From an uncultured Lachnospiraceae bacterium (GTDB lineage: Bacteria; Bacillota; Clostridia; Lachnospirales; Lachnospiraceae), in NCBI GenBank assembly GCA_946491665.1, contig CAMLYL010000001.1, positions 1 to 64,000 of the forward strand: a stretch of DNA of 64,000 bases, in the 5' to 3' direction. Position 1 is the stretch's first letter, and every line of letters starts with the position of its first letter. Below are positions 1 to 64,000 of the stretch, one piece after another. The notes beneath the pieces are model-generated. The model saw only the letters and a program-made list of their open reading frames with translations, ran no database searches and was not told the origin of the DNA. Position numbers and translations under genes: made by a program.

Positions 1-1063
1 CTACCACACAAATTACCAGTACCGTCAGCCATACCGGCGACAGATCCAGGGAAGCCAGAGCTGTACAAATTACTCCAAAAGCGGCCGTAGACGTTACTAC
101 CGATGCCAGTCCGGAAGGCGTTGCTACTGTAGTCAGTGCATTAGGATAACTGTCTCCTCCCCGGTTCAGAGTACCTACGATCCGTTTAACAATACTCACT
201 TCATTGGGTTTTTTCTCAATATATCTGCCGGACAAAATCAGACAGAGAACAATACCGGAAGCCAGCGCCACCGCAACATCCAGTTCCAGAATGGTATACA
301 TTACAAACACACATACCAGCGGCAGCAGCGCAATCACAAAGTGAGGCAGCTTTCTTCCTTCCTTAAAAGGATCCATCTTTTCCACCTGTCCCCAGTCAAA
401 AACCTCTCCGTTTTTCTGGGCCTTGATAATCATGGTAGTCAGAGAGAAGAATGCCAGAACCACAATCAGAATACAGGAAATATATCCCGGAATCATTCCT
501 GCCTTTGCGGTAATATCATACCCCTCTCCCTGAAGAGCCTGAACCATGGCAATGTTATCAATCTGAGGTGAACCGGGCATTGTCATAAATGCACAGTTCA
601 GACACAGCATGCCAGGTACAAATCTTCTGGGAATATTGGCCAGCTCCGCAATCACCATAGCGATCGGAAATGTGGAAAACATTAATACAAAACCGTCAAT
701 ACCTCCCAGAGTCATAACTGCACTTATAACAATCATAATTAAAATCGCGATCCGCACCTGTGCCGGACCGGATTTTCCTGCCAGAAATTTGTTATTTAAT
801 GTTTTTGCAATTGAAAGGGCGCACCCTGTTTCTGTAAATACTTTTCCCAGTACAGCTCCCAGAAAAATTACTGCAAATAATGATACAATCATTTCACCTA
901 ATCCGGAAGCAAATGTGTAAAATGCATCTACCGGATCCAGAGAATTTGTCACCGCCACAATAATTGCACAGACGGGCGCAATAATAAAAGTGGAAACCCC
1001 TTTGTAAACCAAAATCAGGAACAATATCAATGCAACTAAAATTCCTATAATCCCCAATGCCAT
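1..1063 (-). CDS. GntP-family permease (3' end outside window)
   Basis: The reading frame starts at ATG 1063 behind an AGGAGGT ribosome site and runs off the left edge, so about 354 residues are visible. It is absent from the ORF track because it has no stop inside the window. The protein is a chain of hydrophobic segments with the GGIDGF and MPGSPQIDN signatures of GntP/gluconate-type ion-coupled organic acid permeases. It is an inner-membrane carrier; the substrate is unknown, with organic or aromatic acids possible given the neighbours. It lies downstream of the molbindin gene but is separated from it by a strong terminator, so it should have its own promoter. Confidence 0.8.
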   Translation of the reverse strand, partial: MALGIIGILVALILFLILVYKGVSTFIIAPVCAIIVAVTNSLDPVDAFYTFASGLGEMIVSLFAVIFLGAVLGKVFTETGCALSIAKTLNNKFLAGKSGPAQVRIAILIMIVISAVMTLGGIDGFVLMFSTFPIAMVIAELANIPRRFVPGMLCLNCAFMTMPGSPQIDNIAMVQALQGEGYDITAKAGMIPGYISCILIVVLAFFSLTTMIIKAQKNGEVFDWGQVEKMDPFKEGRKLPHFVIALLPLVCVFVMYTILELDVAVALASGIVLCLILSGRYIEKKPNEVSIVKRIVGTLNRGGDSYPNALTTVATPSGLASVVTSTAAFGVICTALASLDLSPVWLTVLVICVV

Positions 1064-1278
1064 AATCTGAAACCTCCTGCTGTTTTCTTTTTGTTTTTGC
1101 CGAAACTGCTGTCATTTACTTCATAAGACTATCATAGAGGAGATAATTCTCTTTGTACAATCCGTTTTCAGGGATGGTGACCGGCAAAAAAATCATGCAG
1201 AATATTTCAGATACCGCCGCATTGAGATCCTCAGCGGAACGCTTTTTAGCTGCATAGGAACAAGGTTTCCTATGCAAC

Positions 1279-1307
1279 TAAAAAAGCGGCAGAATCACTT
1301 CCGCCGC
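1279..1307 (-). terminator. Rho-independent terminator of the molbindin gene
   Basis: On the minus strand a 9-bp GC-rich stem (GCGGCGGAA/TTCTGCCGC, loop GTGA) is followed by TTTTTT. It lies just after the molbindin stop. A second, longer imperfect inverted repeat (1240-1288, arms of about 21 bp) overlaps it on the downstream side. Confidence 0.8.
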
Positions 1308-1341
1308 AGATTACACTCTTACACTCTCAAAACATATTTTT

Positions 1342-1755
1342 TCAGCAGGCAATCATAACAGATGTTGCCTTGATAATCGCTGTCGCTTTTTCGCCGACAG
1401 CAAGTCCCAGGTCTTTTACTGCTTCCATGGAAATAGTGGAAGTAATGCCGACACCGTCTGCCACATCCAGCTTCACGATAGCATTTACTGCGCCCTCCTC
1501 GATGGAAGAAACAGTACCATTCAACTGATTTCTCGCGCTGATCTTCAAATTGCCGTTTGCCATCATAACAGATGTTGCCTTGATCACTGCTGTCGCCTCT
1601 TTTCCAACAGCCAGTCCAAGAGCCTGAATGGACTCCATGGAGATCGTTGCGCTGATCTGGTTCCCTCCGGCAATATCCAGCTTTACAATACCGTTAACTG
1701 CGCCTTCTCTGATCTCGGCTACTGTACCCGTAATCTGATTTCTCGCACTAATCAT
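1342..1755 (-). CDS. Di-Mop molybdate-binding protein (molbindin)
   Basis: The 137-residue protein consists of two tandem Mop/TOBE domains (about residues 1-68 and 70-137), each opening with ISARNQ(I/L)(T/N)GTV and containing G(A)VN(G/A)IVKLD. Such molbindins bind molybdate or tungstate in the cytoplasm and act as a store or buffer. The ORF-track start at 1872 is rejected: ATG 1755 has an AAGGAAGGA site and begins exactly at the conserved domain. It sits next to the MobA-MobB gene on the opposite strand, which fits the molybdenum theme of the window. There is no DNA-binding domain, so it is not a ModE regulator. Confidence 0.88.
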   Translation of the reverse strand: MISARNQITGTVAEIREGAVNGIVKLDIAGGNQISATISMESIQALGLAVGKEATAVIKATSVMMANGNLKISARNQLNGTVSSIEEGAVNAIVKLDVADGVGITSTISMEAVKDLGLAVGEKATAIIKATSVMIAC

Positions 1756-1926
1756 AAATAAATCCTTCCTTTCCGTTACCTCTTCTGATACCATAATACA
1801 GATGTCAAAAGCCCACCCCGCTTTTTCCTCTGTACAGTCATTAAGATACCACAAAAGCCGCTTTTTTACCATGCATTTTCCACATTTATTTATTCTGATA
1901 TCAGATAATCCTGTCCCCGGGTTTTC

Positions 1927-1990
1927 TTGACTTCTCTTTGGTTCTTATTATAAAGTATAAATAAAAAAGAATCCTGCTTCGCAGGATTCT
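1927..1990 (+). promoter_or_regulatory. Promoter and leader hairpin of the MobA-MobB gene
   Basis: TTGACT (1927-1932) and TATAAA (1949-1954) are separated by 16 bp. Directly downstream is a perfect hairpin, AGAATCCTGC/GCAGGATTCT with a TTC loop (1968-1990). Read leftward the hairpin is followed by T6 and would act as a terminator, so it probably insulates the divergent molbindin gene. Rightward it becomes part of the mobAB leader. Confidence 0.55.
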
Positions 1991-2066
1991 CCGCCTGCGG
2001 CGGACTGTCCGGACAGCAGCTCAGATTGTCCGGATATGCATTTATAATTATATGGAGATAACAGTT

Positions 2067-3203
2067 ATGACACGAGCACTTGTAATATTATGCGGAGGAC
2101 TCAGCACACGAATGGGCTGCGACAAGGCATTTCTGCCTTTTGGAGCCTCCTCTCTTTTAAATTATCAGATCACACGGTTCCGACCCTATTTTGACAAAAT
2201 CTATGTATCCGTTCCCGCCCATAATGAACGTCCTGTTGACTACACCGGACGTTTCGGCTGCCCGGCCGTCGAGGATGAATTTTCCAATCTGGGTCCCATC
2301 GGCGGTCTGTACAGCTGTCTGCGGGCAATTCCGGAAGATATCCTTTTTTTCACTTCCGTAGACGCGCCCTTTACGGATCCTTCTCTGGCTGTCACTCTGT
2401 GTGACCGTTTAAGCAACGCGGATGCCGGACACATCCGTACCTGTACCATTGAAAACCCTTCCGGACAGATCCAGCCGCTGTTTGCAGCTTACCGGAAAAG
2501 CTGTCTGCAGCGCATTACAGAGCTGATCCGTGAGCAAAAATACCGTCTCAAAGCGCTGTTTGATGAAGAGAGCTCTATCATTCATGATGGCTTTTTCCCG
2601 CCGGAACAGTTTTTCAATATGAACGATCCCACCAGTTACTATTACGCCCTGCACAAGCTGTCCAGGGAGACACCGGCAGCCTTCCCGCCGGATTTTGCAG
2701 TAAAGGCCGCCGGGAAAAAGATTCCCGTACTCTCCTTCACCGCAAAGTCCGGAACCGGCAAAACCACCTACCTTGAAAAACTTCTTCCGCTGTTGCGGCA
2801 GCACAACCTGAGAATCGCCGTAGTAAAGCACGATGCCCACGGTTTTGAAATCGACAAGCCCGGAAAGGACAGCTACCGTCTGACCCGGGCCGGAGCAGAA
2901 CATATGATCCTTACCTCTGAGCATCAGACTGCTGCTATTTTCACTCATCCGGGACTGAATCCCGATCTGGAAACGCTGCTGAACCGCATTGAAAATGTAG
3001 ATTTTATCATCACTGAGGGCTACAAACTGGGCACTCAGAAAAAGATCCATCTGCTGCGTAAAGGGTACAACGAAACGCCTGCTGGCAGCCTGGAAAACGT
3101 GATTGCCTATGTGGCGGACTTCCCCTTTCAGGCGGATGTACCTGTATTTGACCTGAATCACCCGGAACAGATTATCCCATTTCTGTTGGAATACATCGGG
3201 TAA
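2067..3203 (+). CDS. mobAB: MobA-MobB fusion, molybdenum cofactor guanylyltransferase / GTP-binding adaptor
   Basis: The N-terminal part (about residues 1-190) is MobA: it has the LCGGLSTRMGCDK nucleotidyltransferase signature and should attach GMP to molybdopterin to make MGD for DMSO-reductase-type enzymes. The C-terminal part (about 217-378) is MobB, with P-loop AKSGTGKTT and the VVKHDAHGFEID motif. Both are usually separate proteins; the fusion occurs in Firmicutes. ATG 2067 is preferred over the track start at 2052 because GGAG lies 9 nt upstream of it and 2052 has no ribosome site. The product serves the MGD enzymes at 13-16, 28-30 and 46-48 kb. Confidence 0.92.
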   Translation: MTRALVILCGGLSTRMGCDKAFLPFGASSLLNYQITRFRPYFDKIYVSVPAHNERPVDYTGRFGCPAVEDEFSNLGPIGGLYSCLRAIPEDILFFTSVDAPFTDPSLAVTLCDRLSNADAGHIRTCTIENPSGQIQPLFAAYRKSCLQRITELIREQKYRLKALFDEESSIIHDGFFPPEQFFNMNDPTSYYYALHKLSRETPAAFPPDFAVKAAGKKIPVLSFTAKSGTGKTTYLEKLLPLLRQHNLRIAVVKHDAHGFEIDKPGKDSYRLTRAGAEHMILTSEHQTAAIFTHPGLNPDLETLLNRIENVDFIITEGYKLGTQKKIHLLRKGYNETPAGSLENVIAYVADFPFQADVPVFDLNHPEQIIPFLLEYIG

Positions 3204-3282
3204 GCCAGTGAAGTACACCATGTATTATTTCCGATTTGGAATGACGCGGCCGCAATTTTGCATGACTGAATTCCTCAAAAAG

Positions 3283-3311
3283 TTTTAAACTGTAGTATAC
3301 AGGATTATAAA
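3283..3311 (+). promoter_or_regulatory. Putative promoter with dyad upstream of merR1
   Basis: TTTTAA (3283-3288) and TATAAA (3306-3311) flank a 17-bp spacer that holds the perfect dyad CTGTA-GTA-TACAG (3290-3302). A dyad between -35 and -10 is the usual MerR-type arrangement, so autoregulation by the adjacent MerR protein is plausible. It differs from the GTAT-N7-ATAC operator at other promoters of the window. Confidence 0.45.
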
Positions 3312-3355
3312 CGGATTTTACAGCAATATAAAATGAAAGAGGGGGAAAACGGACA

Positions 3356-4213
3356 ATGTGTATTGAATATGATTCCATCAATCGTAAGTTATCCATATCG
3401 GAAATGGCACAGATTCACAATATCACGCGTCAGACACTGATCTACTATGATAAGATCAATTTGTTTAAACCTGACATCATCGAAGCAAACGGGTACCGCT
3501 ACTACAGCACTACACAGATTCCGCTGCTGCGTGAAATCTGTTTTCTGCGTTCTATCGGCATGTCCCTGGATGATATCCGTAAAAATAATGCTTACAGTGA
3601 TTCCACAACGACAATCCAGCTTCTGGAATCACAGAATGATAAATTGCAGAAACAGATCGATCAGCTGCAGGCACAGCAAAAACAGATTAACAACCGTATT
3701 CAGATTTACCGCAATGCTACAGATTTTCACGGAACAGAATACAAGCCTTCCATTCAGCATTTTCCTCAGAGAACTATGCTTTATCACGAATGGGAGTCCG
3801 GAAAACACAGCCGCCGCAGCATGCATTTCGCACTGATGCGGGGATGGAATGAGGCAGAAAAATACGGTCTTCTCCCATCAAACCGCTATGGTACGATCTA
3901 TTTTAAAGAAGATCTGGAAAGAGGAGAACCCCTCAGTCATGCAGGAGCCTGCTTTGAAATTGATCCGGATCTTCCGACCCGCGCATGCACACATCTGAAA
4001 GTACTGAAAGAAGGAGATTATGTCTGTATGCAGAGATTCGGGATGTCTTACGACACGATCGCCATGAAAAAACTGCTTCACTGGATTGAAGAAAACAATT
4101 ATGTAATTACCGGTGATATTTATGACGAATGTCTGATGGACGCCAGCTTCTATGAAGATGAATATGAGCCGGATTTCTGTGAACTCCAGATCCCCATTGC
4201 AAAAGCAGTCTGA
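3356..4213 (+). CDS. MerR-family transcriptional regulator with large effector domain (paralogue 1)
   Basis: The 285-residue protein has an N-terminal MerR winged helix (about residues 12-80: SEMAQIHNITRQTLIYYDKI then NGYRYYS), a coiled-coil dimerisation helix rich in Gln (about 88-125) and a C-terminal domain of about 160 residues that resembles BmrR/GyrI-like small-molecule-binding domains. It is a close relative of the MerR at 34.5 kb, sharing the RQTLIYYDK helix and the overall layout. ATG 3356 follows GAGGGGG. A 51-residue membrane protein follows 17 nt downstream. The ligand is unknown; its companions suggest an aromatic compound, which is inference. Confidence 0.85.
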   Translation: MCIEYDSINRKLSISEMAQIHNITRQTLIYYDKINLFKPDIIEANGYRYYSTTQIPLLREICFLRSIGMSLDDIRKNNAYSDSTTTIQLLESQNDKLQKQIDQLQAQQKQINNRIQIYRNATDFHGTEYKPSIQHFPQRTMLYHEWESGKHSRRSMHFALMRGWNEAEKYGLLPSNRYGTIYFKEDLERGEPLSHAGACFEIDPDLPTRACTHLKVLKEGDYVCMQRFGMSYDTIAMKKLLHWIEENNYVITGDIYDECLMDASFYEDEYEPDFCELQIPIAKAV

Positions 4214-4230
4214 ACCGGAAGGAGACCTTT

Positions 4231-4386
4231 ATGGCATACTACATAAAAAAAGATAAAAACAAAAAGAAAACTCAGGATCAGAAAGATTCCGGAAATATTG
4301 CTCCGGAAATGCGTCCCTTTTTCAAGATCCTGGGCTGCGTCATTGTTGTGATTATTGCTATAATCCTCTGGGCGGTGCGCGGCTGA
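4231..4386 (+). CDS. Small single-pass membrane protein, 51 aa
   Basis: This ORF is too short for the ORF track. ATG 4231 follows a good AAGGAGA site 17 nt after the merR1 stop, so the two genes are probably co-transcribed. The first 25 residues are very lysine-rich (KKDKNKKK), followed by about 18 hydrophobic residues (CVIVVIIAIILWAV) and RG. I do not recognise a family. The expected topology is a positively charged cytoplasmic N-terminus with one C-terminal anchor. Confidence 0.6.
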   Translation: MAYYIKKDKNKKKTQDQKDSGNIAPEMRPFFKILGCVIVVIIAIILWAVRG

Positions 4387-4428
4387 CAAACACGCAATTT
4401 TCTATTATTTTCTTTAAAACTATTTCGA

Positions 4429-4463
4429 ACAGGAGCCGGCGGATTTTCCGCCGGCTCCTGTTC
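4429..4463. terminator. Bidirectional terminator hairpin
   Basis: A perfect 15-bp stem AACAGGAGCCGGCGG/CCGCCGGCTCCTGTT lies between the convergent small membrane protein gene and the ABC permease gene. The flanking T-tracts are weak, but position and stem strength support termination in both directions. Confidence 0.65.
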
Positions 4464-4513
4464 ATCAGGCTTATGACAAGAGGAGAATATTTATCTGTCC
4501 TTCGATAATTTCT

Positions 4514-5476
4514 TTATTCTGCTTTCCGTCTTCCGATCATATCTACAGCAACTACAATTACAAGAACCGCGCCGATGACAATCTTCTGCATGGAAGAGTT
4601 GACACCCATAATATTCAGTCCTGTACTGATGATACAGATTACAAAAGCTCCGACCACGGTCTTTACAATATTTCCTTCACCGCCGGAAAGGCTGGTGCCG
4701 CCGATGGCCGCTGCCGCAATTGCCAGAATATTGTACCCTCCGTCTGCCACATTCGGACTTCCTGTCATCAGTCTGGATGCAAGAACCATACCTGCGATAG
4801 CTGCTGCCAGTCCGTTCAGGGTAAAGATCAGGATATTATACTTATCTACGTTAACACCGGACAATCTGGCTGTTTTTTCATTACTTCCGATTGCATATGT
4901 ATAGCGTCCCATCTTGGTATTTTTCATAATATAGAGGCAGATCACAAAGAAGATCATTGCCACAATAAACTGAGATGGAATCAGTCCGATTTTCTGGGAT
5001 CCCCAGAATTCAAAAGGAACTCTCGCCCTCTCCGAATCTACAATAGCCACGGAAGTCTCATGTGTAATAACAAGCGCCACGCCGGCTGCTCCATACATCA
5101 TACCAGCCGTCATAATGAAAAACGGAACCCGCAGTTTCGCAATACAAAAGCCGTTCAGCAGGCCGCAGCCCACGCCTACCGCAATACCGATCACAGATGC
5201 CGGAACAGTCGTCATCCCCGCCTGTACACAGAGAGAAACAACACATCCGGATAATGCGGCTATAGCGCCGATAGACAGATCGATCTTACCGCTGATCATA
5301 ACAAAAGTCATACCGCAGCCGAACAGGATATACACGGCGGCAGTCCGAAGCAGGTTTGTAACATTTCCCAGTGAAAAGAATCCTTCTGACGTTATTGAGA
5401 AAAAGATAAACAGGGCCGCCAGTATAATATATACCCCATATTTATCGTATATTTTTTTACCAATTGAAACTTGCAT
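4514..5476 (-). CDS. Ribose-type sugar ABC transporter permease (RbsC-like)
   Basis: The 320-residue polytopic protein belongs to the RbsC/XylH/MglC branched permease family, with the characteristic GKIDLSIGAIAALSG motif and AIGGTSLSGGEG near the C-terminus. It forms the membrane channel with the RbsA-like ATPase, whose stop lies 11 nt upstream of its start. ATG 5476 follows AAGGAGG. The substrate cannot be read from sequence: ribose, xylose, galactose or another small sugar or polyol are all possible. Confidence 0.88.
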   Translation of the reverse strand: MQVSIGKKIYDKYGVYIILAALFIFFSITSEGFFSLGNVTNLLRTAAVYILFGCGMTFVMISGKIDLSIGAIAALSGCVVSLCVQAGMTTVPASVIGIAVGVGCGLLNGFCIAKLRVPFFIMTAGMMYGAAGVALVITHETSVAIVDSERARVPFEFWGSQKIGLIPSQFIVAMIFFVICLYIMKNTKMGRYTYAIGSNEKTARLSGVNVDKYNILIFTLNGLAAAIAGMVLASRLMTGSPNVADGGYNILAIAAAAIGGTSLSGGEGNIVKTVVGAFVICIISTGLNIMGVNSSMQKIVIGAVLVIVVAVDMIGRRKAE

Positions 5477-5487
5477 AACTAACCTCC

Positions 5488-6981
5488 TTAAATATCCAGC
5501 ATCAGCTTCAGCATTTTAGATTTCAGATTTTCTTCTGTATCATCAAACTCGCCGACTTTTCTGCCCTCACGCATCACCACAATGCGGTTGCAGAGTCCGA
5601 TCAGCTCATCCTCTTCCGAGGAGATTACAATTACACCGATTTTATTTTTTACCAGATCCTGGATAATTTTGTAAAAATCAGCTCTGGCTCCCACATCCAC
5701 GCCCCTGGTGGGTTCATCCAGAATCAGCAGATTCGGACTGGCCATCAGCCATTTCCCCAGACAGACCTTCTGCTGATTTCCTCCGCTGAGGTTTTCAATT
5801 TTCTGATTCCGTCCGGTAGTCTTGATTTTCAGATCATGAATCTGTTTTTCCACCTCCTGAATCTCCCGCTGTTTCTGAATATGAAAATTCTTTCCCAGCC
5901 AGTGCATATTTCCGATTCCCATATTTTCAAGAACCGACCGCACACCCAGAATTCCTTCATTCTTACGATCCTCGCTGACATAGCCAATTCCCTGCTTCAC
6001 TGCATCTACAGGACTCTTCACATGCAGCGTCTTTCCACGGTAAACAAATTCTCCGGAATCCAGATGATAGCATCCGAAAATCGTCTTGGCAATTTCCGTT
6101 CTTCCGGCTCCTGCCAGCCCTGCGAAGCCCAGGATCTCGCCCTCCCGCAGTTCAAAGCTCACATCCTCGTATTTTCCTTTGCAGGTCACATGCTTTGCCT
6201 CAAAAATCACATCTCCTGTCTCACGGTATTTATCCGGAAACTGATTTACATTATCCGAGCCGACAATTCCCGCCAGCAGGCGGTGATTATCTACATTCTC
6301 TATAAGATCTGTAAACACCAGCTTACCATCCCGCAACAGCGTAATCCGATCACAGATCTCATAGACCTCCGACATCCGATGGGTAATATAGATCATTCCC
6401 ACTCCCTTTTTCTTCAGCCGCCGTATCAGATCAAACAGCTGATCTGTTTCCTGCAGTGTAAGAGATGATGTAGGTTCGTCAAAGACCACCAGATCACTGT
6501 CCAGATTCAGAGCGCGGGTAATTTCAATCATCTGCTGTGTTGCTACAGACAGATTGCCCGCCCGCTCATCCAGATCCAAATCAATTCCCACTTCATCCAT
6601 TACTTCTTTTGCCCGTTTGCGCATGGCCTTCCAGTCATACACTCCATTGTGGGTAATCTCATTGGCGATAAATATATTTTCAAGCACGCTCAGATGCGGC
6701 AGAATATTCAACTCCTGAAACACCATGACAACACCATCCTGCTGGGCGTCATGCACACATGCCATAATTTTCGCCGGCTTCCCGTCATGCGAAATTTCAG
6801 CTCCCTCATCCGGCATATAAACGCCCGCAAGGATTTTCATCAGAGTGGATTTTCCGGCGCCGTTTGCCCCCATGAGAGCATGCGCTTCTCCGGCATATGC
6901 ATAGAAATTCACATCATCCAGAACTTTCGTGCCTGAAAAGGTCTTGGAGATATGTTCCATTCTCAATATTTCTTTTCCCAT
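5488..6981 (-). CDS. Sugar ABC transporter ATP-binding protein with two nucleotide-binding domains (RbsA-like)
   Basis: The protein (about 497 residues) has two ABC domains. The first has Walker A GANGAGKST, signature LSVATQQ and Walker B DLVVFDEPTSS; the second has a degenerate Walker A (GLAGAGRTE), LSGGNQQK and LLILDEPTRG. This double-cassette design is typical of RbsA/MglA/XylG. The track start (7047, GTG) is rejected because it would translate through a strong intergenic hairpin. ATG 6981 opens the conserved N-terminus and has an AAGGGAAAGG-like site. It works in the cytoplasm with the permease downstream and the lipoprotein upstream. Confidence 0.9.
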   Translation of the reverse strand: MGKEILRMEHISKTFSGTKVLDDVNFYAYAGEAHALMGANGAGKSTLMKILAGVYMPDEGAEISHDGKPAKIMACVHDAQQDGVVMVFQELNILPHLSVLENIFIANEITHNGVYDWKAMRKRAKEVMDEVGIDLDLDERAGNLSVATQQMIEITRALNLDSDLVVFDEPTSSLTLQETDQLFDLIRRLKKKGVGMIYITHRMSEVYEICDRITLLRDGKLVFTDLIENVDNHRLLAGIVGSDNVNQFPDKYRETGDVIFEAKHVTCKGKYEDVSFELREGEILGFAGLAGAGRTEIAKTIFGCYHLDSGEFVYRGKTLHVKSPVDAVKQGIGYVSEDRKNEGILGVRSVLENMGIGNMHWLGKNFHIQKQREIQEVEKQIHDLKIKTTGRNQKIENLSGGNQQKVCLGKWLMASPNLLILDEPTRGVDVGARADFYKIIQDLVKNKIGVIVISSEEDELIGLCNRIVVMREGRKVGEFDDTEENLKSKMLKLMLDI

Positions 6982-7010
6982 ACCGACTGCCTTTCCCTTT
7001 CTCAAAACGT

Positions 7011-7032
7011 CTGCCCGGGAAATCCCGGGCAG
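7011..7032 (-). promoter_or_regulatory. Intercistronic hairpin between binding-protein and ATPase genes
   Basis: CTGCCCGGG/CCCGGGCAG with a 4-nt loop sits between the rbsB-like stop and the rbsA-like start. Such stems commonly stabilise the upstream mRNA or partly terminate, giving more binding protein than membrane parts. There is only a short T stretch (ACGTTTTG), so full termination is unlikely. Confidence 0.6.
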
Positions 7033-7078
7033 GGTTTTATCACTCACTATTCAACTCTCATTTCACAGCGGAAGGATC

Positions 7079-8188
7079 CTATTCCAGTCCCTCTCCCATC
7101 TCAACAAAACTTCTCATATAATCAGATACTTCGTCAATAGAATTTCCCATACCCCAGTTGGATAATTCCTCGCCGTGAGGCAGATACTCTTCCACATTCT
7201 CTGCTGTGATAATGGTATCCGGAGTATATGTAAGTTCCGGAACTTCCTCGCCCTGAATCAGCGCGTAAGCCTGCTGTACTGCGTAATATCCCTGAAGGAT
7301 AGACCAGTCATAAGCTGTAGCGTAGATCTCGCCGTTGGCGATAGACTGTAATGCAATATAGTTACCGTCAATACCAGCTACCAGAACACCGTCCGCACCA
7401 ACTTCTATATCATTCTCTTTCAGTGCGCTGACTGCGCCTGCCGCCATCAGGTCATTGCAGCAGAGAACCGCATCCACATCCGGGTGAGCCTGAACAATAT
7501 CGGCCATGGTAGTAGCCGCCGTATCCTGATCATAGCTTGCACTCTGAGACTCTGCCAGTTCGATTCCATCATATTCTTCGATCGCTTTCTCAAAACCGGC
7601 TGTTCTTTCCTGGGAAGAGCTTGCCGCGTCCACACCGCGCAGAATCACGACCTGACCTTCACCGCCCAACTGATCAAATACATTCTTCGCCAGCTCATAA
7701 GCCATCTGTGTATGATCTACACCGATATAATTAGGCATATACTCGCTTACTTCATCGCCCCATACATTTGTAATTTCAGTATCAACAGTAACAAACGGGA
7801 TTCCTGCGTCATGAGCGGCATTTACCGCATTTGCCACACCGTCAGAATCATTCGCAGTCAGGATCAGCGCATCCACACCAGAGGAGATCATGTTCTCACA
7901 TTTTGTGATCTGTCCCTCTACATCAGACTCTGTTGCCGTATTGTCCACCTTGACCTCAACACCCAGATCTTTGCCGGCCAGAACAGCGCCATAAGCGATA
8001 TCCTGGAAATGTGCATTCGTAGCTGTTTTCACCACGATACCAATACTGATATCAGAATCAGATGCATTGTCAGCGGTTGAGCTTCCTCCTGTTCCGGATG
8101 TACCTCCTTCCTGACCGCATGCAGCCAATCCCATTACCATTGCTCCCGCCAGTACAACAGCCAATAATCTTGCTACTCTCTTCTTCAT
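7079..8188 (-). CDS. Sugar ABC transporter substrate-binding lipoprotein (RbsB/MglB-like)
   Basis: The 369-residue protein begins with a lipoprotein signal peptide (MKKR, hydrophobic core, lipobox LAAC), so it should be acylated at Cys and tethered outside the membrane. The rest is a periplasmic-binding-protein type I fold with VDTE, RGVDAASSSQERTAGF and LCCNDLMAAGAV segments typical of sugar binders. ATG 8188 follows GGAGG; the longer track ORF has no support. It is longer than classical RbsB by a C-terminal extension after TPDTIITAENV. It is first in a binding protein, ATPase, permease operon. Confidence 0.9.
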   Translation of the reverse strand: MKKRVARLLAVVLAGAMVMGLAACGQEGGTSGTGGSSTADNASDSDISIGIVVKTATNAHFQDIAYGAVLAGKDLGVEVKVDNTATESDVEGQITKCENMISSGVDALILTANDSDGVANAVNAAHDAGIPFVTVDTEITNVWGDEVSEYMPNYIGVDHTQMAYELAKNVFDQLGGEGQVVILRGVDAASSSQERTAGFEKAIEEYDGIELAESQSASYDQDTAATTMADIVQAHPDVDAVLCCNDLMAAGAVSALKENDIEVGADGVLVAGIDGNYIALQSIANGEIYATAYDWSILQGYYAVQQAYALIQGEEVPELTYTPDTIITAENVEEYLPHGEELSNWGMGNSIDEVSDYMRSFVEMGEGLE

Positions 8189-8380
8189 ATTGAATTCCTC
8201 CTTAGACCATTCTCGTCTTGTCATTTTTGATAATACCAGTATACCAGCAGAAAATCCTTCCAGTAATTCATCTGAGGAATTCAATTATGTGCAAATGAAA
8301 TTATCGTATTCGTGCAAAATAAGCCGGGAATCCCTATACAAAACGTCCGGAATGCATCTGGAATACCAGTTAATATAAAA

Positions 8381-8410
8381 CAAAAAGACCACAACCAAAC
8401 CGGCTGTGAT
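8381..8410 (-). terminator. Terminator of the HTH/PBP regulator gene
   Basis: On the minus strand GATCACAGCC/GGTTGTGGTC forms a 10-bp stem with G-U pairs, followed by TTTTTG. It separates the regulator from the downstream sugar transporter operon. Confidence 0.65.
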
Positions 8411-8433
8411 CCTTTCACCGCTCATTTTCAACT

Positions 8434-9315
8434 TTACATAATTCTCTCGCCGAGACCGGTAGCATCATACGTTGATACCGCCTCTACTTCCCGTCGGAAT
8501 TCATCCGACTGAATCAGATAAATCAGCCGCTGAAACTCCGGCCGCTTCAGATCCTCTTCCCGGAAAATCATATCATAATCTTCCTGCTTCAAAGGAATAA
8601 AATCCAGTCCTTCCATCATTCGGCAGGTTTTTTCATTTCCGATAGCCACATCCGCAGCCCCCCGCAGAACTGCCGTGGCAGCCGAGTAATGAGATGAAAC
8701 CACATCATTATATCCATAAATCTCTCCATGGCCGATTCCCAGCTTCTTGCACATCTCGTCCACAAACACGCGGATACCGCTGCCCTTGTCACGGTTCACC
8801 ATGCGGATATTTTTTCTTGTCAGATCTTCAAAGGTTCTGATATTCTTGGGATTCCCCTTCTCTACATAGAACCCCTGCCACCGTTTCAGCAAATGATACA
8901 CTGCCAGCTTTTCTCCCGGAAGCATTCTGGTTACATAGGGCAGATTGTAGGTATCTGACTCAGAATCCCACAGATGGGCTGTCGCCACACAGTTATCATT
9001 CTGATACATCTCATACAGTCCCCGATAACTCCCCATAGGAGACCGGAACGCTTTCATACGGAAGCCTTCCTCATCGTTAAACAGCGCACAGAGAGCATCC
9101 AGGATCTGATCCTGACCGCAGATAATAATCTTGTCTGTATCATCATCCGAGATAGGCGTTCCCATAAAATCATATACTTCTGACTTCGAGATCCGGAACT
9201 GTTTTCCAAGCTTGGTCGCCCGCAGTTCTCCTCTTTTAATCATTTCGTACACAGTATTCTTCTTGATCTGCAAAAGATCCGCAACATCCTGAGGCGACAA
9301 AAACTTCTCTTCCAT
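8434..9315 (-). CDS. Excisionase-type HTH regulator fused to a periplasmic-binding-protein-like domain
   Basis: Residues 5-52 form an HTH_17/excisionase-like DNA-binding domain (SPQDVADLLQIKKNTVYEMI). Residues about 62-290 resemble the PBP-like domain (PF12727 type) seen in regulators related to molybdate or tungstate uptake (family knowledge). There is no signal peptide, so the ligand is sensed in the cytoplasm. ATG 9315 follows GGAGGGG. The position between Moco-related genes suggests oxyanion or cofactor sensing, but the sugar transporter downstream could equally be its target; the terminator in between argues against co-transcription. Confidence 0.75.
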   Translation of the reverse strand: MEEKFLSPQDVADLLQIKKNTVYEMIKRGELRATKLGKQFRISKSEVYDFMGTPISDDDTDKIIICGQDQILDALCALFNDEEGFRMKAFRSPMGSYRGLYEMYQNDNCVATAHLWDSESDTYNLPYVTRMLPGEKLAVYHLLKRWQGFYVEKGNPKNIRTFEDLTRKNIRMVNRDKGSGIRVFVDEMCKKLGIGHGEIYGYNDVVSSHYSAATAVLRGAADVAIGNEKTCRMMEGLDFIPLKQEDYDMIFREEDLKRPEFQRLIYLIQSDEFRREVEAVSTYDATGLGERIM

Positions 9316-9392
9316 AAGCCCCTCCTTTCCAATCGTTTCTGCTGTCTTACAAAAGATGAGCTGCTTTCTATTCCGGTCTCTTCACTGTCTCC

Positions 9393-10070
9393 CTATGATT
9401 CACACATATCAATGGTCTTTCTGATCAGCGCTATGGTGCTCTCCACCGGATAACCGAACAGAAGTCCCACAGTCGCCAGCGCTTCCTGCCCCAGACAATC
9501 ATGAAGCTCAATGGAGCAGAGCTCTTCATTGCCGAACCAGGATAATTCCTGATCAAAATAAAACCTTATTGTCTCTGAATCCAGAGTAACCCCACTGGCC
9601 TCATAAACGCCGAGAAGGCGCTCCAGATCAAAATAATCTGACAGCTTTCCTTTCCTGCTGATATAAAGCATATAGCGATACTCTCTGGGATGATAGGGAT
9701 AGCAGTAATACTCCTCCCCTGTCTCCGCCAGAATAGTCATATAATCACTGGCCGATTCCGGATAAATCGTTGCCGCTATTTTTTTCCCATTCTGAACTGC
9801 ATAATTCATATAAGAAACTACCGGAATCGGACCGTAATTATTGCTGCAGCAGATCAGGTTATACCAGCTCAGATAAGGACTGTCATAACCTTCTGCACAG
9901 GCGGGAAAAAACAGCCGTTTACAGGTTACCTCCCGGGATCCCTGCTCCGGGAAACAGTAACGCAGAGACACAGTTACCTGTTCCCCCTCCTGGCTCCGAT
10001 ACAGAGAAAAAACAACCCTTTCTCCCACATCGTATCCCTGCTCAAACAGCTTCATCTCTTTTGTTTCCAT
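9393..10070 (-). CDS. Unknown 225-aa protein translationally coupled to GntR
   Basis: I do not recognise this protein. It is soluble, without signal peptide, rich in Tyr, Cys and acidic residues, and has no obvious nucleotide- or metal-binding motif. Its ATG overlaps the gntR stop as TAATG, so translation is coupled. It is the last gene of a leftward group: flavodoxin, MoeA-like, GntR, this protein. The company suggests a role in cofactor handling or in regulation by the GntR ligand. This is inference only. Confidence 0.65.
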   Translation of the reverse strand: METKEMKLFEQGYDVGERVVFSLYRSQEGEQVTVSLRYCFPEQGSREVTCKRLFFPACAEGYDSPYLSWYNLICCSNNYGPIPVVSYMNYAVQNGKKIAATIYPESASDYMTILAETGEEYYCYPYHPREYRYMLYISRKGKLSDYFDLERLLGVYEASGVTLDSETIRFYFDQELSWFGNEELCSIELHDCLGQEALATVGLLFGYPVESTIALIRKTIDMCES

Positions 10071-10756
10071 TATAAATTATACCTTCCGATCACCAATTTA
10101 TCAATATAATACTGTTTAATATACTGCTCATGCTCTTTCAGAGCCGTAATGCTGGCATCCACATCCCTTGCTTTAATTGCCTGGAAAATCTTTTCATGCT
10201 GTTCGTTGGTCTTCTCTCCATGCTCCAGATCATCAAAGGAAGTCACATCAAAACGCTGCTTCTGATTGACCAGCATTTCAAAAATCGTGTCCAGCCGCTT
10301 ATTATTGACATTATGTATAATAAAATTATGAAATTTAATATCCCACTCCATACGCTCCGGAAGCTGGCCCTCTACCGTACACTTTTTCGCCTGTTCCAGA
10401 ATCTGTTCCAGCTTGGCGTCCGCAATAATATTGTAATTTTTCATGGAAACCTGCAGGGCATAAATCTGAAGTACCTCCAGAAGATCATACACCTCCAGAA
10501 TATCCTCCAGTGTGTATACCGGAACAATAATCCCTTTCCCCGGCTCTCCTGATAAAAGTCCGTCTCTGACCAGCTGGCGCAGAGCATAGCGAACCGGAGA
10601 CCGGCTGACCTTATACTTTTCTGTCAGTTTCCGCTCTACCAGCACTGTCCCCGGTTCAAATTCATTATTCAAAATATCTTTCTTTATCTGTTCATAAACC
10701 ATGACCTCTTTGGTGGTCATTCCGAATGCATTTAAATTTGTCTCCTGCGTATACAT
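10070..10756 (-). CDS. GntR-family regulator, FadR/FCD subgroup
   Basis: The 228-residue protein has an N-terminal GntR winged helix (about residues 14-80: YEQIKKDILNNEFEPG, ERKLTEKYKVSRSPVRYALRQL, GLLSGEPGKGIIV) and an all-helical FCD-type C-terminal domain. ATG 10756 is chosen because GAGG lies just upstream; the track start (10768) is a GTG without a site. FCD regulators usually bind small organic acids and recognise dyads like TGGTATACCA. Such dyads occur upstream of this operon (12349), near LysR/symporter (17377) and at the dehydroxylase-like operon (30433), so these are its likely targets. Confidence 0.85.
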   Translation of the reverse strand: MYTQETNLNAFGMTTKEVMVYEQIKKDILNNEFEPGTVLVERKLTEKYKVSRSPVRYALRQLVRDGLLSGEPGKGIIVPVYTLEDILEVYDLLEVLQIYALQVSMKNYNIIADAKLEQILEQAKKCTVEGQLPERMEWDIKFHNFIIHNVNNKRLDTIFEMLVNQKQRFDVTSFDDLEHGEKTNEQHEKIFQAIKARDVDASITALKEHEQYIKQYYIDKLVIGRYNL

Positions 10757-10786
10757 GCCTTCCCTCACTTCTTAATTATCATTCAC

Positions 10787-11731
10787 CTAACTTCTGATCC
10801 TGTAGGCATTCAGCAGAGTTCCTTTTTTCAGAGGTCCCATCCCCGCCGGAATCACCACGCAGGCGTCCACATCCCGAGCATGCCGCAAATGATCTTCTGC
10901 GGCGCTGTCTCTTGGCAGCATTCTCACAATACCGTCGGCAAAAACAAGATGCCCCGGCAAAATCCTCGTCACTTCATTACATTCATCGAAATTCCGGCTC
11001 AGTTCTACCATAATCCGTTCATGAGCTTCTTCCTTCCGCCCAGCAATTTTCTTCAGAACCGGAAGAACAATCAGATAAAACGCCGTCAGAAGCTCCTCTG
11101 AGGTGCCCGCAATTCCGAACACCGGCACATGCTCCATAAATCCTGTGCAGACAGTCGCCCCCGGCTGTATATCAATATGATCGGCCACGATTTCAGCTCC
11201 GGTCTTCTCCAGCATATCCTGTACCCGCGCAAAGTCGTCCGGTTCCGAGCCTCCGCAGACAAACACCGCGTCATAAACGGCAGATGCCATTCTGACTGTA
11301 GAAACCGTCTGCGCCCGCTCCTGCGGAATACAGCCCTGATAGATGGTGGAAAACCCGAATTCTCTTAACGCATTTCCAAGAATATACCGATTTGACTTTT
11401 TCTGTATACCGCTGCCGGAAGGCTCTTCCCCCTCCAGATAATAAAACCCGATCAGCGGCTTGCGATACACCTCCACCTGATGAATCCCCAGGCCGATCAG
11501 CGTCCCATGCAGAGCAGGTCCGATCATGCAGCCCTGTTTTGCAACAATTCTGTCTGTACCGGGGCACGCCTGTCCCGCGTTCTGATCCTGCGCTGCGTCC
11601 GCCTCTGTAATATCCTGAGCCAGAATTCTTCCTGCAGCATTGGCTACCGCCAGCTGTTCCGTATCAAGAGCCGTGCACCGCTCCAATATCATTTCTTCGG
11701 CAAAAACCAAATCATACATTCCTGTTTTCAT
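10787..11731 (-). CDS. Degenerate MoeA-like protein (molybdopterin-binding domain), 314 aa
   Basis: The N-terminus (EQLAVANAAGRILAQDITEADA) and the MoCF-binding core (SNRYILGNALREFGF then VFVCGGSEPDDFARVQDMLE) are MoeA-like, and the C-terminal segment matches MoeA domain IV. It is about 90 residues shorter than the MoeA at 21 kb. It lacks the PxPLDGYAVRA segment, and the usual GLPGNP motif reads GIAGTSEE. It may therefore bind molybdopterin or an intermediate without carrying out molybdate insertion. It lies between flavodoxin and GntR genes in one leftward operon, with its start 8 nt after the flavodoxin stop. Confidence 0.75.
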   Translation of the reverse strand: MKTGMYDLVFAEEMILERCTALDTEQLAVANAAGRILAQDITEADAAQDQNAGQACPGTDRIVAKQGCMIGPALHGTLIGLGIHQVEVYRKPLIGFYYLEGEEPSGSGIQKKSNRYILGNALREFGFSTIYQGCIPQERAQTVSTVRMASAVYDAVFVCGGSEPDDFARVQDMLEKTGAEIVADHIDIQPGATVCTGFMEHVPVFGIAGTSEELLTAFYLIVLPVLKKIAGRKEEAHERIMVELSRNFDECNEVTRILPGHLVFADGIVRMLPRDSAAEDHLRHARDVDACVVIPAGMGPLKKGTLLNAYRIRS

Positions 11732-11738
11732 GAGATCG

Positions 11739-12305
11739 TTATTCTCCTATCGCTAATTTACGTCCAACCTCATAAGCCTCACGTTTCAGATCCATATTCT
11801 TATCGGCTGTCTCCGGATTATTTGCTTCCGGACATACGATACGATGGATCTCCTCCAGACCGAAGCTGGCGTAATTCATTCCAGCAACAAACTCCAGATA
11901 ATCTTTGTTCATATCCGCGTCCGGCATTCCCTGGGTATAAACCGTTACAAGCTTTTTCATGCCATATCTGGGACGTCCTTCCTCTCCCATCAGCGGGAAA
12001 AAGCGGTCGTACAGGTTTTTCGTCATACCGTTGATCTGGCAGAAATAGATAGGAGATCCCACCACAATCACATCTGCCTCTTTCACTTCTTCTATAGCCT
12101 TTGTCAGCTCATCGCTGATGCTGCATTTTCCGTTATTTGCCTGACATCCGAAACAGCCCATGCAGGCAGACATTTTCATTTTAAACAGATAATAACTCTT
12201 CACATCCGCATGATGCTCTTTTGCTCCCCGTTCAATCATCTGAAGAATTGTCGCAGTGTTTCCGTCATAGCGGGGGCTTCCATTAAAAATAACTATTTTT
12301 TTCAT
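11739..12305 (-). CDS. Flavodoxin-like NAD(P)H-dependent FMN reductase
   Basis: The 188-residue protein has the flavodoxin/NADPH-FMN reductase phosphate loop (FNGSPRYDGNT) and GSPIYFCQ. A Cys cluster (CMGCFGCQANNGKC) follows the first third and is typical of the iron-sulfur flavoprotein-like subgroup, though a bound cluster is not certain. It should reduce flavins or transfer electrons in the cytoplasm. ATG 12305 follows AAGGAGAA. It is the first gene of the GntR operon and has a GntR-type dyad about 45 nt upstream. Confidence 0.82.
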   Translation of the reverse strand: MKKIVIFNGSPRYDGNTATILQMIERGAKEHHADVKSYYLFKMKMSACMGCFGCQANNGKCSISDELTKAIEEVKEADVIVVGSPIYFCQINGMTKNLYDRFFPLMGEEGRPRYGMKKLVTVYTQGMPDADMNKDYLEFVAGMNYASFGLEEIHRIVCPEANNPETADKNMDLKREAYEVGRKLAIGE

Positions 12306-12348
12306 CCATCTTCTCCTTCACAAAATCTTATGTTCTTTTTATGTTTCT

Positions 12349-12360
12349 ATTGTATACCAT
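12349..12360. promoter_or_regulatory. Putative GntR (FadR-type) operator, ATTGTATACCAT
   Basis: The dyad lies 44 nt upstream of the flavodoxin start, in front of the operon that encodes the GntR/FCD protein. It matches the subgroup consensus T-N-GT-N3-AC-N-A and resembles TGGTATACCA at 17377 and 30433. On the minus strand TATACAAT within it could also serve as a -10 box, so a bound repressor would block transcription. Confidence 0.5.
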
Positions 12361-12447
12361 CATGCTCAATATTGTTATTCCATTTCAAGATGCACTTATG
12401 CGAAAAACAGTTATAAACTGGGAAAAATATTTCTGATAAAAATCTTT

Positions 12448-12485
12448 GAAAAAAGTGCCCGCGCTTCTTTTCCTGCGCGGGCACT
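12448..12485 (-). terminator. Terminator of the transhydroxylase operon
   Basis: On the minus strand AGTGCCCGCGC/GCGCGGGCACT forms an 11-bp perfect stem followed by TTTTTT, about 40 nt after the athS stop. Confidence 0.88.
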
Positions 12486-12523
12486 CTAACTTTACAACAT
12501 CTCAGACACTATTTCCTGCGGAA

Positions 12524-13348
12524 TTAGTTCATCTCGATATAGTCCAGATTCAGAGACTTGCCGGCAATCTCGATCTCGAGATCTTTTGTTTTTCCGGCTG
12601 CCTCGATGCTGATTGTGTATTTACCATCATCCAGACCATCAAACTTATAATCGCCGAAGAAATTCGTCTTCTGAACTTCTACAAGCTCTCCGTCTTTCTT
12701 AAGCTCTACAGTTGCATCCTCATAGCAGTCGCCGTCAACTAAAATACCGCCTGCTGCAAAGTTCTTTGTGAATCTGTACAGATTCTTATAGAACACATGA
12801 GGATTGGTACCAAGCTCCGGTCTGTAAACCTCCAGACCTTCTGTCTTGATCATAACTTCCATCTCTTCCGGCTCCATATGGTAAGCCTTTAAAGCCTTTG
12901 TGGGGCAGGAATGAGCACATCTCGGAATACCGGGAACCCAGTCAGGATCATCCAGCAGGTGTGCACACATAGTACATTTCTGCGGTTCGCAGGCTTCCTC
13001 GTTGTAATATACTGCTCCATAAGGACACATAGCTACTGCATCCTCTTTTCCCTTTGCAGCTGCCATATCGATCAGCACAATACCGTCTTCTCTTCTTGTA
13101 GCATATCCGGCATCAACAAGAGGACAGTTCTCACAATGCTGACAAGGCATAGGCAGATAAGAATAATCATTTCTGGCATATCTGCCGCGCTCTCTTCTCT
13201 GGATATTCATCCAGCGATGTCCATGGCGGGGCTGGGCGTTTGTATAGCCCGGCCACTCATTATCTACATGCTCATCTTTACATGACATAAAGCAGTTATT
13301 GCAGTCATGACACCATCTGACATCTATAACTAAATACCACTGTTTCAT
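12524..13348 (-). CDS. athS: Pyrogallol-phloroglucinol transhydroxylase, iron-sulfur subunit
   Basis: The 274-residue protein equals the length I recall for the Pelobacter acidigallici small subunit. The N-terminal ~195 residues carry Cys motifs for three [4Fe-4S] clusters (CHDCNNCFMSC, CQHCENC, CEPQKCTMC and CAHSCP). The last ~75 residues form a Cna-B-like beta domain (GILVDGDCYEDATVEL, GKYTISIEAAG), an unusual appendage characteristic of this enzyme. It pairs with the molybdopterin subunit encoded 33 nt upstream. The reaction is non-reductive overall: hydroxyl transfer turning pyrogallol into phloroglucinol with a tetrahydroxybenzene cosubstrate (family knowledge). ATG 13348 follows AAAGGAGA. 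Confidence 0.93.
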   Translation of the reverse strand: MKQWYLVIDVRWCHDCNNCFMSCKDEHVDNEWPGYTNAQPRHGHRWMNIQRRERGRYARNDYSYLPMPCQHCENCPLVDAGYATRREDGIVLIDMAAAKGKEDAVAMCPYGAVYYNEEACEPQKCTMCAHLLDDPDWVPGIPRCAHSCPTKALKAYHMEPEEMEVMIKTEGLEVYRPELGTNPHVFYKNLYRFTKNFAAGGILVDGDCYEDATVELKKDGELVEVQKTNFFGDYKFDGLDDGKYTISIEAAGKTKDLEIEIAGKSLNLDYIEMN

Positions 13349-13381
13349 TTCGATATCTCCTTTCTGACAACATCTGCGGAA

Positions 13382-15982
13382 TTAATAAATTTCGTAGATA
13401 CCGCCGTCCCATTTTTCTACTTCAATCTGAGCACTGTTGGGTGCCATACCGCATGCATACTTGGACATGTAACGATCCGGTGTAAGGATATTTACACAAC
13501 CGCCGCGGTCTGCGGAGTTACCCGGTTTTCCAAGAGGTGCGTACTCTGCACAGGACTCATAAGAATGAACCGTACCAGGCTGTACACGCTCACCAACCTG
13601 TGCGCAGAGGATTACGGAACCTCTGTCGTTGTAAGCACGAACCAGATCGCCGTCTTTGATTCCACGAGCCTCTGCATCAACGGTATTCATACGGATAATC
13701 CAGTAATACCATCCGTCTACCAGTACACGGTGATCCTTGATATCCATCATGAAGGAATCCTTTGCATCACCCATGGTATGCATGGAGAATCTGGGATGAG
13801 GAGAAAGCATACCCAGAGGGTATTTCTTTGCAACCTCAGCATGCCAGCTCTCCCAGGCCGGAACATACTTATGCATTGCAGGACGATACTCATCAACGAA
13901 GCCCTGCTCCTCAAAACGTTTCAGGGACGTGGAGATAAACTCAATCTTACCTGTGGTTGTCTGCAGACCCTTCAGACCTACTGTCTGGTTCGGAGCCGGA
14001 CCCCAGTCAGGTGTATCACGCTCACGATCCTCAGCGAACCAGCGAAGCGCAACTGTTTTCTTTCTGTTCGGATTATCCGGAACTACCAGGTAGCCCTTCT
14101 TGAAGAAGTCTTCCCAGCTCATCAGCTTCGGACAATCTGTTGCGTTATAATACTGTTCTACCCATTTCAGCTCATCCTTACCCTCAGTAAAGATATCGTA
14201 AATGCCAAGCTTCTCGGAAAGATAAGCATAAATCTCATAATCAGATTTAGACTCGCCAAGAGGCTCAATACATTTTGCCTGCAGGGAGATTACACGGTTG
14301 TTTGCCATCTGGAAGTTATCCGGAATATAACCGGAGCAGTTTGCAAACTCGGAGATATCCCATCTCTCGTAGTTGGTACATGCCGGAAGGATGATATCAG
14401 CAAACGGAACCTCGCCCTCCATCCAGATAGACTGGGAAATTACGCACTCCAGAGACTCTGTACGGTACATCTTTGCATATCTGTTGGTAGCAGTCATGGT
14501 ACCGATATGAGATCCGCCGTAATGCCAGTACATCTTAATGCTGCCGTAACCGGGAGCCGGATACTGATAGGGATGCATCTGAGTTTCAATTGTAGCTCCG
14601 CAGAATCCCTTGCCGTACCACTCGAACTTGCCGTTCATAATACACTCCGGAATCTTCAGACGGGGAATATGCTGACCTGCTTCCCAGTTCAGTTTTACAG
14701 GAGCCGGGAATGTAGTCTTGCCGTCGAACATTCTCCATGCAAACTTGAAGCCTGCTGCGGAGTTCGCTGTATCACCGGAGATACCGCCCTCTGCATAACC
14801 AGGGAAGTAGAACTCGTAGTCAGTGGGAACACCCTGAGTAGTTGACCAGATATTGGAACCGGGTTTACCCATTCCCTGCATGGTTGCAAGAGCGATCATA
14901 CCACGTGTCCACTCAATACCATGAGTTGCACGGCAGGCGCCGCCCCAGCCGCCCATACCGCCGGCTGCAAGGTATGTATTCTTCTTTGCCCACTCACGAG
15001 CCAGTGCACGAATCTCACATGCGGGAACGCCGGATTCTTTCTCTGCCCACTCACAGGTCTTCGGAATACCGTCCTCGCCGTTGCCAAGCACGTACTCTGC
15101 CCACTCTTCAAATCCATAAGCATGAGTCTTTACATATTCTTTATCGTAAGTTCCCTCTGTCAGCCATGTATATGCGATAGCGAAAGAAATCGCATGGTCT
15201 GTACCAACCTTGGGTGAGAACCATTTAATTCCCCACATATTTGCGGAATGGTTGAAGAAGGGATCGATGAATACCATCTTTACTCCCAGCTCATCCAGCC
15301 AGCGACGTCTGATATGGGACTCGTATGCAGCATAGATACCGCTGTTTACTTCCGGGTCAGAGGACCAGAATACGATCATCTCTGCATATTTCAGACCATC
15401 CTCTAACAGGTCATACTGCTCCGGACAGCCAAGTCTCCAGGAGAATCCCCACATATGCATACCGCCCCAGTGCCATCCTTCCCAGGAATCCGGGTTGTGA
15501 TCTGCATAAGTGAATCCCATCAGGTTCATAAAACGGAAGTATGTAGAATGACGATATCCTACATTACCCCATAAGTGGTGAGATGAAGGTGTGGACATGA
15601 TAGATGCCGGACCGCTCTCTCTCTTAATTCTGTTTACTTCGCTGACAACAAGATCTCTTGCCTCTTCCCAGCTGATTCTCTCATAGCCTGAAGTTCCCCG
15701 GTTCTGAACATTTCTCTCACCATTGGGATCCCAGTCTACACGTTTCATCGGGTAGAGGATACGACGATCAGAATAAATCATAGACTTCTGACCGGCAGTA
15801 AACGGTGCAATAGTCGTATATCTCGGTGCCTTGAATTCTCTGCCTCTAGCCTTAATTGTCCAGCCTTCCGGATCTGTCTCATCAAAATCCATCGGTGTAA
15901 TACGAACAATTTTGCCATCCTTTACATACACAAACACAGGACCGCCGGTGCTGGAATTAGTCAAACGAATTTCGCCTTCCAT
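13382..15982 (-). CDS. athL: Pyrogallol-phloroglucinol transhydroxylase, molybdopterin subunit
   Basis: The 866-residue protein belongs to the DMSO reductase family and matches the Pelobacter transhydroxylase throughout as I recall it. It has no N-terminal Cys cluster, as in that enzyme. The active-site stretch HNPDSWEG gives D165-S166-W167; S166 corresponds to Mo ligand Ser175 and H135 (STPSSHH) to His144, a constant offset of nine. ATG 15982 follows AGGAGG and opens the conserved MEGEIRLTNSS; the track start adds 19 unsupported residues. The cytoplasmic enzyme converts pyrogallol, the product of the UbiD enzyme at 30.7 kb, to phloroglucinol. Its promoter carries the MerR-type operator at 16150. 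Confidence 0.95.
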   Translation of the reverse strand: MEGEIRLTNSSTGGPVFVYVKDGKIVRITPMDFDETDPEGWTIKARGREFKAPRYTTIAPFTAGQKSMIYSDRRILYPMKRVDWDPNGERNVQNRGTSGYERISWEEARDLVVSEVNRIKRESGPASIMSTPSSHHLWGNVGYRHSTYFRFMNLMGFTYADHNPDSWEGWHWGGMHMWGFSWRLGCPEQYDLLEDGLKYAEMIVFWSSDPEVNSGIYAAYESHIRRRWLDELGVKMVFIDPFFNHSANMWGIKWFSPKVGTDHAISFAIAYTWLTEGTYDKEYVKTHAYGFEEWAEYVLGNGEDGIPKTCEWAEKESGVPACEIRALAREWAKKNTYLAAGGMGGWGGACRATHGIEWTRGMIALATMQGMGKPGSNIWSTTQGVPTDYEFYFPGYAEGGISGDTANSAAGFKFAWRMFDGKTTFPAPVKLNWEAGQHIPRLKIPECIMNGKFEWYGKGFCGATIETQMHPYQYPAPGYGSIKMYWHYGGSHIGTMTATNRYAKMYRTESLECVISQSIWMEGEVPFADIILPACTNYERWDISEFANCSGYIPDNFQMANNRVISLQAKCIEPLGESKSDYEIYAYLSEKLGIYDIFTEGKDELKWVEQYYNATDCPKLMSWEDFFKKGYLVVPDNPNRKKTVALRWFAEDRERDTPDWGPAPNQTVGLKGLQTTTGKIEFISTSLKRFEEQGFVDEYRPAMHKYVPAWESWHAEVAKKYPLGMLSPHPRFSMHTMGDAKDSFMMDIKDHRVLVDGWYYWIIRMNTVDAEARGIKDGDLVRAYNDRGSVILCAQVGERVQPGTVHSYESCAEYAPLGKPGNSADRGGCVNILTPDRYMSKYACGMAPNSAQIEVEKWDGGIYEIY

Positions 15983-16027
15983 GTGATAAACCTCCTTAAT
16001 TAATAAATTGTAATCAACTTTTCGCTC

Positions 16028-16095
16028 CATGGTTTTCATACGGGATGCGGTCGTGAGTAGAGGATGGTTGCTCCCACACCCATATGAAAACCATG
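16028..16095 (-). promoter_or_regulatory. Long stem-loop in the transhydroxylase leader
   Basis: Two 17-nt arms (16028-16044 and 16079-16095, one mismatch) can pair to form a stem around a 34-nt loop in the athL mRNA leader, between the predicted start of transcription near 16133 and the start codon. No terminator U-tract follows. It may be an mRNA stabiliser, a protein-binding site or part of an unrecognised riboswitch. It did not match what I remember of the Moco riboswitch. Confidence 0.55.
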
Positions 16096-16139
16096 AACAT
16101 CCTGAGAGGGAAACATCTCATTTCCCTTTCTGTGACTGC

Positions 16140-16170
16140 ATTATAAGGTGTATTCTAAAAATACAGTCAA
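16140..16170 (-). promoter_or_regulatory. athL promoter with MerR-type operator
   Basis: Minus strand: TTGACT (16165-16170), 19-bp spacer, TATAAT (16140-16145). The dyad GTAT-N7-ATAC (16150-16164) abuts the -35 box. Over-long 19-bp spacers with a central dyad are the hallmark of promoters that MerR proteins activate by DNA distortion. The same design is found at 17464, 30633, 34391 and 34469. Confidence 0.85.
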
Positions 16171-16224
16171 TACCTGAAAATGATTTTTTTATACTTTTCC
16201 GACAATTTTTCCGGGCAATAGAGA

Positions 16225-16257
16225 GGGCTTCTCGTAGATACTCACTACAAGAAGCCC
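16225..16257. terminator. Terminator hairpin downstream of the LysR gene
   Basis: GGGCTTCTCGTAG/CTACAAGAAGCCC (one mismatch) forms a stem ending about 50 nt after the lysR stop. T-rich sequence flanks it on the plus-strand side (TTTCTT); on the minus side only TCTCT follows, so efficiency for lysR is uncertain. Confidence 0.55.
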
Positions 16258-16305
16258 TTTCTTCCTATTAAAATACATCATTTTAACGAAAGCTTCCGGC
16301 GCGGT

Positions 16306-17223
16306 TCAGATGTCTTTCTTATCATGAAGATTGGAATATTTCTGCGCGTAGGAAAACAGTTCATTCAGAATCGGAGTCCTGTTCTTCTCCTTCCTGGTAA
16401 GCTGCATGGGGAGATATTTCTGAGGAACATCCTCCTCTATGGGAATAAATCTCAGATTCATATTGGAGATCACCTCCGCCTCCTCAAATACCAGGGCAAC
16501 TCCCTCTCCCATCTCCAGCAGATAAAGCAGCTCGTCAAAATCCTCAATCTGAGCTGTAATCCGGGGATAGAAGCCAAATACGCCGCAGACCTTGATCAGA
16601 TAATCATCCTCCGGCTTCAGTTCCATGGGAAGATACCGAAGAAAAGAACTGTCCTTGAAATCCGCCAGCGTCACATTCTTTTTAAAGAAAAGCGGATGCT
16701 TTTTATGCACGGCAATCCCCACACGGGAATAAAACAACGTCAGCTTCTCCACACCACGGACCATCTTCACATCATGATCCGCGATCAGAATCACATCATA
16801 ATAATCATTCAGAAGGCCCTCCACAATCTTCTTCTGAGAGGCCCGCTCCTTGATAATCTGAATCTCCGGATGCTCCTCCCGGAATCCAAAAAGCACCTGA
16901 GAGAGATAGCTGTTGGCTTTTATATGATTCTGACATCCGATGGTGATGGTTCCCGAATACTTCCGCACGGAATTTTTCGCCCGTGTCATCACCATATTCC
17001 AGTTGGAAAGCATCTCTTCCAGCGTCTCTGCCAGCATCTGGCCCTGCACAGTCAGCTTTACCCCCTTTGTATTACGGTCAAACAAAACCAGATCCCACTC
17101 CTCTTCCAGAGATGAGATCTGACGGCTGATATTCGACTGGGAAATAAACAAATGTTTTGCTGCTTTTGTGAAACTCAGGCATTTTGCCACCTCCAGAAAA
17201 CAGCGGACCTGCAAATCATTCAT
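16306..17223 (-). CDS. LysR-family transcriptional regulator
   Basis: The 305-residue protein has a LysR HTH at residues 1-60 (CFLEVAKCLSFTKAAKHLFISQSNISRQISSLEEE) and a LysR substrate-binding domain from about residue 90. ATG 17223 is chosen: AGGGGAAA precedes it and the family normally begins here; the track ORF adds 42 unsupported residues. It is divergent from the symporter gene. Its N-terminus is nearly the same as the truncated LysR at 44.9 kb, so that fragment arose from a close relative. Possible targets are the symporter or the dehydroxylase-like operon; no T-N11-A site was convincing. Confidence 0.88.
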   Translation of the reverse strand: MNDLQVRCFLEVAKCLSFTKAAKHLFISQSNISRQISSLEEEWDLVLFDRNTKGVKLTVQGQMLAETLEEMLSNWNMVMTRAKNSVRKYSGTITIGCQNHIKANSYLSQVLFGFREEHPEIQIIKERASQKKIVEGLLNDYYDVILIADHDVKMVRGVEKLTLFYSRVGIAVHKKHPLFFKKNVTLADFKDSSFLRYLPMELKPEDDYLIKVCGVFGFYPRITAQIEDFDELLYLLEMGEGVALVFEEAEVISNMNLRFIPIEEDVPQKYLPMQLTRKEKNRTPILNELFSYAQKYSNLHDKKDI

Positions 17224-17290
17224 ATAAGTTTCCCCTTTCATCCCTTCTGTTTTATTATCAGAAAATCTTATCTGTCCATATCTCATTCTT

Positions 17291-17318
17291 ATTATAAGGA
17301 CAAAAATATTTCTGTCAA
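17291..17318 (-). promoter_or_regulatory. Promoter of the LysR gene
   Basis: Minus strand: TTGACA (17313-17318), 16-bp spacer, TATAAT (17291-17296), about 70 nt upstream of ATG 17223. Confidence 0.65.
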
Positions 17319-17376
17319 GAACTTGCCCAAAATCACAAACCAAAAACATACTGTCAGCACGTTTTTGTCATGCCAT

Positions 17377-17386
17377 TGGTATACCA
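17377..17386. promoter_or_regulatory. Palindrome TGGTATACCA, putative GntR operator
   Basis: A perfect 10-bp dyad lies in the lysR/symporter intergenic region, about 87 nt upstream of the symporter -35 box. An identical copy is at 30433 and a variant at 12349. Confidence 0.5.
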
Positions 17387-17463
17387 TTTTCTATATTATA
17401 CAGCATATTGCACAATTTTTTCAACTCAAAATCATATTTTTTTGAAATTTCTTTGATTTTTCC

Positions 17464-17494
17464 TTGACTGTATTGCGACTATACCCCTTATGGT
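17464..17494 (+). promoter_or_regulatory. Symporter promoter with MerR-type operator
   Basis: TTGACT (17464-17469), 19-bp spacer, TATGGT (17489-17494). The spacer starts with GTATTGCGACTATAC (17470-17484), the same GTAT-N7-ATAC dyad as at athL, ubiD and ubiX. The weak -10 and long spacer suggest that transcription depends on an activator. Confidence 0.8.
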
Positions 17495-17542
17495 AAAGAT
17501 TAGGAGTAGAGGAAATATTTCATATAAGGAGGAGTTATCTAA

Positions 17543-19120
17543 ATGGCTCTATTGATTGCTGTTGTATACTTCGTCGCTCTGATTATCGTAGCGAGTATGT
17601 ATGCAAAAAAGAAAACGAAATCTGCAGAAGATTTCGCAAACGCAGGCGGCGGAATGGGCTGGATCATGGTTACCTTCACATTCGTGCTCGCGCCTCTTGG
17701 ATCCGGTCACACCATGTCCCTGTGGCAGAAAGCAGCCGGCGGCGGGTTTACAGACTGGGCAAACTTCACCGGTATCGGTGCAGGCGCCATGTGGTGGGCC
17801 ATCGGCGCAGGCGCTGTATTTCTTCCGATCGCAATGCTCTGGATCGGACCGATCTACAAAAAAATGAGAGCAACCACTGTTCCGGAAGCCATCGAAAGAG
17901 TTTACGGCAAAAAGCTTGCATGGTTCCATGCCGGCTTCCAGACCATGACATGGACCGGTATCGGATGCTCCGAAACCGTTGCCATCGGCGCCGCAATTTA
18001 TACTCTGTGCAAGGCAAGCGGTATCGACTTAAGCATCTACGCATCCATCATTATCGGTTTCGTACTGGTTGTCTGCTACGTATTCTTCGGCGGAATGCTT
18101 CAGATGGCATGGCTGAACGTAATCAACGCAATTGTTATGATCATCGCTTCCTACAGCGCGATCGCCATCATTGCAGTAAACTATCTGGCACAGTTCGGCG
18201 GCTGGAAGGGTGTTCAGGCAGTCTATGAACAGATGGGCTATTCCAACATTCTGACACAGGTCAGCACGCTGACACAGATGCCCGTATGGCTCAGCGTTAT
18301 TATCCCGGTTATCGTACTGCATACTACAGCCGGCGCCGTATCCCAGACCATGATGCAGCCCTTCTTCGCTGCAAAGGATACCAGCGCCTGCCGTAAAGGT
18401 GTATTTATCGGCTGTTCCTTCAATATTATGTCATCCCTTCCCTGGATCTTCCTGGGTATGGCGGCTATGGCAATCCCCGCAATCGCATCTACGGTAAGCC
18501 CCAACGGTCTGGAGGCTGTTCCGAATATCGCAGCCGCAGGTCTTCCTGTTCCGGCCATCGGACTTCTGATGATTGCTCTGCTGGCGGCAACTCTGTCCAC
18601 GGGCGGCGGAATTGTTCTGGCAAACGCCAACGTTATCTCTCATGACATCTTCTACAAATGTGTGAAGCCCGATATGGATGACCACGGTCGTCTTGTGGCA
18701 ACAAAAGTCTGCATTATCATCGCAGCGCTGCTGCTGCTGCCCGGCGCTTTACTGATGGCTCATGAATTTGTATTTAACCTGTTCCTATGGGTATTCTCCT
18801 TTGGTATGCCTGTGTTCATTGTCTTTATCATAGGATACAACTTCAAGGTCAGCAAATCTGCGGCCTGGATCACCATTATCGTATCCTATGTAGTTGACTG
18901 TATCTGGACCTTCCTGCCGATGGAGAAAATTCTTCATCTGCCCGCCGGAAGTATCTGGGGCATGAACCTGTACGCAACCATGGTTGTTTCTCTTGTACTT
19001 GGTATCGTTCTGCACCTTGTTCTTCCCGGAACACAGGGCTGGAAAAAAACCAAAGCAGCACAGAAACTGGCCGCTGAGCAGGACGAAATTGATCGCGCCG
19101 ACGCTCAGGCACAGGCTTAG
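17543..19120 (+). CDS. Sodium:solute symporter (SSS family)
   Basis: The 525-residue integral membrane protein has about 13 hydrophobic segments and SSS-family features such as the N-terminal AVVYFVALIIVASMYAKKKTKSAEDF and GGGMGWIMVTFTF. It should couple sodium influx to uptake of an organic solute. The MerR-type promoter shared with the gallate and pyrogallol enzymes makes gallate or a related phenolic acid the best guess for the substrate; this is inference. ATG 17543 follows AGGAGGAG. Two very small membrane proteins follow in the same transcript, as seen for some symporters with accessory peptides. Confidence 0.9.
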   Translation: MALLIAVVYFVALIIVASMYAKKKTKSAEDFANAGGGMGWIMVTFTFVLAPLGSGHTMSLWQKAAGGGFTDWANFTGIGAGAMWWAIGAGAVFLPIAMLWIGPIYKKMRATTVPEAIERVYGKKLAWFHAGFQTMTWTGIGCSETVAIGAAIYTLCKASGIDLSIYASIIIGFVLVVCYVFFGGMLQMAWLNVINAIVMIIASYSAIAIIAVNYLAQFGGWKGVQAVYEQMGYSNILTQVSTLTQMPVWLSVIIPVIVLHTTAGAVSQTMMQPFFAAKDTSACRKGVFIGCSFNIMSSLPWIFLGMAAMAIPAIASTVSPNGLEAVPNIAAAGLPVPAIGLLMIALLAATLSTGGGIVLANANVISHDIFYKCVKPDMDDHGRLVATKVCIIIAALLLLPGALLMAHEFVFNLFLWVFSFGMPVFIVFIIGYNFKVSKSAAWITIIVSYVVDCIWTFLPMEKILHLPAGSIWGMNLYATMVVSLVLGIVLHLVLPGTQGWKKTKAAQKLAAEQDEIDRADAQAQA

Positions 19121-19137
19121 AACGGAGGTAAAACAGA

Positions 19138-19242
19138 ATGTTTGTAATTCAGGATATTATTACTCAGTACATAATCGGAATCGTTCTTTGTCTCATCATT
19201 TTCGGAATCTGGAAAATCAGACATAAAGGAGAGAAATTATAA
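19138..19242 (+). CDS. Small membrane protein, 34 aa, probable symporter accessory peptide
   Basis: It is too short for the ORF track. ATG 19138 lies 9 nt after an ACGGAGG site and 17 nt after the symporter stop. Residues 9-25 are one hydrophobic helix (QYIIGIVLCLIIFGIW) followed by a basic tail (KIRHKGEKL). Length, position and topology fit the tiny accessory subunits seen next to some SSS symporters. There is no independent evidence for function. Confidence 0.65.
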   Translation: MFVIQDIITQYIIGIVLCLIIFGIWKIRHKGEKL

Positions 19243-19257
19243 AGGAGGCATTGTTTT

Positions 19258-19374
19258 ATGGCAATAACAATTGTATCGTTATATCTTCTTGCCGTAGGAA
19301 TTATCTTAACACTGATGTGCATTATCGGTGCAAAAAGATCCGGTGCTGACAAGGAAGAAACAGATGAAATGTAA
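19258..19374 (+). CDS. Small membrane protein, 38 aa, second peptide after the symporter
   Basis: ATG 19258 follows AAAGGAGG at good spacing, 15 nt after the previous stop. Residues 3-24 are hydrophobic (TIVSLYLLAVGIILTLMCIIG) and the tail is charged (KRSGADKEETDEM). It is the third gene of the symporter transcript, directly before a strong terminator. No family was recognised beyond a likely symporter accessory role. Confidence 0.6.
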   Translation: MAITIVSLYLLAVGIILTLMCIIGAKRSGADKEETDEM

Positions 19375-19383
19375 AAAGATCAG

Positions 19384-19447
19384 AGAGTGTGCGAAAAAGC
19401 GCACTCTCGAAAAGGAGCCGGGCTGCTAAAAAGCCCGGCTCCTTTTC
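19384..19447 (+). terminator. Tandem hairpin terminator of the symporter operon
   Basis: Two hairpins lie in a row: AGAGTGTGCG/GCGCACTCT (19384-19407) and AAAGGAGCCGGGCT/AGCCCGGCTCCTTT (19411-19444), the second followed by TTCT. They close the symporter transcript before the convergent MOSC gene. Confidence 0.8.
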
Positions 19448-19534
19448 TGGGTAAAAAAGTGAGAGTATGAAGTTTAACATACCCTGTCAGCAGTAATTTA
19501 ATTACATTGCCGTCAGAGCATCCGTATTCCTGTG

Positions 19535-19969
19535 TCATTCCTCCAGAGTAATTGAATCCCCCACATGAATAATCCCCCCATGAAGCACTCTGGTAAACAC
19601 ACCCTCTCTGGGCATAATACAATCCCCAACTGCCTTGTGGATTTCACAGTGACTGTGACATTTCTTTCCGATCTGAGTCAGCTCCAGCACAACTTCATCC
19701 CCAATCATAAACTTTGTTCCGAGAGGAAGCGCTTTCAGCTGATAGCCCTCTACCACAATATTCTCACCAAAAGCTCCAAAATCCACATCCGCACCCCGGG
19801 AACGAAAATTCTCTATTTCGGAATAGTCCAGAAGACTTACCTGGCGATGCCAGTCTCCCGCATGGGCATCGCCCTCAATGCCCCAGTTTTCTTTCAGTGT
19901 CACCGCCGGAACCTCATGCTTCTGGATCCCCCTGATCTTGCTGATACATATTCCCTTTACCTGTCCCAT
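19535..19969 (-). CDS. MOSC-domain protein
   Basis: The 144-residue protein is a single MOSC domain (GIEGDAHAGDWHRQVSLL, FGENIVVEG, LGTKFMIGDEVVLELTQIGKKC). Stand-alone MOSC proteins are tied to molybdenum cofactor sulfuration or transfer (family knowledge); the conserved Cys in the GKKCHSHC segment is the usual candidate sulfur carrier. ATG 19969 follows AAGGAG. It is the third gene of a leftward moeA-moaA-MOSC operon. Sulfurated Mo is needed by the xanthine-dehydrogenase-type enzyme at 41-45 kb, a possible client. Confidence 0.88.
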   Translation of the reverse strand: MGQVKGICISKIRGIQKHEVPAVTLKENWGIEGDAHAGDWHRQVSLLDYSEIENFRSRGADVDFGAFGENIVVEGYQLKALPLGTKFMIGDEVVLELTQIGKKCHSHCEIHKAVGDCIMPREGVFTRVLHGGIIHVGDSITLEE

Positions 19970-20008
19970 ATTCCGTCACTCCTTCTTTCTGTGATACATC
20001 ATCTCCGG

Positions 20009-20992
20009 TCATCCGCCAATGGAAACCATCCTGTGTTCTTCGGAAACATTTTTCAGTGTATCAAAACAATGTGCCGCCGGTTTTGCGAAGATTGCCCTTT
20101 CCATCATTTCCCGGATCTCCTGATCTGTTCCGCCGCTTCGGAGAGCCTGCTGCAAATCATAGGTTTCCGCATAACACAGACAGGGCTTTATCTTTCCTGT
20201 TGCGCTGAGGCGGATTCGATTGCAGTTATGGCAGAACTTCCCGTGCATGGCAAGAATCAGACCCACGCTTCCGGCAAATCCCGGAATCTGATAATATACC
20301 GCGGGACCGCTGCCGTGAACTGCAGGATCATTCTGCAGTCCGGGAAACATTCTCTGCAGCGAAGAAAGAACCTCTTCACCGGTCACATGGTAATACTGTT
20401 TGCCCTCGCCGATAGGCATCAGTTCAATAAACCGCAGATCTACCGGGAGCTTCTCCGCCAGGGAAAGCATCTCCCGCCAGTCCACCACGCAGTCTTCAAA
20501 AAAATCACGGGGCAGCAAAACCGTATTCACTTTTACCTTCAGTCCCGCATCCAGAGCCGCCCGGATATTGTCCATTACTTTCGGAAGCGCATCGAATCTG
20601 GTAATTTTCTGAAAGAGTTCCCTGTTCAGAGTATCCAGACTGATATTCACTCCGTCAAGTCCGCTGTCTGTCAGCTCCGGCAGATATTTGTCCAGCAAAA
20701 TACCGTTGGTCGTCATTGTGACGCTCTCAATCCCCGGAATACGGCGGATCATAGCCACCAGCTTCGGGATATCTGCCCTGACCAGCGGTTCCCCTCCGGT
20801 CAGACGTATCTTTCTGATTCCCAGATCCACTCCAATCCGACAGACTCTGGCAATCTCCTCATAAGTCAGAAGCTCCGGCATGGGAATTGTCTGAATCCCC
20901 TCCTCCGGCATACAGTATCTGCAGCGAAGATTGCAGCGGTCTGTAACCGATATTCTCATGTAGTCTATTTCACGATCAAAACTGTCTCTCAT
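20009..20992 (-). CDS. moaA: GTP 3',8-cyclase MoaA
   Basis: The 327-residue radical SAM enzyme has the N-terminal cluster CNLRCRYC, the GGEPL motif, a C-terminal Cys set (HNCNRIRLSATGKIKPC) and the functionally important GG terminus. It makes 3',8-cyclo-7,8-dihydro-GTP, the first step of molybdopterin synthesis. The track start (21010) is a TTG; ATG 20992 behind GGGAAAAGAG fits better. The moeA stop is 27 nt upstream. The partner moaC is not in the window. Confidence 0.94.
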   Translation of the reverse strand: MRDSFDREIDYMRISVTDRCNLRCRYCMPEEGIQTIPMPELLTYEEIARVCRIGVDLGIRKIRLTGGEPLVRADIPKLVAMIRRIPGIESVTMTTNGILLDKYLPELTDSGLDGVNISLDTLNRELFQKITRFDALPKVMDNIRAALDAGLKVKVNTVLLPRDFFEDCVVDWREMLSLAEKLPVDLRFIELMPIGEGKQYYHVTGEEVLSSLQRMFPGLQNDPAVHGSGPAVYYQIPGFAGSVGLILAMHGKFCHNCNRIRLSATGKIKPCLCYAETYDLQQALRSGGTDQEIREMMERAIFAKPAAHCFDTLKNVSEEHRMVSIGG

Positions 20993-21019
20993 ATATATCT
21001 CTTTTCCCAATGTATTTTT

Positions 21020-22219
21020 TCAGAGACGGTACACCTGAACCGTCTCGCCGGCCATAGCTCCGGCCATATCCGGTCTGATCTCAACCAGACAGTTGCATTC
21101 CACCATGGAAGCAATTGCTCCCGATGACTGCATCTTTCCGTTTATATAAACCTTTCCGTTTTCCAGGCAGCCTCTCAAAAACCTCCTGGCTCCCGCCGGT
21201 TTCCTGAAGTCATTCTGCAGAACCGCATTTTCCATGGGAAGCAGCCAGTCCTTCTGTCCCGTCAGTGCAGCAAGTACAGGACGCGCCAGAAGTTCAAAGT
21301 TCGCAATGGCGCCAAAAGGATTTCCCGACAAACATAAAACCAGCGTTCCTTCACAGACGAAGGCCAGGGTAGGAGATCCCGGCTTGATCCGTACTTTCCA
21401 GAACAACTGTTCCGCATCCAGAAGCTTCACTACATCATGCAGAATATCCTTTTCTCCCACAGAAACTCCTCCTGTGGTAATCACAAAATCCGCCTGCTGC
21501 GCGGCCTTCCGAATTTCATCTGCCACTTTACGGGCCTCGTCAGCTGCATGCATGGAAATTACGGGAGGATTTCCCGCCTCCGTCAGCCGGGCACAGATAT
21601 AGGCGCGGTTAGAATCATAGATCTTTCCCGGGCTCCAGGGCTGTCCGGGCACAAGCACCTCATCACCGGTGGAAATTACAGCAACCGAGGGCTTTCTGTA
21701 CACAACGGCCTCTGTCTTTCCCAGAGAAGACAACACCGTAATCTTTCCGGCATCCAGCCGGCTGTCCTTCGGCAGCAGAACTGTTCCCGCCTTATAATCC
21801 TCTCCCTGAAAACAGTAATTCTGATAGGGCTCTGAGGAAACATATATCTGTACTGTGTCATTCTCTGCAAAGGTGTCTTCCTGCCGGATAATCGCATCTG
21901 CTCCCTCTGGAATCGGAGCGCCCGTCATCAGCCTTACCGCCTGTCCTTCACCCACAATGCCATCGAACACATAACCTGCATAAATCCTTCCAATCACATG
22001 CAGAACCGCAGGATTTTCCTTCGACGCACCGGCCACATCCGCCGCGCGCACCGCATAACCGTCCAACGGGGATCGGGGGAACGGCGGCTGATCCCTCTCT
22101 GCTGTCACATCCTCCGCCAGTACTCTGCCAAGGGCGTCTGCCAGCGGAACCCGTTCCGTCTGTTCAATCTTCCGGACCTGTTCTGTCAGCATCGCCTGTG
22201 CTTCTTCAATCTGTAACAT
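21020..22219 (-). CDS. moeA: Molybdopterin molybdenumtransferase MoeA
   Basis: The 399-residue protein has full MoeA architecture: PFPRSPLDGYAVRAADVAG in domain I, the MoCF-binding core with TTGGVSVGEKD and LSGNPFGA, and domain IV at the C-terminus. It inserts molybdate into adenylylated molybdopterin. ATG 22219 follows AAAGGGGAG, so the track start is too long by seven residues. First gene of the moeA-moaA-MOSC operon, divergent from mogA. Confidence 0.94.
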   Translation of the reverse strand: MLQIEEAQAMLTEQVRKIEQTERVPLADALGRVLAEDVTAERDQPPFPRSPLDGYAVRAADVAGASKENPAVLHVIGRIYAGYVFDGIVGEGQAVRLMTGAPIPEGADAIIRQEDTFAENDTVQIYVSSEPYQNYCFQGEDYKAGTVLLPKDSRLDAGKITVLSSLGKTEAVVYRKPSVAVISTGDEVLVPGQPWSPGKIYDSNRAYICARLTEAGNPPVISMHAADEARKVADEIRKAAQQADFVITTGGVSVGEKDILHDVVKLLDAEQLFWKVRIKPGSPTLAFVCEGTLVLCLSGNPFGAIANFELLARPVLAALTGQKDWLLPMENAVLQNDFRKPAGARRFLRGCLENGKVYINGKMQSSGAIASMVECNCLVEIRPDMAGAMAGETVQVYRL

Positions 22220-22490
22220 GATAACTCCCCTTTCTGTCATTAAAACTTATTATACTTGTCACGCTCTGTTTTTTCCATCCATCTTTTCCTTCATATTATT
22301 CCGTTTGCGCATAAGCACAGGAATCATTCATCTGCCGGATACAGTTATGCCAATATAAGATAATGATTTTTCATTTTATGATAACATTTCTTTTCACATT
22401 CTGCTATACTGGGATACAGCGGTTCACAAAAAACAGCTTTCGTTTTTATGACCCTGATACTCACATTTTATATACAAGGAGTTTTTCACT

Positions 22491-22985
22491 ATGAAGGTAG
22501 GCATTATTACATCAAGCGACAAAGGATACGCGGGAGAACGCGAAGATCTCAGCGGGCCGAAGATTGCTTCCATCATGAAGGAGCATGGATATGAGATCGC
22601 AAAATATATTATTCTGCCCGATGAAAAGCAGATGCTGGCCGATGAAATGATCCGCATGTGCGACAGCGGCATCAATCTGATTCTCACCACCGGCGGAACC
22701 GGTTTCGCCAAAAGAGATGTAACGCCGGAAGCAACAAAGATGGTAATCGAAAAGGAGGTCAACGGCATCCCCATGGCGATCCTCTATTACTCCCTGTCCA
22801 TCACGGAAAGAGCCATGCTCTCCCGGGCAGCGGCAGGCATCCGCGGCGAGACGCTGATCATCAATCTGCCCGGAAGCCCCAAGGCAGTGGAGGAAGCGCT
22901 TCTGTATATCCTCCCTTCCTTAAAGCACGGCCTGGAAATCCTGCTTGGACTGGACAGTGAGTGCGCCAGACCGTCTCACTCATAA
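22491..22985 (+). CDS. mog: Molybdopterin adenylyltransferase MogA/MoaB-type
   Basis: The 164-residue single-domain protein has the TTGGTGFAKRDVTPEA signature and the closing NLPGSPKAVEEAL motif of MogA/MoaB. It should adenylylate molybdopterin before MoeA inserts molybdate. ATG 22491 follows AAGGAG. The next gene starts 49 nt downstream on the same strand and is also a molybdopterin-binding protein. Confidence 0.92.
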   Translation: MKVGIITSSDKGYAGEREDLSGPKIASIMKEHGYEIAKYIILPDEKQMLADEMIRMCDSGINLILTTGGTGFAKRDVTPEATKMVIEKEVNGIPMAILYYSLSITERAMLSRAAAGIRGETLIINLPGSPKAVEEALLYILPSLKHGLEILLGLDSECARPSHS

Positions 22986-23034
22986 TCAGAGTCTGCTTCT
23001 GAACAAATACACATCCAAAGGAGATTTTATACAC

Positions 23035-24066
23035 ATGAAACTGATTGCTACAGAAGATGCCGTAGGGCATGTACTTTGCCATGATATTACCCAGATCATC
23101 CGGGGCGTCACCAAGGATGCCGTTTTCCGCAAAGGTCATGTTGTCCGCGAGGAAGACATTCCGGTTCTGCTCTCCGTAGGAAAGGAGCACCTCTATGTCT
23201 GGGAGAAGGATGAAAATATGCTCCACGAAAACGACGCCGCTGCCATCCTGTACGAGATCTGCGCAGGAAACAATATGCACGGCTCCGATGTGAAGGAAGG
23301 AAAGATCGAACTGATCGCAGACATCGACGGTCTTCTGAAAATTGACCGGGTTCATCTGACCGCAGTCAACAGCCTGGGCGAGATGATGATCGCCTCCGTT
23401 CACGGAAACTTTCCCGTGAAAAAAGGAGCCAAGCTGGCCGGCACCCGTATCATTCCTCTGGTCATTGAAAAGGAGAAAATGGAAGCAGCCAGAACGGCCG
23501 GCGGAAATACGCCTCTTTTTAATATCCTTCCCTTCCGTCAGAAAAAGGTCGGTATTGTCACCACCGGAAGCGAGGTATTCAAGGGACGGATCAAGGATAC
23601 CTTCGGCCCTGTCATCAAAGACAAGCTGGCTGAATATCCCACTGAGATCCTTGGACAGACTTATGTAGATGACAGGAAAGAGCACATTACAGCAGCTATA
23701 CTGGAATTCATCGAAAATGGAGCCGAGCTTGTGATCTGCACCGGCGGCATGAGTGTAGACCCGGACGACTGCACACCCGGGGCAATCGCAGCCACCGGCG
23801 CCAGAGTTGTCACCTACGGCGCGCCTGTTCTTCCGGGCGCTATGATGCTGGTTTCCTACTATGAGACAGAAGACGGCAGATGCGTTCCCATCCTCGGCCT
23901 TCCCGGCTGCGTGATGTACGCAAAGCGCACGATCTTTGATCTTGTTCTCCCACGTGTCATGGCGGATGACGAGATTACCAGAGAAGATATCGCCATGCTG
24001 GGTGAGGGCGGCCTGTGCCTGAACTGCAAAGTCTGTACCTTCCCCAACTGCGGCTTCGGAAAATAA
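23035..24066 (+). CDS. MoeA-like molybdopterin-binding protein with C-terminal four-Cys motif
   Basis: The 343-residue protein starts at ATG 23035 behind AAAGGAG; the track start at 22945 lies inside mogA. The N-terminus (EDAVGHVLCHDITQI) and the MoCF-binding core (VTTGSEVFKGRIKD, CTGGMSVDPDDCTPG, ILGLPGCVMYAKRT) are MoeA-like. Domain I with the PLDGYA motif is replaced. It ends in CLNCKVCTFPNCGFGK, four Cys that could bind zinc or an Fe-S cluster. Such proteins accompany Moco genes in clostridia, but their exact step is unknown to me. Candidate roles are Mo versus W selection or cofactor delivery. Confidence 0.82.
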   Translation: MKLIATEDAVGHVLCHDITQIIRGVTKDAVFRKGHVVREEDIPVLLSVGKEHLYVWEKDENMLHENDAAAILYEICAGNNMHGSDVKEGKIELIADIDGLLKIDRVHLTAVNSLGEMMIASVHGNFPVKKGAKLAGTRIIPLVIEKEKMEAARTAGGNTPLFNILPFRQKKVGIVTTGSEVFKGRIKDTFGPVIKDKLAEYPTEILGQTYVDDRKEHITAAILEFIENGAELVICTGGMSVDPDDCTPGAIAATGARVVTYGAPVLPGAMMLVSYYETEDGRCVPILGLPGCVMYAKRTIFDLVLPRVMADDEITREDIAMLGEGGLCLNCKVCTFPNCGFGK

Positions 24067-24088
24067 TACATTCAGAAAGGAACACATT

Positions 24089-24436
24089 ATGTCAGAGTTA
24101 AAACCTGTAAAAATCCACTGGGAGGAAATCGAAAAATACAGCGTGTTTAAAATCAACCGCTTTGAGGTAAAACATAACGACGATGTGATCGGATACTACC
24201 GGATCTGGCACGATCCTGAGACAGAAAACATCGCCTTCTACGGAGAACATGAAAAGCACGGTGTTCTTCCCCCCGGAACCTATCGGGCGATTCCCACCAA
24301 CCACAAGCTGATCCGCTATATCGAAGAGGATCTGAATAAAATGGGATACACCATCCCGGACGGTCACACCCGCATTACAGACGGAATGCTCATCGGAACC
24401 GTACGTTTCCCTGCAGACTGGGATATCTTATACTGA
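24089..24436 (+). CDS. Unknown 115-aa protein in Moco operon
   Basis: I do not recognise this soluble protein. ATG 24089 follows AAAGGA, 22 nt after the MoeA-like stop, so it is the third gene of the mogA operon. It has no Cys, is rich in His, Tyr and Ile, and contains GEHEKHGVLPPGTYRAIPTN. Position suggests a role in molybdenum cofactor metabolism or enzyme maturation; this is inference. Confidence 0.7.
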   Translation: MSELKPVKIHWEEIEKYSVFKINRFEVKHNDDVIGYYRIWHDPETENIAFYGEHEKHGVLPPGTYRAIPTNHKLIRYIEEDLNKMGYTIPDGHTRITDGMLIGTVRFPADWDILY

Positions 24437-24487
24437 AACACATTCCCCGCAAAGCGCATGATTCGCTCTGCGGGGATGTGTTTTTTT
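24437..24487 (+). terminator. Terminator of the mogA operon
   Basis: ACACATTCCCCGCAAAGCG pairs with CGCTCTGCGGGGATGTGT (two mismatches) and is followed by T7. Confidence 0.88.
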
Positions 24488-24499
24488 ATACAGCAAAAT

Positions 24500-24532
24500 C
24501 CTCAAAGCAATTTTCAGGAAATCACTTTGAGG
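24500..24532 (-). terminator. Terminator of the dehydroxylase-like operon
   Basis: On the minus strand CCTCAAAG/CTTTGAGG is followed by ATTTTG, just after the stop of the AsrB-like gene. Confidence 0.6.
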
Positions 24533-24548
24533 ATTTTCATCTTAATTA

Positions 24549-25340
24549 TCAGTCAAACATATCCTTCGCCTGAGAGTAGTTAAATACCGGTCCCTCCAGG
24601 CACACATATGTATCATTGATTCTGCAGTGGCCGCACTTTCCGACGCCGCAGCACATTTTCCGCTCAAAGGATACCCAGATCTTATCCTCTGTGGCTCCGT
24701 TTTTCAGACATTCCATCGCCGCAAAATGCATCATTACCGGCGGCCCCACGATAACAATATTATAATCGTCAAAATCCCGGATGGGCACTTTTCCGATATG
24801 AGCGGTAACCATTCCGGTCTCAAAACCTTCCCGCTCCTCATTGTCCAGCGTCGTAATTACATGAAACCGCTGAGCAAACTTCTTCGCCTCATCGCGGAAC
24901 AGCACCGCGTCGTAATTCTTAAAACCGGAAATGAGATACAGGGATCTGCATACCTCCGGATGATCATAGAAATGATTGATCATCGTCATAACCGGCGCCA
25001 TACCGGTACCGCCGCAGATAATCAGAAGATCCTTGTTCTCAAACTGCTTCACCGGGAATGAATTGCCGTAGGGTCCCCGCAGGAATATAGAGTTTCCCGG
25101 CTCCAGATCGAAAATCGCCTGGGTCAGCAGTCCCACATTCCGGATCGTGAATTCCACATATCCGGGCCCTTTTCCACTGGCAGAAATCGGCGCTTCACCG
25201 ACTTTGGGCAGAGACAGCATGAAAAACTGTCCATATGCCGGATCATTTTCACAGGCCACGCGGAAGGTACATTCGGTGGCTGTATGCTTTAACATACTTA
25301 AAATCCTGTGTGGTTTGGGAACTAATACATTATTTTCCAT
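24549..25340 (-). CDS. AsrB-like FAD/NAD(P)-binding electron-transfer subunit
   Basis: The 263-residue protein has a ferredoxin-reductase fold: FAD domain with RGPYGNSFPV, NAD domain with ICGGTGMAPVMTM and IVGPPVMM, and a C-terminal [2Fe-2S]-type Cys cluster (CCGVGKCGHCRIN then C). It resembles anaerobic sulfite reductase subunit B and the gamma subunit of cytoplasmic hydrogenases. It should take electrons from NAD(P)H and pass them to the AsrA-like protein encoded 9 nt upstream. No sulfite reductase catalytic subunit (AsrC) is present, so the acceptor is most likely the molybdoenzyme of the same operon. ATG 25340 follows GGAGGAAG. Confidence 0.88.
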   Translation of the reverse strand: MENNVLVPKPHRILSMLKHTATECTFRVACENDPAYGQFFMLSLPKVGEAPISASGKGPGYVEFTIRNVGLLTQAIFDLEPGNSIFLRGPYGNSFPVKQFENKDLLIICGGTGMAPVMTMINHFYDHPEVCRSLYLISGFKNYDAVLFRDEAKKFAQRFHVITTLDNEEREGFETGMVTAHIGKVPIRDFDDYNIVIVGPPVMMHFAAMECLKNGATEDKIWVSFERKMCCGVGKCGHCRINDTYVCLEGPVFNYSQAKDMFD

Positions 25341-25349
25341 AGCTTCCTC

Positions 25350-27086
25350 CTATTCTTCTGCCGCTGCAGACGCATTTTTCAGCTTCTGCGCCTCTTCCGT
25401 CAGCCGGTTAATGGTGTCGGCAAAGGAAATGTCCTCCGGGCAGCGCTGCATACATCTTCCGCAGCCCACGCACATATGCTCGTTTCCGCCAAACCGTTTA
25501 TTATAATCATATACCTTGTGCAGTGTTTTATAGCGCATCATCTGTCTCGGGAACTTCCGCGCAATATTTCCTCCTGCCGTTTTTGAAAAGTCCGGAATCA
25601 TACAGGAAGACCAGAGACGACGGCGCTCTCCCTTTCTGCTGTTCTCCTGATTCAGGAAATCCACGGTCTCAAAACAGCTGCAGGTGGGGCAGACGGTATT
25701 GCATCCTCCGCAGGAGATGCACTTATCATCATAATCCTTCCACATATCCAGATCAGCGATCTGGCGGAGCATGGCGCTGTCCGTAATTTCCGGAACCGTA
25801 ACCTTTCTTTCATTTTCCATAATAAACTGCGGCTCATACTCACAGGTCTTCGCCCAGTCGAAATATTCCGCGAACTCCGCATCTTTGATTTTCAGCAGAA
25901 TCTCATTGCCGCTCAGTCTGCAGGCTACACTGTAATAATCCGCTTTATTTGTTTTCATGGATACGCAGAAACAATTATCCCAGCTCTGCTCACACTCCAT
26001 CATAAAAATCTTCACCCGGCTCCGGTTCCGGCTGTAATAAGTATCCGCCACACCTCCGTTTGCCAGGAACATATTATCCAGACGCTTCAGACCGTTGACA
26101 TCACAGGGACGCGCAAAAATAATGATTCCTTTCGGATCTGAGGATACACTCTCCCGGCAGGTATCTTCATCAAATTTGAAGATGGGCTGAGATACCGGAA
26201 AAATGACCTCCTTGGGAGAGAAGTCTGACTGTCGGTCTGTAACAATCTCCTCCAGCGAACTGATCTCCTGATAACGGATCAGACCATCTGTCTCCCACCG
26301 TCCACGGTCCGGCCGGTGAACCGGCGCATAAATGCGATACTCATTCTTCAGCTTCCGCAGGGTTCGGTTCATCAGTTCTCTGCTGATCCGGCAGCTTCTG
26401 GAATAGGCAGTCCCGGACTTTCTGTCCACAATCATCCGGTCCAGAATAAAACTGTCAAGCTGCAGGAATCCCGTAGTCAGCTGACCTACCATACGATAAA
26501 ATTCCGTATCCGCACATTCCTTGATTTTCAGACAGAACTCCGGCGCCCAGTTTAACAGATGTGTGTTCAGAAACGCCTTCTGCTCCTCCAGTCCGGTCAG
26601 AGTTTCTGTATACTCGCTGGTCTCATCACAGAGATAAGCCATATACTCCATCTCCATGGAGATATGATCCTCCAGCCAGTCTCCAGCTTCATCATTCCGC
26701 TCTATGCCTTTCGCCTCGTAGATCTCACAGACCTGGCTCCAGGCATCCTGCATCATAATGTGCTTCGGACTGGTATAAACTGACTCATAAGGGAAAGCAG
26801 CGTCCCCCTGAGCAACGCCTGCGCCCAGGAAGGTCTTTGCATAATCCGCCGCCAGATCCTCCAGACTCTCTCCTGCATCATACTCGAAATATTCATTGAG
26901 ACGGATCAGAGCATCCTGGAATTCTGTCAGCGCATTTTCTTCCCGGTCCGCCGGGAATTCAATATGTTTTAACTGCTCAAAAAACTCTTCATCAATTTCC
27001 GACGCGAAAAATCTGGCAAAAAACTGATAGAGATCGCGTCTGTTTTTCATCAGTCTCTGAAAGTCTGTTTTATTAGATATGCTCAT
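25350..27086 (-). CDS. Fusion of TorD-like chaperone domain and AsrA-like ferredoxin subunit
   Basis: The 578-residue protein has two parts. Residues about 1-205 are all-helical and resemble the TorD/DmsD molybdoenzyme chaperone family (YQFFARFFAS, DYAKTFLGAG, FPYESVYTSPKHIMMQDAW). From about 210 onward it is AsrA-like, with PVSQPIFKF, RPCDVNGLKRLD and two C-terminal ferredoxin motifs, CISCGGCNTVCPTC and CVGCGRCMQRCP. ATG 27086 follows GGGGAGG and overlaps the end of the Fe-S subunit gene; the track start adds 11 residues. The fusion joins assembly of the molybdoenzyme and its electron supply in one polypeptide. I do not know this combination as a described family. Confidence 0.82.
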   Translation of the reverse strand: MSISNKTDFQRLMKNRRDLYQFFARFFASEIDEEFFEQLKHIEFPADREENALTEFQDALIRLNEYFEYDAGESLEDLAADYAKTFLGAGVAQGDAAFPYESVYTSPKHIMMQDAWSQVCEIYEAKGIERNDEAGDWLEDHISMEMEYMAYLCDETSEYTETLTGLEEQKAFLNTHLLNWAPEFCLKIKECADTEFYRMVGQLTTGFLQLDSFILDRMIVDRKSGTAYSRSCRISRELMNRTLRKLKNEYRIYAPVHRPDRGRWETDGLIRYQEISSLEEIVTDRQSDFSPKEVIFPVSQPIFKFDEDTCRESVSSDPKGIIIFARPCDVNGLKRLDNMFLANGGVADTYYSRNRSRVKIFMMECEQSWDNCFCVSMKTNKADYYSVACRLSGNEILLKIKDAEFAEYFDWAKTCEYEPQFIMENERKVTVPEITDSAMLRQIADLDMWKDYDDKCISCGGCNTVCPTCSCFETVDFLNQENSRKGERRRLWSSCMIPDFSKTAGGNIARKFPRQMMRYKTLHKVYDYNKRFGGNEHMCVGCGRCMQRCPEDISFADTINRLTEEAQKLKNASAAAEE

Positions 27087-27708
27087 AGTATCTGCCTCCC
27101 CGTCCAAAAGAAACCTCATCCAGTTCCGGCGGAAGAATATCCTGCCACTGGGCGTTTTTCAGTATATACCGGGTAGAAGGACCGTTTCCGAAATCTCTCA
27201 GACGGTATACATTTTCCTCTCCCGCTTCCCGAAGCAGTCTGGAAACCTCGCTGCCCGGATCGTTGATATCTCCATAATGAAGCGCTTTTCCGGAACAGTT
27301 TTTCACGCAGGCCGGATCCTCGCCCTCCTCACGGAGCTGAGCGCAGATGGTGCATTTGTCCATGGCCCGCTGCGTCTCGCTGAATGTGTTGGCATGGTAG
27401 GGACATTCTTTATTGCAGCTGTGGCAGCCGATACATTTCTTCGTCTCAATACGGACCACACCGTCTTCTTTGCTTTTATATACGGCTCCGGAAGGGCAGA
27501 CCCGTACGCAGACCGGATTCTCACACTGCTGACACATCGTAGGAAGAAAATACATCTGCAGATCCGGATAGGTTCCGAAAGGTCCAACCGCACGTACTTT
27601 CGTCCGGTCAGATCCCAGAGTCGTTCCGTTTTCCATTTTGCAGGCCACCTGACATCCCTTGCATCCGATGCAGCGGTCCAGCTCTATTACAAATGCGTAC
27701 TGTTTCAT
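27073..27708 (-). CDS. Four-cluster ferredoxin subunit (DmsB/PsrB-like)
   Basis: The 211-residue protein has four Cys groups for [4Fe-4S] clusters: CIGCKGCQVAC, CQQCENPVCVRVC, CIGCHSCNKEC and CTICAQL with CVKNC. It has no membrane segment or signal peptide. It should relay electrons between the AsrA-like fusion protein and the molybdenum subunit. ATG 27708 overlaps the stop of the upstream molybdoenzyme gene (ATGA) and has GAGGAGGTGG upstream; the track start at 27750 is too early. Unlike AthS it has no Cna-like tail. Confidence 0.9.
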   Translation of the reverse strand: MKQYAFVIELDRCIGCKGCQVACKMENGTTLGSDRTKVRAVGPFGTYPDLQMYFLPTMCQQCENPVCVRVCPSGAVYKSKEDGVVRIETKKCIGCHSCNKECPYHANTFSETQRAMDKCTICAQLREEGEDPACVKNCSGKALHYGDINDPGSEVSRLLREAGEENVYRLRDFGNGPSTRYILKNAQWQDILPPELDEVSFGRGGRYYEHI

Positions 27709-30383
27709 AATGCCACCTCCTCTGTAGGATCGCTGGGCTGTGCCAGCCACTGAGTGAAATCATGGGGATTCTGCCAGATTCCTTCCGGCGCCTCCTCTGC
27801 CGGATATACTTTCACCAGGAACGCCCGCAGAGTATAAGTTCCAACCACATCATTAAAAGGAGCATCCGCTTTGGTCAGTACATTCACATTTGTCTCCATC
27901 CAGCCGTGGGTCTTTGTTCCAAGAGTTTCCGGATTCCAGAACCGCTCCATATAAACCACGCCCGGCTTGATTCCCTGCGTCACAGAGACAACCGCCCGGA
28001 TTCTTCCGCGCTTTGACTCCACCCAGGCCCAGCTTCCATCTTCAAGACCATATTTTTCCGCATCATCCGGGAACATCCACAGCTCCGGCACCGGATAAAT
28101 CTCGCGCAGCCAGGGCACATTCCTCAGAGTATTATGATGGAAGAACGGAACACGTCCATTTGTCATAACCAGCGGATATTCTTTCGCCAGCCCTTCCGTA
28201 TCTCTGGGGCTTTCCGCCGGCTCCAGATAATAGGGCAGCGGCTCATAATCTTTCGATGCGGGAGGGAGCTCACATTTTGCAAAAGGCTGTCCGGTACGTC
28301 CCAGAGTAATCATACTCTCCAGATAAATCTCACATTTTTTCGAAGGTGTCGCAAATCCCTGGGGCAGATTCGTCTTCGGGTCTTTCTTCTTATATACATA
28401 GTACTCCTTCCACTCTTCCTTCGGCATATAAGTGTAAGGCGTAATTTCCTTCAGAGTCTCAAAGTCCAGCCCTACACGGGACAGGAAATGATCCCACAGA
28501 TCCGTCACCTTATCCCAGTAGGGGAGATCCTTGCCCATGTACTCCGCGTCAAAAGCTTTGGCACAATCCTCGTCGCCCAGCTCGCCGCAGCGCTTCGCGA
28601 TCTTCGCCCAGATCAGAGTTTCATCCATGGTCTCCCACAGATGGGTCACCTGCTGTCTGGCGCAGAGCGTGTTACATGTCTCCACAATCATGTCAGTTTC
28701 CAGCCATTCCTCCGTGGGAAGCAGGATATCCGCATAAGCTGAAAAAGAAGTGGGATACATATACATATGTACGATAAAATCCAGCTCGTCAATCACCCGC
28801 TTTACCTTCTGGCTGTCAGCCACCGCCGCCATCTTATTTCCGGAACGGTCAATCCATACTCTGGGCTTATAAGGCTTCCCGGTCAGAACCGCATCCATAA
28901 TACTGGTGATATGGCCGGCATACCAGATATGCAGACCCTTGTGTTCAATACCTCCCAGCCGTTTCTTCAGCTGCTCATCCGGAAGCTTATCTGCAGCAAT
29001 GGGAACCGGATAGTTCGGCATATCAAACACCCCGCTGGTCTTAAACCGCTGAAGAAGCGCGCCGGGACGCTCCACATTTCCCATCAGCAGATCCAGTGTG
29101 GCGGTACTCATGGCTGCCTGAACTGAGTTCGGCGTCTGGTCCGTGCTGACGCCGATGGCAATACCGCTGGGCGTCTGCTCCGCATACAGACGGATTGCTT
29201 TCTCAATCTGTTTCGGATCCAGCTCACAGATCTCAGCCGCATACTCCAGTGTATACTGCTCTGCCTGTTCCCACAGAAGCTGGAAACCTGTTTTGTAGGT
29301 CTTTCCTTCATATATATATGTACCCTGCAGAGCCGGCTGGAGCTGATCATCCCAGGGATACTCCATGGGCTTCGGCTGACCGGTCAGTTCATCCCATACC
29401 ACAAAGGTATCCGGAATATCCGGATCTTCGCTGATCTGATCCCGCCAGAACATCTTTGTCTCCGCGTCAACCAGATACGGCAGATTCGTCCATTTCATCA
29501 CAAACTCTTCATCGTAGAGTTTTTCTTCCATAATAAAGCGGATCCATGCAAGCATCAGCGCCACATCCGTACCCGGACGAATCGGAAGCCAGACATCCGC
29601 CTTCGCAGCATCCGGAGTCATACGGGGATCAATCACTACCGTTTTCACACCGTTTGCACGCAGATCCACCACTGCTCCGCCGCCGCTGGCCGGACAGGAG
29701 TAGGAAGGATCTGTTCCCCACAAAACAAGAGTTTTTATGGGAGTATCTTCCGTATCATAAATCTCGAGAGAATTGGAATCTGCAATACTGGGATCTACGC
29801 CGCCGTACATCATGGTATAAGCCAGCACACGGGGCAGATAGCACTGAGCGCAACCGGGCTCAAACCAGTTGGGCGTGCCGAAAATATTACAGAAACGGGC
29901 GATACTCCAGATCTCCGGATTCCCGCCTCCTCCGGTAGAACAGAACACAGTCTCCGCACCATACTTCTGTTTTGTCTCTACTAATTTATGTGCAATGATA
30001 TCAATCGCCTTTTCCCAGGAAATCCGGCGCCACTTATTGGCTCCCCGTTTTCCCACCCGCATCATTGGATACTTGTTCCGATTGGGATGGTACAGAGCCT
30101 GAATGCCGGAAAGTCCCTTTGCGCACATCCTGCCTTTGCTCATACGGTCCTCCGGATTGCCTTCCAGCTTGATCACCCGGCCGTTTTTCACGGTAGCGAT
30201 CACACCGCAGTTGGCAATGCAGGCCCGGCAGCAGGTCTTTACCCGGCGGATCTCATCTTCCGTTGTCTTATTCTCCTGTTTCGCTTTCCGGAACATTCGG
30301 GTATTTCCGGTGGCAAAACGCAGCCCCCTTACACTGGTGGCCGCCAGGAAGTCCATACTGGAAATTTCTATTTTCTCTCCCAT
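27705..30383 (-). CDS. Molybdopterin oxidoreductase, catechol-dehydroxylase-like catalytic subunit
   Basis: The 892-residue DMSO-reductase-family protein has an N-terminal [4Fe-4S] motif (CRACIANC, then C in GRMCAKG about 27 residues later), the Mo-proximal segment NWFEPGCAQCYLPR with a Cys as likely metal ligand, and a C-terminal MGD-binding domain. The general look resembles gut catechol dehydroxylases, but the substrate is unknown. The N-terminus SSMDFLAATSVRGL resembles a Tat signal (SRRDFLxATxxxGL) whose twin arginines are lost, so it should stay in the cytoplasm. ATG 30383 follows GGAGGG. With the FeS, TorD-AsrA and AsrB-like partners it would reduce its substrate using NAD(P)H. Confidence 0.85.
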   Translation of the reverse strand: MGEKIEISSMDFLAATSVRGLRFATGNTRMFRKAKQENKTTEDEIRRVKTCCRACIANCGVIATVKNGRVIKLEGNPEDRMSKGRMCAKGLSGIQALYHPNRNKYPMMRVGKRGANKWRRISWEKAIDIIAHKLVETKQKYGAETVFCSTGGGGNPEIWSIARFCNIFGTPNWFEPGCAQCYLPRVLAYTMMYGGVDPSIADSNSLEIYDTEDTPIKTLVLWGTDPSYSCPASGGGAVVDLRANGVKTVVIDPRMTPDAAKADVWLPIRPGTDVALMLAWIRFIMEEKLYDEEFVMKWTNLPYLVDAETKMFWRDQISEDPDIPDTFVVWDELTGQPKPMEYPWDDQLQPALQGTYIYEGKTYKTGFQLLWEQAEQYTLEYAAEICELDPKQIEKAIRLYAEQTPSGIAIGVSTDQTPNSVQAAMSTATLDLLMGNVERPGALLQRFKTSGVFDMPNYPVPIAADKLPDEQLKKRLGGIEHKGLHIWYAGHITSIMDAVLTGKPYKPRVWIDRSGNKMAAVADSQKVKRVIDELDFIVHMYMYPTSFSAYADILLPTEEWLETDMIVETCNTLCARQQVTHLWETMDETLIWAKIAKRCGELGDEDCAKAFDAEYMGKDLPYWDKVTDLWDHFLSRVGLDFETLKEITPYTYMPKEEWKEYYVYKKKDPKTNLPQGFATPSKKCEIYLESMITLGRTGQPFAKCELPPASKDYEPLPYYLEPAESPRDTEGLAKEYPLVMTNGRVPFFHHNTLRNVPWLREIYPVPELWMFPDDAEKYGLEDGSWAWVESKRGRIRAVVSVTQGIKPGVVYMERFWNPETLGTKTHGWMETNVNVLTKADAPFNDVVGTYTLRAFLVKVYPAEEAPEGIWQNPHDFTQWLAQPSDPTEEVAL

Positions 30384-30409
30384 ATTATCCCTCCACAGCC
30401 TTTGTTTCA

Positions 30410-30442
30410 TGGTATACATCGATGAACATTTTTGGTATACCA
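30410..30442. promoter_or_regulatory. Tandem GntR-type operators upstream of the dehydroxylase-like operon
   Basis: TGGTATACCA (30433-30442) and the near-copy TGGTATACAT (30410-30419) lie 23 bp apart, just downstream of the predicted transcription start. This is a position for a repressor roadblock. The motif matches FadR-subgroup GntR sites. Confidence 0.55.
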
Positions 30443-30458
30443 CTTGTATCTGACTTTG

Positions 30459-30487
30459 ATTATATGCCTGCATATGCAAATAGTCAA
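30459..30487 (-). promoter_or_regulatory. Promoter of the dehydroxylase-like operon
   Basis: Minus strand: TTGACT (30482-30487), 17-bp spacer, TATAAT (30459-30464). This is a near-consensus promoter with a normal spacer, unlike the 19-bp MerR-type promoters, so control by repression is more likely. Confidence 0.8.
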
Positions 30488-30632
30488 GACATTTTCAATT
30501 TCTTTTTTACACTATCTTTTTTATTTTTCTTTGTCTAAACTGCTCATAAAACAAAAAAGTCAAGTATAATCTTTTTCTTTTGTTTATAAAATATAAACAA
30601 AAAAAATATTAAAAAATTGTGAAAAAATACAT

Positions 30633-30662
30633 TTTGCTGTATGCCAACTATACAGGTATAGA
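30633..30662 (+). promoter_or_regulatory. ubiD promoter with MerR-type operator
   Basis: A -35-like TTTGCT (30633-30638) is directly followed by GTATGCCAACTATAC (30639-30653), the same GTAT-N7-ATAC dyad as at athL, the symporter and ubiX. The -10 is TATAGA with an 18-bp spacer or ATAGAC with 19. The poor -35 implies activator dependence. Confidence 0.75.
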
Positions 30663-30698
30663 CTAAAGCTATAAATTTTTATGAAGGAGGGAAAGGAT

Positions 30699-32168
30699 AT
30701 GAACAAAGTAGAAGATTTACGTTCTGCCATTGAATTGATCAAATCGATTCCGGGCGAGTATGTCGAGACCGATGTGGAAGTTGATCCGAAAGCGGAACTT
30801 TCCGGTGTATACCGCTACGTAGGAGCTGGCGGAACAGTAATGAGACCTACAAAAATCGGACCTGCCATGGTGTTCAACAATATTAAGGGACATCCCGGCG
30901 CAAGGGTAATCACCGGTATACTGGCAAGCAGAAAGAGGGTTGCTGCTCTGCTGGATACTACTCCGGAAAAGCTGGGCTTTTTCCTGCGTGACGCGGTACA
31001 GAACCCGATTGATCCGATTGACTTCACAGGAGATAAGGTTCCCTGTCAGGAAGTCGTACATCTGGCAACGGAGGAGGGCTTCGACATCCGCAAGCTGGTG
31101 CCGGCTCCCACCAACACTCCGGAAGATGCCGGCCCGTACATTACTATGGGTCTGGCTTACGGCAGCGATCCCGAGACAGGCATCTCAGACGTTACCATTC
31201 ACAGATTCTGTCTCCAGAGCGAGAATGAGCTTTCCATGTGGATTACTCCCGGCGCAAGACATCTGGGTGTTTTCTATGAAAAATATGAGAAGCTTAACAA
31301 ACCCATGCCGATTTCCATCAGCATCGGATTGGATCCGGCTGTTTATCTGGCATCCGGCTTTGAGCCGCCCACAACACCGCTTGGATACAACGAGCTGGCC
31401 TGCGCGGGGGCAATCCGCCAGAAACCGGTAGAGCTCTGCAACTGTATTACTATCGGCGAAAAGGCTATTGCCAATGCAGAATATGTAATTGAAGGTGAGC
31501 TTATGCCTCACGAGCGTGTACCGGAGGATCGCTCCACCGGAACAGGAAAGGCTATGCCGGAATTCCCCGGACAGACCGGTCCCGCTCCCATGGTTCCCAT
31601 TATTAAGGTAAAAGCTGTGACACACAGAATGAACCCGATTATGCAGACTACCATCGGACCTTCCGAGGAGCACGTACATATGGCCGGACTTCCCACAGAG
31701 GCAAGTATTATCAACATGGTTGAGACTGCTATGCCGGGACGTCTGATGAATGTATACGCACATCCTTCAGGAGGCGGAAAATACATGGCTATCATTCAGT
31801 TCAAGAAGAGCATGCCCAGTGATGAGGGACGTCAGCGTCAGGCTGCGCTGCTTGCTTTCTCCGCATTCAGCGAGTTAAAGCATGTAATTCTGGTGGATGA
31901 AGATGTTGATCCGTTTGACAGCAACGATGTTTTATGGGCATTAAACACCCGTTATCAGGGAGATATTGATACTGTCATGATCCCCGGCGTGAGATGCCAT
32001 CCGCTGGATCACACACAGGAAACTGCTTACAATCCCATGATCCGCGACAATGGTATTTCCTGCAAGACGATCTTCGACTGTACGATGCCCTTCTCTCAGA
32101 AGAAGCATTTTGAGAGATCACAGTTCCTGGAGGTTGATCCCAAGCATTGGCTTCCGGATATGTTCTAA
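30699..32168 (+). CDS. lpdC: UbiD-family decarboxylase, probable gallate decarboxylase
   Basis: The 489-residue protein is a UbiD-type, prenylated-FMN-dependent non-oxidative decarboxylase, with the family segment AEYVIEGELMPHERVPED and the GARHLGVFY region. In length and surroundings (ubiX, lpdD) it matches the LpdC group that decarboxylates gallate and protocatechuate. The product from gallate is pyrogallol, the substrate of the transhydroxylase at 13-16 kb, which shares its operator. ATG 30699 follows AAGGAGGG; the track start (30681) lies inside that site. Other hydroxybenzoates cannot be excluded. Confidence 0.88.
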   Translation: MNKVEDLRSAIELIKSIPGEYVETDVEVDPKAELSGVYRYVGAGGTVMRPTKIGPAMVFNNIKGHPGARVITGILASRKRVAALLDTTPEKLGFFLRDAVQNPIDPIDFTGDKVPCQEVVHLATEEGFDIRKLVPAPTNTPEDAGPYITMGLAYGSDPETGISDVTIHRFCLQSENELSMWITPGARHLGVFYEKYEKLNKPMPISISIGLDPAVYLASGFEPPTTPLGYNELACAGAIRQKPVELCNCITIGEKAIANAEYVIEGELMPHERVPEDRSTGTGKAMPEFPGQTGPAPMVPIIKVKAVTHRMNPIMQTTIGPSEEHVHMAGLPTEASIINMVETAMPGRLMNVYAHPSGGGKYMAIIQFKKSMPSDEGRQRQAALLAFSAFSELKHVILVDEDVDPFDSNDVLWALNTRYQGDIDTVMIPGVRCHPLDHTQETAYNPMIRDNGISCKTIFDCTMPFSQKKHFERSQFLEVDPKHWLPDMF

Positions 32169-32211
32169 AAACAAATATGCTTTATAAAGAAAGATAAAAG
32201 AGGAAGATGAG

Positions 32212-33651
32212 ATGAAAGTTTTCAAAAAAGAATACATCCATTATCTGATCGCCCTGATTATCGGTATTGTCATCGCAGTTGCGCTGAAACCGGGTAACGG
32301 GCTGACAGATATCGGTGTTCGTGTAGTTGCCATTATGATTCCGTGTCTGTATCTGTGGCTGACAACAAACACGCACTGGACCAGTTTGCTGGCATTAGGA
32401 CTCCTGGTTATGACACAGGCTATGACGGCCAACGAAGTATGGGCGAACTCCCTTGGACACTTCGTAGTAATTACCGTTCTCTGCTACATGATTCTGAACG
32501 TGTGTCTGAAAGAGACCGGTGTAATCGATAAAATAGCCATATGGTTTGTAACCCGTAAATTCGTACAGGGCAAGCCCTATGCATTTATGGCAATGTTCTT
32601 CGCATCCAACGTAATCATCGGTATGTTCGTAGATAACCTGTCTCTGGCAATTATCTACATCGGACTTACTGAAGTTCTGTGTAAGCAGCTCGGACTGAAG
32701 AAGGGCGATTCTTTCTACACCTGTATGTTCACCGGCGTTATGTTCGGCAACGTACTGCTGTCCATCTGTTCTCCGATCGCGCATGCACTGCCGAACATCA
32801 TCATGGCATCCTGTGAGTCTGTATTCGGTATTACCATTACATACGCACAGTGGCTGGCAGTCGGTGTTCCTTATGCAGCAGTTATGTATGTTGTAATTAT
32901 GCTGATTGTTCTGATCTGGCGTCCTGACACCTCTGCATTCAAGAACTACGATGTAGAGAAAGTAAAAGCAGAGCAGGAGCCTCTGAGCAGAGAAGGTAAG
33001 ATTTCCGCCGCTACATTTATCGTTGTTGTGTTCTTCGTACTGGCGCCTTCACTGCTGAGCAATGTATCCGCATTCTTCTCTTACATGAACAGCATCGGTG
33101 TTGTTATCCCGGCTATTCTGGGTATCGTGTTCCTGGCTCTGATCCGTTCCAACGGCAAAGCAGTCCTGAATGTTCCGGCAGCTATGAAACAGGTTCCGTG
33201 GCCGCCCCTGCTCTTCGCAGGTACCGTGTCCTGCTTCGCAGTGCCGCTGTCTGCAGAGTCCACCGGTATTAATGTATGGCTTGGCAACGTTCTGCAGCCC
33301 GTCATTGGTGATCTTCCGCAGTTCGGAATCATCGCGGTTCTGTTCCTGCTGGCCATCATCATGACAAACTTCCTGTCCAACACAGTTACCATGGTACTGT
33401 TCTTCAATATTGGTGCCGTACTGCTGTCCATTGATCAGGTAAATATGGCTGCATTTACAATCATGGTTTCTATCGCATCCGGTATGGCTGCTGTAACGCC
33501 GTCCGCAGCGGTTCCTTCACCGCTGTTCTTCGGTCCTGGCCATGTAACGATGAAGACTACAGTAAAATATACAACTATATTCGTTGTAATTTCCTTCTTC
33601 ATCTGCCTGCTGTTCATGCCGATTGCAACCAAAATGCTTGGCGGAGTATAA
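32212..33651 (+). CDS. SLC13/DASS-type transporter, probable aromatic acid importer
   Basis: The 479-residue protein has about 12 hydrophobic segments, two related halves and paired re-entrant-like motifs (MFVDNLSLAIIY; MTNFLSNTVTMVLF), as in ion-coupled SLC13/ArsB-like carriers. It starts 43 nt after the decarboxylase gene in the same transcript, so gallate or the decarboxylase substrate is the most likely cargo. An antiport with the decarboxylation product is also conceivable. ATG 32212 follows AGAGGAAG. Confidence 0.82.
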   Translation: MKVFKKEYIHYLIALIIGIVIAVALKPGNGLTDIGVRVVAIMIPCLYLWLTTNTHWTSLLALGLLVMTQAMTANEVWANSLGHFVVITVLCYMILNVCLKETGVIDKIAIWFVTRKFVQGKPYAFMAMFFASNVIIGMFVDNLSLAIIYIGLTEVLCKQLGLKKGDSFYTCMFTGVMFGNVLLSICSPIAHALPNIIMASCESVFGITITYAQWLAVGVPYAAVMYVVIMLIVLIWRPDTSAFKNYDVEKVKAEQEPLSREGKISAATFIVVVFFVLAPSLLSNVSAFFSYMNSIGVVIPAILGIVFLALIRSNGKAVLNVPAAMKQVPWPPLLFAGTVSCFAVPLSAESTGINVWLGNVLQPVIGDLPQFGIIAVLFLLAIIMTNFLSNTVTMVLFFNIGAVLLSIDQVNMAAFTIMVSIASGMAAVTPSAAVPSPLFFGPGHVTMKTTVKYTTIFVVISFFICLLFMPIATKMLGGV

Positions 33652-33726
33652 GACAGATTGTTTCAGGGATTTTTTCAACTCCCCACAATATAGTTCCGAA
33701 AGCCCCAGCGGTTTTCGGAACACCAT

Positions 33727-33761
33727 AAAAGGAGCCTGCCCACAGGGGCAAGCTCCTTTTT
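33727..33761. terminator. Terminator after the transporter gene
   Basis: AAAAGGAGC/GCTCCTTTT with an inner TGCCC/GGGCA stem is followed by T. It lies between the convergent transporter and ubiX genes and can serve both. Confidence 0.8.
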
Positions 33762-33812
33762 CATAACCATTTTTACAATACAGATCAGAACATCTTTTCA
33801 TGCTCTGCGCTT

Positions 33813-34370
33813 TCAGGACCATCTGCGGAATTTTTTTGACTCGATTCCATAAATATCAAGCACCTTCGCTGCAATATGCTCCACCATCTGCTGAATATTC
33901 TCCGGCCGATTATAAAAGGTCAGCATGGGAGGAAGAATAATCGCTCCCATCTGGGACAGTTCCATCATATTCCGCAGGTGAATCGTGTGAAGGGGCGTCT
34001 CCCTTGCCACAAGCACCAGTTTTCTACGCTCCTTCAGCGTCACATCCGCCGCCCGCAGCAGCAGATTATCCGAATACCCGCTGTGAATTCCCGCCACAGT
34101 CTTCATACTGCAGGGAACCACCACCATTCCCTCCGTCTTAAACGTTCCGCTGGCAATAGACGCTCCGATATCATGAAGATCATAGACATGATCCGCCATA
34201 TCCAGAATCTGTTTCGAAGTATACTCTGATTCCAGCTCAATCGTACGCCTTGCTCCATCGGTAACTACAAGGCAGCTTTCCCAGTCCGGGCATTCTTTCA
34301 GTGTCTGCAGAATCTCCACCGCAATCGGTACACCGCTTGCTCCGCTCATTCCAATTACTAATCGTTTCAT
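33813..34370 (-). CDS. ubiX: Flavin prenyltransferase UbiX/Pad1
   Basis: The 185-residue protein opens with MKRLVIGMSGASG, the FMN-binding signature of UbiX, and has VVPCSMKTVAGIHSGYSDNLLLRAADV and the RETPLHTIHLRNM segment. It makes prenylated FMN for the UbiD enzyme nearby. ATG 34370 follows AAAGGAGAG. Its promoter holds the best copy of the MerR-type operator. It corresponds to the LpdB subunit in gallate/tannin loci of lactobacilli. Confidence 0.95.
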   Translation of the reverse strand: MKRLVIGMSGASGVPIAVEILQTLKECPDWESCLVVTDGARRTIELESEYTSKQILDMADHVYDLHDIGASIASGTFKTEGMVVVPCSMKTVAGIHSGYSDNLLLRAADVTLKERRKLVLVARETPLHTIHLRNMMELSQMGAIILPPMLTFYNRPENIQQMVEHIAAKVLDIYGIESKKFRRWS

Positions 34371-34390
34371 CTTATCTCTCCTTTGTTCCT

Positions 34391-34421
34391 ATTATAAACA
34401 GTATAGTAAATATACTGTCAA
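34391..34421 (-). promoter_or_regulatory. ubiX promoter with MerR-type operator
   Basis: Minus strand: TTGACA (34416-34421), 19-bp spacer, TATAAT (34391-34396), both boxes consensus. The dyad GTATATTTACTATAC (34401-34415 in reverse) abuts the -35 box. With perfect boxes only the spacer length keeps basal activity low, as expected for MerR control. Confidence 0.87.
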
Positions 34422-34468
34422 TGCCCTTTCTCCTTTTCAGCGCCAGGGAAAAAATTTGCGGTTTCATA

Positions 34469-34499
34469 TTGACTGTATTCTAACAACATAGCGTAGAAT
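34469..34499 (+). promoter_or_regulatory. merR2 promoter with degraded operator
   Basis: TTGACT (34469-34474), 19-bp spacer, TAGAAT (34494-34499). The operator reads GTATTCTAACAACAT (34475-34489): the left half is intact and the right half differs from ATAC. It suggests weaker autoregulation of merR2-lpdD. Confidence 0.65.
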
Positions 34500-34559
34500 G
34501 CTCTACAGATAAATGCATAACCGAAATTTTTGCGTAGAAAGAAAGAGACGGATCGGTTT

Positions 34560-35456
34560 ATGAACACGAAACATGAGGACGCCACCTTAACCATCAGTGA
34601 GATGGCCAGGATCTGCCGCGTCAGCAGACAAACTCTGATCTACTATGATAAAAACAATATTTTCAAGCCGGTATATACCAACAAAAACGGTTATCGTCTG
34701 TATTCGATTTATCAGATACCTTTTCTGCGTGAAATCTGCGCTCTGAAAGACAAGAGCCTTTATCTGAAGGATATTGCCACAAATCTGGACAATCGCAATA
34801 TAGAAACGGCGATGGATCTGCTGATTCTTCACCAGAAGGACCTTGATCAGCAGATTCTTGCTCTCCAGGAGAAGAAGCGCGCCATCACGGAACGTATCCT
34901 GTATTATCAGCAGGCTGAGATTGAGCTGTCTCATCTGGAACAGCCTTATCTGAAACAGTTTCCTGACCGGAATCTTCTGTTTCAGGCCTGGGGATGTCAG
35001 GATATGTCCAGACGTCAGATGCACATTTCTCATATGAACCTGCGCAATCTGGCTCACGACATGGATATTGAAGTTGATTTCGGCTGGGGCGCTCTGCTAT
35101 TTGACACAGATATCCAGGCAGGCGAACCCATTCGTCACGCCGGGGCCTATGTACGTCTCCCGGATGATTTTGATATGACAAAAACAGTTCCGGACAGTCA
35201 GTGCATTATTGCTCCCGCAGGTACATATGTCTGCATGAATGTATATGCCATGCCCTATGACACTTCTTTCCTCGGGCAATTATATCAGTGGATTCGGGAA
35301 CAGAATTATACTGTAAACGGAAATCTGGTAAACGAATGCATTTTAGATACCACTTTTTATACCAAAGAGCGTCAGACTGATTTCTGTCAGCTCCAGGTGC
35401 CGATTCTCCTGCCGGAGAATACTGACAAACAGAATACAGGTGAAAAAAATGATTAA
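34560..35456 (+). CDS. MerR-family regulator (paralogue 2), candidate regulator of gallate genes
   Basis: The 298-residue protein has a MerR winged helix (ISEMARICRVSRQTLIYYDKNNIF, NGYRLYS), a coiled coil (about residues 80-125) and a C-terminal effector-binding domain of about 160 residues like that of MerR1. It lies between ubiX and lpdD and overlaps lpdD, so it is part of the gallate locus. The MerR-type dyads at five promoters are probably its sites, with gallate or pyrogallol as effector; this is inference. ATG 34560 is chosen; the track start is a TTG only about 24 nt from the predicted transcription start. Its ribosome site is weak. Confidence 0.85.
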   Translation: MNTKHEDATLTISEMARICRVSRQTLIYYDKNNIFKPVYTNKNGYRLYSIYQIPFLREICALKDKSLYLKDIATNLDNRNIETAMDLLILHQKDLDQQILALQEKKRAITERILYYQQAEIELSHLEQPYLKQFPDRNLLFQAWGCQDMSRRQMHISHMNLRNLAHDMDIEVDFGWGALLFDTDIQAGEPIRHAGAYVRLPDDFDMTKTVPDSQCIIAPAGTYVCMNVYAMPYDTSFLGQLYQWIREQNYTVNGNLVNECILDTTFYTKERQTDFCQLQVPILLPENTDKQNTGEKND

Positions 35457-35793
35457 ACAGAAACATGTTTCCAAAACTTTATTCGGATATGAGATCGCTG
35501 CGGATGCTGCCGCTCTGGATGAAGGCATCCAGGTTCTGCTCTACGGCGGTGAAAAGAGCCATATTGGCGCCATCACTATTGCCGGTCCCGGCGGGCAGGT
35601 CAACACAACTGCCTTTGACGGGCATAAGGAAGCCGGTCTCAGTCAGAAATGGGCTCTGGCAATCGCCCATAAAAAGGGACTTCCCGTAATTGTATCCGCG
35701 GGCATTCATTATGATAATGCCACCCGTGATCAGATTCAGGAAATCCTCCAGGTCTGCGATGAGCTCTTAGAACAGCTTCTCAGCTGCCTGTAG
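35449..35793 (+). CDS. lpdD: LpdD-like prenylated-flavin chaperone
   Basis: The 114-residue protein matches the small LpdD subunit found with UbiD-type gallate decarboxylases: SKTLFGYEIAADA, GEKSHIGAITIAGP and PVIVSAGIHYD. It is thought to help load or protect prenylated FMN in LpdC (family knowledge). ATG 35449 has AGGTGA upstream and overlaps the merR2 end by 8 nt, implying coupling. The track start at 35440 is a GTG in the same frame. Confidence 0.85.
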   Translation: MIKQKHVSKTLFGYEIAADAAALDEGIQVLLYGGEKSHIGAITIAGPGGQVNTTAFDGHKEAGLSQKWALAIAHKKGLPVIVSAGIHYDNATRDQIQEILQVCDELLEQLLSCL

Positions 35794-35851
35794 CTGCATA
35801 AAGCAGTTATATTACCTGTGAGATCCACCAAAACCTCTCTATAAAACCATG

Positions 35852-35885
35852 AAAACTCAGCGGCGCGATGCGCCGCTGAGTTTTT
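35852..35885. terminator. Bidirectional terminator between lpdD and fbp
   Basis: AAAACTCAGCGGCGC/GCGCCGCTGAGTTTT is a 15-bp perfect stem with T-tracts on both sides. It ends the rightward merR2-lpdD and leftward fbp transcripts. Confidence 0.88.
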
Positions 35886-35903
35886 CTCTGAAATAACGCT
35901 CCC

Positions 35904-37871
35904 CTATGCTTTCTCCACCAGAATACCGCTCCGGTAAGCCTCCAGAAGCTCCTCCAGCTCCTCAATCTGATCCCGCAGAACCCGGCCGGTATCCGTATCA
36001 GCAACGGTTTTTCTCTTCACTACATTTTCATCCATGACAATATGGGAATGAATACAGGTCTCATTCAGCACCGTCTTTTCCAGTGATTCAAAAGGCTCAT
36101 GAGCCGCCAGAATCAGACCATAGGAATTATAAATCAAAGTGTACCCGGCAATACCGGTCTTTGGCTGATATGCCCTGGAAAATCCTCCGTCAATCACCAG
36201 AAGCTTTCCGCGGCATTTGGACGGAGACTCCCCCTTTCTTACCTCCACCGGAACATGCCCGTTGATAATATGCGCGCCTTTCGGATCAAGATCAAACTCA
36301 CGCAGAATTTTATCCACAATCTCTTCCCGCTCATACAGACGGTAATAGGCGTTTTTCGGCTCCTCATGAGTCGCCTTATCATCTATAAAATACCGCTCAA
36401 AGGTAGCCATCTTCTGTTTTCCGAATACCGGAGAATTCTTATTCTTCCAGATAAACCACAGAATGTCCTCTCCGCGCTTTTTATCAACCGGATCCAGGGA
36501 ATAGTACCCCTTTCTGGCATAATGCTCCAGAATGTCATAGAGAGCCTTTCCACTGTAGGTCTTACCGTACAAAGCCACTTCCATAAAGCTGCCATCCTCA
36601 TTCATAGGTACGCAGCCGTGGTAAAGCAGATTGCCATTATATACCTTATACAGGCTTCCTTTGGTATACAGAAAGCGCACATGCCGCTGCAGGCGTTCGC
36701 TCTGCAGAAAGCTGTTTCTCAGCCGGTCCACCACATCCTGCTCCTCCGGCGTCAGCTCATACGGGTTTTCCGGATCAATAGTCGGGAAAAATGTATCGTT
36801 CAGCGGATACTCCACGCCTTCCACCTTCACCGTTCCCTTTTTCAGATCCATTTTATCCAGCAGCATCCGATCTTCCATATCCCATTCGGGATGCTCCCGG
36901 ATCAGCTTCCCTTCTACTTTAAACTGAATCACCGTTATCGCTTTGTGCATCTTGGCGTCAATCTCCGCAAAGCTCCTGTCATAGCCGTCATCATCAGTAA
37001 CGCGGACATCAAAAGTTTTGCTGACCGGCCCTTCATAGCATTCCATGGCCAGACGCATCAACGGAATCATATTGATGCCGTAAGCGTCCTCAAGAATGGA
37101 CAGATTCCCGTAACGGGCAGAATTGCGCAGCATATTGCACATGCAGGGCACAGAGCCTGCTGCCGCCCCCATCCAGAGGATATCATGATTGCCCCACTGG
37201 ATATCCACGGAATGATGCTTCATCAGATCATCCATAATCATATGGGGATAGGGTCCTCTGTCAAAAATATCTCCCAGCACATGAAGATGATCCACCGTAA
37301 ATCTCCGGACCAGATAACAGAAGGCACAGATCAGCTGAGACGCCCTTCCCGTCCGGATCACTGAATTGATAATCTCATTGTAGTACGCCTCCTGATCCGC
37401 CACATCCGGCCGTCCGGCCATTAACTCTTCGATAATGTAGGCAAAATCCTTCGGCAGCGCTTTTCTCACCTTTGATCTGGTATACTTGGAAGAGGCATTC
37501 TTGCACACACGGATCAGCCGGAAAATCGTAACCTTATACCAGTCTTCCATATTTTCCTTATTTTTAATCTTCCCCTCGATCTGCCTGATCTTTACCTCCG
37601 GATAGTAAATAAGCATGGCCAGCGTCCGCTTCTCCGGAATCCCCAGACTGTTGCCGAACTCATCCTCAATCTTTCGCTCAATCGCTCCCGAGGCATTACT
37701 CATAATGTGGCGAAACTGCTCATACTCTCCATGCACATCCGTAATAAAATGTTCCGTGGGCTTCGGAAGATTCAGGATGGCGTTCAGGTTTACAATCTCT
37801 GTAGCGCAGGCCGCTATGTTGGGGTACTGAGTAGCCAGCACTTTTAAATACTTTACATCTGCGTTTTTCAA
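35904..37871 (-). CDS. fbp: Fructose-1,6-bisphosphatase class III
   Basis: The 655-residue protein has the class III Fbp layout, with metallophosphatase motifs FITDVHGEYEQF, LGDIFDRGPYP and WGNHDILWMGAAAG and a C-terminal INGHVPVEVRKGE. It hydrolyses fructose 1,6-bisphosphate in gluconeogenesis. The start at 37871 is a TTG behind GGGGGAT; the N-terminus MKNADVKYLKVLA fits the family. It marks the return to housekeeping genes next to the gallate locus. Confidence 0.95.
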   Translation of the reverse strand: MKNADVKYLKVLATQYPNIAACATEIVNLNAILNLPKPTEHFITDVHGEYEQFRHIMSNASGAIERKIEDEFGNSLGIPEKRTLAMLIYYPEVKIRQIEGKIKNKENMEDWYKVTIFRLIRVCKNASSKYTRSKVRKALPKDFAYIIEELMAGRPDVADQEAYYNEIINSVIRTGRASQLICAFCYLVRRFTVDHLHVLGDIFDRGPYPHMIMDDLMKHHSVDIQWGNHDILWMGAAAGSVPCMCNMLRNSARYGNLSILEDAYGINMIPLMRLAMECYEGPVSKTFDVRVTDDDGYDRSFAEIDAKMHKAITVIQFKVEGKLIREHPEWDMEDRMLLDKMDLKKGTVKVEGVEYPLNDTFFPTIDPENPYELTPEEQDVVDRLRNSFLQSERLQRHVRFLYTKGSLYKVYNGNLLYHGCVPMNEDGSFMEVALYGKTYSGKALYDILEHYARKGYYSLDPVDKKRGEDILWFIWKNKNSPVFGKQKMATFERYFIDDKATHEEPKNAYYRLYEREEIVDKILREFDLDPKGAHIINGHVPVEVRKGESPSKCRGKLLVIDGGFSRAYQPKTGIAGYTLIYNSYGLILAAHEPFESLEKTVLNETCIHSHIVMDENVVKRKTVADTDTGRVLRDQIEELEELLEAYRSGILVEKA

Positions 37872-37935
37872 AATAATATCCCCCGAAATATCGCAGGGGG
37901 CGCTGCCGCCCCTCTGACAGTTCTCATAAGTCCTG

Positions 37936-38697
37936 TTATCTGCTCCGGATCACGTCACCCATATCGTAATAGCCCGCCGGCTTTCCTGCCAGGAATTTGG
38001 CGGCTTCAATGGCGCCCTTTCCGAAAATAGCCTTGGAATAAGCGGTATGCTTAAAAGTAATCACCTCATCTGTCCCGCAGAAAAGCACTTCATGTTCACC
38101 GACAATGTTGCCGCCCCGAACCGCCTGAATGCCAATCTCCTGCTTCTCACGTTTCTTACGCTCCTGGCTGCGGTCATACTTGTACTCATAAACATTGTCC
38201 ATAGCCTCATTGATGGAATCCGCCAGGGCAATGGCAGTACCGCTTGGCGCATCCAGCTTCTGATTGTGATGCTTCTCCACAATCTCAACATCAAAACCTG
38301 CAGGAGTCAGCGCTCTGGCCGCTGATTTTAACAGTTCCATCAGCGTATTAATTCCCAGAGACATATTCGCTGATTTCAGAATCGCCACCTTCTCACTGGC
38401 AGCTTTCACTGCTTCATTCTGCTCTGGAGAAAGTCCTGTCGTGCAGACAACTGCGGGAATCTGCTTCTCCACACTGTAGGCCAGCATGGCATCCACACAG
38501 CTTACATGAGAGAAATCAATAATGGCATCTGCTGCCACATCGCAGTCCTCAATTTTCGCGAATACCGGATAGCCGTAAGCCTCTTCTGTGTTGATATCGA
38601 TGCCCGCTACAATCTCAATGTCCGCATCCTTTGCGCACAGATCACTGATTACCCGGCCCATATGGCCGTTGCATCCGTTCATAATTACTTTTGTCAT
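37936..38697 (-). CDS. dapB: 4-hydroxy-tetrahydrodipicolinate reductase
   Basis: The 253-residue protein has the DapB NAD(P)-binding start (KVIMNGCNGHMGRVI) and the catalytic motif EKHHNQKLDAPSGTA. It catalyses the second step of the diaminopimelate/lysine pathway after DapA (51.6 kb); DapL is at 56.7 kb. ATG 38697 follows GGAGG. A short basic ORF overlaps its start by 4 nt. Confidence 0.95.
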   Translation of the reverse strand: MTKVIMNGCNGHMGRVISDLCAKDADIEIVAGIDINTEEAYGYPVFAKIEDCDVAADAIIDFSHVSCVDAMLAYSVEKQIPAVVCTTGLSPEQNEAVKAASEKVAILKSANMSLGINTLMELLKSAARALTPAGFDVEIVEKHHNQKLDAPSGTAIALADSINEAMDNVYEYKYDRSQERKKREKQEIGIQAVRGGNIVGEHEVLFCGTDEVITFKHTAYSKAIFGKGAIEAAKFLAGKPAGYYDMGDVIRSR

Positions 38698-38828
38698 TTC
38701 CGTTTCCTCCTTCTTCGGGCCGCTTTCTGCCTATAGAGGTATCCTCCTGAGGATTTCCTCCTGACATATTTTTGCGACTGATGTTCCGACAGTCTCAGCA
38801 GCAAACGCTTCAGTCTGAATAACTGCAT
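38694..38828 (-). CDS. Possible small basic ORF overlapping dapB start, 44 aa
   Basis: ATG 38828 to TGA 38694 encodes 44 residues, with 15 or more Arg/Lys and an RRRRKRK end. The stop overlaps the dapB ATG (ATGA), a layout that would couple translation. The ribosome site (AGAAGATGG) is weak and no family is recognised. It could be a leader peptide or chance. Confidence 0.25.
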   Translation of the reverse strand: MQLFRLKRLLLRLSEHQSQKYVRRKSSGGYLYRQKAARRRRKRK

Positions 38829-38905
38829 TCCATCTTCTTTAAGGATAAGCTTTTCGCGAAAAAAATGCAAGGAAGTTTTGGTTTCATTTTATACCCGAAT
38901 CATAC

Positions 38906-39520
38906 TCAGCCTGACACAGCAAGATATTTTTTCAATTTTTCTATGTCCTCCGGATAATCAGCATCCAGAGTACATCCGATATCCTCAACTTCAACTTCTT
39001 CAATTTGATCTGCCTGCTCTTTCCAGAATCCTCTGAGGCCATTTTCTCCATTGTATGACAAGATCTGGTATACTATCTCTGCCGCAATCAGAGGAGGATG
39101 CTTTCGATATCCTCCTACAGTAGGCAGAAAAATCTTTTTTCTGCTGACACACATTTTCTCCTCTAACACAAAAAATGTTTCCTTTGAAACAGCTGGCATA
39201 TCTGCCGGCAATAAATATACTGCATCAGTTTCGCCCAATGCCCGAAATCCACATTTCATAGAATCAAACATATTACCATTTTTATAATCTTCGTTTTTTA
39301 CAAATTTGAGCATTCCTGGATAACTCAATGATAGATGCTTTTGAATATCCAGGGAACGATATCCCGTTACAATAATCAGATCTTTTACGCCTCCGTCTAT
39401 CATACTATCTACAGTCCAGTCAATCATTTTTTTCCCATTTATATCCATAAACGGTTTACAACTTCCCATCCGCGAGGAAAGCCCTGCCGCCAGAATAATT
39501 CCACTTTTTATAATAGTCAT
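38906..39520 (-). CDS. MocA/MobA-like molybdenum cofactor nucleotidyltransferase
   Basis: The 204-residue protein has the nucleotidyltransferase signature ILAAGLSSRMGSCKPF and LLPADMPAVS. It resembles MocA, the CTP:molybdopterin cytidylyltransferase that makes MCD for xanthine-dehydrogenase-type hydroxylases. Such an enzyme is encoded nearby (41-45 kb), so MCD supply is the natural role. The usual MobA (LxGGxSxRMGxDK) is the fusion at 2 kb. The start is ATG 39520 or 39523 behind GAGAGG; the longer track ORF is not supported. It is divergent from the TetR gene. Confidence 0.82.
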   Translation of the reverse strand: MTIIKSGIILAAGLSSRMGSCKPFMDINGKKMIDWTVDSMIDGGVKDLIIVTGYRSLDIQKHLSLSYPGMLKFVKNEDYKNGNMFDSMKCGFRALGETDAVYLLPADMPAVSKETFFVLEEKMCVSRKKIFLPTVGGYRKHPPLIAAEIVYQILSYNGENGLRGFWKEQADQIEEVEVEDIGCTLDADYPEDIEKLKKYLAVSG

Positions 39521-39591
39521 CATAATCCTCTCTTTGCAATCGCAAATATTTCGTGATAAAATATATAGAAATAATAAAGGAGTTAACAATT

Positions 39592-40407
39592 ATGCCTCGC
39601 AAACGACAAAAAGACCTTCGAAATACTATCCTTTCCTGTGCAGAAAAATGTTTTCGGGAAAAGGGTTATGCCGAAACCACAATGCGTGATATTTCCAATG
39701 CGGCTGGCATATCTCCCGGTGCAATTTACAATTACTTCCGAGGGAAAAAAGATTTATTTGAAACTCTTGATATTCCCGAAGCAGAATCTTTGCATCCACA
39801 ATTTGATTCAAAAAAGAACCGTGTTCTCCAGACAGCACTATTTCTTTTTGGTGAAAAAGGCTATAACGGAGTAACTATGGATTCTATTGCCTCTACCCTT
39901 AATATATCAAAATCATCCCTCTATCAATACTGTAGCAGTAAAGAAGATTTATTTTCACAGATTCTTCAATCCAGTTCATTTAATCTGTATACGCAAAATC
40001 TTTCTTCCAACGGACATGACATTGATATCAGGGAAACCATTAAATCTATTGGAAAAAGTTATATCCAAATCGGCGACAATCCTCAGAGATCTTCTTTATT
40101 AAAAACAGTCATCAAAGACTCTGCTCAGTTTCCGGAACTTGGAAAATTATACTATAGCCAAGGTATAAAACCTGCCTGTACAAATATCATGAACTATATT
40201 AAACATCACTGCCGCCAGCAGGGGATACCATTCCGTAATCCCTCTAAATTGTTTGCCTTTATATTGACCTATGTGGGATCCCTTCAATCCTATATACTGA
40301 TGAACAGTATCATCAGCGGAATTGATACTGGCGTTGATCGCGATACCTATCTGGAAAGTACTACAGACATTTTTATTAATTACCTGAAAACAAACCATTA
40401 TATTTAA
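39592..40407 (+). CDS. TetR-like regulator with two tandem HTH domains
   Basis: The 271-residue protein has a first TetR_N domain at about residues 6-52 (AEKCFREKGYAETTMRDISN, SPGAIYNYFRGKKDLF) and a second at about 72-120 (ALFLFGEKGYNGVTMDSIAS, SKSSLYQYCSSKEDLF), then an alpha-helical ligand domain. TetR proteins normally have one. ATG 39592 follows AAAGGAG. It is divergent from the MocA-like gene, with a TTTGC-N4-GCAAA dyad between them, and convergent with the molybdenum hydroxylase operon, its likely target. Confidence 0.85.
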   Translation: MPRKRQKDLRNTILSCAEKCFREKGYAETTMRDISNAAGISPGAIYNYFRGKKDLFETLDIPEAESLHPQFDSKKNRVLQTALFLFGEKGYNGVTMDSIASTLNISKSSLYQYCSSKEDLFSQILQSSSFNLYTQNLSSNGHDIDIRETIKSIGKSYIQIGDNPQRSSLLKTVIKDSAQFPELGKLYYSQGIKPACTNIMNYIKHHCRQQGIPFRNPSKLFAFILTYVGSLQSYILMNSIISGIDTGVDRDTYLESTTDIFINYLKTNHYI

Positions 40408-40415
40408 TCAGTCGT

Positions 40416-40459
40416 AGCCAATGACACCTTATTCTATCATAAGATGCCATTGGCTTTTT
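40416..40459 (+). terminator. Terminator of the TetR gene
   Basis: AGCCAATGACACCTTAT pairs with ATAAGATGCCATTGGCT (mismatches near the middle), followed by TTTT. It lies between convergent tetR and the DUF1097-like gene. Confidence 0.75.
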
Positions 40460-40507
40460 GAAATCATACTATAGCTGTTCGGCGCCCAACTCTGTCCATG
40501 AATTATT

Positions 40508-41068
40508 TTATTCTTCCGCTTTTTTTAATATCCCCTTTGCAAATAATGCTGTCAGATAATTTATCATAAGCGAAAACACCAAACCAAAAACCATATAAAA
40601 CAACAAGTATAAGACTATTTTACCGGGCGCAAAATCCCCACAAATTCCCTGTCCTGCAAAAGGAAACGGTCTTCCAAAAAAACCAATCGTCAACGCCAGC
40701 CCCAGAAAAACACTGGGCACATGATTAAACGGAGTTTTCCCGAGAAGTGCAATATGAACCCACAAAAGCATCCCTACAAGTACAAAATAATCTAAAATAT
40801 ATGCAGCGTATGTACTATAAGGAAATATGTGTACATAAATCTGATTGGATAACTGTCCCCAGAGCAGTCCACAGCAAAATGAAAGAATCATTCTTCCACA
40901 CAATTTCCAGTCTTTATCTCCACCCGATGCGAAATAAATAATCATAGACAAAAATCCTGCCCATATAAAATAGACAAGCGGTGTAAAACCGGTAATCACC
41001 AAAAGTACAAATGCAGAAATTCCTCCACCAAGGCCAATACAAGTTCCAATATTTCTTATTTTACCCAC
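40508..41068 (-). CDS. DUF1097-like membrane protein
   Basis: The protein (about 186 residues) has five to six hydrophobic segments and resembles the DUF1097/YcdZ group of unknown membrane proteins. A GTG at 41068 with AGAAGGGAG upstream is a better start than the track ATG 41110, which lies inside the preceding gene. It is last in the molybdenum hydroxylase operon. A transport or membrane role for the pathway substrate is possible but unsupported. Confidence 0.6.
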   Translation of the reverse strand: MGKIRNIGTCIGLGGGISAFVLLVITGFTPLVYFIWAGFLSMIIYFASGGDKDWKLCGRMILSFCCGLLWGQLSNQIYVHIFPYSTYAAYILDYFVLVGMLLWVHIALLGKTPFNHVPSVFLGLALTIGFFGRPFPFAGQGICGDFAPGKIVLYLLFYMVFGLVFSLMINYLTALFAKGILKKAEE

Positions 41069-41091
41069 TGTTCTTCTCCCTTCTGCTACAC

Positions 41092-42399
41092 CTATACAGC
41101 ATTCGTCCATCCGGACATTTCCACAACTCTGTCAAGTGTTTTTTCACTCCCCGATGATCGTACCACCTGGCCAGTCGCCATATAGTCGCCATCATGAATC
41201 ATATTTTTCTTTCTGAATTCATATGGATCCATTCCACATTTTTCCGCCGCCATATCCATCAATACTTCCATAGCAAATGTAGGCTGTGCCATACCAAAAC
41301 CTCTAAACGCAACTCCCGGGTTTCGATTCGTAGCTACAACGTAACAATCGGCTGACTGATACGGAATATTATAAGGTCCGCATCCCCAATATGTGATTTT
41401 CATAGTAATCAACATGGCAACACCTCTATATGCACCCGCGGCCGTATAACTGGTTCTGTCCAGTGCAATCAATGTGCCATCTTTCTTGAATCCAAGCTTA
41501 TATCTGAAATAAACACCGTGATTTGTTCCTGCATATTCGAACATTTCCGCTGTATCAAGAGCCCAGCGTACCGGACGCCCTATTTTTCTGGCAAGTGTCG
41601 CCGTAGCCGCCTCATTTGTCATATAATTTTTTACGCCAAAACCACCCCCCATAGCAGGACAGATTATTCGCACCCTTGACTGCGGCATGCCCAATACTCC
41701 TGCAATGGGACCTGAATTTCCATGCGGGCACTGCTGCGCAGCATATATGGTAATACTATCTGTTCCTTCAGGAATTGCCAGTGTAACAAAATTTTCGATA
41801 GGTGACGCACGTCGCGGACAGGTTGCAAACTCTTTTTCAATAATATAATCACACTGCGCAAATCCTTCTTCCATATTTCCCTTGCGCAGTTTCTGACAGT
41901 TGCCTCCTGTAGCTGGTACAACATGAATATTACCGCGATAATAGTCCGGTTCATCCTCGTGTAAAATCGGAGCGTCCGGTTTTACAGCTTCTCGGGGATC
42001 AAATACTGCCGGTAAAACTTCATACTCCACCTTTACCAATTTTGCTGCTCGACATGCCGTTTCATACGTATCTGCAGCAACCAAGGCAATTAATTCGCCT
42101 TTGTAGCGTACCTTTTTTTCTGCAAATACAGGATGATCCAGACATGGAGGAATGCCAACACGATTAAATACCGTATCCTCTGCAGTCGCAATCCCACGGA
42201 CTCCTGGCACTGACATAGCTTCCGTTGTATCAACAGAAAGAAGCTTTGCATGATCATGAATACTGAAGACACCTTTCGCATAAAGCATGCCCGTCACTTT
42301 CATATCTCCCGTATATCGAACCTGTCCCGTAAGTTGCTGGTCTGCATCTATACGCGGTCTGGATTTTCCTATGACACAATATTCCTGCTTTTCATACAT
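41092..42399 (-). CDS. Molybdenum hydroxylase, large Mo subunit half (NdhL-like)
   Basis: The 435-residue protein covers the N-terminal part of a xanthine-dehydrogenase-type Mo subunit: domain a/b (LTGQVRYTGDMKVTGMLYAK), then GGGFGVKN and AFRGFGMAQPTFAME. It ends at VVEMSGWTNAV, where normal proteins continue into the second Mo domain. That second half is encoded separately at 42.9-44.0 kb. This split into ~50 and ~37 kDa subunits is known from nicotinate dehydrogenase of Eubacterium barkeri. ATG 42399 is 3 nt after the Fe-S subunit stop. Confidence 0.87.
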   Translation of the reverse strand: MYEKQEYCVIGKSRPRIDADQQLTGQVRYTGDMKVTGMLYAKGVFSIHDHAKLLSVDTTEAMSVPGVRGIATAEDTVFNRVGIPPCLDHPVFAEKKVRYKGELIALVAADTYETACRAAKLVKVEYEVLPAVFDPREAVKPDAPILHEDEPDYYRGNIHVVPATGGNCQKLRKGNMEEGFAQCDYIIEKEFATCPRRASPIENFVTLAIPEGTDSITIYAAQQCPHGNSGPIAGVLGMPQSRVRIICPAMGGGFGVKNYMTNEAATATLARKIGRPVRWALDTAEMFEYAGTNHGVYFRYKLGFKKDGTLIALDRTSYTAAGAYRGVAMLITMKITYWGCGPYNIPYQSADCYVVATNRNPGVAFRGFGMAQPTFAMEVLMDMAAEKCGMDPYEFRKKNMIHDGDYMATGQVVRSSGSEKTLDRVVEMSGWTNAV

Positions 42400-42402
42400 A
42401 AT

Positions 42403-42927
42403 TTACCCCTTTCTCAGCATTTCTGCCGCCTGAACAATCGCCTCTTCCCGTGTAACAGACTGCATCTTTTTCGCAGCCTTTAAAACACCGTCAATTGGTT
42501 TTACATATCCAGTGCAACGACATATATTCCCCGATAAAGCTTCTCTTACTTCTTCTCTCGTTGGATCTGGATTTTCATCCAGAAGTGCTTTAGCTGACAT
42601 AATAAACCCAGGTGTACAAAATCCACACTGAAAGGCACCAATTTCTTTGAATGCTTTCTGAAGCGGATGCAGATTTTCCGGTGTCCCCAGAGACTCCACA
42701 GTTTCAACCGTTTTCCCGTCAATGGTCACTGCCATCACAAGACAGGCATTCATTGCTTTACCATTTATAATGACTGTACAGGCACCGCATTCTCCCATTA
42801 CACAGGAACTTTTTAAGCTGGTTATGTTTAATTTTTCTCTTAGAAGAGTTAACAAAGATTCTCCCACTGAAGCAGTTGTACTTACCTGTTCTCCATTTAA
42901 TATAAACTGAACTTTCACATCAGACAT
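42403..42927 (-). CDS. Molybdenum hydroxylase, [2Fe-2S] subunit (NdhS-like)
   Basis: The 174-residue protein has the plant-type [2Fe-2S] motif CVMGECGACTVIINGKAMNAC and the second cluster motif CGFCTPGF with CRCTGY. It is the electron-relay subunit of a xanthine-dehydrogenase-type enzyme. Its ATG overlaps the previous gene by 8 nt. Confidence 0.94.
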   Translation of the reverse strand: MSDVKVQFILNGEQVSTTASVGESLLTLLREKLNITSLKSSCVMGECGACTVIINGKAMNACLVMAVTIDGKTVETVESLGTPENLHPLQKAFKEIGAFQCGFCTPGFIMSAKALLDENPDPTREEVREALSGNICRCTGYVKPIDGVLKAAKKMQSVTREEAIVQAAEMLRKG

Positions 42928-43957
42928 TTTCTCCCCCCTGCCTTTCTTTTTCTTTAATCAGCCTCAATACTTTTTCGGGTGTTGCAGGAAGATCTACAAC
43001 CCAGATTCCTACTGCGTCATGAATTGCATTAATAATCGCAGGAGCTCCTGAGTTTGCACAAATCTCTCCGGCAGCCTTAGCTCCATATGGTCCCTCCGGT
43101 TCAATATTATCAACAAAATCTGCGACAATTTCCGGTGCATCAATCGCAGTCGGAACCGGATAATTTGACATATCATTTGGCTTGAATCTCGTAGAAAAAT
43201 CCTTACTGACTCCATCAACACTTGTCATATAAGGATATACATCTTCTCCAAGTGCCCATCCATATGCCTGCAGCGCACCACCTTCGTTTTGTCCGATCAC
43301 TGCAGATGGATTCAATGCTTTCCCACAGTCGACCGCCGCATACATTTTCTTTACATCTACCACTCCGGTCTCTGTATCGACTTCAACTTCTGCCACCGTT
43401 GAATGATAATAATAAGTATCTGCAGGAATTCCCTGTCCATTCTCATCTACCGGAACATTAAACGGATAAAATTCCCCTATTCCGATTGGAAGCTTACGAA
43501 GACCAAACTGTGCAATGCCTGCGCAGGCAGCCAGAGGCAGTCGTTTGTTCGGATCATATTTATCAACAGCGAATCCATCAGCAATATACAGTCTGTCAGG
43601 TTTTGTTTTTAATTGAAAGGCTGCAGCCTCAAACAAAACATCTCTTACCATTTCACACGCCTTTAAAACAGCTCTTCCACCCGTAAATGTTACTCGTGAA
43701 CTTAATGTTCCAAAATCATAAGGCGTAGCAGATGAATCTCCTGAAACGATACTTACACGCTCTACAGGTATTGTAAAAAATTCAGCCACCATCATACACA
43801 AAATCGTATCAGATCCCTGTCCAATTTCCGTTGCTCCTGTCTGAATATTTACGCTTCCATCTTCACGCATCTGTACATGGGCAGAACACGGATTCGGAGC
43901 ATTCATAACTGTCAGTGAATACATACAACTGGCTATCCCCCGTCCATATTTTTTCAT
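42920..43957 (-). CDS. Molybdenum hydroxylase, second Mo subunit half (NdhM-like)
   Basis: The 345-residue protein corresponds to the C-terminal half of a xanthine-dehydrogenase Mo subunit. It starts with GRGIASCMYSL, has GATEIGQGSDT and ends with the catalytic-Glu region AKAAGEICANSGAPA. In this operon it comes before the N-terminal half, so the gene order is swapped relative to the protein order. Joined, the two parts give about 780 residues, the normal size. ATG 43957 follows GGAGG three nucleotides after the FAD subunit gene. Confidence 0.88.
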   Translation of the reverse strand: MKKYGRGIASCMYSLTVMNAPNPCSAHVQMREDGSVNIQTGATEIGQGSDTILCMMVAEFFTIPVERVSIVSGDSSATPYDFGTLSSRVTFTGGRAVLKACEMVRDVLFEAAAFQLKTKPDRLYIADGFAVDKYDPNKRLPLAACAGIAQFGLRKLPIGIGEFYPFNVPVDENGQGIPADTYYYHSTVAEVEVDTETGVVDVKKMYAAVDCGKALNPSAVIGQNEGGALQAYGWALGEDVYPYMTSVDGVSKDFSTRFKPNDMSNYPVPTAIDAPEIVADFVDNIEPEGPYGAKAAGEICANSGAPAIINAIHDAVGIWVVDLPATPEKVLRLIKEKERQGGENV

Positions 43958-43960
43958 TCC

Positions 43961-44839
43961 CTATACCTCCCTCTCTGCAGCCCGAATAGCGTCACATACA
44001 GCTCTAACTGCAAGTACCTGCACAATCTCTTTTCGATACCACTCTGTTGCTCTCATATCCGTAATCGGTTCAACATCATTCAATGTCATTCCAGCATATC
44101 CTTTTACCACCGTTTCCGTTGCATCGCATCCTTCTAATGCATGTTCAAATGTCCGAAGCCTTTTTATTGTAGGTGCACACGCCCCTGCTGCCACTCTAAC
44201 AGACTCAATCTTTTTTTGATCCTCAGAAAGTTTTACACTGGCGGCAATATTAACAATAGAAATGGTCATAGCTTTTCTTTTTCCCATTTTCTGAAAACTG
44301 CTGTTTTCCTTGTTTTGTTTTTTCTTAACAATAAACCTTCGAATAAACTCTGTATCCTTCAAACATGTTTTCTTAACAAAAATTCCAATGTCTTCAACTT
44401 TCATCATTCTTACGCCATCCGCACCAACAATCTCTGCCTCCGCATTCAGAGCAATCAGAGCCGCCGCCATATCAGCTGAAGGAGATGCTGTCCCGACATT
44501 CCCTCCCAGGGTTGCACGATTACGCACCTGCGGACTGGCTGATTCCTGCGCTGCCATTGCCAGTGCCCGCGCATATTCCTTTACAACTGATGACTTTGCA
44601 ATTTCTGCCGCAGTTACCAGACTGCCAATCTGAATACTATCTCCTGTAATACGGATCCCCTGCAACTGAGGTATATCCTCGATGCCCACAAATACAGTCT
44701 CTTCCGGATAATTATACTGATTTACCTGAACCATAAGATCCGTACCGCCAGCAAGAATAACTGCATGTCCGATATTTTCTTTCAAATACTGAATCGCCTG
44801 TTCTTCAGTTTCCGCATGATAAAAAGTTCCCTTGCCCAT
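43961..44839 (-). CDS. Molybdenum hydroxylase, FAD subunit (NdhF-like)
   Basis: The 292-residue protein has the CO-dehydrogenase/xanthine-dehydrogenase FAD fold: VILAGGTDLMVQ, RNRATLGGNVGTASPSAD, and a C-terminal CODH-FAD domain. ATG 44839 follows GAGGAGG; the track start at 44878 is not supported. It would pass electrons from the Mo center to NAD(P)+ or another acceptor. Upstream is the LysR remnant. Confidence 0.9.
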   Translation of the reverse strand: MGKGTFYHAETEEQAIQYLKENIGHAVILAGGTDLMVQVNQYNYPEETVFVGIEDIPQLQGIRITGDSIQIGSLVTAAEIAKSSVVKEYARALAMAAQESASPQVRNRATLGGNVGTASPSADMAAALIALNAEAEIVGADGVRMMKVEDIGIFVKKTCLKDTEFIRRFIVKKKQNKENSSFQKMGKRKAMTISIVNIAASVKLSEDQKKIESVRVAAGACAPTIKRLRTFEHALEGCDATETVVKGYAGMTLNDVEPITDMRATEWYRKEIVQVLAVRAVCDAIRAAEREV

Positions 44840-44905
44840 ACATGTTCCTCCTCGTGCCGGGAAAAACTCTTCCCCCATATCGCATTTCTACTTAAATTCA
44901 TCCTT

Positions 44906-45163
44906 TTATAAAGTTTTCGCATATCTCATCACCAGACTCCAGCTAGCAAGCATTTTTTCTAATGTCTCTGATAACAACTGTCCCTGCGCTGTCAGTCTGA
45001 CACCTTTAGTATTACGATTAAACAAAACTAAATCCAACTCTTCCTCCAGGGAGGAAATCTGACGACTGACATTCGACTGGGAAACATATAAATGTTTTGC
45101 CGCTTTAGAAAAATTCAAACATTTCGCCGCCTCTAAAAAACATTGAATTTGCAAATCATTCAT
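44906..45163 (-). pseudogene. Truncated LysR gene (HTH domain only)
   Basis: The 85-residue ORF matches residues 1-85 of the LysR at 16.3 kb almost throughout (AKCLNFSKAAKHLYVSQSNVSRQIS) but stops after the linker helix (YAKTL). No effector domain follows in the 67 nt before the next gene. It has a good ribosome site (AAGGGG), so a free HTH peptide might still be made and could interfere with the full-length relative. It lies inside an operon of enzyme genes, so a deletion relic is likely. Confidence 0.8.
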
Positions 45164-45186
45164 ACATTGTCCCCTTTTCTTAATAT

Positions 45187-46203
45187 TTACCCTGCCTCAA
45201 TTAATATAGTCATGGTTCCTCCACAAACCATACCTTCTGAAGCAGCAACTTCATTGGTCAAATCAGCCTCTTTAACTCTGTAACCACCTTGTTTCATCAC
45301 CATCAACGCTGCATCAATCATTTCTTTCTCCAAGCATCCTCCACCTATAGATCCAAAAATAGACCCGTCCTCATAAACAATCATCTTGGCCCCAGACTTT
45401 CTTGGCGCAGATCCATTCGTTTCAATCACGGTAACAATCGCTTTCTTTTCTGTCGGCATCTGCGCCAACTTTTCAATTACCTCCATTTCAATATCTGAAT
45501 TCATTCTTTTTTCTTCACACTCTGCTTTAGTCCTTTTTACATGAATAATTTCAGCTATAATTGAAATCGCAATTTCTTCCGGCGTAACCGCACCAATATT
45601 CAGACCAATTGGTGTATAAATGTTCTCCAGCCATCTTTCTGGCACTCCGCTTTGCTTTAACAGCTTTTTCAAATCTTCCACACGCCTTCTTGATCCGATC
45701 AATCCAATGTATTTTGCATTTTTTTCTGCCGATAACTTCTGCAGGCATTCCCGATCACATTTGTGCCCTCTTGTCACAACTGCAACATAATCTCTTTCAG
45801 ATATCTCCAGCTTTGGAATTGCATATTCAAAGTTATCACAAATCACTTCCGACGCTTGCGGGAAACGATCACCACTGGCAAATGCAGGTCTGTCATCTAC
45901 AACAATAACTCGAAAACCAACTTTCGCAGCAAAATCTGCCAATGCCAATGAAATATGTCCTCCTCCAAGAATAATCAATCTTTCTGTCTTTCCAAATGGC
46001 TCCGCTACAATCAGTTTTCCTTTTTCTCTGTTTACAACAGGTTCCCCTTTTCTATAAGCTTCCGAAACAATACCGGGCTGATCTGCAAACAAATCCGCCT
46101 GCACAAACAGCTTTTTCTGAATTTCAGAGTTCAGGCATGTTACCATTACCACTTTTTCTCTGATTTTCAATCCATCCATCAGACTTTTATAAATATTATC
46201 CAT
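45187..46203 (-). CDS. XdhC/CoxI-family maturation factor
   Basis: The 338-residue protein has a Rossmann domain (ILGGGHISLALADFAAKVGF, VVDDRPAFA) in the first two thirds and the XdhC/CoxI domain (VTVIETNGSAPRKSGAKM, GSIGGGCLE) in the last third. This is the reverse of the classical XdhC order. XdhC proteins bind and help sulfurate Moco for xanthine-dehydrogenase-type enzymes, here the four-subunit hydroxylase downstream. The start ATG 46203 has only a loose GGAAAG site. Confidence 0.87.
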   Translation of the reverse strand: MDNIYKSLMDGLKIREKVVMVTCLNSEIQKKLFVQADLFADQPGIVSEAYRKGEPVVNREKGKLIVAEPFGKTERLIILGGGHISLALADFAAKVGFRVIVVDDRPAFASGDRFPQASEVICDNFEYAIPKLEISERDYVAVVTRGHKCDRECLQKLSAEKNAKYIGLIGSRRRVEDLKKLLKQSGVPERWLENIYTPIGLNIGAVTPEEIAISIIAEIIHVKRTKAECEEKRMNSDIEMEVIEKLAQMPTEKKAIVTVIETNGSAPRKSGAKMIVYEDGSIFGSIGGGCLEKEMIDAALMVMKQGGYRVKEADLTNEVAASEGMVCGGTMTILIEAG

Positions 46204-46231
46204 CTTGATTCTTTCCGAAGATTCCTCCCAC

Positions 46232-48361
46232 TTATTCCACTTTTTGTATACTGCAAAGCAGAGCTCTTAATTGATAAGTTCCCATAGCCGGATCCAGCGG
46301 TTCTCCCATACTGGTCAGAACATTACAATTTGACCTCATACAGCTTTCATATACATTATCCATCTCTGGATACCACCACCCATACTCCGTATTAATCACT
46401 CTCGGATCTATACCATCTGTTATTTTTGCTTTCTGAATTATGTTGCCCCGAAGTGTAGAAATTTTTACCCAGTCGCCTGACTTAATACTATATTTTTCAG
46501 CAGTATTTGGATGTAATTCCACAATAGGGTCTGGATGGCTTTTTCTCAGAAAGGGAACCTGCCTGTGTTCTGAACAAAAAAAATTAATAGTTCTTCCTCC
46601 AGTCGTCAATACATATGGAAATTCCTTTGTCAGTTGCGGTGTACTATAGGGACTTTCTGGCGGTTCCTCATAATATGGCAGCGGGTCATACCCATTTTTT
46701 TCCATAATTGTCGAAAAAAGCTCACATTTACCAGTAGGAGTATGAAATTTCCCACGTTTTTTATACTTCTCATATTCTATTGGAACCTGGATATAATTCA
46801 ATCGTTTCAACTTCTCAAATGACAGACCTTTCCACTGAGGAAATTTTTCCCCAGTCGCAGCCAGCTGCCGATCATATATCTCCTCCGGCCGCTTTGCCCC
46901 ATAATCCAATCCCATAAAATTGCACAGTTCACAAAATACTTCTTCATCTGATTTACATTCACCAATCCTCACAATTTCCTTCTGAGCAATAATCGTATGG
47001 GATGAAAGATCCGGTGGGGAATATACCTCATTCAGTTCCATCCAGCTGGCAGCAGGAAGTACCAAATCAGACAACATGGCAGATGGGGTCATAAACAAAT
47101 CCATGCAACTGATAAAATCCAGATTTGTCATTGCTTTATATGTTTTGAGTGATTCTCCATTACTAATCAAACCATTATTTCCAAACATAAGCAATGTCTT
47201 CACCGGATATGGTTTTCCTGTAATCATTGCTTCATAAGCCACTGCAACAGATGCAGACGGAAATGGCATATGCGGGCCGCAGGCAATTTTAAATCGATCA
47301 GCTCCCAGACGTTTTTTCTCCATTTCTTCCGAGAGAAAGTGCCTATTATGACTCGGATTGGGCATTATTCCCATTCCCTCCAGCCATCCTCCGGGAACAT
47401 CATAATTCCCGGTAATAGCCATCAAAATAGAGATTGCATGCACAGTCTGCATCGTATTCGGCGTATGTTCAATCGCACACCCCCACTCGATTGCAGAAGG
47501 CTTATTTTTTGCGAATTTTCTCGCAGCCAGAAGTATCTGCTCTTTCGGAATCCAGGTAATTTCAGACACACTCTCTAAGGTGTATTCAGATACTCTTTTT
47601 TTCAGGTCTTCGAATCCATAACACCAGTTGCTGACAAATTCATGATCGTATAAATCCTCCTGTATGATAATATGAATCATTCCCAATGCAAGCGCATCAT
47701 CTGTTCCCGGTCTGATCCTGAGCCATAACTCAGATTTTTTTGCAAGATTCGTTTGTCTTGGATCAATTGTAATCAGTTTAGTACCTTCCTTGATCACATC
47801 ATTCAAAAGGAATTGATTTTCTCCTCCGGCATTTGTAACATCATGGTTATGCCCCCATACCAAAATATACTTTGGATGAACGCTTCCATAATAATCAACC
47901 ACACAATAAGAACCAAATCTCATCATACACGCCTGCACTCTCGGGAAAAAACACATCGCGAATCCCGGTTCCAGCCAATTGGGAGATCCCAACGTATAGG
48001 TAAATCTCGGAACATGCTGAAAATGATGTCTTCCTGTTCCCTGGGCTACTATAATAGATTCCGGCCCATATTTTTCTTTTGTACGATTTATATTTTTAGC
48101 CAGGATTTCATACGCCTGTTGCCATGTAATTCTTTCCCATTTACCTTCTCCTCTTTTCCCTATTCGTTTCATAGGATATTTCAATCGATCCGGATGGTAA
48201 AGAATCTCCAGACTTTTCATCCCTTTTATACACATTCTGCCTTTACTTAGTGGATGATCCGGATCCGGCCTTATCTCCGTTATCTTCCCATCCTCTAACG
48301 TGCAAATTGCACCGCAACCGCCATGGCATGCCCGACATGTTGTTTTTATGTGCTGCTTCAC
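46232..48361 (-). CDS. Stand-alone molybdopterin enzyme of the DMSO reductase family (acetylene-hydratase/transferase-like)
   Basis: The 709-residue protein has an N-terminal [4Fe-4S] motif (CRACHGGCGAIC, then C in GRMCIKG), NWLEPGFAMCFFPR with a Cys as likely Mo/W ligand, and a C-terminal dinucleotide-binding domain. There is no signal peptide. GTG 48361 behind AAGGGGG is preferred over the TTG track start. Unlike the other two MGD enzymes here it has no ferredoxin partner gene, as in acetylene hydratase, so a non-redox reaction (hydration, hydroxyl transfer) is possible. It lies in the operon with a PhlG-like hydrolase; the substrate is unknown. Confidence 0.82.
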   Translation of the reverse strand: MKQHIKTTCRACHGGCGAICTLEDGKITEIRPDPDHPLSKGRMCIKGMKSLEILYHPDRLKYPMKRIGKRGEGKWERITWQQAYEILAKNINRTKEKYGPESIIVAQGTGRHHFQHVPRFTYTLGSPNWLEPGFAMCFFPRVQACMMRFGSYCVVDYYGSVHPKYILVWGHNHDVTNAGGENQFLLNDVIKEGTKLITIDPRQTNLAKKSELWLRIRPGTDDALALGMIHIIIQEDLYDHEFVSNWCYGFEDLKKRVSEYTLESVSEITWIPKEQILLAARKFAKNKPSAIEWGCAIEHTPNTMQTVHAISILMAITGNYDVPGGWLEGMGIMPNPSHNRHFLSEEMEKKRLGADRFKIACGPHMPFPSASVAVAYEAMITGKPYPVKTLLMFGNNGLISNGESLKTYKAMTNLDFISCMDLFMTPSAMLSDLVLPAASWMELNEVYSPPDLSSHTIIAQKEIVRIGECKSDEEVFCELCNFMGLDYGAKRPEEIYDRQLAATGEKFPQWKGLSFEKLKRLNYIQVPIEYEKYKKRGKFHTPTGKCELFSTIMEKNGYDPLPYYEEPPESPYSTPQLTKEFPYVLTTGGRTINFFCSEHRQVPFLRKSHPDPIVELHPNTAEKYSIKSGDWVKISTLRGNIIQKAKITDGIDPRVINTEYGWWYPEMDNVYESCMRSNCNVLTSMGEPLDPAMGTYQLRALLCSIQKVE

Positions 48362-48495
48362 TATTTTCCCCCTTCTCAACTTCCTGATGTGTTTATCATT
48401 TATTCTTTCTCTTACATTTGTCAGATCCTTTCTTATTCATGCAGGAAATATTCTGATCAGTTTGCCACCAATGTCAGAGGATAGGTATTTCAATA

Positions 48496-49050
48496 TTATT
48501 TGTATTCCATCCCCGGAGTACGTTTTGCCGCCGAAAGAACAAATAAGATAGTACACGGTTTATCAGAACGATTGGACCATGCATGAATCGTTCCCCGCTG
48601 GATTAAAATGTCACCTTTCTTCATCAGTTTTTCTCCACCGTCAATTACTGCGTAGACTTCTCCTTCCAAAACCACAGCATAATCCAGGGATGCCGTTCTA
48701 TGCATCATAGGAGGTTCAGGAGTAATACCATCCTCCTTCATCCCCAACTCACCATCAGGCGGAAACTGCATAATTCGAAATACGTTTCCGTTTGGATCCG
48801 GATTAATATTAAAAGGACAGTCTGTTGTATCCACATACTCACCATCATTATCCGCAGGACTCTCATTCTGTCTCCATATCTCAGCGGTAACAAAATTCTC
48901 ACAACCCCCGATCGCAAAACGATGCGGACAAATCTGATCCTCTACAAAAATTGCTGTACCATTTTCGTCATGTCCTGTTATGATTCTCCTGAAATTAACA
49001 GCATCTTTTGCCGGCTCTATTCCCGGCAGAGCTTTTCCCAAATCAGCCAT
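48496..49050 (-). CDS. Cupin-domain protein
   Basis: The 184-residue protein carries one cupin barrel in its C-terminal half (YAVVLEGEVYAVIDGGEKLMKKGDIL, RGTIHAWSN). Only some of the usual His/Glu metal ligands are evident. ATG 49050 follows AGGAGGAGAG, the track start is too long, and the start overlaps the preceding gene by 8 nt. Cupins of this type often accompany aromatic or dicarbonyl catabolic enzymes; the function here is unknown. Confidence 0.8.
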   Translation of the reverse strand: MADLGKALPGIEPAKDAVNFRRIITGHDENGTAIFVEDQICPHRFAIGGCENFVTAEIWRQNESPADNDGEYVDTTDCPFNINPDPNGNVFRIMQFPPDGELGMKEDGITPEPPMMHRTASLDYAVVLEGEVYAVIDGGEKLMKKGDILIQRGTIHAWSNRSDKPCTILFVLSAAKRTPGMEYK

Positions 49051-49648
49051 TTTTGCTCTCCTCCTGTCTGTATTCCGGCACCGGTTCATTAAACGCATTC
49101 AACACCGTGCCAACTAATTTAAACATTCCTACTGCCAATACAATTCCATTAAATCCTTCCTGCCCGAGAACTGCCACACAATGATCATATACCGCTCCCG
49201 GAATCGCCCCTACACCGTTTAGTGCCACAGCAAGGTCATATGCCGCAGACTCCTTTTCTTCAAGATCTACTGGTTTAATTCCTGCCATAATAGAAGAAAT
49301 CTGTTCATCAGTCAAACCAAAGCTTTTGCCAAGCATGGTGTGCGCATACATTCCATACTGCCCTTTTGCCGCAGTAACTGTAACAAGAACTGCGATCTCA
49401 TGAGCCTTTCCGCCATTCCGGGCAATATCTGCCGCTATGATATCGCGATTTAACGGAAGAAATTCCATTCCCAGATCCACTTCATGACAGAACAGATTAG
49501 ATGGGCCATTTAATTCCTTATTTTCTGTCAGCCATACATAAGGCATAGTCTGAAACGCCTTCATGTGAATGTCATAGAATTCTTTCTGCTTTGCTGTCAT
49601 TTCCTCTGGTTTAATGTAGGGTAGTCTGCATTCTGTGTTATAAATCAT
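49043..49648 (-). CDS. Carboxymuconolactone decarboxylase/AhpD-like protein
   Basis: The 201-residue helical protein resembles the carboxymuconolactone decarboxylase family (EIAVLVTVTAAKGQYGMYAHTMLGKSFGLTDEQI). The CxxC of AhpD peroxidases is missing, so a decarboxylase, hydrolase or isomerase-like role on a ring-derived intermediate is more likely than peroxidase activity. ATG 49648 follows AAGGAGG, 21 nt after the PhlG-like gene stop. Confidence 0.83.
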   Translation of the reverse strand: MIYNTECRLPYIKPEEMTAKQKEFYDIHMKAFQTMPYVWLTENKELNGPSNLFCHEVDLGMEFLPLNRDIIAADIARNGGKAHEIAVLVTVTAAKGQYGMYAHTMLGKSFGLTDEQISSIMAGIKPVDLEEKESAAYDLAVALNGVGAIPGAVYDHCVAVLGQEGFNGIVLAVGMFKLVGTVLNAFNEPVPEYRQEESKNG

Positions 49649-49669
49649 TTTGTCTTTTTCCTCCTTATA

Positions 49670-50485
49670 TTAAATCCAATGGTCTTTTTCCCGCTCATAT
49701 AACTCCGGCAAAATCTTAGATAAATTTGAAAATTCTTTTACGTTGTGATTCAATAAACATATCGGTCCAACAGACGGAATCCTCACCCCATCCGGAATAC
49801 TCTTTACAGCCTTGCCATCTATAATCTGCCATCCAAACCAGAATCTTGACCTAAGCTGTGAACCTCCCTGGACAGGTCTCAGGAAATGAGTCATAACCAC
49901 AGGAATATCTGGCATTTCTTCTCCGCCAAGAATTTTCACATTAGCACATACTAATGCATTACATGCATCTGTATCAATTTTCGACTCATCGTATCCCATA
50001 TCACGCGGGCGCATAAAATGAATGCGCAACAAATCTGTAGTCCCGGTTCCGATATCCTCCCATATATTATGAATACTTCCCCAATGCCTTTCCCGTATGG
50101 AAAGATTCGGATTTACGGCGCGCAGCGGATCATCCAGGTAAACATCATAATGATCTTCGCTATCCCAACAGGCATAACGAAGTCGGTCAATTGGATGCCA
50201 TGCAAACCACCAGTCAAACATTTCGCCTGTTACACCTGGGAAAAACGTCTTATTTGCGATAAGTGCCGTTCCGTCCTCCAGAGACCACCAGCCAAATTCG
50301 CAGGGCAGATCGCCATTTTTAAATAAATCATTCCGATCCTGAATACGAAGTGCCAACGCATTGTCCAATGGCTCTTTCGTAATACAGTCATACTTTTCCT
50401 GTTCACCACAGTATACATCTCTGGTATAAAAATCATAGTAGCTTTTTAATTTGTCTTCATTTCTTACAGGTACTTTTTTGCCCAT
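49670..50485 (-). CDS. PhlG/phloretin-hydrolase-like C-C hydrolase
   Basis: The 271-residue protein matches the DAPG hydrolase (PhlG) domain family, which includes phloretin hydrolase of Eubacterium ramulus. Visible landmarks are WWFAWHP, RYACWDSEDHYDV and a C-terminal HNVKE (HxxxE) pair expected to bind zinc. Known members cleave an acyl group from a phloroglucinol ring. Here it is first gene of an operon with AhpD-like, cupin and two molybdenum enzymes. ATG 50485 has a weak site; oddly a strong AGGAGGAGG lies 28 nt upstream with no start codon after it. Confidence 0.82.
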   Translation of the reverse strand: MGKKVPVRNEDKLKSYYDFYTRDVYCGEQEKYDCITKEPLDNALALRIQDRNDLFKNGDLPCEFGWWSLEDGTALIANKTFFPGVTGEMFDWWFAWHPIDRLRYACWDSEDHYDVYLDDPLRAVNPNLSIRERHWGSIHNIWEDIGTGTTDLLRIHFMRPRDMGYDESKIDTDACNALVCANVKILGGEEMPDIPVVMTHFLRPVQGGSQLRSRFWFGWQIIDGKAVKSIPDGVRIPSVGPICLLNHNVKEFSNLSKILPELYEREKDHWI

Positions 50486-50537
50486 ATTTCTTTTGCACTA
50501 TCTAAAAATAAATGCCTCCTCCTTTTTAAATATTTTC

Positions 50538-50555
50538 ATACTAACTAGTTTGTAT
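50538..50555. promoter_or_regulatory. 18-bp palindrome, putative TetR-type operator
   Basis: ATACTAACTAGTTTGTAT is palindromic except for one base pair and sits just downstream of the -10 box of the PhlG-like operon, a repressor position. The size and AACTAGTT core fit a TetR-family site. The only TetR in the window is at 39.6 kb. Confidence 0.5.
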
Positions 50556-50561
50556 ATATTC

Positions 50562-50590
50562 ATAATAAACACAACGTTTTTACTTGTCAA
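50562..50590 (-). promoter_or_regulatory. Promoter of the PhlG-like/molybdenum hydroxylase operon
   Basis: Minus strand: TTGACA (50585-50590), 17-bp spacer, TATTAT (50562-50567). It should drive the ten leftward genes down to about 40.5 kb. A possible internal start exists in the 134-nt gap before the stand-alone molybdoenzyme. Confidence 0.75.
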
Positions 50591-50814
50591 TATAAATAAA
50601 TATTTTTGGACAATTTGTTTTGTTTTTATTCATTTATAGTCTATAAACAAGTACTTCTTTGTAAAAAATATAGAATTTTCCACAACAAATTCAGGAAAGA
50701 GCAAATACATACAAACAAAAAAATCAGCCGAATGATACCAGCCGATTTCAAATAACATTTATTTATCCTTCATAATAAGAATTTTGATTTTACAATTATT
50801 AGTAAGCTCTTGTC

Positions 50815-51010
50815 AAAACTGCTCCAACAGCAGGCCAATTATCCCCTCTGCCAGTGCCTTCCTGTCTATTCCGTAAACTACAGAGCCTGACAATGTCCCA
50901 TCAGGGTGTGATCCATACGCATTATTCTCTCCCCGCCTCTCAATAAAAATCTGTCGCCAGCCGCTGCATCCAGAAAATTATCCGAAACGGGGAGGGACAG
51001 GCATTCCGGT
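50815..51010 (-). pseudogene. Possible decayed gene fragment, about 62 codons
   Basis: On the minus strand one frame is open without a good start and reads like the C-terminal end of a real protein (GGENNAYGSHPDGTLSG, then GIDRKALAEGIIGLLLEQF). I do not recognise the family. It lies in a gene-poor stretch between the operon promoter and dapA, next to another gene remnant. Confidence 0.35.
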
Positions 51011-51043
51011 CATTCAGATAAATACCCCTGTAATATTTTTCTG

Positions 51044-51210
51044 TCAGACAAAGAACCTGCGCTTATATTCTCTCTGCAGCTCCTCCCGGAATTCCGGCGC
51101 CGCGATGGCAATGAGCTGTTTTGCTCTGTCTCTCAGCGTATGCCCGTGAAGCTGAGCGATTCGTATCTTCGCGTACTCCGTCGCTGCCCGGATGGTACTA
51201 ATCCCAGTAT
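51044..51210 (-). pseudogene. C-terminal remnant of an acetyl-CoA hydrolase/transferase
   Basis: The last ~50 residues of the ORF 51044-51262 (ATEYAKIRIAQLHGHTLRDR, then AKQLIAIAAPEFREELQREY) match the conserved C-terminus of the acetyl-CoA hydrolase/CoA-transferase family (TEYG-A-L-GKTLRERA-ALI-IAHPDFREEL). Everything upstream of it is missing. The usual TEYGVA motif is altered to TEYAKI. It is a relic of a deleted gene. Confidence 0.7.
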
Positions 51211-51446
51211 TGAAATTTTGAAACCGTTTCCTGTCTGTTTTCCGCCAGAGTTTCCACTCCATTGCTGCATTTTTGCATTTTTGATTTCAGTATGCTGAAT
51301 CATACAGCTTTTTGCAATTCTTTTTTCCGATTCAAAGCCGGAAGATGAGATATTCAAGACCCGCTCACGGGTCTTGGCGCGGGATTCGGGGCAGCTGTAG
51401 CTGACATCTTCCTTACCGAATCCCTGCGCATCCCCGCAGAGCGTTT

Positions 51447-51536
51447 ATCAGATGGGGGATTGACTCCCGCCACTAATACTAATTGGTTATACTCACCGCC
51501 TGTAGAGGCGGGAGTCTTCCCGCATCTGATAAAAAA
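51447..51536 (+). repeat. Repeat copy 1 with internal inverted repeats
   Basis: The core 51486-51536 (starting GTTATACTCACCGCC, with hairpin CCGCC/GGCGG) recurs at 56604-56654 with two mismatches in 51 nt. In this copy the upstream sequence (TTTATCAGATG, GACTCCCGCC) is complementary to the core's end, so the whole unit can fold on itself. It resembles the end of an IS200/IS605-type or small non-autonomous element, but no transposase is present. Confidence 0.6.
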
Positions 51537-51556
51537 CCCCCGCAAACCTGCGGGGG
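51530..51556 (-). terminator. Terminator of dapA
   Basis: On the minus strand CCCCCGCA/TGCGGGGG (4-nt loop) is followed by TTTTTT. The T-run is shared with the end of the repeat unit. Confidence 0.85.
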
Positions 51557-51594
51557 CATATGCACTGCGGCATCTCTTTCATTTTCACTTGATC

Positions 51595-52482
51595 TTATTT
51601 CATCAGCCCGAACCGGATCAGCTCCTGACGCAGTACCTCCTTATGAGCATCCTCCATCTCACACAGAGGCCCGCGAAGAGGACCAGCCTGCATTCCAAGC
51701 ATATTCATGGCTGCCTTTACGGGAATCGGATTCACCTCAGAGAACAGAGCGTCAATCAGCGGAACCGCGCTCAGCTGAATCTGTCTTGCCTTCTCCTGAT
51801 CGCCCTCCAGATACTCCATCACCATATCATGTGTCTGGCGGGGAGCCACATTGGACAATACGGAGATCACGCCGATGCCTCCGATGGAAAGCAGCGGCAG
51901 CACCTGGCCGTCCTCGCCGGAATATAACTCCAGATTGCCGTCACAGAGATTCATCATCCGGGCCGCCTGAGCCATATTTCCTGTAGCATCTTTGATACCT
52001 ACAATATTATCTACATTCTTCACCAGCTCTGCCACAGTGGCCGGCATCAGATTACATCCGGTTCTTGAGGGAACATTGTACATAACAATCGGCGCTTTTA
52101 CTTCCTTTGCAATAGCCGTATAGTGTGCTACCAGCCCTTTCTGTGTTGCTTTATTGTAGTAAGGGGTAACCACCAGAAGGCCATCTGCACCTGCAGCGTC
52201 CGCCTCCTTTGAAAGCTCAATCGCGGTCTGTGTACTGTTGCTTCCTGTTCCGGCAATCACGGGGATCCGGTGTTTTGTAAACTCAATAGCCGCTTTGATT
52301 ACATCCACATGTTCCTGCTCCGTTAAGGTAGCACTCTCGCCGGTAGTACCTGTGATAACGATGCAGTCTGTACCATTATCAATCTGATAATTGATATTCG
52401 TCTCCAGCGCATCATAATTCACTTCATAATTTTCCTTCATCGGCGTCACAATCGCGACACCCGCTCCTCTGAAAATCGACAT
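51595..52482 (-). CDS. dapA: 4-hydroxy-tetrahydrodipicolinate synthase
   Basis: The 295-residue TIM-barrel lyase has GTTGESATL, GTGSNSTQTAIEL, the YNVPSRTGCN motif and the Schiff-base lysine in VGIKDATG. It condenses pyruvate with aspartate semialdehyde, the committed step of the DAP/lysine pathway. ATG 52482 follows AAGGAGG. Expression is controlled by the lysine riboswitch upstream. Confidence 0.96.
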   Translation of the reverse strand: MSIFRGAGVAIVTPMKENYEVNYDALETNINYQIDNGTDCIVITGTTGESATLTEQEHVDVIKAAIEFTKHRIPVIAGTGSNSTQTAIELSKEADAAGADGLLVVTPYYNKATQKGLVAHYTAIAKEVKAPIVMYNVPSRTGCNLMPATVAELVKNVDNIVGIKDATGNMAQAARMMNLCDGNLELYSGEDGQVLPLLSIGGIGVISVLSNVAPRQTHDMVMEYLEGDQEKARQIQLSAVPLIDALFSEVNPIPVKAAMNMLGMQAGPLRGPLCEMEDAHKEVLRQELIRFGLMK

Positions 52483-52543
52483 TTCAGTTCCTCCTTATAG
52501 ATGTAGATGATCCTGAGACAAAAATATGTCCCTTACTTCAACA

Positions 52544-52571
52544 GAAAAGGACCAACGAAAGTGCCGGTCCC
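52544..52571 (-). terminator. Riboswitch-controlled terminator upstream of dapA
   Basis: On the minus strand GGGACC/GGTCC with a 12-nt loop is followed by TTTTCT. It lies between the lysine riboswitch aptamer and the dapA start and is the probable expression platform. Confidence 0.75.
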
Positions 52572-52598
52572 TGAAATCACAAAGTATGATATGATTCA

Positions 52599-52772
52599 GT
52601 GATAGCGCTCCATCTCATTCGATGACAGTCGCAGCATTTTTCACACTGCGCCCAAGAAACAGCTGTCCGAAATCCGGCTGCCCTTTCGGCACGCTCTCCT
52701 TTCAGCTGCTCTCTCCTGCTTCCGGCGCATCAAACAGCCTACTCATAGATCATGCGACCTCTATCTCATCTG
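52599..52772 (-). ncRNA. Lysine riboswitch (L box)
   Basis: The minus-strand leader matches the lysine riboswitch order of conserved blocks as I know them from B. subtilis lysC: GATAGAGG, then TATGAGTA, CTGAAAGGAGAGCG with GCCGAA, and finally GACTGTCA to TGGAGCGCTATC. A promoter lies upstream and a terminator plus dapA downstream. Lysine binding should favour termination and lower dapA expression. Confidence 0.9.
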
Positions 52773-52823
52773 TATCCTTTTCGTCTGTGACCGAAATTGT
52801 ATTTTTATCGGTACACTATGGTG

Positions 52824-52852
52824 AATATAGCACGATATATCAGAAATGTCAA
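52824..52852 (-). promoter_or_regulatory. dapA promoter
   Basis: Minus strand: TTGACA (52847-52852), 17-bp spacer, TATATT (52824-52829), about 50 nt upstream of the riboswitch aptamer. Confidence 0.8.
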
Positions 52853-52911
52853 CCACTCCGAAAAAAAATCCTGACACTTTCTGATAAATGGTTATTCTCC
52901 GTACTTCCGTC

Positions 52912-53418
52912 TCAGGAATCGGACTGCGTTCCGTCCTTTTTTACACAGATCTGATACACAGAATCCGCGTACTCCAGAAGCGCGTCACCCAGCACCCTCC
53001 CGGTAAGAATCACATCTGTATCCTCAGACCTGAGATCCAGAAGCCGCAGAAGATCTTCCTCGGAAATAATCTGATTATCCACCAGTCCCAGCACCTCGTC
53101 CAGAACCAGTGCGGAGCACTCACCGGTCTGCAGTACCTTACGGGCAAAGTTTATCCCGTTGACCATATTCATCTGCTCCTCAAACTGCTCCTTTTCACTG
53201 AGCTCTCTGTAATCACGATCTGATTTCTGAAAACGGAATACCCGGATCTCCGGCTCAAGCCGGCTCAGAAAACGGATTTCGTCCTCGTTCTTCTTCTTTA
53301 GAAACTCAACGATAATCACAGATCCCTCACTGCACGCTTCATGTATGGCACACCCCAGAGCCGCAGAAGTCTTCCCTCTGCCGTCGCCGCAGTATACCCG
53401 TACCTTACCTGTACTCAT
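52912..53418 (-). CDS. Cob(I)alamin adenosyltransferase (CobA/BtuR type)
   Basis: The 168-residue P-loop protein (CGDGRGKTSAALG) belongs to the CobA/CobO/BtuR family that adenosylates corrinoids. It has the LVLDEVLGLVD and DVILTGR motifs. ATG 53418 follows GGAGA, and the track start is too long. No other cobalamin genes are nearby, so it probably serves salvage. Confidence 0.9.
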   Translation of the reverse strand: MSTGKVRVYCGDGRGKTSAALGCAIHEACSEGSVIIVEFLKKKNEDEIRFLSRLEPEIRVFRFQKSDRDYRELSEKEQFEEQMNMVNGINFARKVLQTGECSALVLDEVLGLVDNQIISEEDLLRLLDLRSEDTDVILTGRVLGDALLEYADSVYQICVKKDGTQSDS

Positions 53419-53632
53419 GGCTTTCTCCTTCCACTTACAGTTTCCATTTTTATGTAAATTTAAAAATCTATCTGCTAACATATCATATTGTTCCCAAAAA
53501 GACAACTATTTCTTCTGTTTTCACGGCGCAACCCGCTGACTGTACTCCTGTCCGGAACCATTTCGGGCATATTGCATTCTGCCGCATCCGCTGCAATCCG
53601 ACGGCTTCCGTTCATGAATTACTCCGAAATAT

Positions 53633-54265
53633 CTACTCCTCCGGAATCAAATCTACCTTGCTGACGGAAACCTCATAAGCCACTCTGCGCTCTGTCTCAT
53701 CCTCACTGATCTTTTTGACATATTCCCGGCTCTGAATCCGCCCGTACATCTGAATATGACTGCCCACCTCAAAGCCGGCGGCAAAGCGCGCATTCCTTCC
53801 CCAGCAGATACAGGGTATGTAATCTGATTTCCCGTAAGAACGGTTCACCGCAAGCAGCACATCCGCAATCTCTCTGCCGAGAGGTGTCTTTCTGTAAATC
53901 GGTTCCTTGCAGATATAACCGTCCAGAAAAATCTGATTCGTTTTCTCGTTCTCATCAATCTCATCCAGAAACTCCAGTTCCCGGACAAATACGGAAAGTA
54001 CCAGACGGTTCTTCTTCTCCTCGTGCCGGTTATAAGACCGGAACTGCCCCGTTACATGGATCAGCTGACCGGTGTAATCCTGTTCTGTGTCAATCAGCCG
54101 TTCGGAAATCATGAGCGGTATGTAATCCGCATAGTTGCTCAGCCGGTTTACTGCGATCTCTACCATATAAAAGCCCTCTCCGAAGACTTCATGGCTGTAA
54201 CGAAACTCAGAAACGATTTCTCCCATCATAGACACCTGGTTGTTCTCAAACAATTTATCCGTCAT
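53633..54265 (-). CDS. Single-stranded-DNA-binding-like protein with two OB folds
   Basis: The 210-residue protein contains two SSB/PriB-like OB folds (about residues 8-100 and 108-205), visible as repeated patterns: QVSMMGEIVSEFRYSHE and QIFLDGYICKEPIYRKTP at the starts, and QLIHVTGQFRS and HIQMYGRIQSREY later on. It lacks the acidic tail of housekeeping SSB, so a specialised role is likely. ATG 54265 follows AAGGGAG. Confidence 0.75.
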   Translation of the reverse strand: MTDKLFENNQVSMMGEIVSEFRYSHEVFGEGFYMVEIAVNRLSNYADYIPLMISERLIDTEQDYTGQLIHVTGQFRSYNRHEEKKNRLVLSVFVRELEFLDEIDENEKTNQIFLDGYICKEPIYRKTPLGREIADVLLAVNRSYGKSDYIPCICWGRNARFAAGFEVGSHIQMYGRIQSREYVKKISEDETERRVAYEVSVSKVDLIPEE

Positions 54266-54561
54266 TTACGTATACTCCCTTCTTCACATGTACTTTTCTC
54301 TGTGCTTTAAATTTATTCGCGTGATTTCTTTTTAGAACCTTCACGGTACGCTTATCCGCGGATCGTGCCTATCTTATCACGGGGGAAATGCGAATCATAA
54401 CCAAAACTGTCGATAAGGCAGAATTTGGATATTTCTAATTATACATACAGATTCTGAACATTTCGTGAAGAAAATCTGACAGAATCTTCTTATTTTATTT
54501 CGCTTTTATAAAAATTTTAAAACTGTCTTCTGCCGTTTCCCGGAACACACGAATCTGACAC
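54266..54561. other. Intergenic region between the SSB-like gene and the typA promoter
   Basis: AT-rich sequence that should contain the promoter of the leftward SSB-like gene. No consensus pair, RNA gene or convincing small ORF was found. Confidence 0.5.
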
Positions 54562-54589
54562 TTGTCAAACAGCAAAAATGTGATAGAAT
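54562..54589 (+). promoter_or_regulatory. typA promoter
   Basis: TTGTCA (54562-54567), 16-bp spacer, TAGAAT (54584-54589), about 150 nt upstream of the typA start. Confidence 0.55.
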
Positions 54590-54649
54590 AAATAAGTTGC
54601 CTATAGTTTAAACCTGACAATATGTTAAAAACCCAGGGGGAATATTTTT

Positions 54650-54716
54650 ATGGGCAGATTTCTGCCTGTAAACAGAGCCTCCGGAAGATAAGCCCTGTGG
54701 GCGGAGATCTGCCCGA
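54650..54716 (+). promoter_or_regulatory. typA leader with short ORF and hairpin
   Basis: ATG 54650 behind AGGGGG opens a 13-codon frame (MGRFLPVNRASGR, stop at 54691). The same stretch can form a stem between GGGCAGAT (54653) and ATCTGCCC (54707-54714). Leader peptide plus stem suggests translational or attenuation control, but no terminator T-run is present. Confidence 0.35.
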
Positions 54717-54739
54717 AATCAAAGAAAGGAAGAATGCTC

Positions 54740-56590
54740 ATGAAAACAACCAGAGAAGACATTCGCAATATCGCAATCATTGCCCATGTTGACCATGGCA
54801 AGACCACTCTTGTGGATGAGCTGCTGAAGCAGTCCGGTGTGTTCCGGGAGAATCAGGAAGTTCAGGAACGTATCATGGACTCCAACGACATTGAGCGCGA
54901 AAGAGGAATTACTATTCTCTCAAAGAATACAGCCGTATTTTATAAGGATACAAAAATCAATATTATCGACACCCCCGGCCATGCCGATTTCGGCGGCGAG
55001 GTGGAGCGTGTACTGAAAATGGTTAACGGCGTTGTTCTTGTTGTAGACGCCTTTGAAGGCGCCATGCCCCAGACCAAATTTGTCCTGATGAAAGCTCTGG
55101 AGCTGAATCTTCCGGTCATTGTCTGTGTCAACAAGATTGACCGGCCTGAGGCCAGACCCGACGAGGTGGTGGACGAAGTTCTGGAACTGTTTATGGATCT
55201 GGACGCCTCCGATGAGCAGCTGGAGTGCCCCTTCGTTTTCGCTTCCGCAAAGAACGGATACGCCACCCTGGATTTAAACGAAGAGCCGAAAAATATGATG
55301 CCTCTGTTTGAGACCATCATCAACTACATTCCCGCTCCCGAAGGCGATCCCGACGCCAGTACTCAGCTCCTGGTCAGCACCATTGATTATAACGAATATG
55401 TGGGCCGGATCGCCGTGGGCAAGGTGGACAACGGCTGCATAAAAGTAAATCAGGACGCTGTTATCGTAAACGCCCACGAACCTGACAAGCAGAAAAAGGT
55501 TCGGATCAGCAAACTCTATGAATTTGACGGTCTGAATAAAGTAGAAGTAAAAGAGGCCCGGATCGGCTCCATCGTCGCAATCTCCGGCATTGCCGATATC
55601 CATATCGGAGACACCATCTGCGCGCCGGAAAATCCCGAACCGATTCCTTTCCAGAAAATTTCTGAGCCTACCATTTCCATGAATTTTCTGGTTAATGACA
55701 GTCCTCTGGCGGGACAGGAAGGCAAATATATTACATCACGCCATATCCGCGACCGTCTTTTCCGCGAACTGAACACAGATGTCTCTCTCCGGGTGGAAGA
55801 AACTGACAGCGCAGACTGTTTCAAGGTATCCGGCAGAGGCGAGCTGCATCTGTCTGTACTGATTGAAAATATGCGCCGGGAAGGTTACGAATTCGCCGTA
55901 TCCAAGGCAGAAGTTCTTTATCATACGGATGAGAACGGAAAGAAGACCGAGCCCATGGAAATCGCTTACGTGGACGTTCCGGACGAGTTTTCCGGAGTTG
56001 TCATCGAAAAGCTCAGCCAGAGAAAGGGAGAGCTCCAGAACATGGGAAGCATCAGCGGCGGCTATACCCGTCTTACCTTCCGGATCCCCTCCCGCGGTCT
56101 CATCGGATACCGTGGTGATTTCCTGACCGACACAAAGGGAAACGGCATCCTGAATACCATTTTCGACGGCTATGATCTCTATAAGGGTGATATCCAGTAC
56201 CGCAAGCTGGGATCCCTCATCGCATTTGAGGCAGGCGAATCTGTCACCTACGGTCTGTTCGCTGCCCAGGAGCGGGGCGCCCTGTTTATCGGCCCAGGCG
56301 AACGGGTTTATTCCGGAATGGTTGTGGGACAGTGTTCACGGGCGGAGGATATTGAGCTGAACGTCTGCAAGAAAAAGCATCTGACCAATACCCGTTCCTC
56401 TTCCGCCGACGAAGCGCTGACGCTGACACCGCCCAGAATTCTCAGTCTGGAACAGGCGCTGGATTTCATTGACACTGATGAACTGCTGGAAGTCACTCCT
56501 GAGAGTCTGCGGATCCGCAAGAAAATCCTTGATCCTACCCTGAGAAAACGGGCGGCCATTCGAAAAAATCAGATGAATAAGAATGCGTAG
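54740..56590 (+). CDS. typA: Translational GTPase TypA/BipA
   Basis: The 616-residue GTPase has IAHVDHGKTTL, the DTPGHADFGGEVER switch and NKIDRPEARP motifs, followed by EF-G-like domains and the BipA-specific C-terminus. It binds ribosomes and assists assembly under stress. ATG 54740 behind AAGGAAG fits better than the track start two codons upstream. Monocistronic. Confidence 0.96.
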   Translation: MKTTREDIRNIAIIAHVDHGKTTLVDELLKQSGVFRENQEVQERIMDSNDIERERGITILSKNTAVFYKDTKINIIDTPGHADFGGEVERVLKMVNGVVLVVDAFEGAMPQTKFVLMKALELNLPVIVCVNKIDRPEARPDEVVDEVLELFMDLDASDEQLECPFVFASAKNGYATLDLNEEPKNMMPLFETIINYIPAPEGDPDASTQLLVSTIDYNEYVGRIAVGKVDNGCIKVNQDAVIVNAHEPDKQKKVRISKLYEFDGLNKVEVKEARIGSIVAISGIADIHIGDTICAPENPEPIPFQKISEPTISMNFLVNDSPLAGQEGKYITSRHIRDRLFRELNTDVSLRVEETDSADCFKVSGRGELHLSVLIENMRREGYEFAVSKAEVLYHTDENGKKTEPMEIAYVDVPDEFSGVVIEKLSQRKGELQNMGSISGGYTRLTFRIPSRGLIGYRGDFLTDTKGNGILNTIFDGYDLYKGDIQYRKLGSLIAFEAGESVTYGLFAAQERGALFIGPGERVYSGMVVGQCSRAEDIELNVCKKKHLTNTRSSSADEALTLTPPRILSLEQALDFIDTDELLEVTPESLRIRKKILDPTLRKRAAIRKNQMNKNA

Positions 56591-56603
56591 CTGCATATCA
56601 TTT

Positions 56604-56654
56604 GTTATACTCAGCGCCTGTAGAGGCGGGAGTCTTCCCACATCTGATAAAAAA
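56604..56654 (+). repeat. Repeat copy 2
   Basis: The 51-nt sequence is identical to 51486-51536 except for two bases, in the same orientation, with hairpin CGCC/GGCG. It lies 14 nt after the typA stop. The extra upstream arm of copy 1 is not preserved here. Confidence 0.65.
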
Positions 56655-56698
56655 ACTGCTGTATCAGAGATCCGGAGATCCCTGATACAGCAGTTTTT
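56650..56698. terminator. Bidirectional terminator of typA and dapL
   Basis: AAAAACTGCTGTATCAG/CTGATACAGCAGTTTTT forms a 17-bp stem with T-runs on both sides, between convergent typA and dapL. Confidence 0.88.
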
Positions 56699-56707
56699 AT
56701 AATGCCT

Positions 56708-57922
56708 TTACAGCGCCTTAATTCTCTCCAGCGCTTCCAGTGTATTCTCATACGCGCCGAAGGCCGTCAGCCGGAAGTATCCTTCTCCGCTGGGTCCGAA
56801 TCCGGATCCCGGAGTGCCGACTACATTTGCCTTCTCCAGAAGATAATCAAAGAACTCCCAGGAAGACATCTGATCCGGAGTCTTCAGCCAGATATAAGGA
56901 GCGTTCACGCCGCCGAATACCTCATAGCCCGCCTCCTGCAGACCTCTCTTGATCGTAGCCGCATTCTTCATATAATAAGCGACCTGCTGCTTTAACTGTG
57001 CTTTTCCTGCTTCGCTGTACACAGCCTCTCCTGCCCGCTGAATAATGTAGGGTGCGCCGTTGAACTTGGTTCCGTGCCGTCTCGCCCACATTGCATGAAG
57101 AGAAACATCACCGCATTTCAGCTCTTTCGGAACTACTGTGTAACCCAGACGAACTCCGGTAAAGCCCGCATTCTTGGAAAAGCTCTTGATCTCAATCGCG
57201 CAGGTTCTTGCGCCCTCGCACTCATAAATGGAATGCGCCACATCATCTTCGGAAATATAAGCCTCATAGGCGCCGTCATAAATAATCACAGCGCCCACTT
57301 TGTTTGCGTAATCCACCCATTCCTGCAGCTGTGCCTTTGTGATCGTAGTTCCGGTAGGATTGTTCGGCAGGCACAGATAAATCATATCCGGCGTCTCCTT
57401 CGGGAACTCGGGAACAAAATTATTCTCCTTTACGCAGGGCATATAAATGACATTGCTCCACATCTCTGTGGCAGGATCATATGTACCGGTCCTTCCCGCC
57501 ATTACATTGGAATCCACATATACCGGATAAACAGGATCGCACACCGCGATACGGTTATCTTCGCTGAAAATCTCCTGAATATTTCCGGAATCACTTTTCG
57601 CTCCGTCAGACACAAAAATCTCATCCGCACTGATATCGCAGCCTCTGGCTTTATAATCATTCTCCGCGATTGCGTTGCGGAGGAACTCATATCCCAGATC
57701 CGGCGCATACCCGTGGAAAGTCTCTGCTTTGCTCATCTCATCCACCGCACTGTGAAGGGCCTCGATAATGGCCGGAGCAATAGGCTGCGTCACATCGCCG
57801 ATCCCAAGACGGATCAGCTTCTTGTCCGGATTGGCAGCGGAATATTCATTTACCTTTTTCGCAATCGTGCTGAATAAATAGCTGCCCGGAAGCTTCTGAT
57901 AATTATCATTGATCTTAAACAT
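56708..57922 (-). CDS. dapL: LL-diaminopimelate aminotransferase
   Basis: The 404-residue PLP aminotransferase has LIRLGIGDVTQPIAPAI, CLPNNPTGT and the PLP lysine region SFSKNAGFTGVRLGY typical of DapL. It converts tetrahydrodipicolinate straight to LL-DAP, so with DapA and DapB here the one-step aminotransferase lysine route is indicated. ATG 57922 follows AAGGAG. Confidence 0.95.
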   Translation of the reverse strand: MFKINDNYQKLPGSYLFSTIAKKVNEYSAANPDKKLIRLGIGDVTQPIAPAIIEALHSAVDEMSKAETFHGYAPDLGYEFLRNAIAENDYKARGCDISADEIFVSDGAKSDSGNIQEIFSEDNRIAVCDPVYPVYVDSNVMAGRTGTYDPATEMWSNVIYMPCVKENNFVPEFPKETPDMIYLCLPNNPTGTTITKAQLQEWVDYANKVGAVIIYDGAYEAYISEDDVAHSIYECEGARTCAIEIKSFSKNAGFTGVRLGYTVVPKELKCGDVSLHAMWARRHGTKFNGAPYIIQRAGEAVYSEAGKAQLKQQVAYYMKNAATIKRGLQEAGYEVFGGVNAPYIWLKTPDQMSSWEFFDYLLEKANVVGTPGSGFGPSGEGYFRLTAFGAYENTLEALERIKAL

Positions 57923-58026
57923 ACGAAAACTCCTTATCTGTATTTTGACTTACATTAGTATATACCATAACTTACTGAAAAATCAAGGCAGAGTCTGAAC
58001 AACCCCCTGGGGAACAGCAGCAGTTA

Positions 58027-58575
58027 TCACAAATCCATCATGCTCAGAATCATCTGGGCCGTCTCCGTAAAGCTGGTTCCATTATCCATACTGGTCTTCT
58101 GCAGATAACGGTGGGCCTCACTCTCTGTCATATTGTTGCGCTCCATGAGAATATTTTTTGCCCGCTCAATAAGCTCCTGTTCCTCTCTGGAACGATGCCT
58201 GGGCTGGGAACGGCGCTTCTTCCGGATCCGCTCCACGTTACAGACAACCATTTCCATAGTGGAGATCAGTTCATGCACTTTCAGCGGCTGAGACAGACTG
58301 ACCACGCTGTCATCTCCGTTATCCTCCCACTGCTCCCGGGAACTGATCGTGACCATCTGAAATCCTTCCGGCAGGCACTCCTTCAGCTCCCGGTAAATCA
58401 TATCCGGCAGGCGATACGTGCATAACACGACACCGGTTCCCATGTCATTGGCTTCCTGGATTACCTGAGCGCCGTTTGTGCAGACGCCCACAACATAAAA
58501 ACCGTTCCGGGTCAGTACATTTTTAATTTTTTTCCCTATATCCGGTTTGGAAAACGCAACGATAACTCCTGTCAA
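58027..58575 (-). CDS. ANTAR-domain response regulator, glnA-associated
   Basis: The 182-residue protein has a receiver-like N-terminal domain (about 1-115; phosphoacceptor site degenerate, LCTYRLPD) and a C-terminal ANTAR RNA-binding domain (ERAKNILMERNNMTESEAHRYLQKTSMD). ANTAR proteins prevent transcription termination by binding paired hexaloops. The start is TTG 58575 behind AGGTGG, 19 nt after glnA. The target is probably the glnA leader, which contains a terminator. Confidence 0.87.
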   Translation of the reverse strand: MTGVIVAFSKPDIGKKIKNVLTRNGFYVVGVCTNGAQVIQEANDMGTGVVLCTYRLPDMIYRELKECLPEGFQMVTISSREQWEDNGDDSVVSLSQPLKVHELISTMEMVVCNVERIRKKRRSQPRHRSREEQELIERAKNILMERNNMTESEAHRYLQKTSMDNGTSFTETAQMILSMMDL

Positions 58576-58594
58576 GCCTACTGTTCCACCTTTT

Positions 58595-59926
58595 CTAAAA
58601 TTTTGTCAGGTATTTTTCTACTTCCCACTCGCTGACTGCCCTGCAGTAATTGTCCCACTCCTTCTTCTTTGCTTCAATATATACAGAAGAGATATGTTCT
58701 CCCAGAATCCCCCGGACAAACTCATCTGCTTCCATGGCGTCCACCGCATCATGAAGCGTAGCCGGAAGTTCCCCGATACCAAGAGACTTTCTTTCTTCTT
58801 CTGTCATCTCGTAAATATTTTTCGTAATATTGGGCGGGGGCAGAATCTGATTTTTAATCCCGTCCATCCCCGCAGCCAGACACAGAGCCAGCACCAGATA
58901 GGGATTGGCTGCCGAATCCGGGCTTCGCAGTTCTACTCTCATGCCGCTGTCCCGCACAGAAGGAACACGGATCAGAGGACTCCTGTTCTTCACCGACCAG
59001 GCAATGTGTACCGGCGCCTCAAAACCGGACACCAGACGTTTATAGGAATTCACCAGCGGATTTGTCACCGCCGACATGCCGTACACATGCTTCATCAGTC
59101 CTCCGATAAAATAGTACGCTTCTTTGCTCAGACTATACTTGTCTGAAGGATCCATAAACAGGTTTTTCCCATCCTTGGAAAGGGACATATTGATATGCAT
59201 GCCGGAGCCGTTGCAATCCGTTTTGGGCTTGGGCATAAAGGTCGCATGCATTCCGTGACGCTTGGCAATTGTTTTCACAGCCAGCTTAAAAGTCACCACA
59301 TCATCGGCCGCCTGCATAGCCGGCACATATTTAAAATCAATCTCATGCTGCCCCGGAGCCGCCTCATGGTGAGATGCCTCAATCTCAAATCCCATATCCT
59401 CCAGAGTCAGCACCATATCTCTGCGGACATTCTCACCCAGATCGTTAGGACCCATCTCAAAATATCCCGCAATTTCGTTTGTATCCGTAGTAGGGCAGCC
59501 ATTGTCGTCCGTGTTGAACATGAAGAACTCACACTCCGGGCCGATTTCACACTCATAGCCCATTTCATGAACCTGATCCACTACCTGCTTCAGGACATAG
59601 CGCGGATCCCCCTCAAAGGGCGTACCGTCCGGACGGTACACATCGCAGATAAAACGGGCTACTTTTCCCTGCTGCGGCCGCCACGGGAAAATCGTAAAAG
59701 TATTCAGATCCGGATGAAGGTACAGATCAGACTCCTCAATCCTCACAAAGCCCTCGATGGAGGAACCGTCAAACATGCACTGATTATCCAGAGCCTTCTC
59801 CAACTGACTGCTGGTAATCGCCACGTTTTTCAGATTTCCGAAAATATCCGTAAACTGAAGGCGAATGAACTCTACATCCTCATCTTCCACCATCTGAATA
59901 ATATCCTGCTTCGTATATTTGCTCAT
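58595..59926 (-). CDS. glnA: Glutamine synthetase type I
   Basis: The 443-residue enzyme has the GSI motifs FDGSSIEGF, EAAPGQHEIDF and the ATP-binding KPKTDCNGSGMHINMS. It lacks the GSI-beta insertion and adenylylation site, so it is of the Firmicutes GSI-alpha type. ATG 59926 follows AAGGAGGAG. Co-transcribed with the ANTAR gene. Confidence 0.96.
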   Translation of the reverse strand: MSKYTKQDIIQMVEDEDVEFIRLQFTDIFGNLKNVAITSSQLEKALDNQCMFDGSSIEGFVRIEESDLYLHPDLNTFTIFPWRPQQGKVARFICDVYRPDGTPFEGDPRYVLKQVVDQVHEMGYECEIGPECEFFMFNTDDNGCPTTDTNEIAGYFEMGPNDLGENVRRDMVLTLEDMGFEIEASHHEAAPGQHEIDFKYVPAMQAADDVVTFKLAVKTIAKRHGMHATFMPKPKTDCNGSGMHINMSLSKDGKNLFMDPSDKYSLSKEAYYFIGGLMKHVYGMSAVTNPLVNSYKRLVSGFEAPVHIAWSVKNRSPLIRVPSVRDSGMRVELRSPDSAANPYLVLALCLAAGMDGIKNQILPPPNITKNIYEMTEEERKSLGIGELPATLHDAVDAMEADEFVRGILGEHISSVYIEAKKKEWDNYCRAVSEWEVEKYLTKF

Positions 59927-59970
59927 AATCTCCTCCTTATAATACGATTTTATAAAAAGAGCAAAATCTT

Positions 59971-62763
<2,793 letters not shown>

Positions 62764-62767
62764 AATC

Positions 62768-62808
62768 ACAGGGCCGACATATCAGATCGATATGCCGGCC
62801 CTGTTTTA
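62768..62808. terminator. Bidirectional terminator after guaB
   Basis: ACAGGGCCGACATATC pairs with GATATGCCGGCCCTGT (one mismatch), followed by TTTTATT. It lies between convergent guaB and the surface-protein gene. Confidence 0.85.
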
Positions 62809-62836
62809 TTATGATTTTTTCAGATCAGTCTTTATC

Positions 62837-64000
62837 TTATTTTGCACGTTTTTTTCTGCCAATGGCTGCTGCCGCGCCGCATCCTGCCGCTGCCGCTGCC
62901 GCCGCCCACACGAAGACCATATTCCCGTCTCCTGTCTTAGCGGCAGATGCAGTTGTCCTGCCATTTCCGGATGTATTTGTATCAGTTCCGGAACCGCTGC
63001 CATCTGTATTTGTGTTCACGTCCTGACCGCCGTCTCCATTCTGCCCGCCATTGATGTTCGGATCACTGCTGTCATCCGGATTCTGATTGCCGTCATCCGT
63101 ACCATCATCTTTTCCATCATTTTTACCGTCATCCTGGTCATCAGCAGTCACTGTCACCGGTACTTCCACCGAATCTGCCGGCTGTCCGTCAACATATGCG
63201 GTTACTGTAATCACAGTAGTTCCGGCAGCAACGCCGGTCACCGTGCCGGTTCCGTCTTCATTTCCGGTCACAGAAATCACATTCTCATCATAACCGGAAT
63301 AATCATAAACCAGAACCGGAAGCTGATCATTACTGTCCTCTTCCGCTGTTTCTGTATTCACTTCAGCAGGTTCTGCAGCCTCAGCAACTTCACTCATCAA
63401 AAGAGACGCTTCTGCCGCACCGCCCACAGTCACTTCCAGATCCTGTGTCTTTCCTTCAAAAGGACCGGGAGTTGTACAGGCCAGATGAATCATATAGGTT
63501 CCCGGCTCAAAAGCAGACAGATCTATGATCACCGTTTCCGCACCGGCCGCTGTTCCGCCGATGTCAGTGCCTTCTACCTCATAGGTAAATCCGTCCATGG
63601 ACATACCACTGAAAACAAGCGTAACCACAGAACCGTCTACAGATGCAGCTGCAAGAGTATTCGGATCGATATCTCCGATATCTCCGCCCTGTCCGGGATC
63701 TTCTGGCTCACCTCCGGGCTCCTCGCCGGGTTCTTCCGGTTGTCCTCCGGGCTCCTTGCCGCCATTCATATCCAGAGAAGGTGTCAGAACAGCAGTTTCA
63801 CCCACAGTAATCTCCATAGCTGCGGGAGTCACAGTCAGAGTTCCTGTTTCGGAGGCTGCGGAGGCCATCAGTGTCGTATTTGTATATGTACCTGCGTAAT
63901 CGCCGCTCTCAACCACCAGAGTTACACCCTCGGGAACAACTACAGAAGAAGTATCATCCATTGTAAGATCGGTTACATTGGAATCCCCGGTCACATTCCA
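62837..64000 (-). CDS. Cell-surface protein with Ig-like domain and sortase-type tail (5' end outside window)
   Basis: The frame is open to the right edge; 387 residues are visible. There are two Pro/Glu/Asp/Gly-rich linkers (repeats of GGQPEEPGEEPGGEP and DDGKNDGKDDGTDDG type) and a Big_2-like Ig domain (GNEDGTGTVTGVAAGTTVIT). The C-terminus has AAKTGDG, an Ala-rich hydrophobic stretch and IGRKKRAK, like the variant KTGD sorting signals of Lachnospiraceae. It is probably wall-anchored. The codon use is biased by low complexity. Confidence 0.75.
   Translation of the reverse strand, partial: WNVTGDSNVTDLTMDDTSSVVVPEGVTLVVESGDYAGTYTNTTLMASAASETGTLTVTPAAMEITVGETAVLTPSLDMNGGKEPGGQPEEPGEEPGGEPEDPGQGGDIGDIDPNTLAAASVDGSVVTLVFSGMSMDGFTYEVEGTDIGGTAAGAETVIIDLSAFEPGTYMIHLACTTPGPFEGKTQDLEVTVGGAAEASLLMSEVAEAAEPAEVNTETAEEDSNDQLPVLVYDYSGYDENVISVTGNEDGTGTVTGVAAGTTVITVTAYVDGQPADSVEVPVTVTADDQDDGKNDGKDDGTDDGNQNPDDSSDPNINGGQNGDGGQDVNTNTDGSGSGTDTNTSGNGRTTASAAKTGDGNMVFVWAAAAAAAGCGAAAAIGRKKRAK

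Follow-up and report, generated by a model that had tools for sequence, protein, structure and literature searches.

Introduction

Does a molybdoenzyme that appears to work in the cytosol carry what is left of an export signal, and what has kept the remainder in place? The question is raised by the catalytic alpha subunit (892 residues; 27705..30383, minus strand) of a DMSO reductase-family enzyme, encoded in a 64,000-nucleotide stretch of DNA from an uncultured Lachnospiraceae bacterium; we refer to that whole stretch as the window. A preliminary description read its N-terminus as a vestigial Tat signal and took this to mean descent from an exported enzyme that now stays inside.

The standard example of a remnant Tat signal on a non-exported molybdoenzyme is NarG (Ize et al., 2009, as cited by PMC4464133, PMC3712460 and PMC10609526). 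NarG is cytosolic, and its chaperone NarJ binds what remains of the Tat peptide and proofreads the insertion of metal (PMC10609526). Binding by TorD/DmsD relies on the H and C regions of the Tat signal, and the arginine pair is not crucial (PMC3316669). Among gut catechol dehydroxylases, Dadh, Hcdh and Cadh of E. lenta have Tat signals, and Dodh of Gordonibacter and others are without them (PMC7028382, PMC12771579).

Results

The alpha subunit and its partners

The alpha subunit contains the Molybdop_Fe4S4, Molybdopterin and Molydop_binding domains (PF04879, PF00384 and PF01568). Its placement in the CISM/DMSO reductase family follows from the [4Fe-4S] cysteine motif, the molybdopterin and dinucleotide-binding domains, a DmsB-like partner and a TorD chaperone. 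The closest solved structures are acetylene hydratase (2e7z) and thiosulfate/polysulfide reductase (2vpw). Cys181 aligns with the conserved cysteine of both and is invariant in 29 homologues; we take that cysteine to bind the metal in 2vpw and 2e7z, and Cys181 is hence the likely molybdenum ligand of alpha. Assignment as a pyrogallol hydroxytransferase (AthL/BthL) was rejected, as 4v4c and PF21423 are absent from the matches of alpha. A ribosome-binding site (GGAGGG; 30389..30394, minus strand) precedes the ATG at 30383. An earlier start codon concealing a twin-arginine motif was also rejected: the in-frame upstream sequence has no RR.

Three more genes follow on the minus strand. The DmsB-like, ferredoxin-type beta subunit (27073..27708; PF13247 and DmsB/NrfC/TtrB-type models) starts MKQYAF and overlaps the alpha stop codon. 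It is followed by a single open reading frame (25350..27086) in which a TorD/NarJ-type chaperone domain (26532..26930, minus strand; PF02613, 4.4e-29) is fused to a ferredoxin-type AsrA electron-transfer domain (TIGR02910, 1.2e-116, residues 243-578 of the reading frame). The TorD half matches the TorA chaperone 1n1c (E 3e-9) and its Glu-Asp-His motif is invariant; the AsrA half matches sulfhydrogenase beta. The last gene encodes an AsrB-type flavin/NAD(P)H reductase subunit (24549..25340; TIGR02911, 5.7e-98; PF00175 and PF10418). Export signals are absent from AsrA, AsrB and beta. The AsrA and AsrB models match above cut-off, as for anaerobic sulfite reductase AsrAB and sulfhydrogenase beta-gamma. 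Unlike in AsrABC, the siroheme subunit AsrC is not seen among the scanned operon proteins, AsrA bears an N-terminal TorD domain, and the module accompanies a molybdoenzyme. Electrons would pass from NAD(P)H to AsrB (FAD, Fe-S), AsrA, beta (Fe-S clusters) and finally alpha ([4Fe-4S], Mo-bisPGD).

The surrounding window is an aromatic-catabolism region, with UbiD/UbiX (VdcC/VdcB-like; 30681-34370), a pyrogallol hydroxytransferase, a DAPG-hydrolase-family protein and several other molybdoenzymes. The hydroxytransferase large subunit lies at 13382-16039 (minus strand; 4v4c, E = 0; PF21423) and its likely small subunit at 12524-13348 (minus strand). Together with UbiD/UbiX, the hydroxytransferase suggests a predicted route from gallate through pyrogallol to phloroglucinol. 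UbiD leaves the substrate of alpha unfixed, because L017 is the one locus examined in which it adjoins the alpha gene. The preliminary description called alpha dehydroxylase-like, a label that we treat as putative. The DAPG-hydrolase-family protein (49670-50485, minus strand; PF18089, 1.2e-77) belongs to what we take to be the family of phloretin hydrolase and here occurs in a genome from the genus of Eubacterium ramulus. An acetylene-hydratase-like molybdoenzyme (46232-48379, minus strand; 2e7z, 1.6e-111), in which the N-terminal extension is absent, adjoins a xanthine-oxidase-family cluster (41092-44878) and an XdhC-like protein.

The N-terminus of alpha matches Tat signals in register

Residues 1-26 of alpha (MGEKIEISSMDFLAATSVRGLRFATG; 30306..30383, minus strand) form a putative remnant Tat signal peptide, supported by the register shared with the intact signals of homologues and by a profile without the arginines. 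They fall within the first 35 residues (30279-30383, minus strand), whose codons read MGEKIEISSMDFLAATSVRGLRFATGNTRMFRKAK from 30383. The segment S9-M10-D11-F12-L13 occupies the place of Tat R-R-x-F-L, with S9-M10 where the twin arginines would be. R19 and R22 sit within the former h-region, which carries three charges. Both departures from the Tat pattern named in the preliminary description, the replaced arginine pair and the arginine breaking the hydrophobic stretch, are thus present, and the N-terminus has neither the (S/T)RRxFLK motif nor the uncharged h-region of a functional signal.

The resemblance was measured with a profile of Sporomusaceae Tat signals from which both arginine columns were omitted, against a null of composition-preserving shuffles. 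The top match in the window's N-terminus falls at F12 (z = 5.6, p = 0.007). With the same profile, 23 of the 40 Tat-less relatives reach p <= 0.01, and z is mostly 4-8 in the window's own clade; two Tat-less copies (L024 and L103) barely show the motif. A profile from the Coriobacteriia signals alone is weak (5 of 40 rows at p <= 0.01), which is unsurprising because these are distant. The spacing from the phenylalanine to the first cluster cysteine is 38-43 residues in almost all Tat-less copies and 40-44 in most Tat-bearing ones. Profiles of the exported PhsA and DmsA, from near their own N-termini, align onto alpha residue 10 or 16.

Tat-less forms are nested among Tat-bearing ones

Scanning genome contigs turned up 43 close loci, which are 48-94% identical, along with one distant match. 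As the preliminary description had proposed to check, intact Tat signals do occur among homologues, in a matching register: three copies in Sporomusa acidovorans, one in a soil Bacillota genome and one in a Coriobacteriales bacterium (MKQLVLNRRQFLKATAVTGIATALGGS, MKGPVLNRRQFLKATAITGIAAALGS, MKKFVLTRRDFLKATAVTGIATALSGS, VTDFQLSRRTFLKVGAFAGAAG). The Tat-bearing homologues are 57-65% identical in Sporomusaceae and the soil Bacillota MAG, and about 48% in Coriobacteriia. Wider genome searches added more copies of the Sporomusaceae type and about 30 from Coriobacteriia, with RR in every copy that has a readable N-terminus, including L087, whose full N-terminus reads ISRRTLLKAT. A sparse sample of 300 genomes of the phylum of Sporomusa yielded nothing new. 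All copies from Lachnospiraceae, Oscillospiraceae, Clostridium and Lactobacillaceae are without an intact Tat signal; they mostly retain xDFLxATxVxGL or a worn YLxAIxIxGL, at an unchanged distance from the cluster cysteines. The RR of L016 (MSRRTSF) was rejected as a Tat signal because it is out of register.

In a tree of 79 subunits, the Tat-less forms are a single clade of 40, sister to Sporomusa; other Bacillota and then Coriobacteriia lie outside. When the N-terminus is left out (61 rows), the signal state changes once and the Tat-less side has an SH-aLRT of 99. The direction of this change, loss rather than gain, depends on a root outside the Tat-less clade, which is provisional as it is placed by outgroup and midpoint only. 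Loss is the direction we provisionally read from the sequences, because the Tat-bearing forms are paraphyletic and because the exported PhsA and DmsA models align at the alpha N-terminus. The nesting is what descent from an exported enzyme, as first proposed, predicts.

The provisional root, together with the Tat-less N-termini that score no better than shuffles, leaves some room for the extension being unrelated to Tat signals, or for a signal having been gained later from such an extension in Sporomusaceae and Coriobacteriia. We consider both very improbable. The register is fixed in nearly all members, with the profile scores given above, and Tat-bearing forms lie on either side of deep nodes. 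Moreover, the acetylene-hydratase-like paralogue in the window has its first cysteine at about residue 13, without such an extension. The alpha N-terminus almost certainly descends from a Tat signal.

Signal, redox partner and host changed together

The operons differ in the same way as the signals. Tat-bearing operons encode alpha, beta, a DmsC/NrfD membrane anchor (PF04976/PF03916), TorD and NapG/NapH-type proteins; Tat-less operons encode alpha, beta, TorD, AsrA and AsrB, with TorD often fused to AsrA. Cross-tabulation gives 29 Tat-less loci with AsrAB, 25 Tat-bearing loci with the anchor and no mixed case; L020 (at a contig end), L024 and L028, and L068-L071 are outside this table. In L024 and L028, which are Tat-less and contain TorD, no AsrA or AsrB was seen nearby. 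In L068-L071 the Tat signal is present and the DmsC anchor was not found in the operon. A lipobox follows the Tat signal in the Coriobacteriia copies L068, L069, L071 and L087 (VTGC, ATGC, AVGC and ITGC), and L068, L069 and L071, in which the anchor was not found, are probable Tat lipoproteins.

The partner state also changes once on the tree, on the same branch as the signal state. The two states changed once each, which makes the linkage between signal, partner and host a single joint event rather than a correlation across independent replicates. Under this root, the sequences indicate that the ancestor combined a Tat signal with a membrane anchor of the DmsC/NrfD kind and with NapG/NapH-type partners, and that the Tat-less form arose on one branch, with AsrA/AsrB, an NAD(P)H diaphorase, replacing the anchor in hosts mostly without TatC.

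TatC is absent from 40 of the 42 genomes of the Tat-less type. It was not found in the window's own genome (84% complete), in E. ramulus (99% complete; the window's genus), E. oxidoreducens, P. paucivorans, C. thailandense or the lactobacilli. TatC is present throughout the 36 genomes of the Tat-bearing type; in G841, one of these, the matched copy has an N-terminus that was not covered. In the family at large TatC exceeds the cut-off in 12 of 299 genomes, and Tat absence is thus normal in these hosts. The exceptions among the Tat-less type are Epulopiscium (L019) and G038 (L045; its N-terminus is off the contig). Epulopiscium (L019/L129) is the one clear case, with a complete TatC on a low-GC contig and an alpha without a Tat signal.

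These two genomes are what speaks for continued export, by low-stringency Tat recognition or by Sec. Such export is hardly credible for the window's enzyme: its own genome, E. ramulus and most genomes of this type are without TatC, RR is absent, three charges interrupt the h-region, and beta, AsrA and AsrB are free of export signals and would draw on NAD(P)H in the cytosol. The h-region has also lost its hydrophobicity across the Tat-less forms, with 3.3 charges per protein compared with 0.08 in Tat-bearing forms and a maximum 15-residue hydropathy of 0.78 compared with 1.56. Host, hydrophobicity and the exchange of anchor for AsrA/AsrB together support the earlier proposal that the enzyme now stays inside, and we regard alpha as very probably cytosolic.

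The peptide core is still under purifying selection

If export was lost and TorD was kept, the arginine pair and the continuous h-region are expected to disappear and the residues facing the chaperone to remain. The observed pattern agrees. In a set of 15 close relatives, residues 9-21 (SMDFLAATSVRGL; 30321..30359, minus strand) have a pN/pS of 0.24, compared with 0.52 for residues 1-8 and about 0.5-0.65 just downstream; the constraint on this core is weaker than that on the enzyme body (0.137) and stronger than that on its flanks. Column entropy of residues 11-21 (core DFLxATxVxGL) is below that of the flanks (p = 0.003). F/Y, L, A, V/I, G and L/I recur at constant spacing in lactobacilli, Clostridium and Lachnospiraceae. 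Counted from the phenylalanine, positions 0, +1, +3, +6, +8, +9 and +12 are hydrophobic or glycine in 81-97% of sequences, and +7 and +10 are now charged in 49% and 65%; because this register was chosen with such residues in mind, the alignment-based entropy test is cleaner than these percentages. An amphipathic helix behind the spacing is not claimed, because the helical moment is not significant (p about 0.3).

Residues 27-49 (30237..30305, minus strand), from the remnant peptide to the cluster cysteines, are a variable, charged linker (pN/pS about 0.46 for residues 27-46). In an AlphaFold2 model of alpha (29 sequences, mean pLDDT 67), residues 1-41 are unplaced with pLDDT below 50. The word 'vestigial' thus holds for the arginine pair and the eroded h-region and fails for the core. 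We interpret the core as a putative TorD-binding epitope; its purifying selection suggests that the chaperone-binding half of the signal has probably been retained.

The same peptide can be read as a functionless relic that is still eroding, with TorD using only a second site in the enzyme core. The twin arginines are lost, many charges have entered the h-region, the motif is almost gone in L103 and L024, and pN/pS over residues 1-26 (0.40) exceeds that of the enzyme body. TorD can moreover bind TorA and aid cofactor insertion without the signal peptide (PMC10609526). Against this stand the low pN/pS of residues 9-21, the entropy minimum at 11-21 relative to its flanks, and the spacing held from lactobacilli to Lachnospiraceae. 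We judge this reading unlikely, though one to be taken seriously.

We favor, with good confidence, a remnant Tat signal on a cytosolic enzyme that is kept for TorD binding during cofactor insertion. The AsrA-fused TorD would hold the former signal by its hydrophobic core (F12, L13, A15, T16, V18, G20, L21 and A24) until the Fe-S cluster and the molybdenum cofactor are inserted, as NarJ does for NarG. The twin arginines and the continuous h-region, which would be required only for TatC and the membrane, would have been lost. Consistent with this, TorD persists although Tat-less hosts need no export proofreading, and it is present in every Tat-less operon with enough downstream sequence. The contact between peptide and chaperone is undefined by the alpha model, in which the N-terminus is unplaced; by analogy with NarG, we lean toward retention of the peptide for TorD binding as such.

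The TorD-AsrA fusion

The fusion raises a further reading, in which the peptide permanently tethers AsrA/AsrB to alpha through the fused TorD, and a transient chaperone contact has become a structural contact for electron transfer. In its favor, the window and many relatives, lactobacilli among them, encode TorD and AsrA as a single polypeptide; the peptide also has a conserved core, and an N-terminus that is unplaced in the model is possibly free to bind. However, the E. ramulus group, C. thailandense and others have TorD and AsrA as two proteins, so the fusion is not required, and it arose or broke more than once. Such docking is doubtful on this evidence. Equally doubtful is the broader proposal that TorD-AsrA turned Tat proofreading into electron supply, with the relic signal recruiting the NAD(P)H reductase module to alpha only, or permanently. 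If docking is true, a dead export signal has become the handle for a redox partner.

Discussion

Like NarG, alpha is a molybdoenzyme that is not exported (in its case by prediction), with a Tat-like N-terminus lacking RR, a TorD/NarJ-family chaperone in its operon and Tat-bearing relatives. Alpha differs from NarG in that it is no nitrate reductase. NarGHI has retained both membrane anchor and quinol link and is found in Tat-containing bacteria, whereas the alpha operon has lost the anchor and lies in a host without TatC, its predicted electron supply runs through AsrA/AsrB, and its chaperone forms one protein with an electron-transfer subunit. The orthologues of Sporomusaceae and Coriobacteriia (L034, L040, L042, L047, L048 and others) share alpha (48-65% identical, with the active-site cysteine conserved), beta and TorD; they differ in having an intact Tat signal, a DmsC/NrfD anchor, NapG/NapH-type partners and TatC in the genome.

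With the gut catechol dehydroxylases, the enzyme shares the Mo-bisPGD family and the split between forms with Tat signal and membrane anchor and soluble forms without Tat (PMC7028382, PMC12771579). The accounts we drew on mention neither an AsrA/AsrB partner nor a remnant signal for the Gordonibacter enzymes, and we liken them by description, not by sequence. Remnant Tat signals on non-exported molybdoenzymes, and the Tat/membrane and Tat-less/soluble catechol dehydroxylases, are already known. Our literature searches returned no description of the alpha operon or of a TorD-AsrA fusion. What is new here is the nested clade that places Tat loss and the swap of anchor for AsrAB on one branch, the Tat-lacking hosts and the TorD-AsrA fusion.

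Living relatives flank this branch, and they allow a clean test of whether a chaperone needs the one half of a Tat signal or the other. The finding suggests a route by which an exported, membrane-anchored molybdoenzyme may become a soluble one in gut anaerobes.
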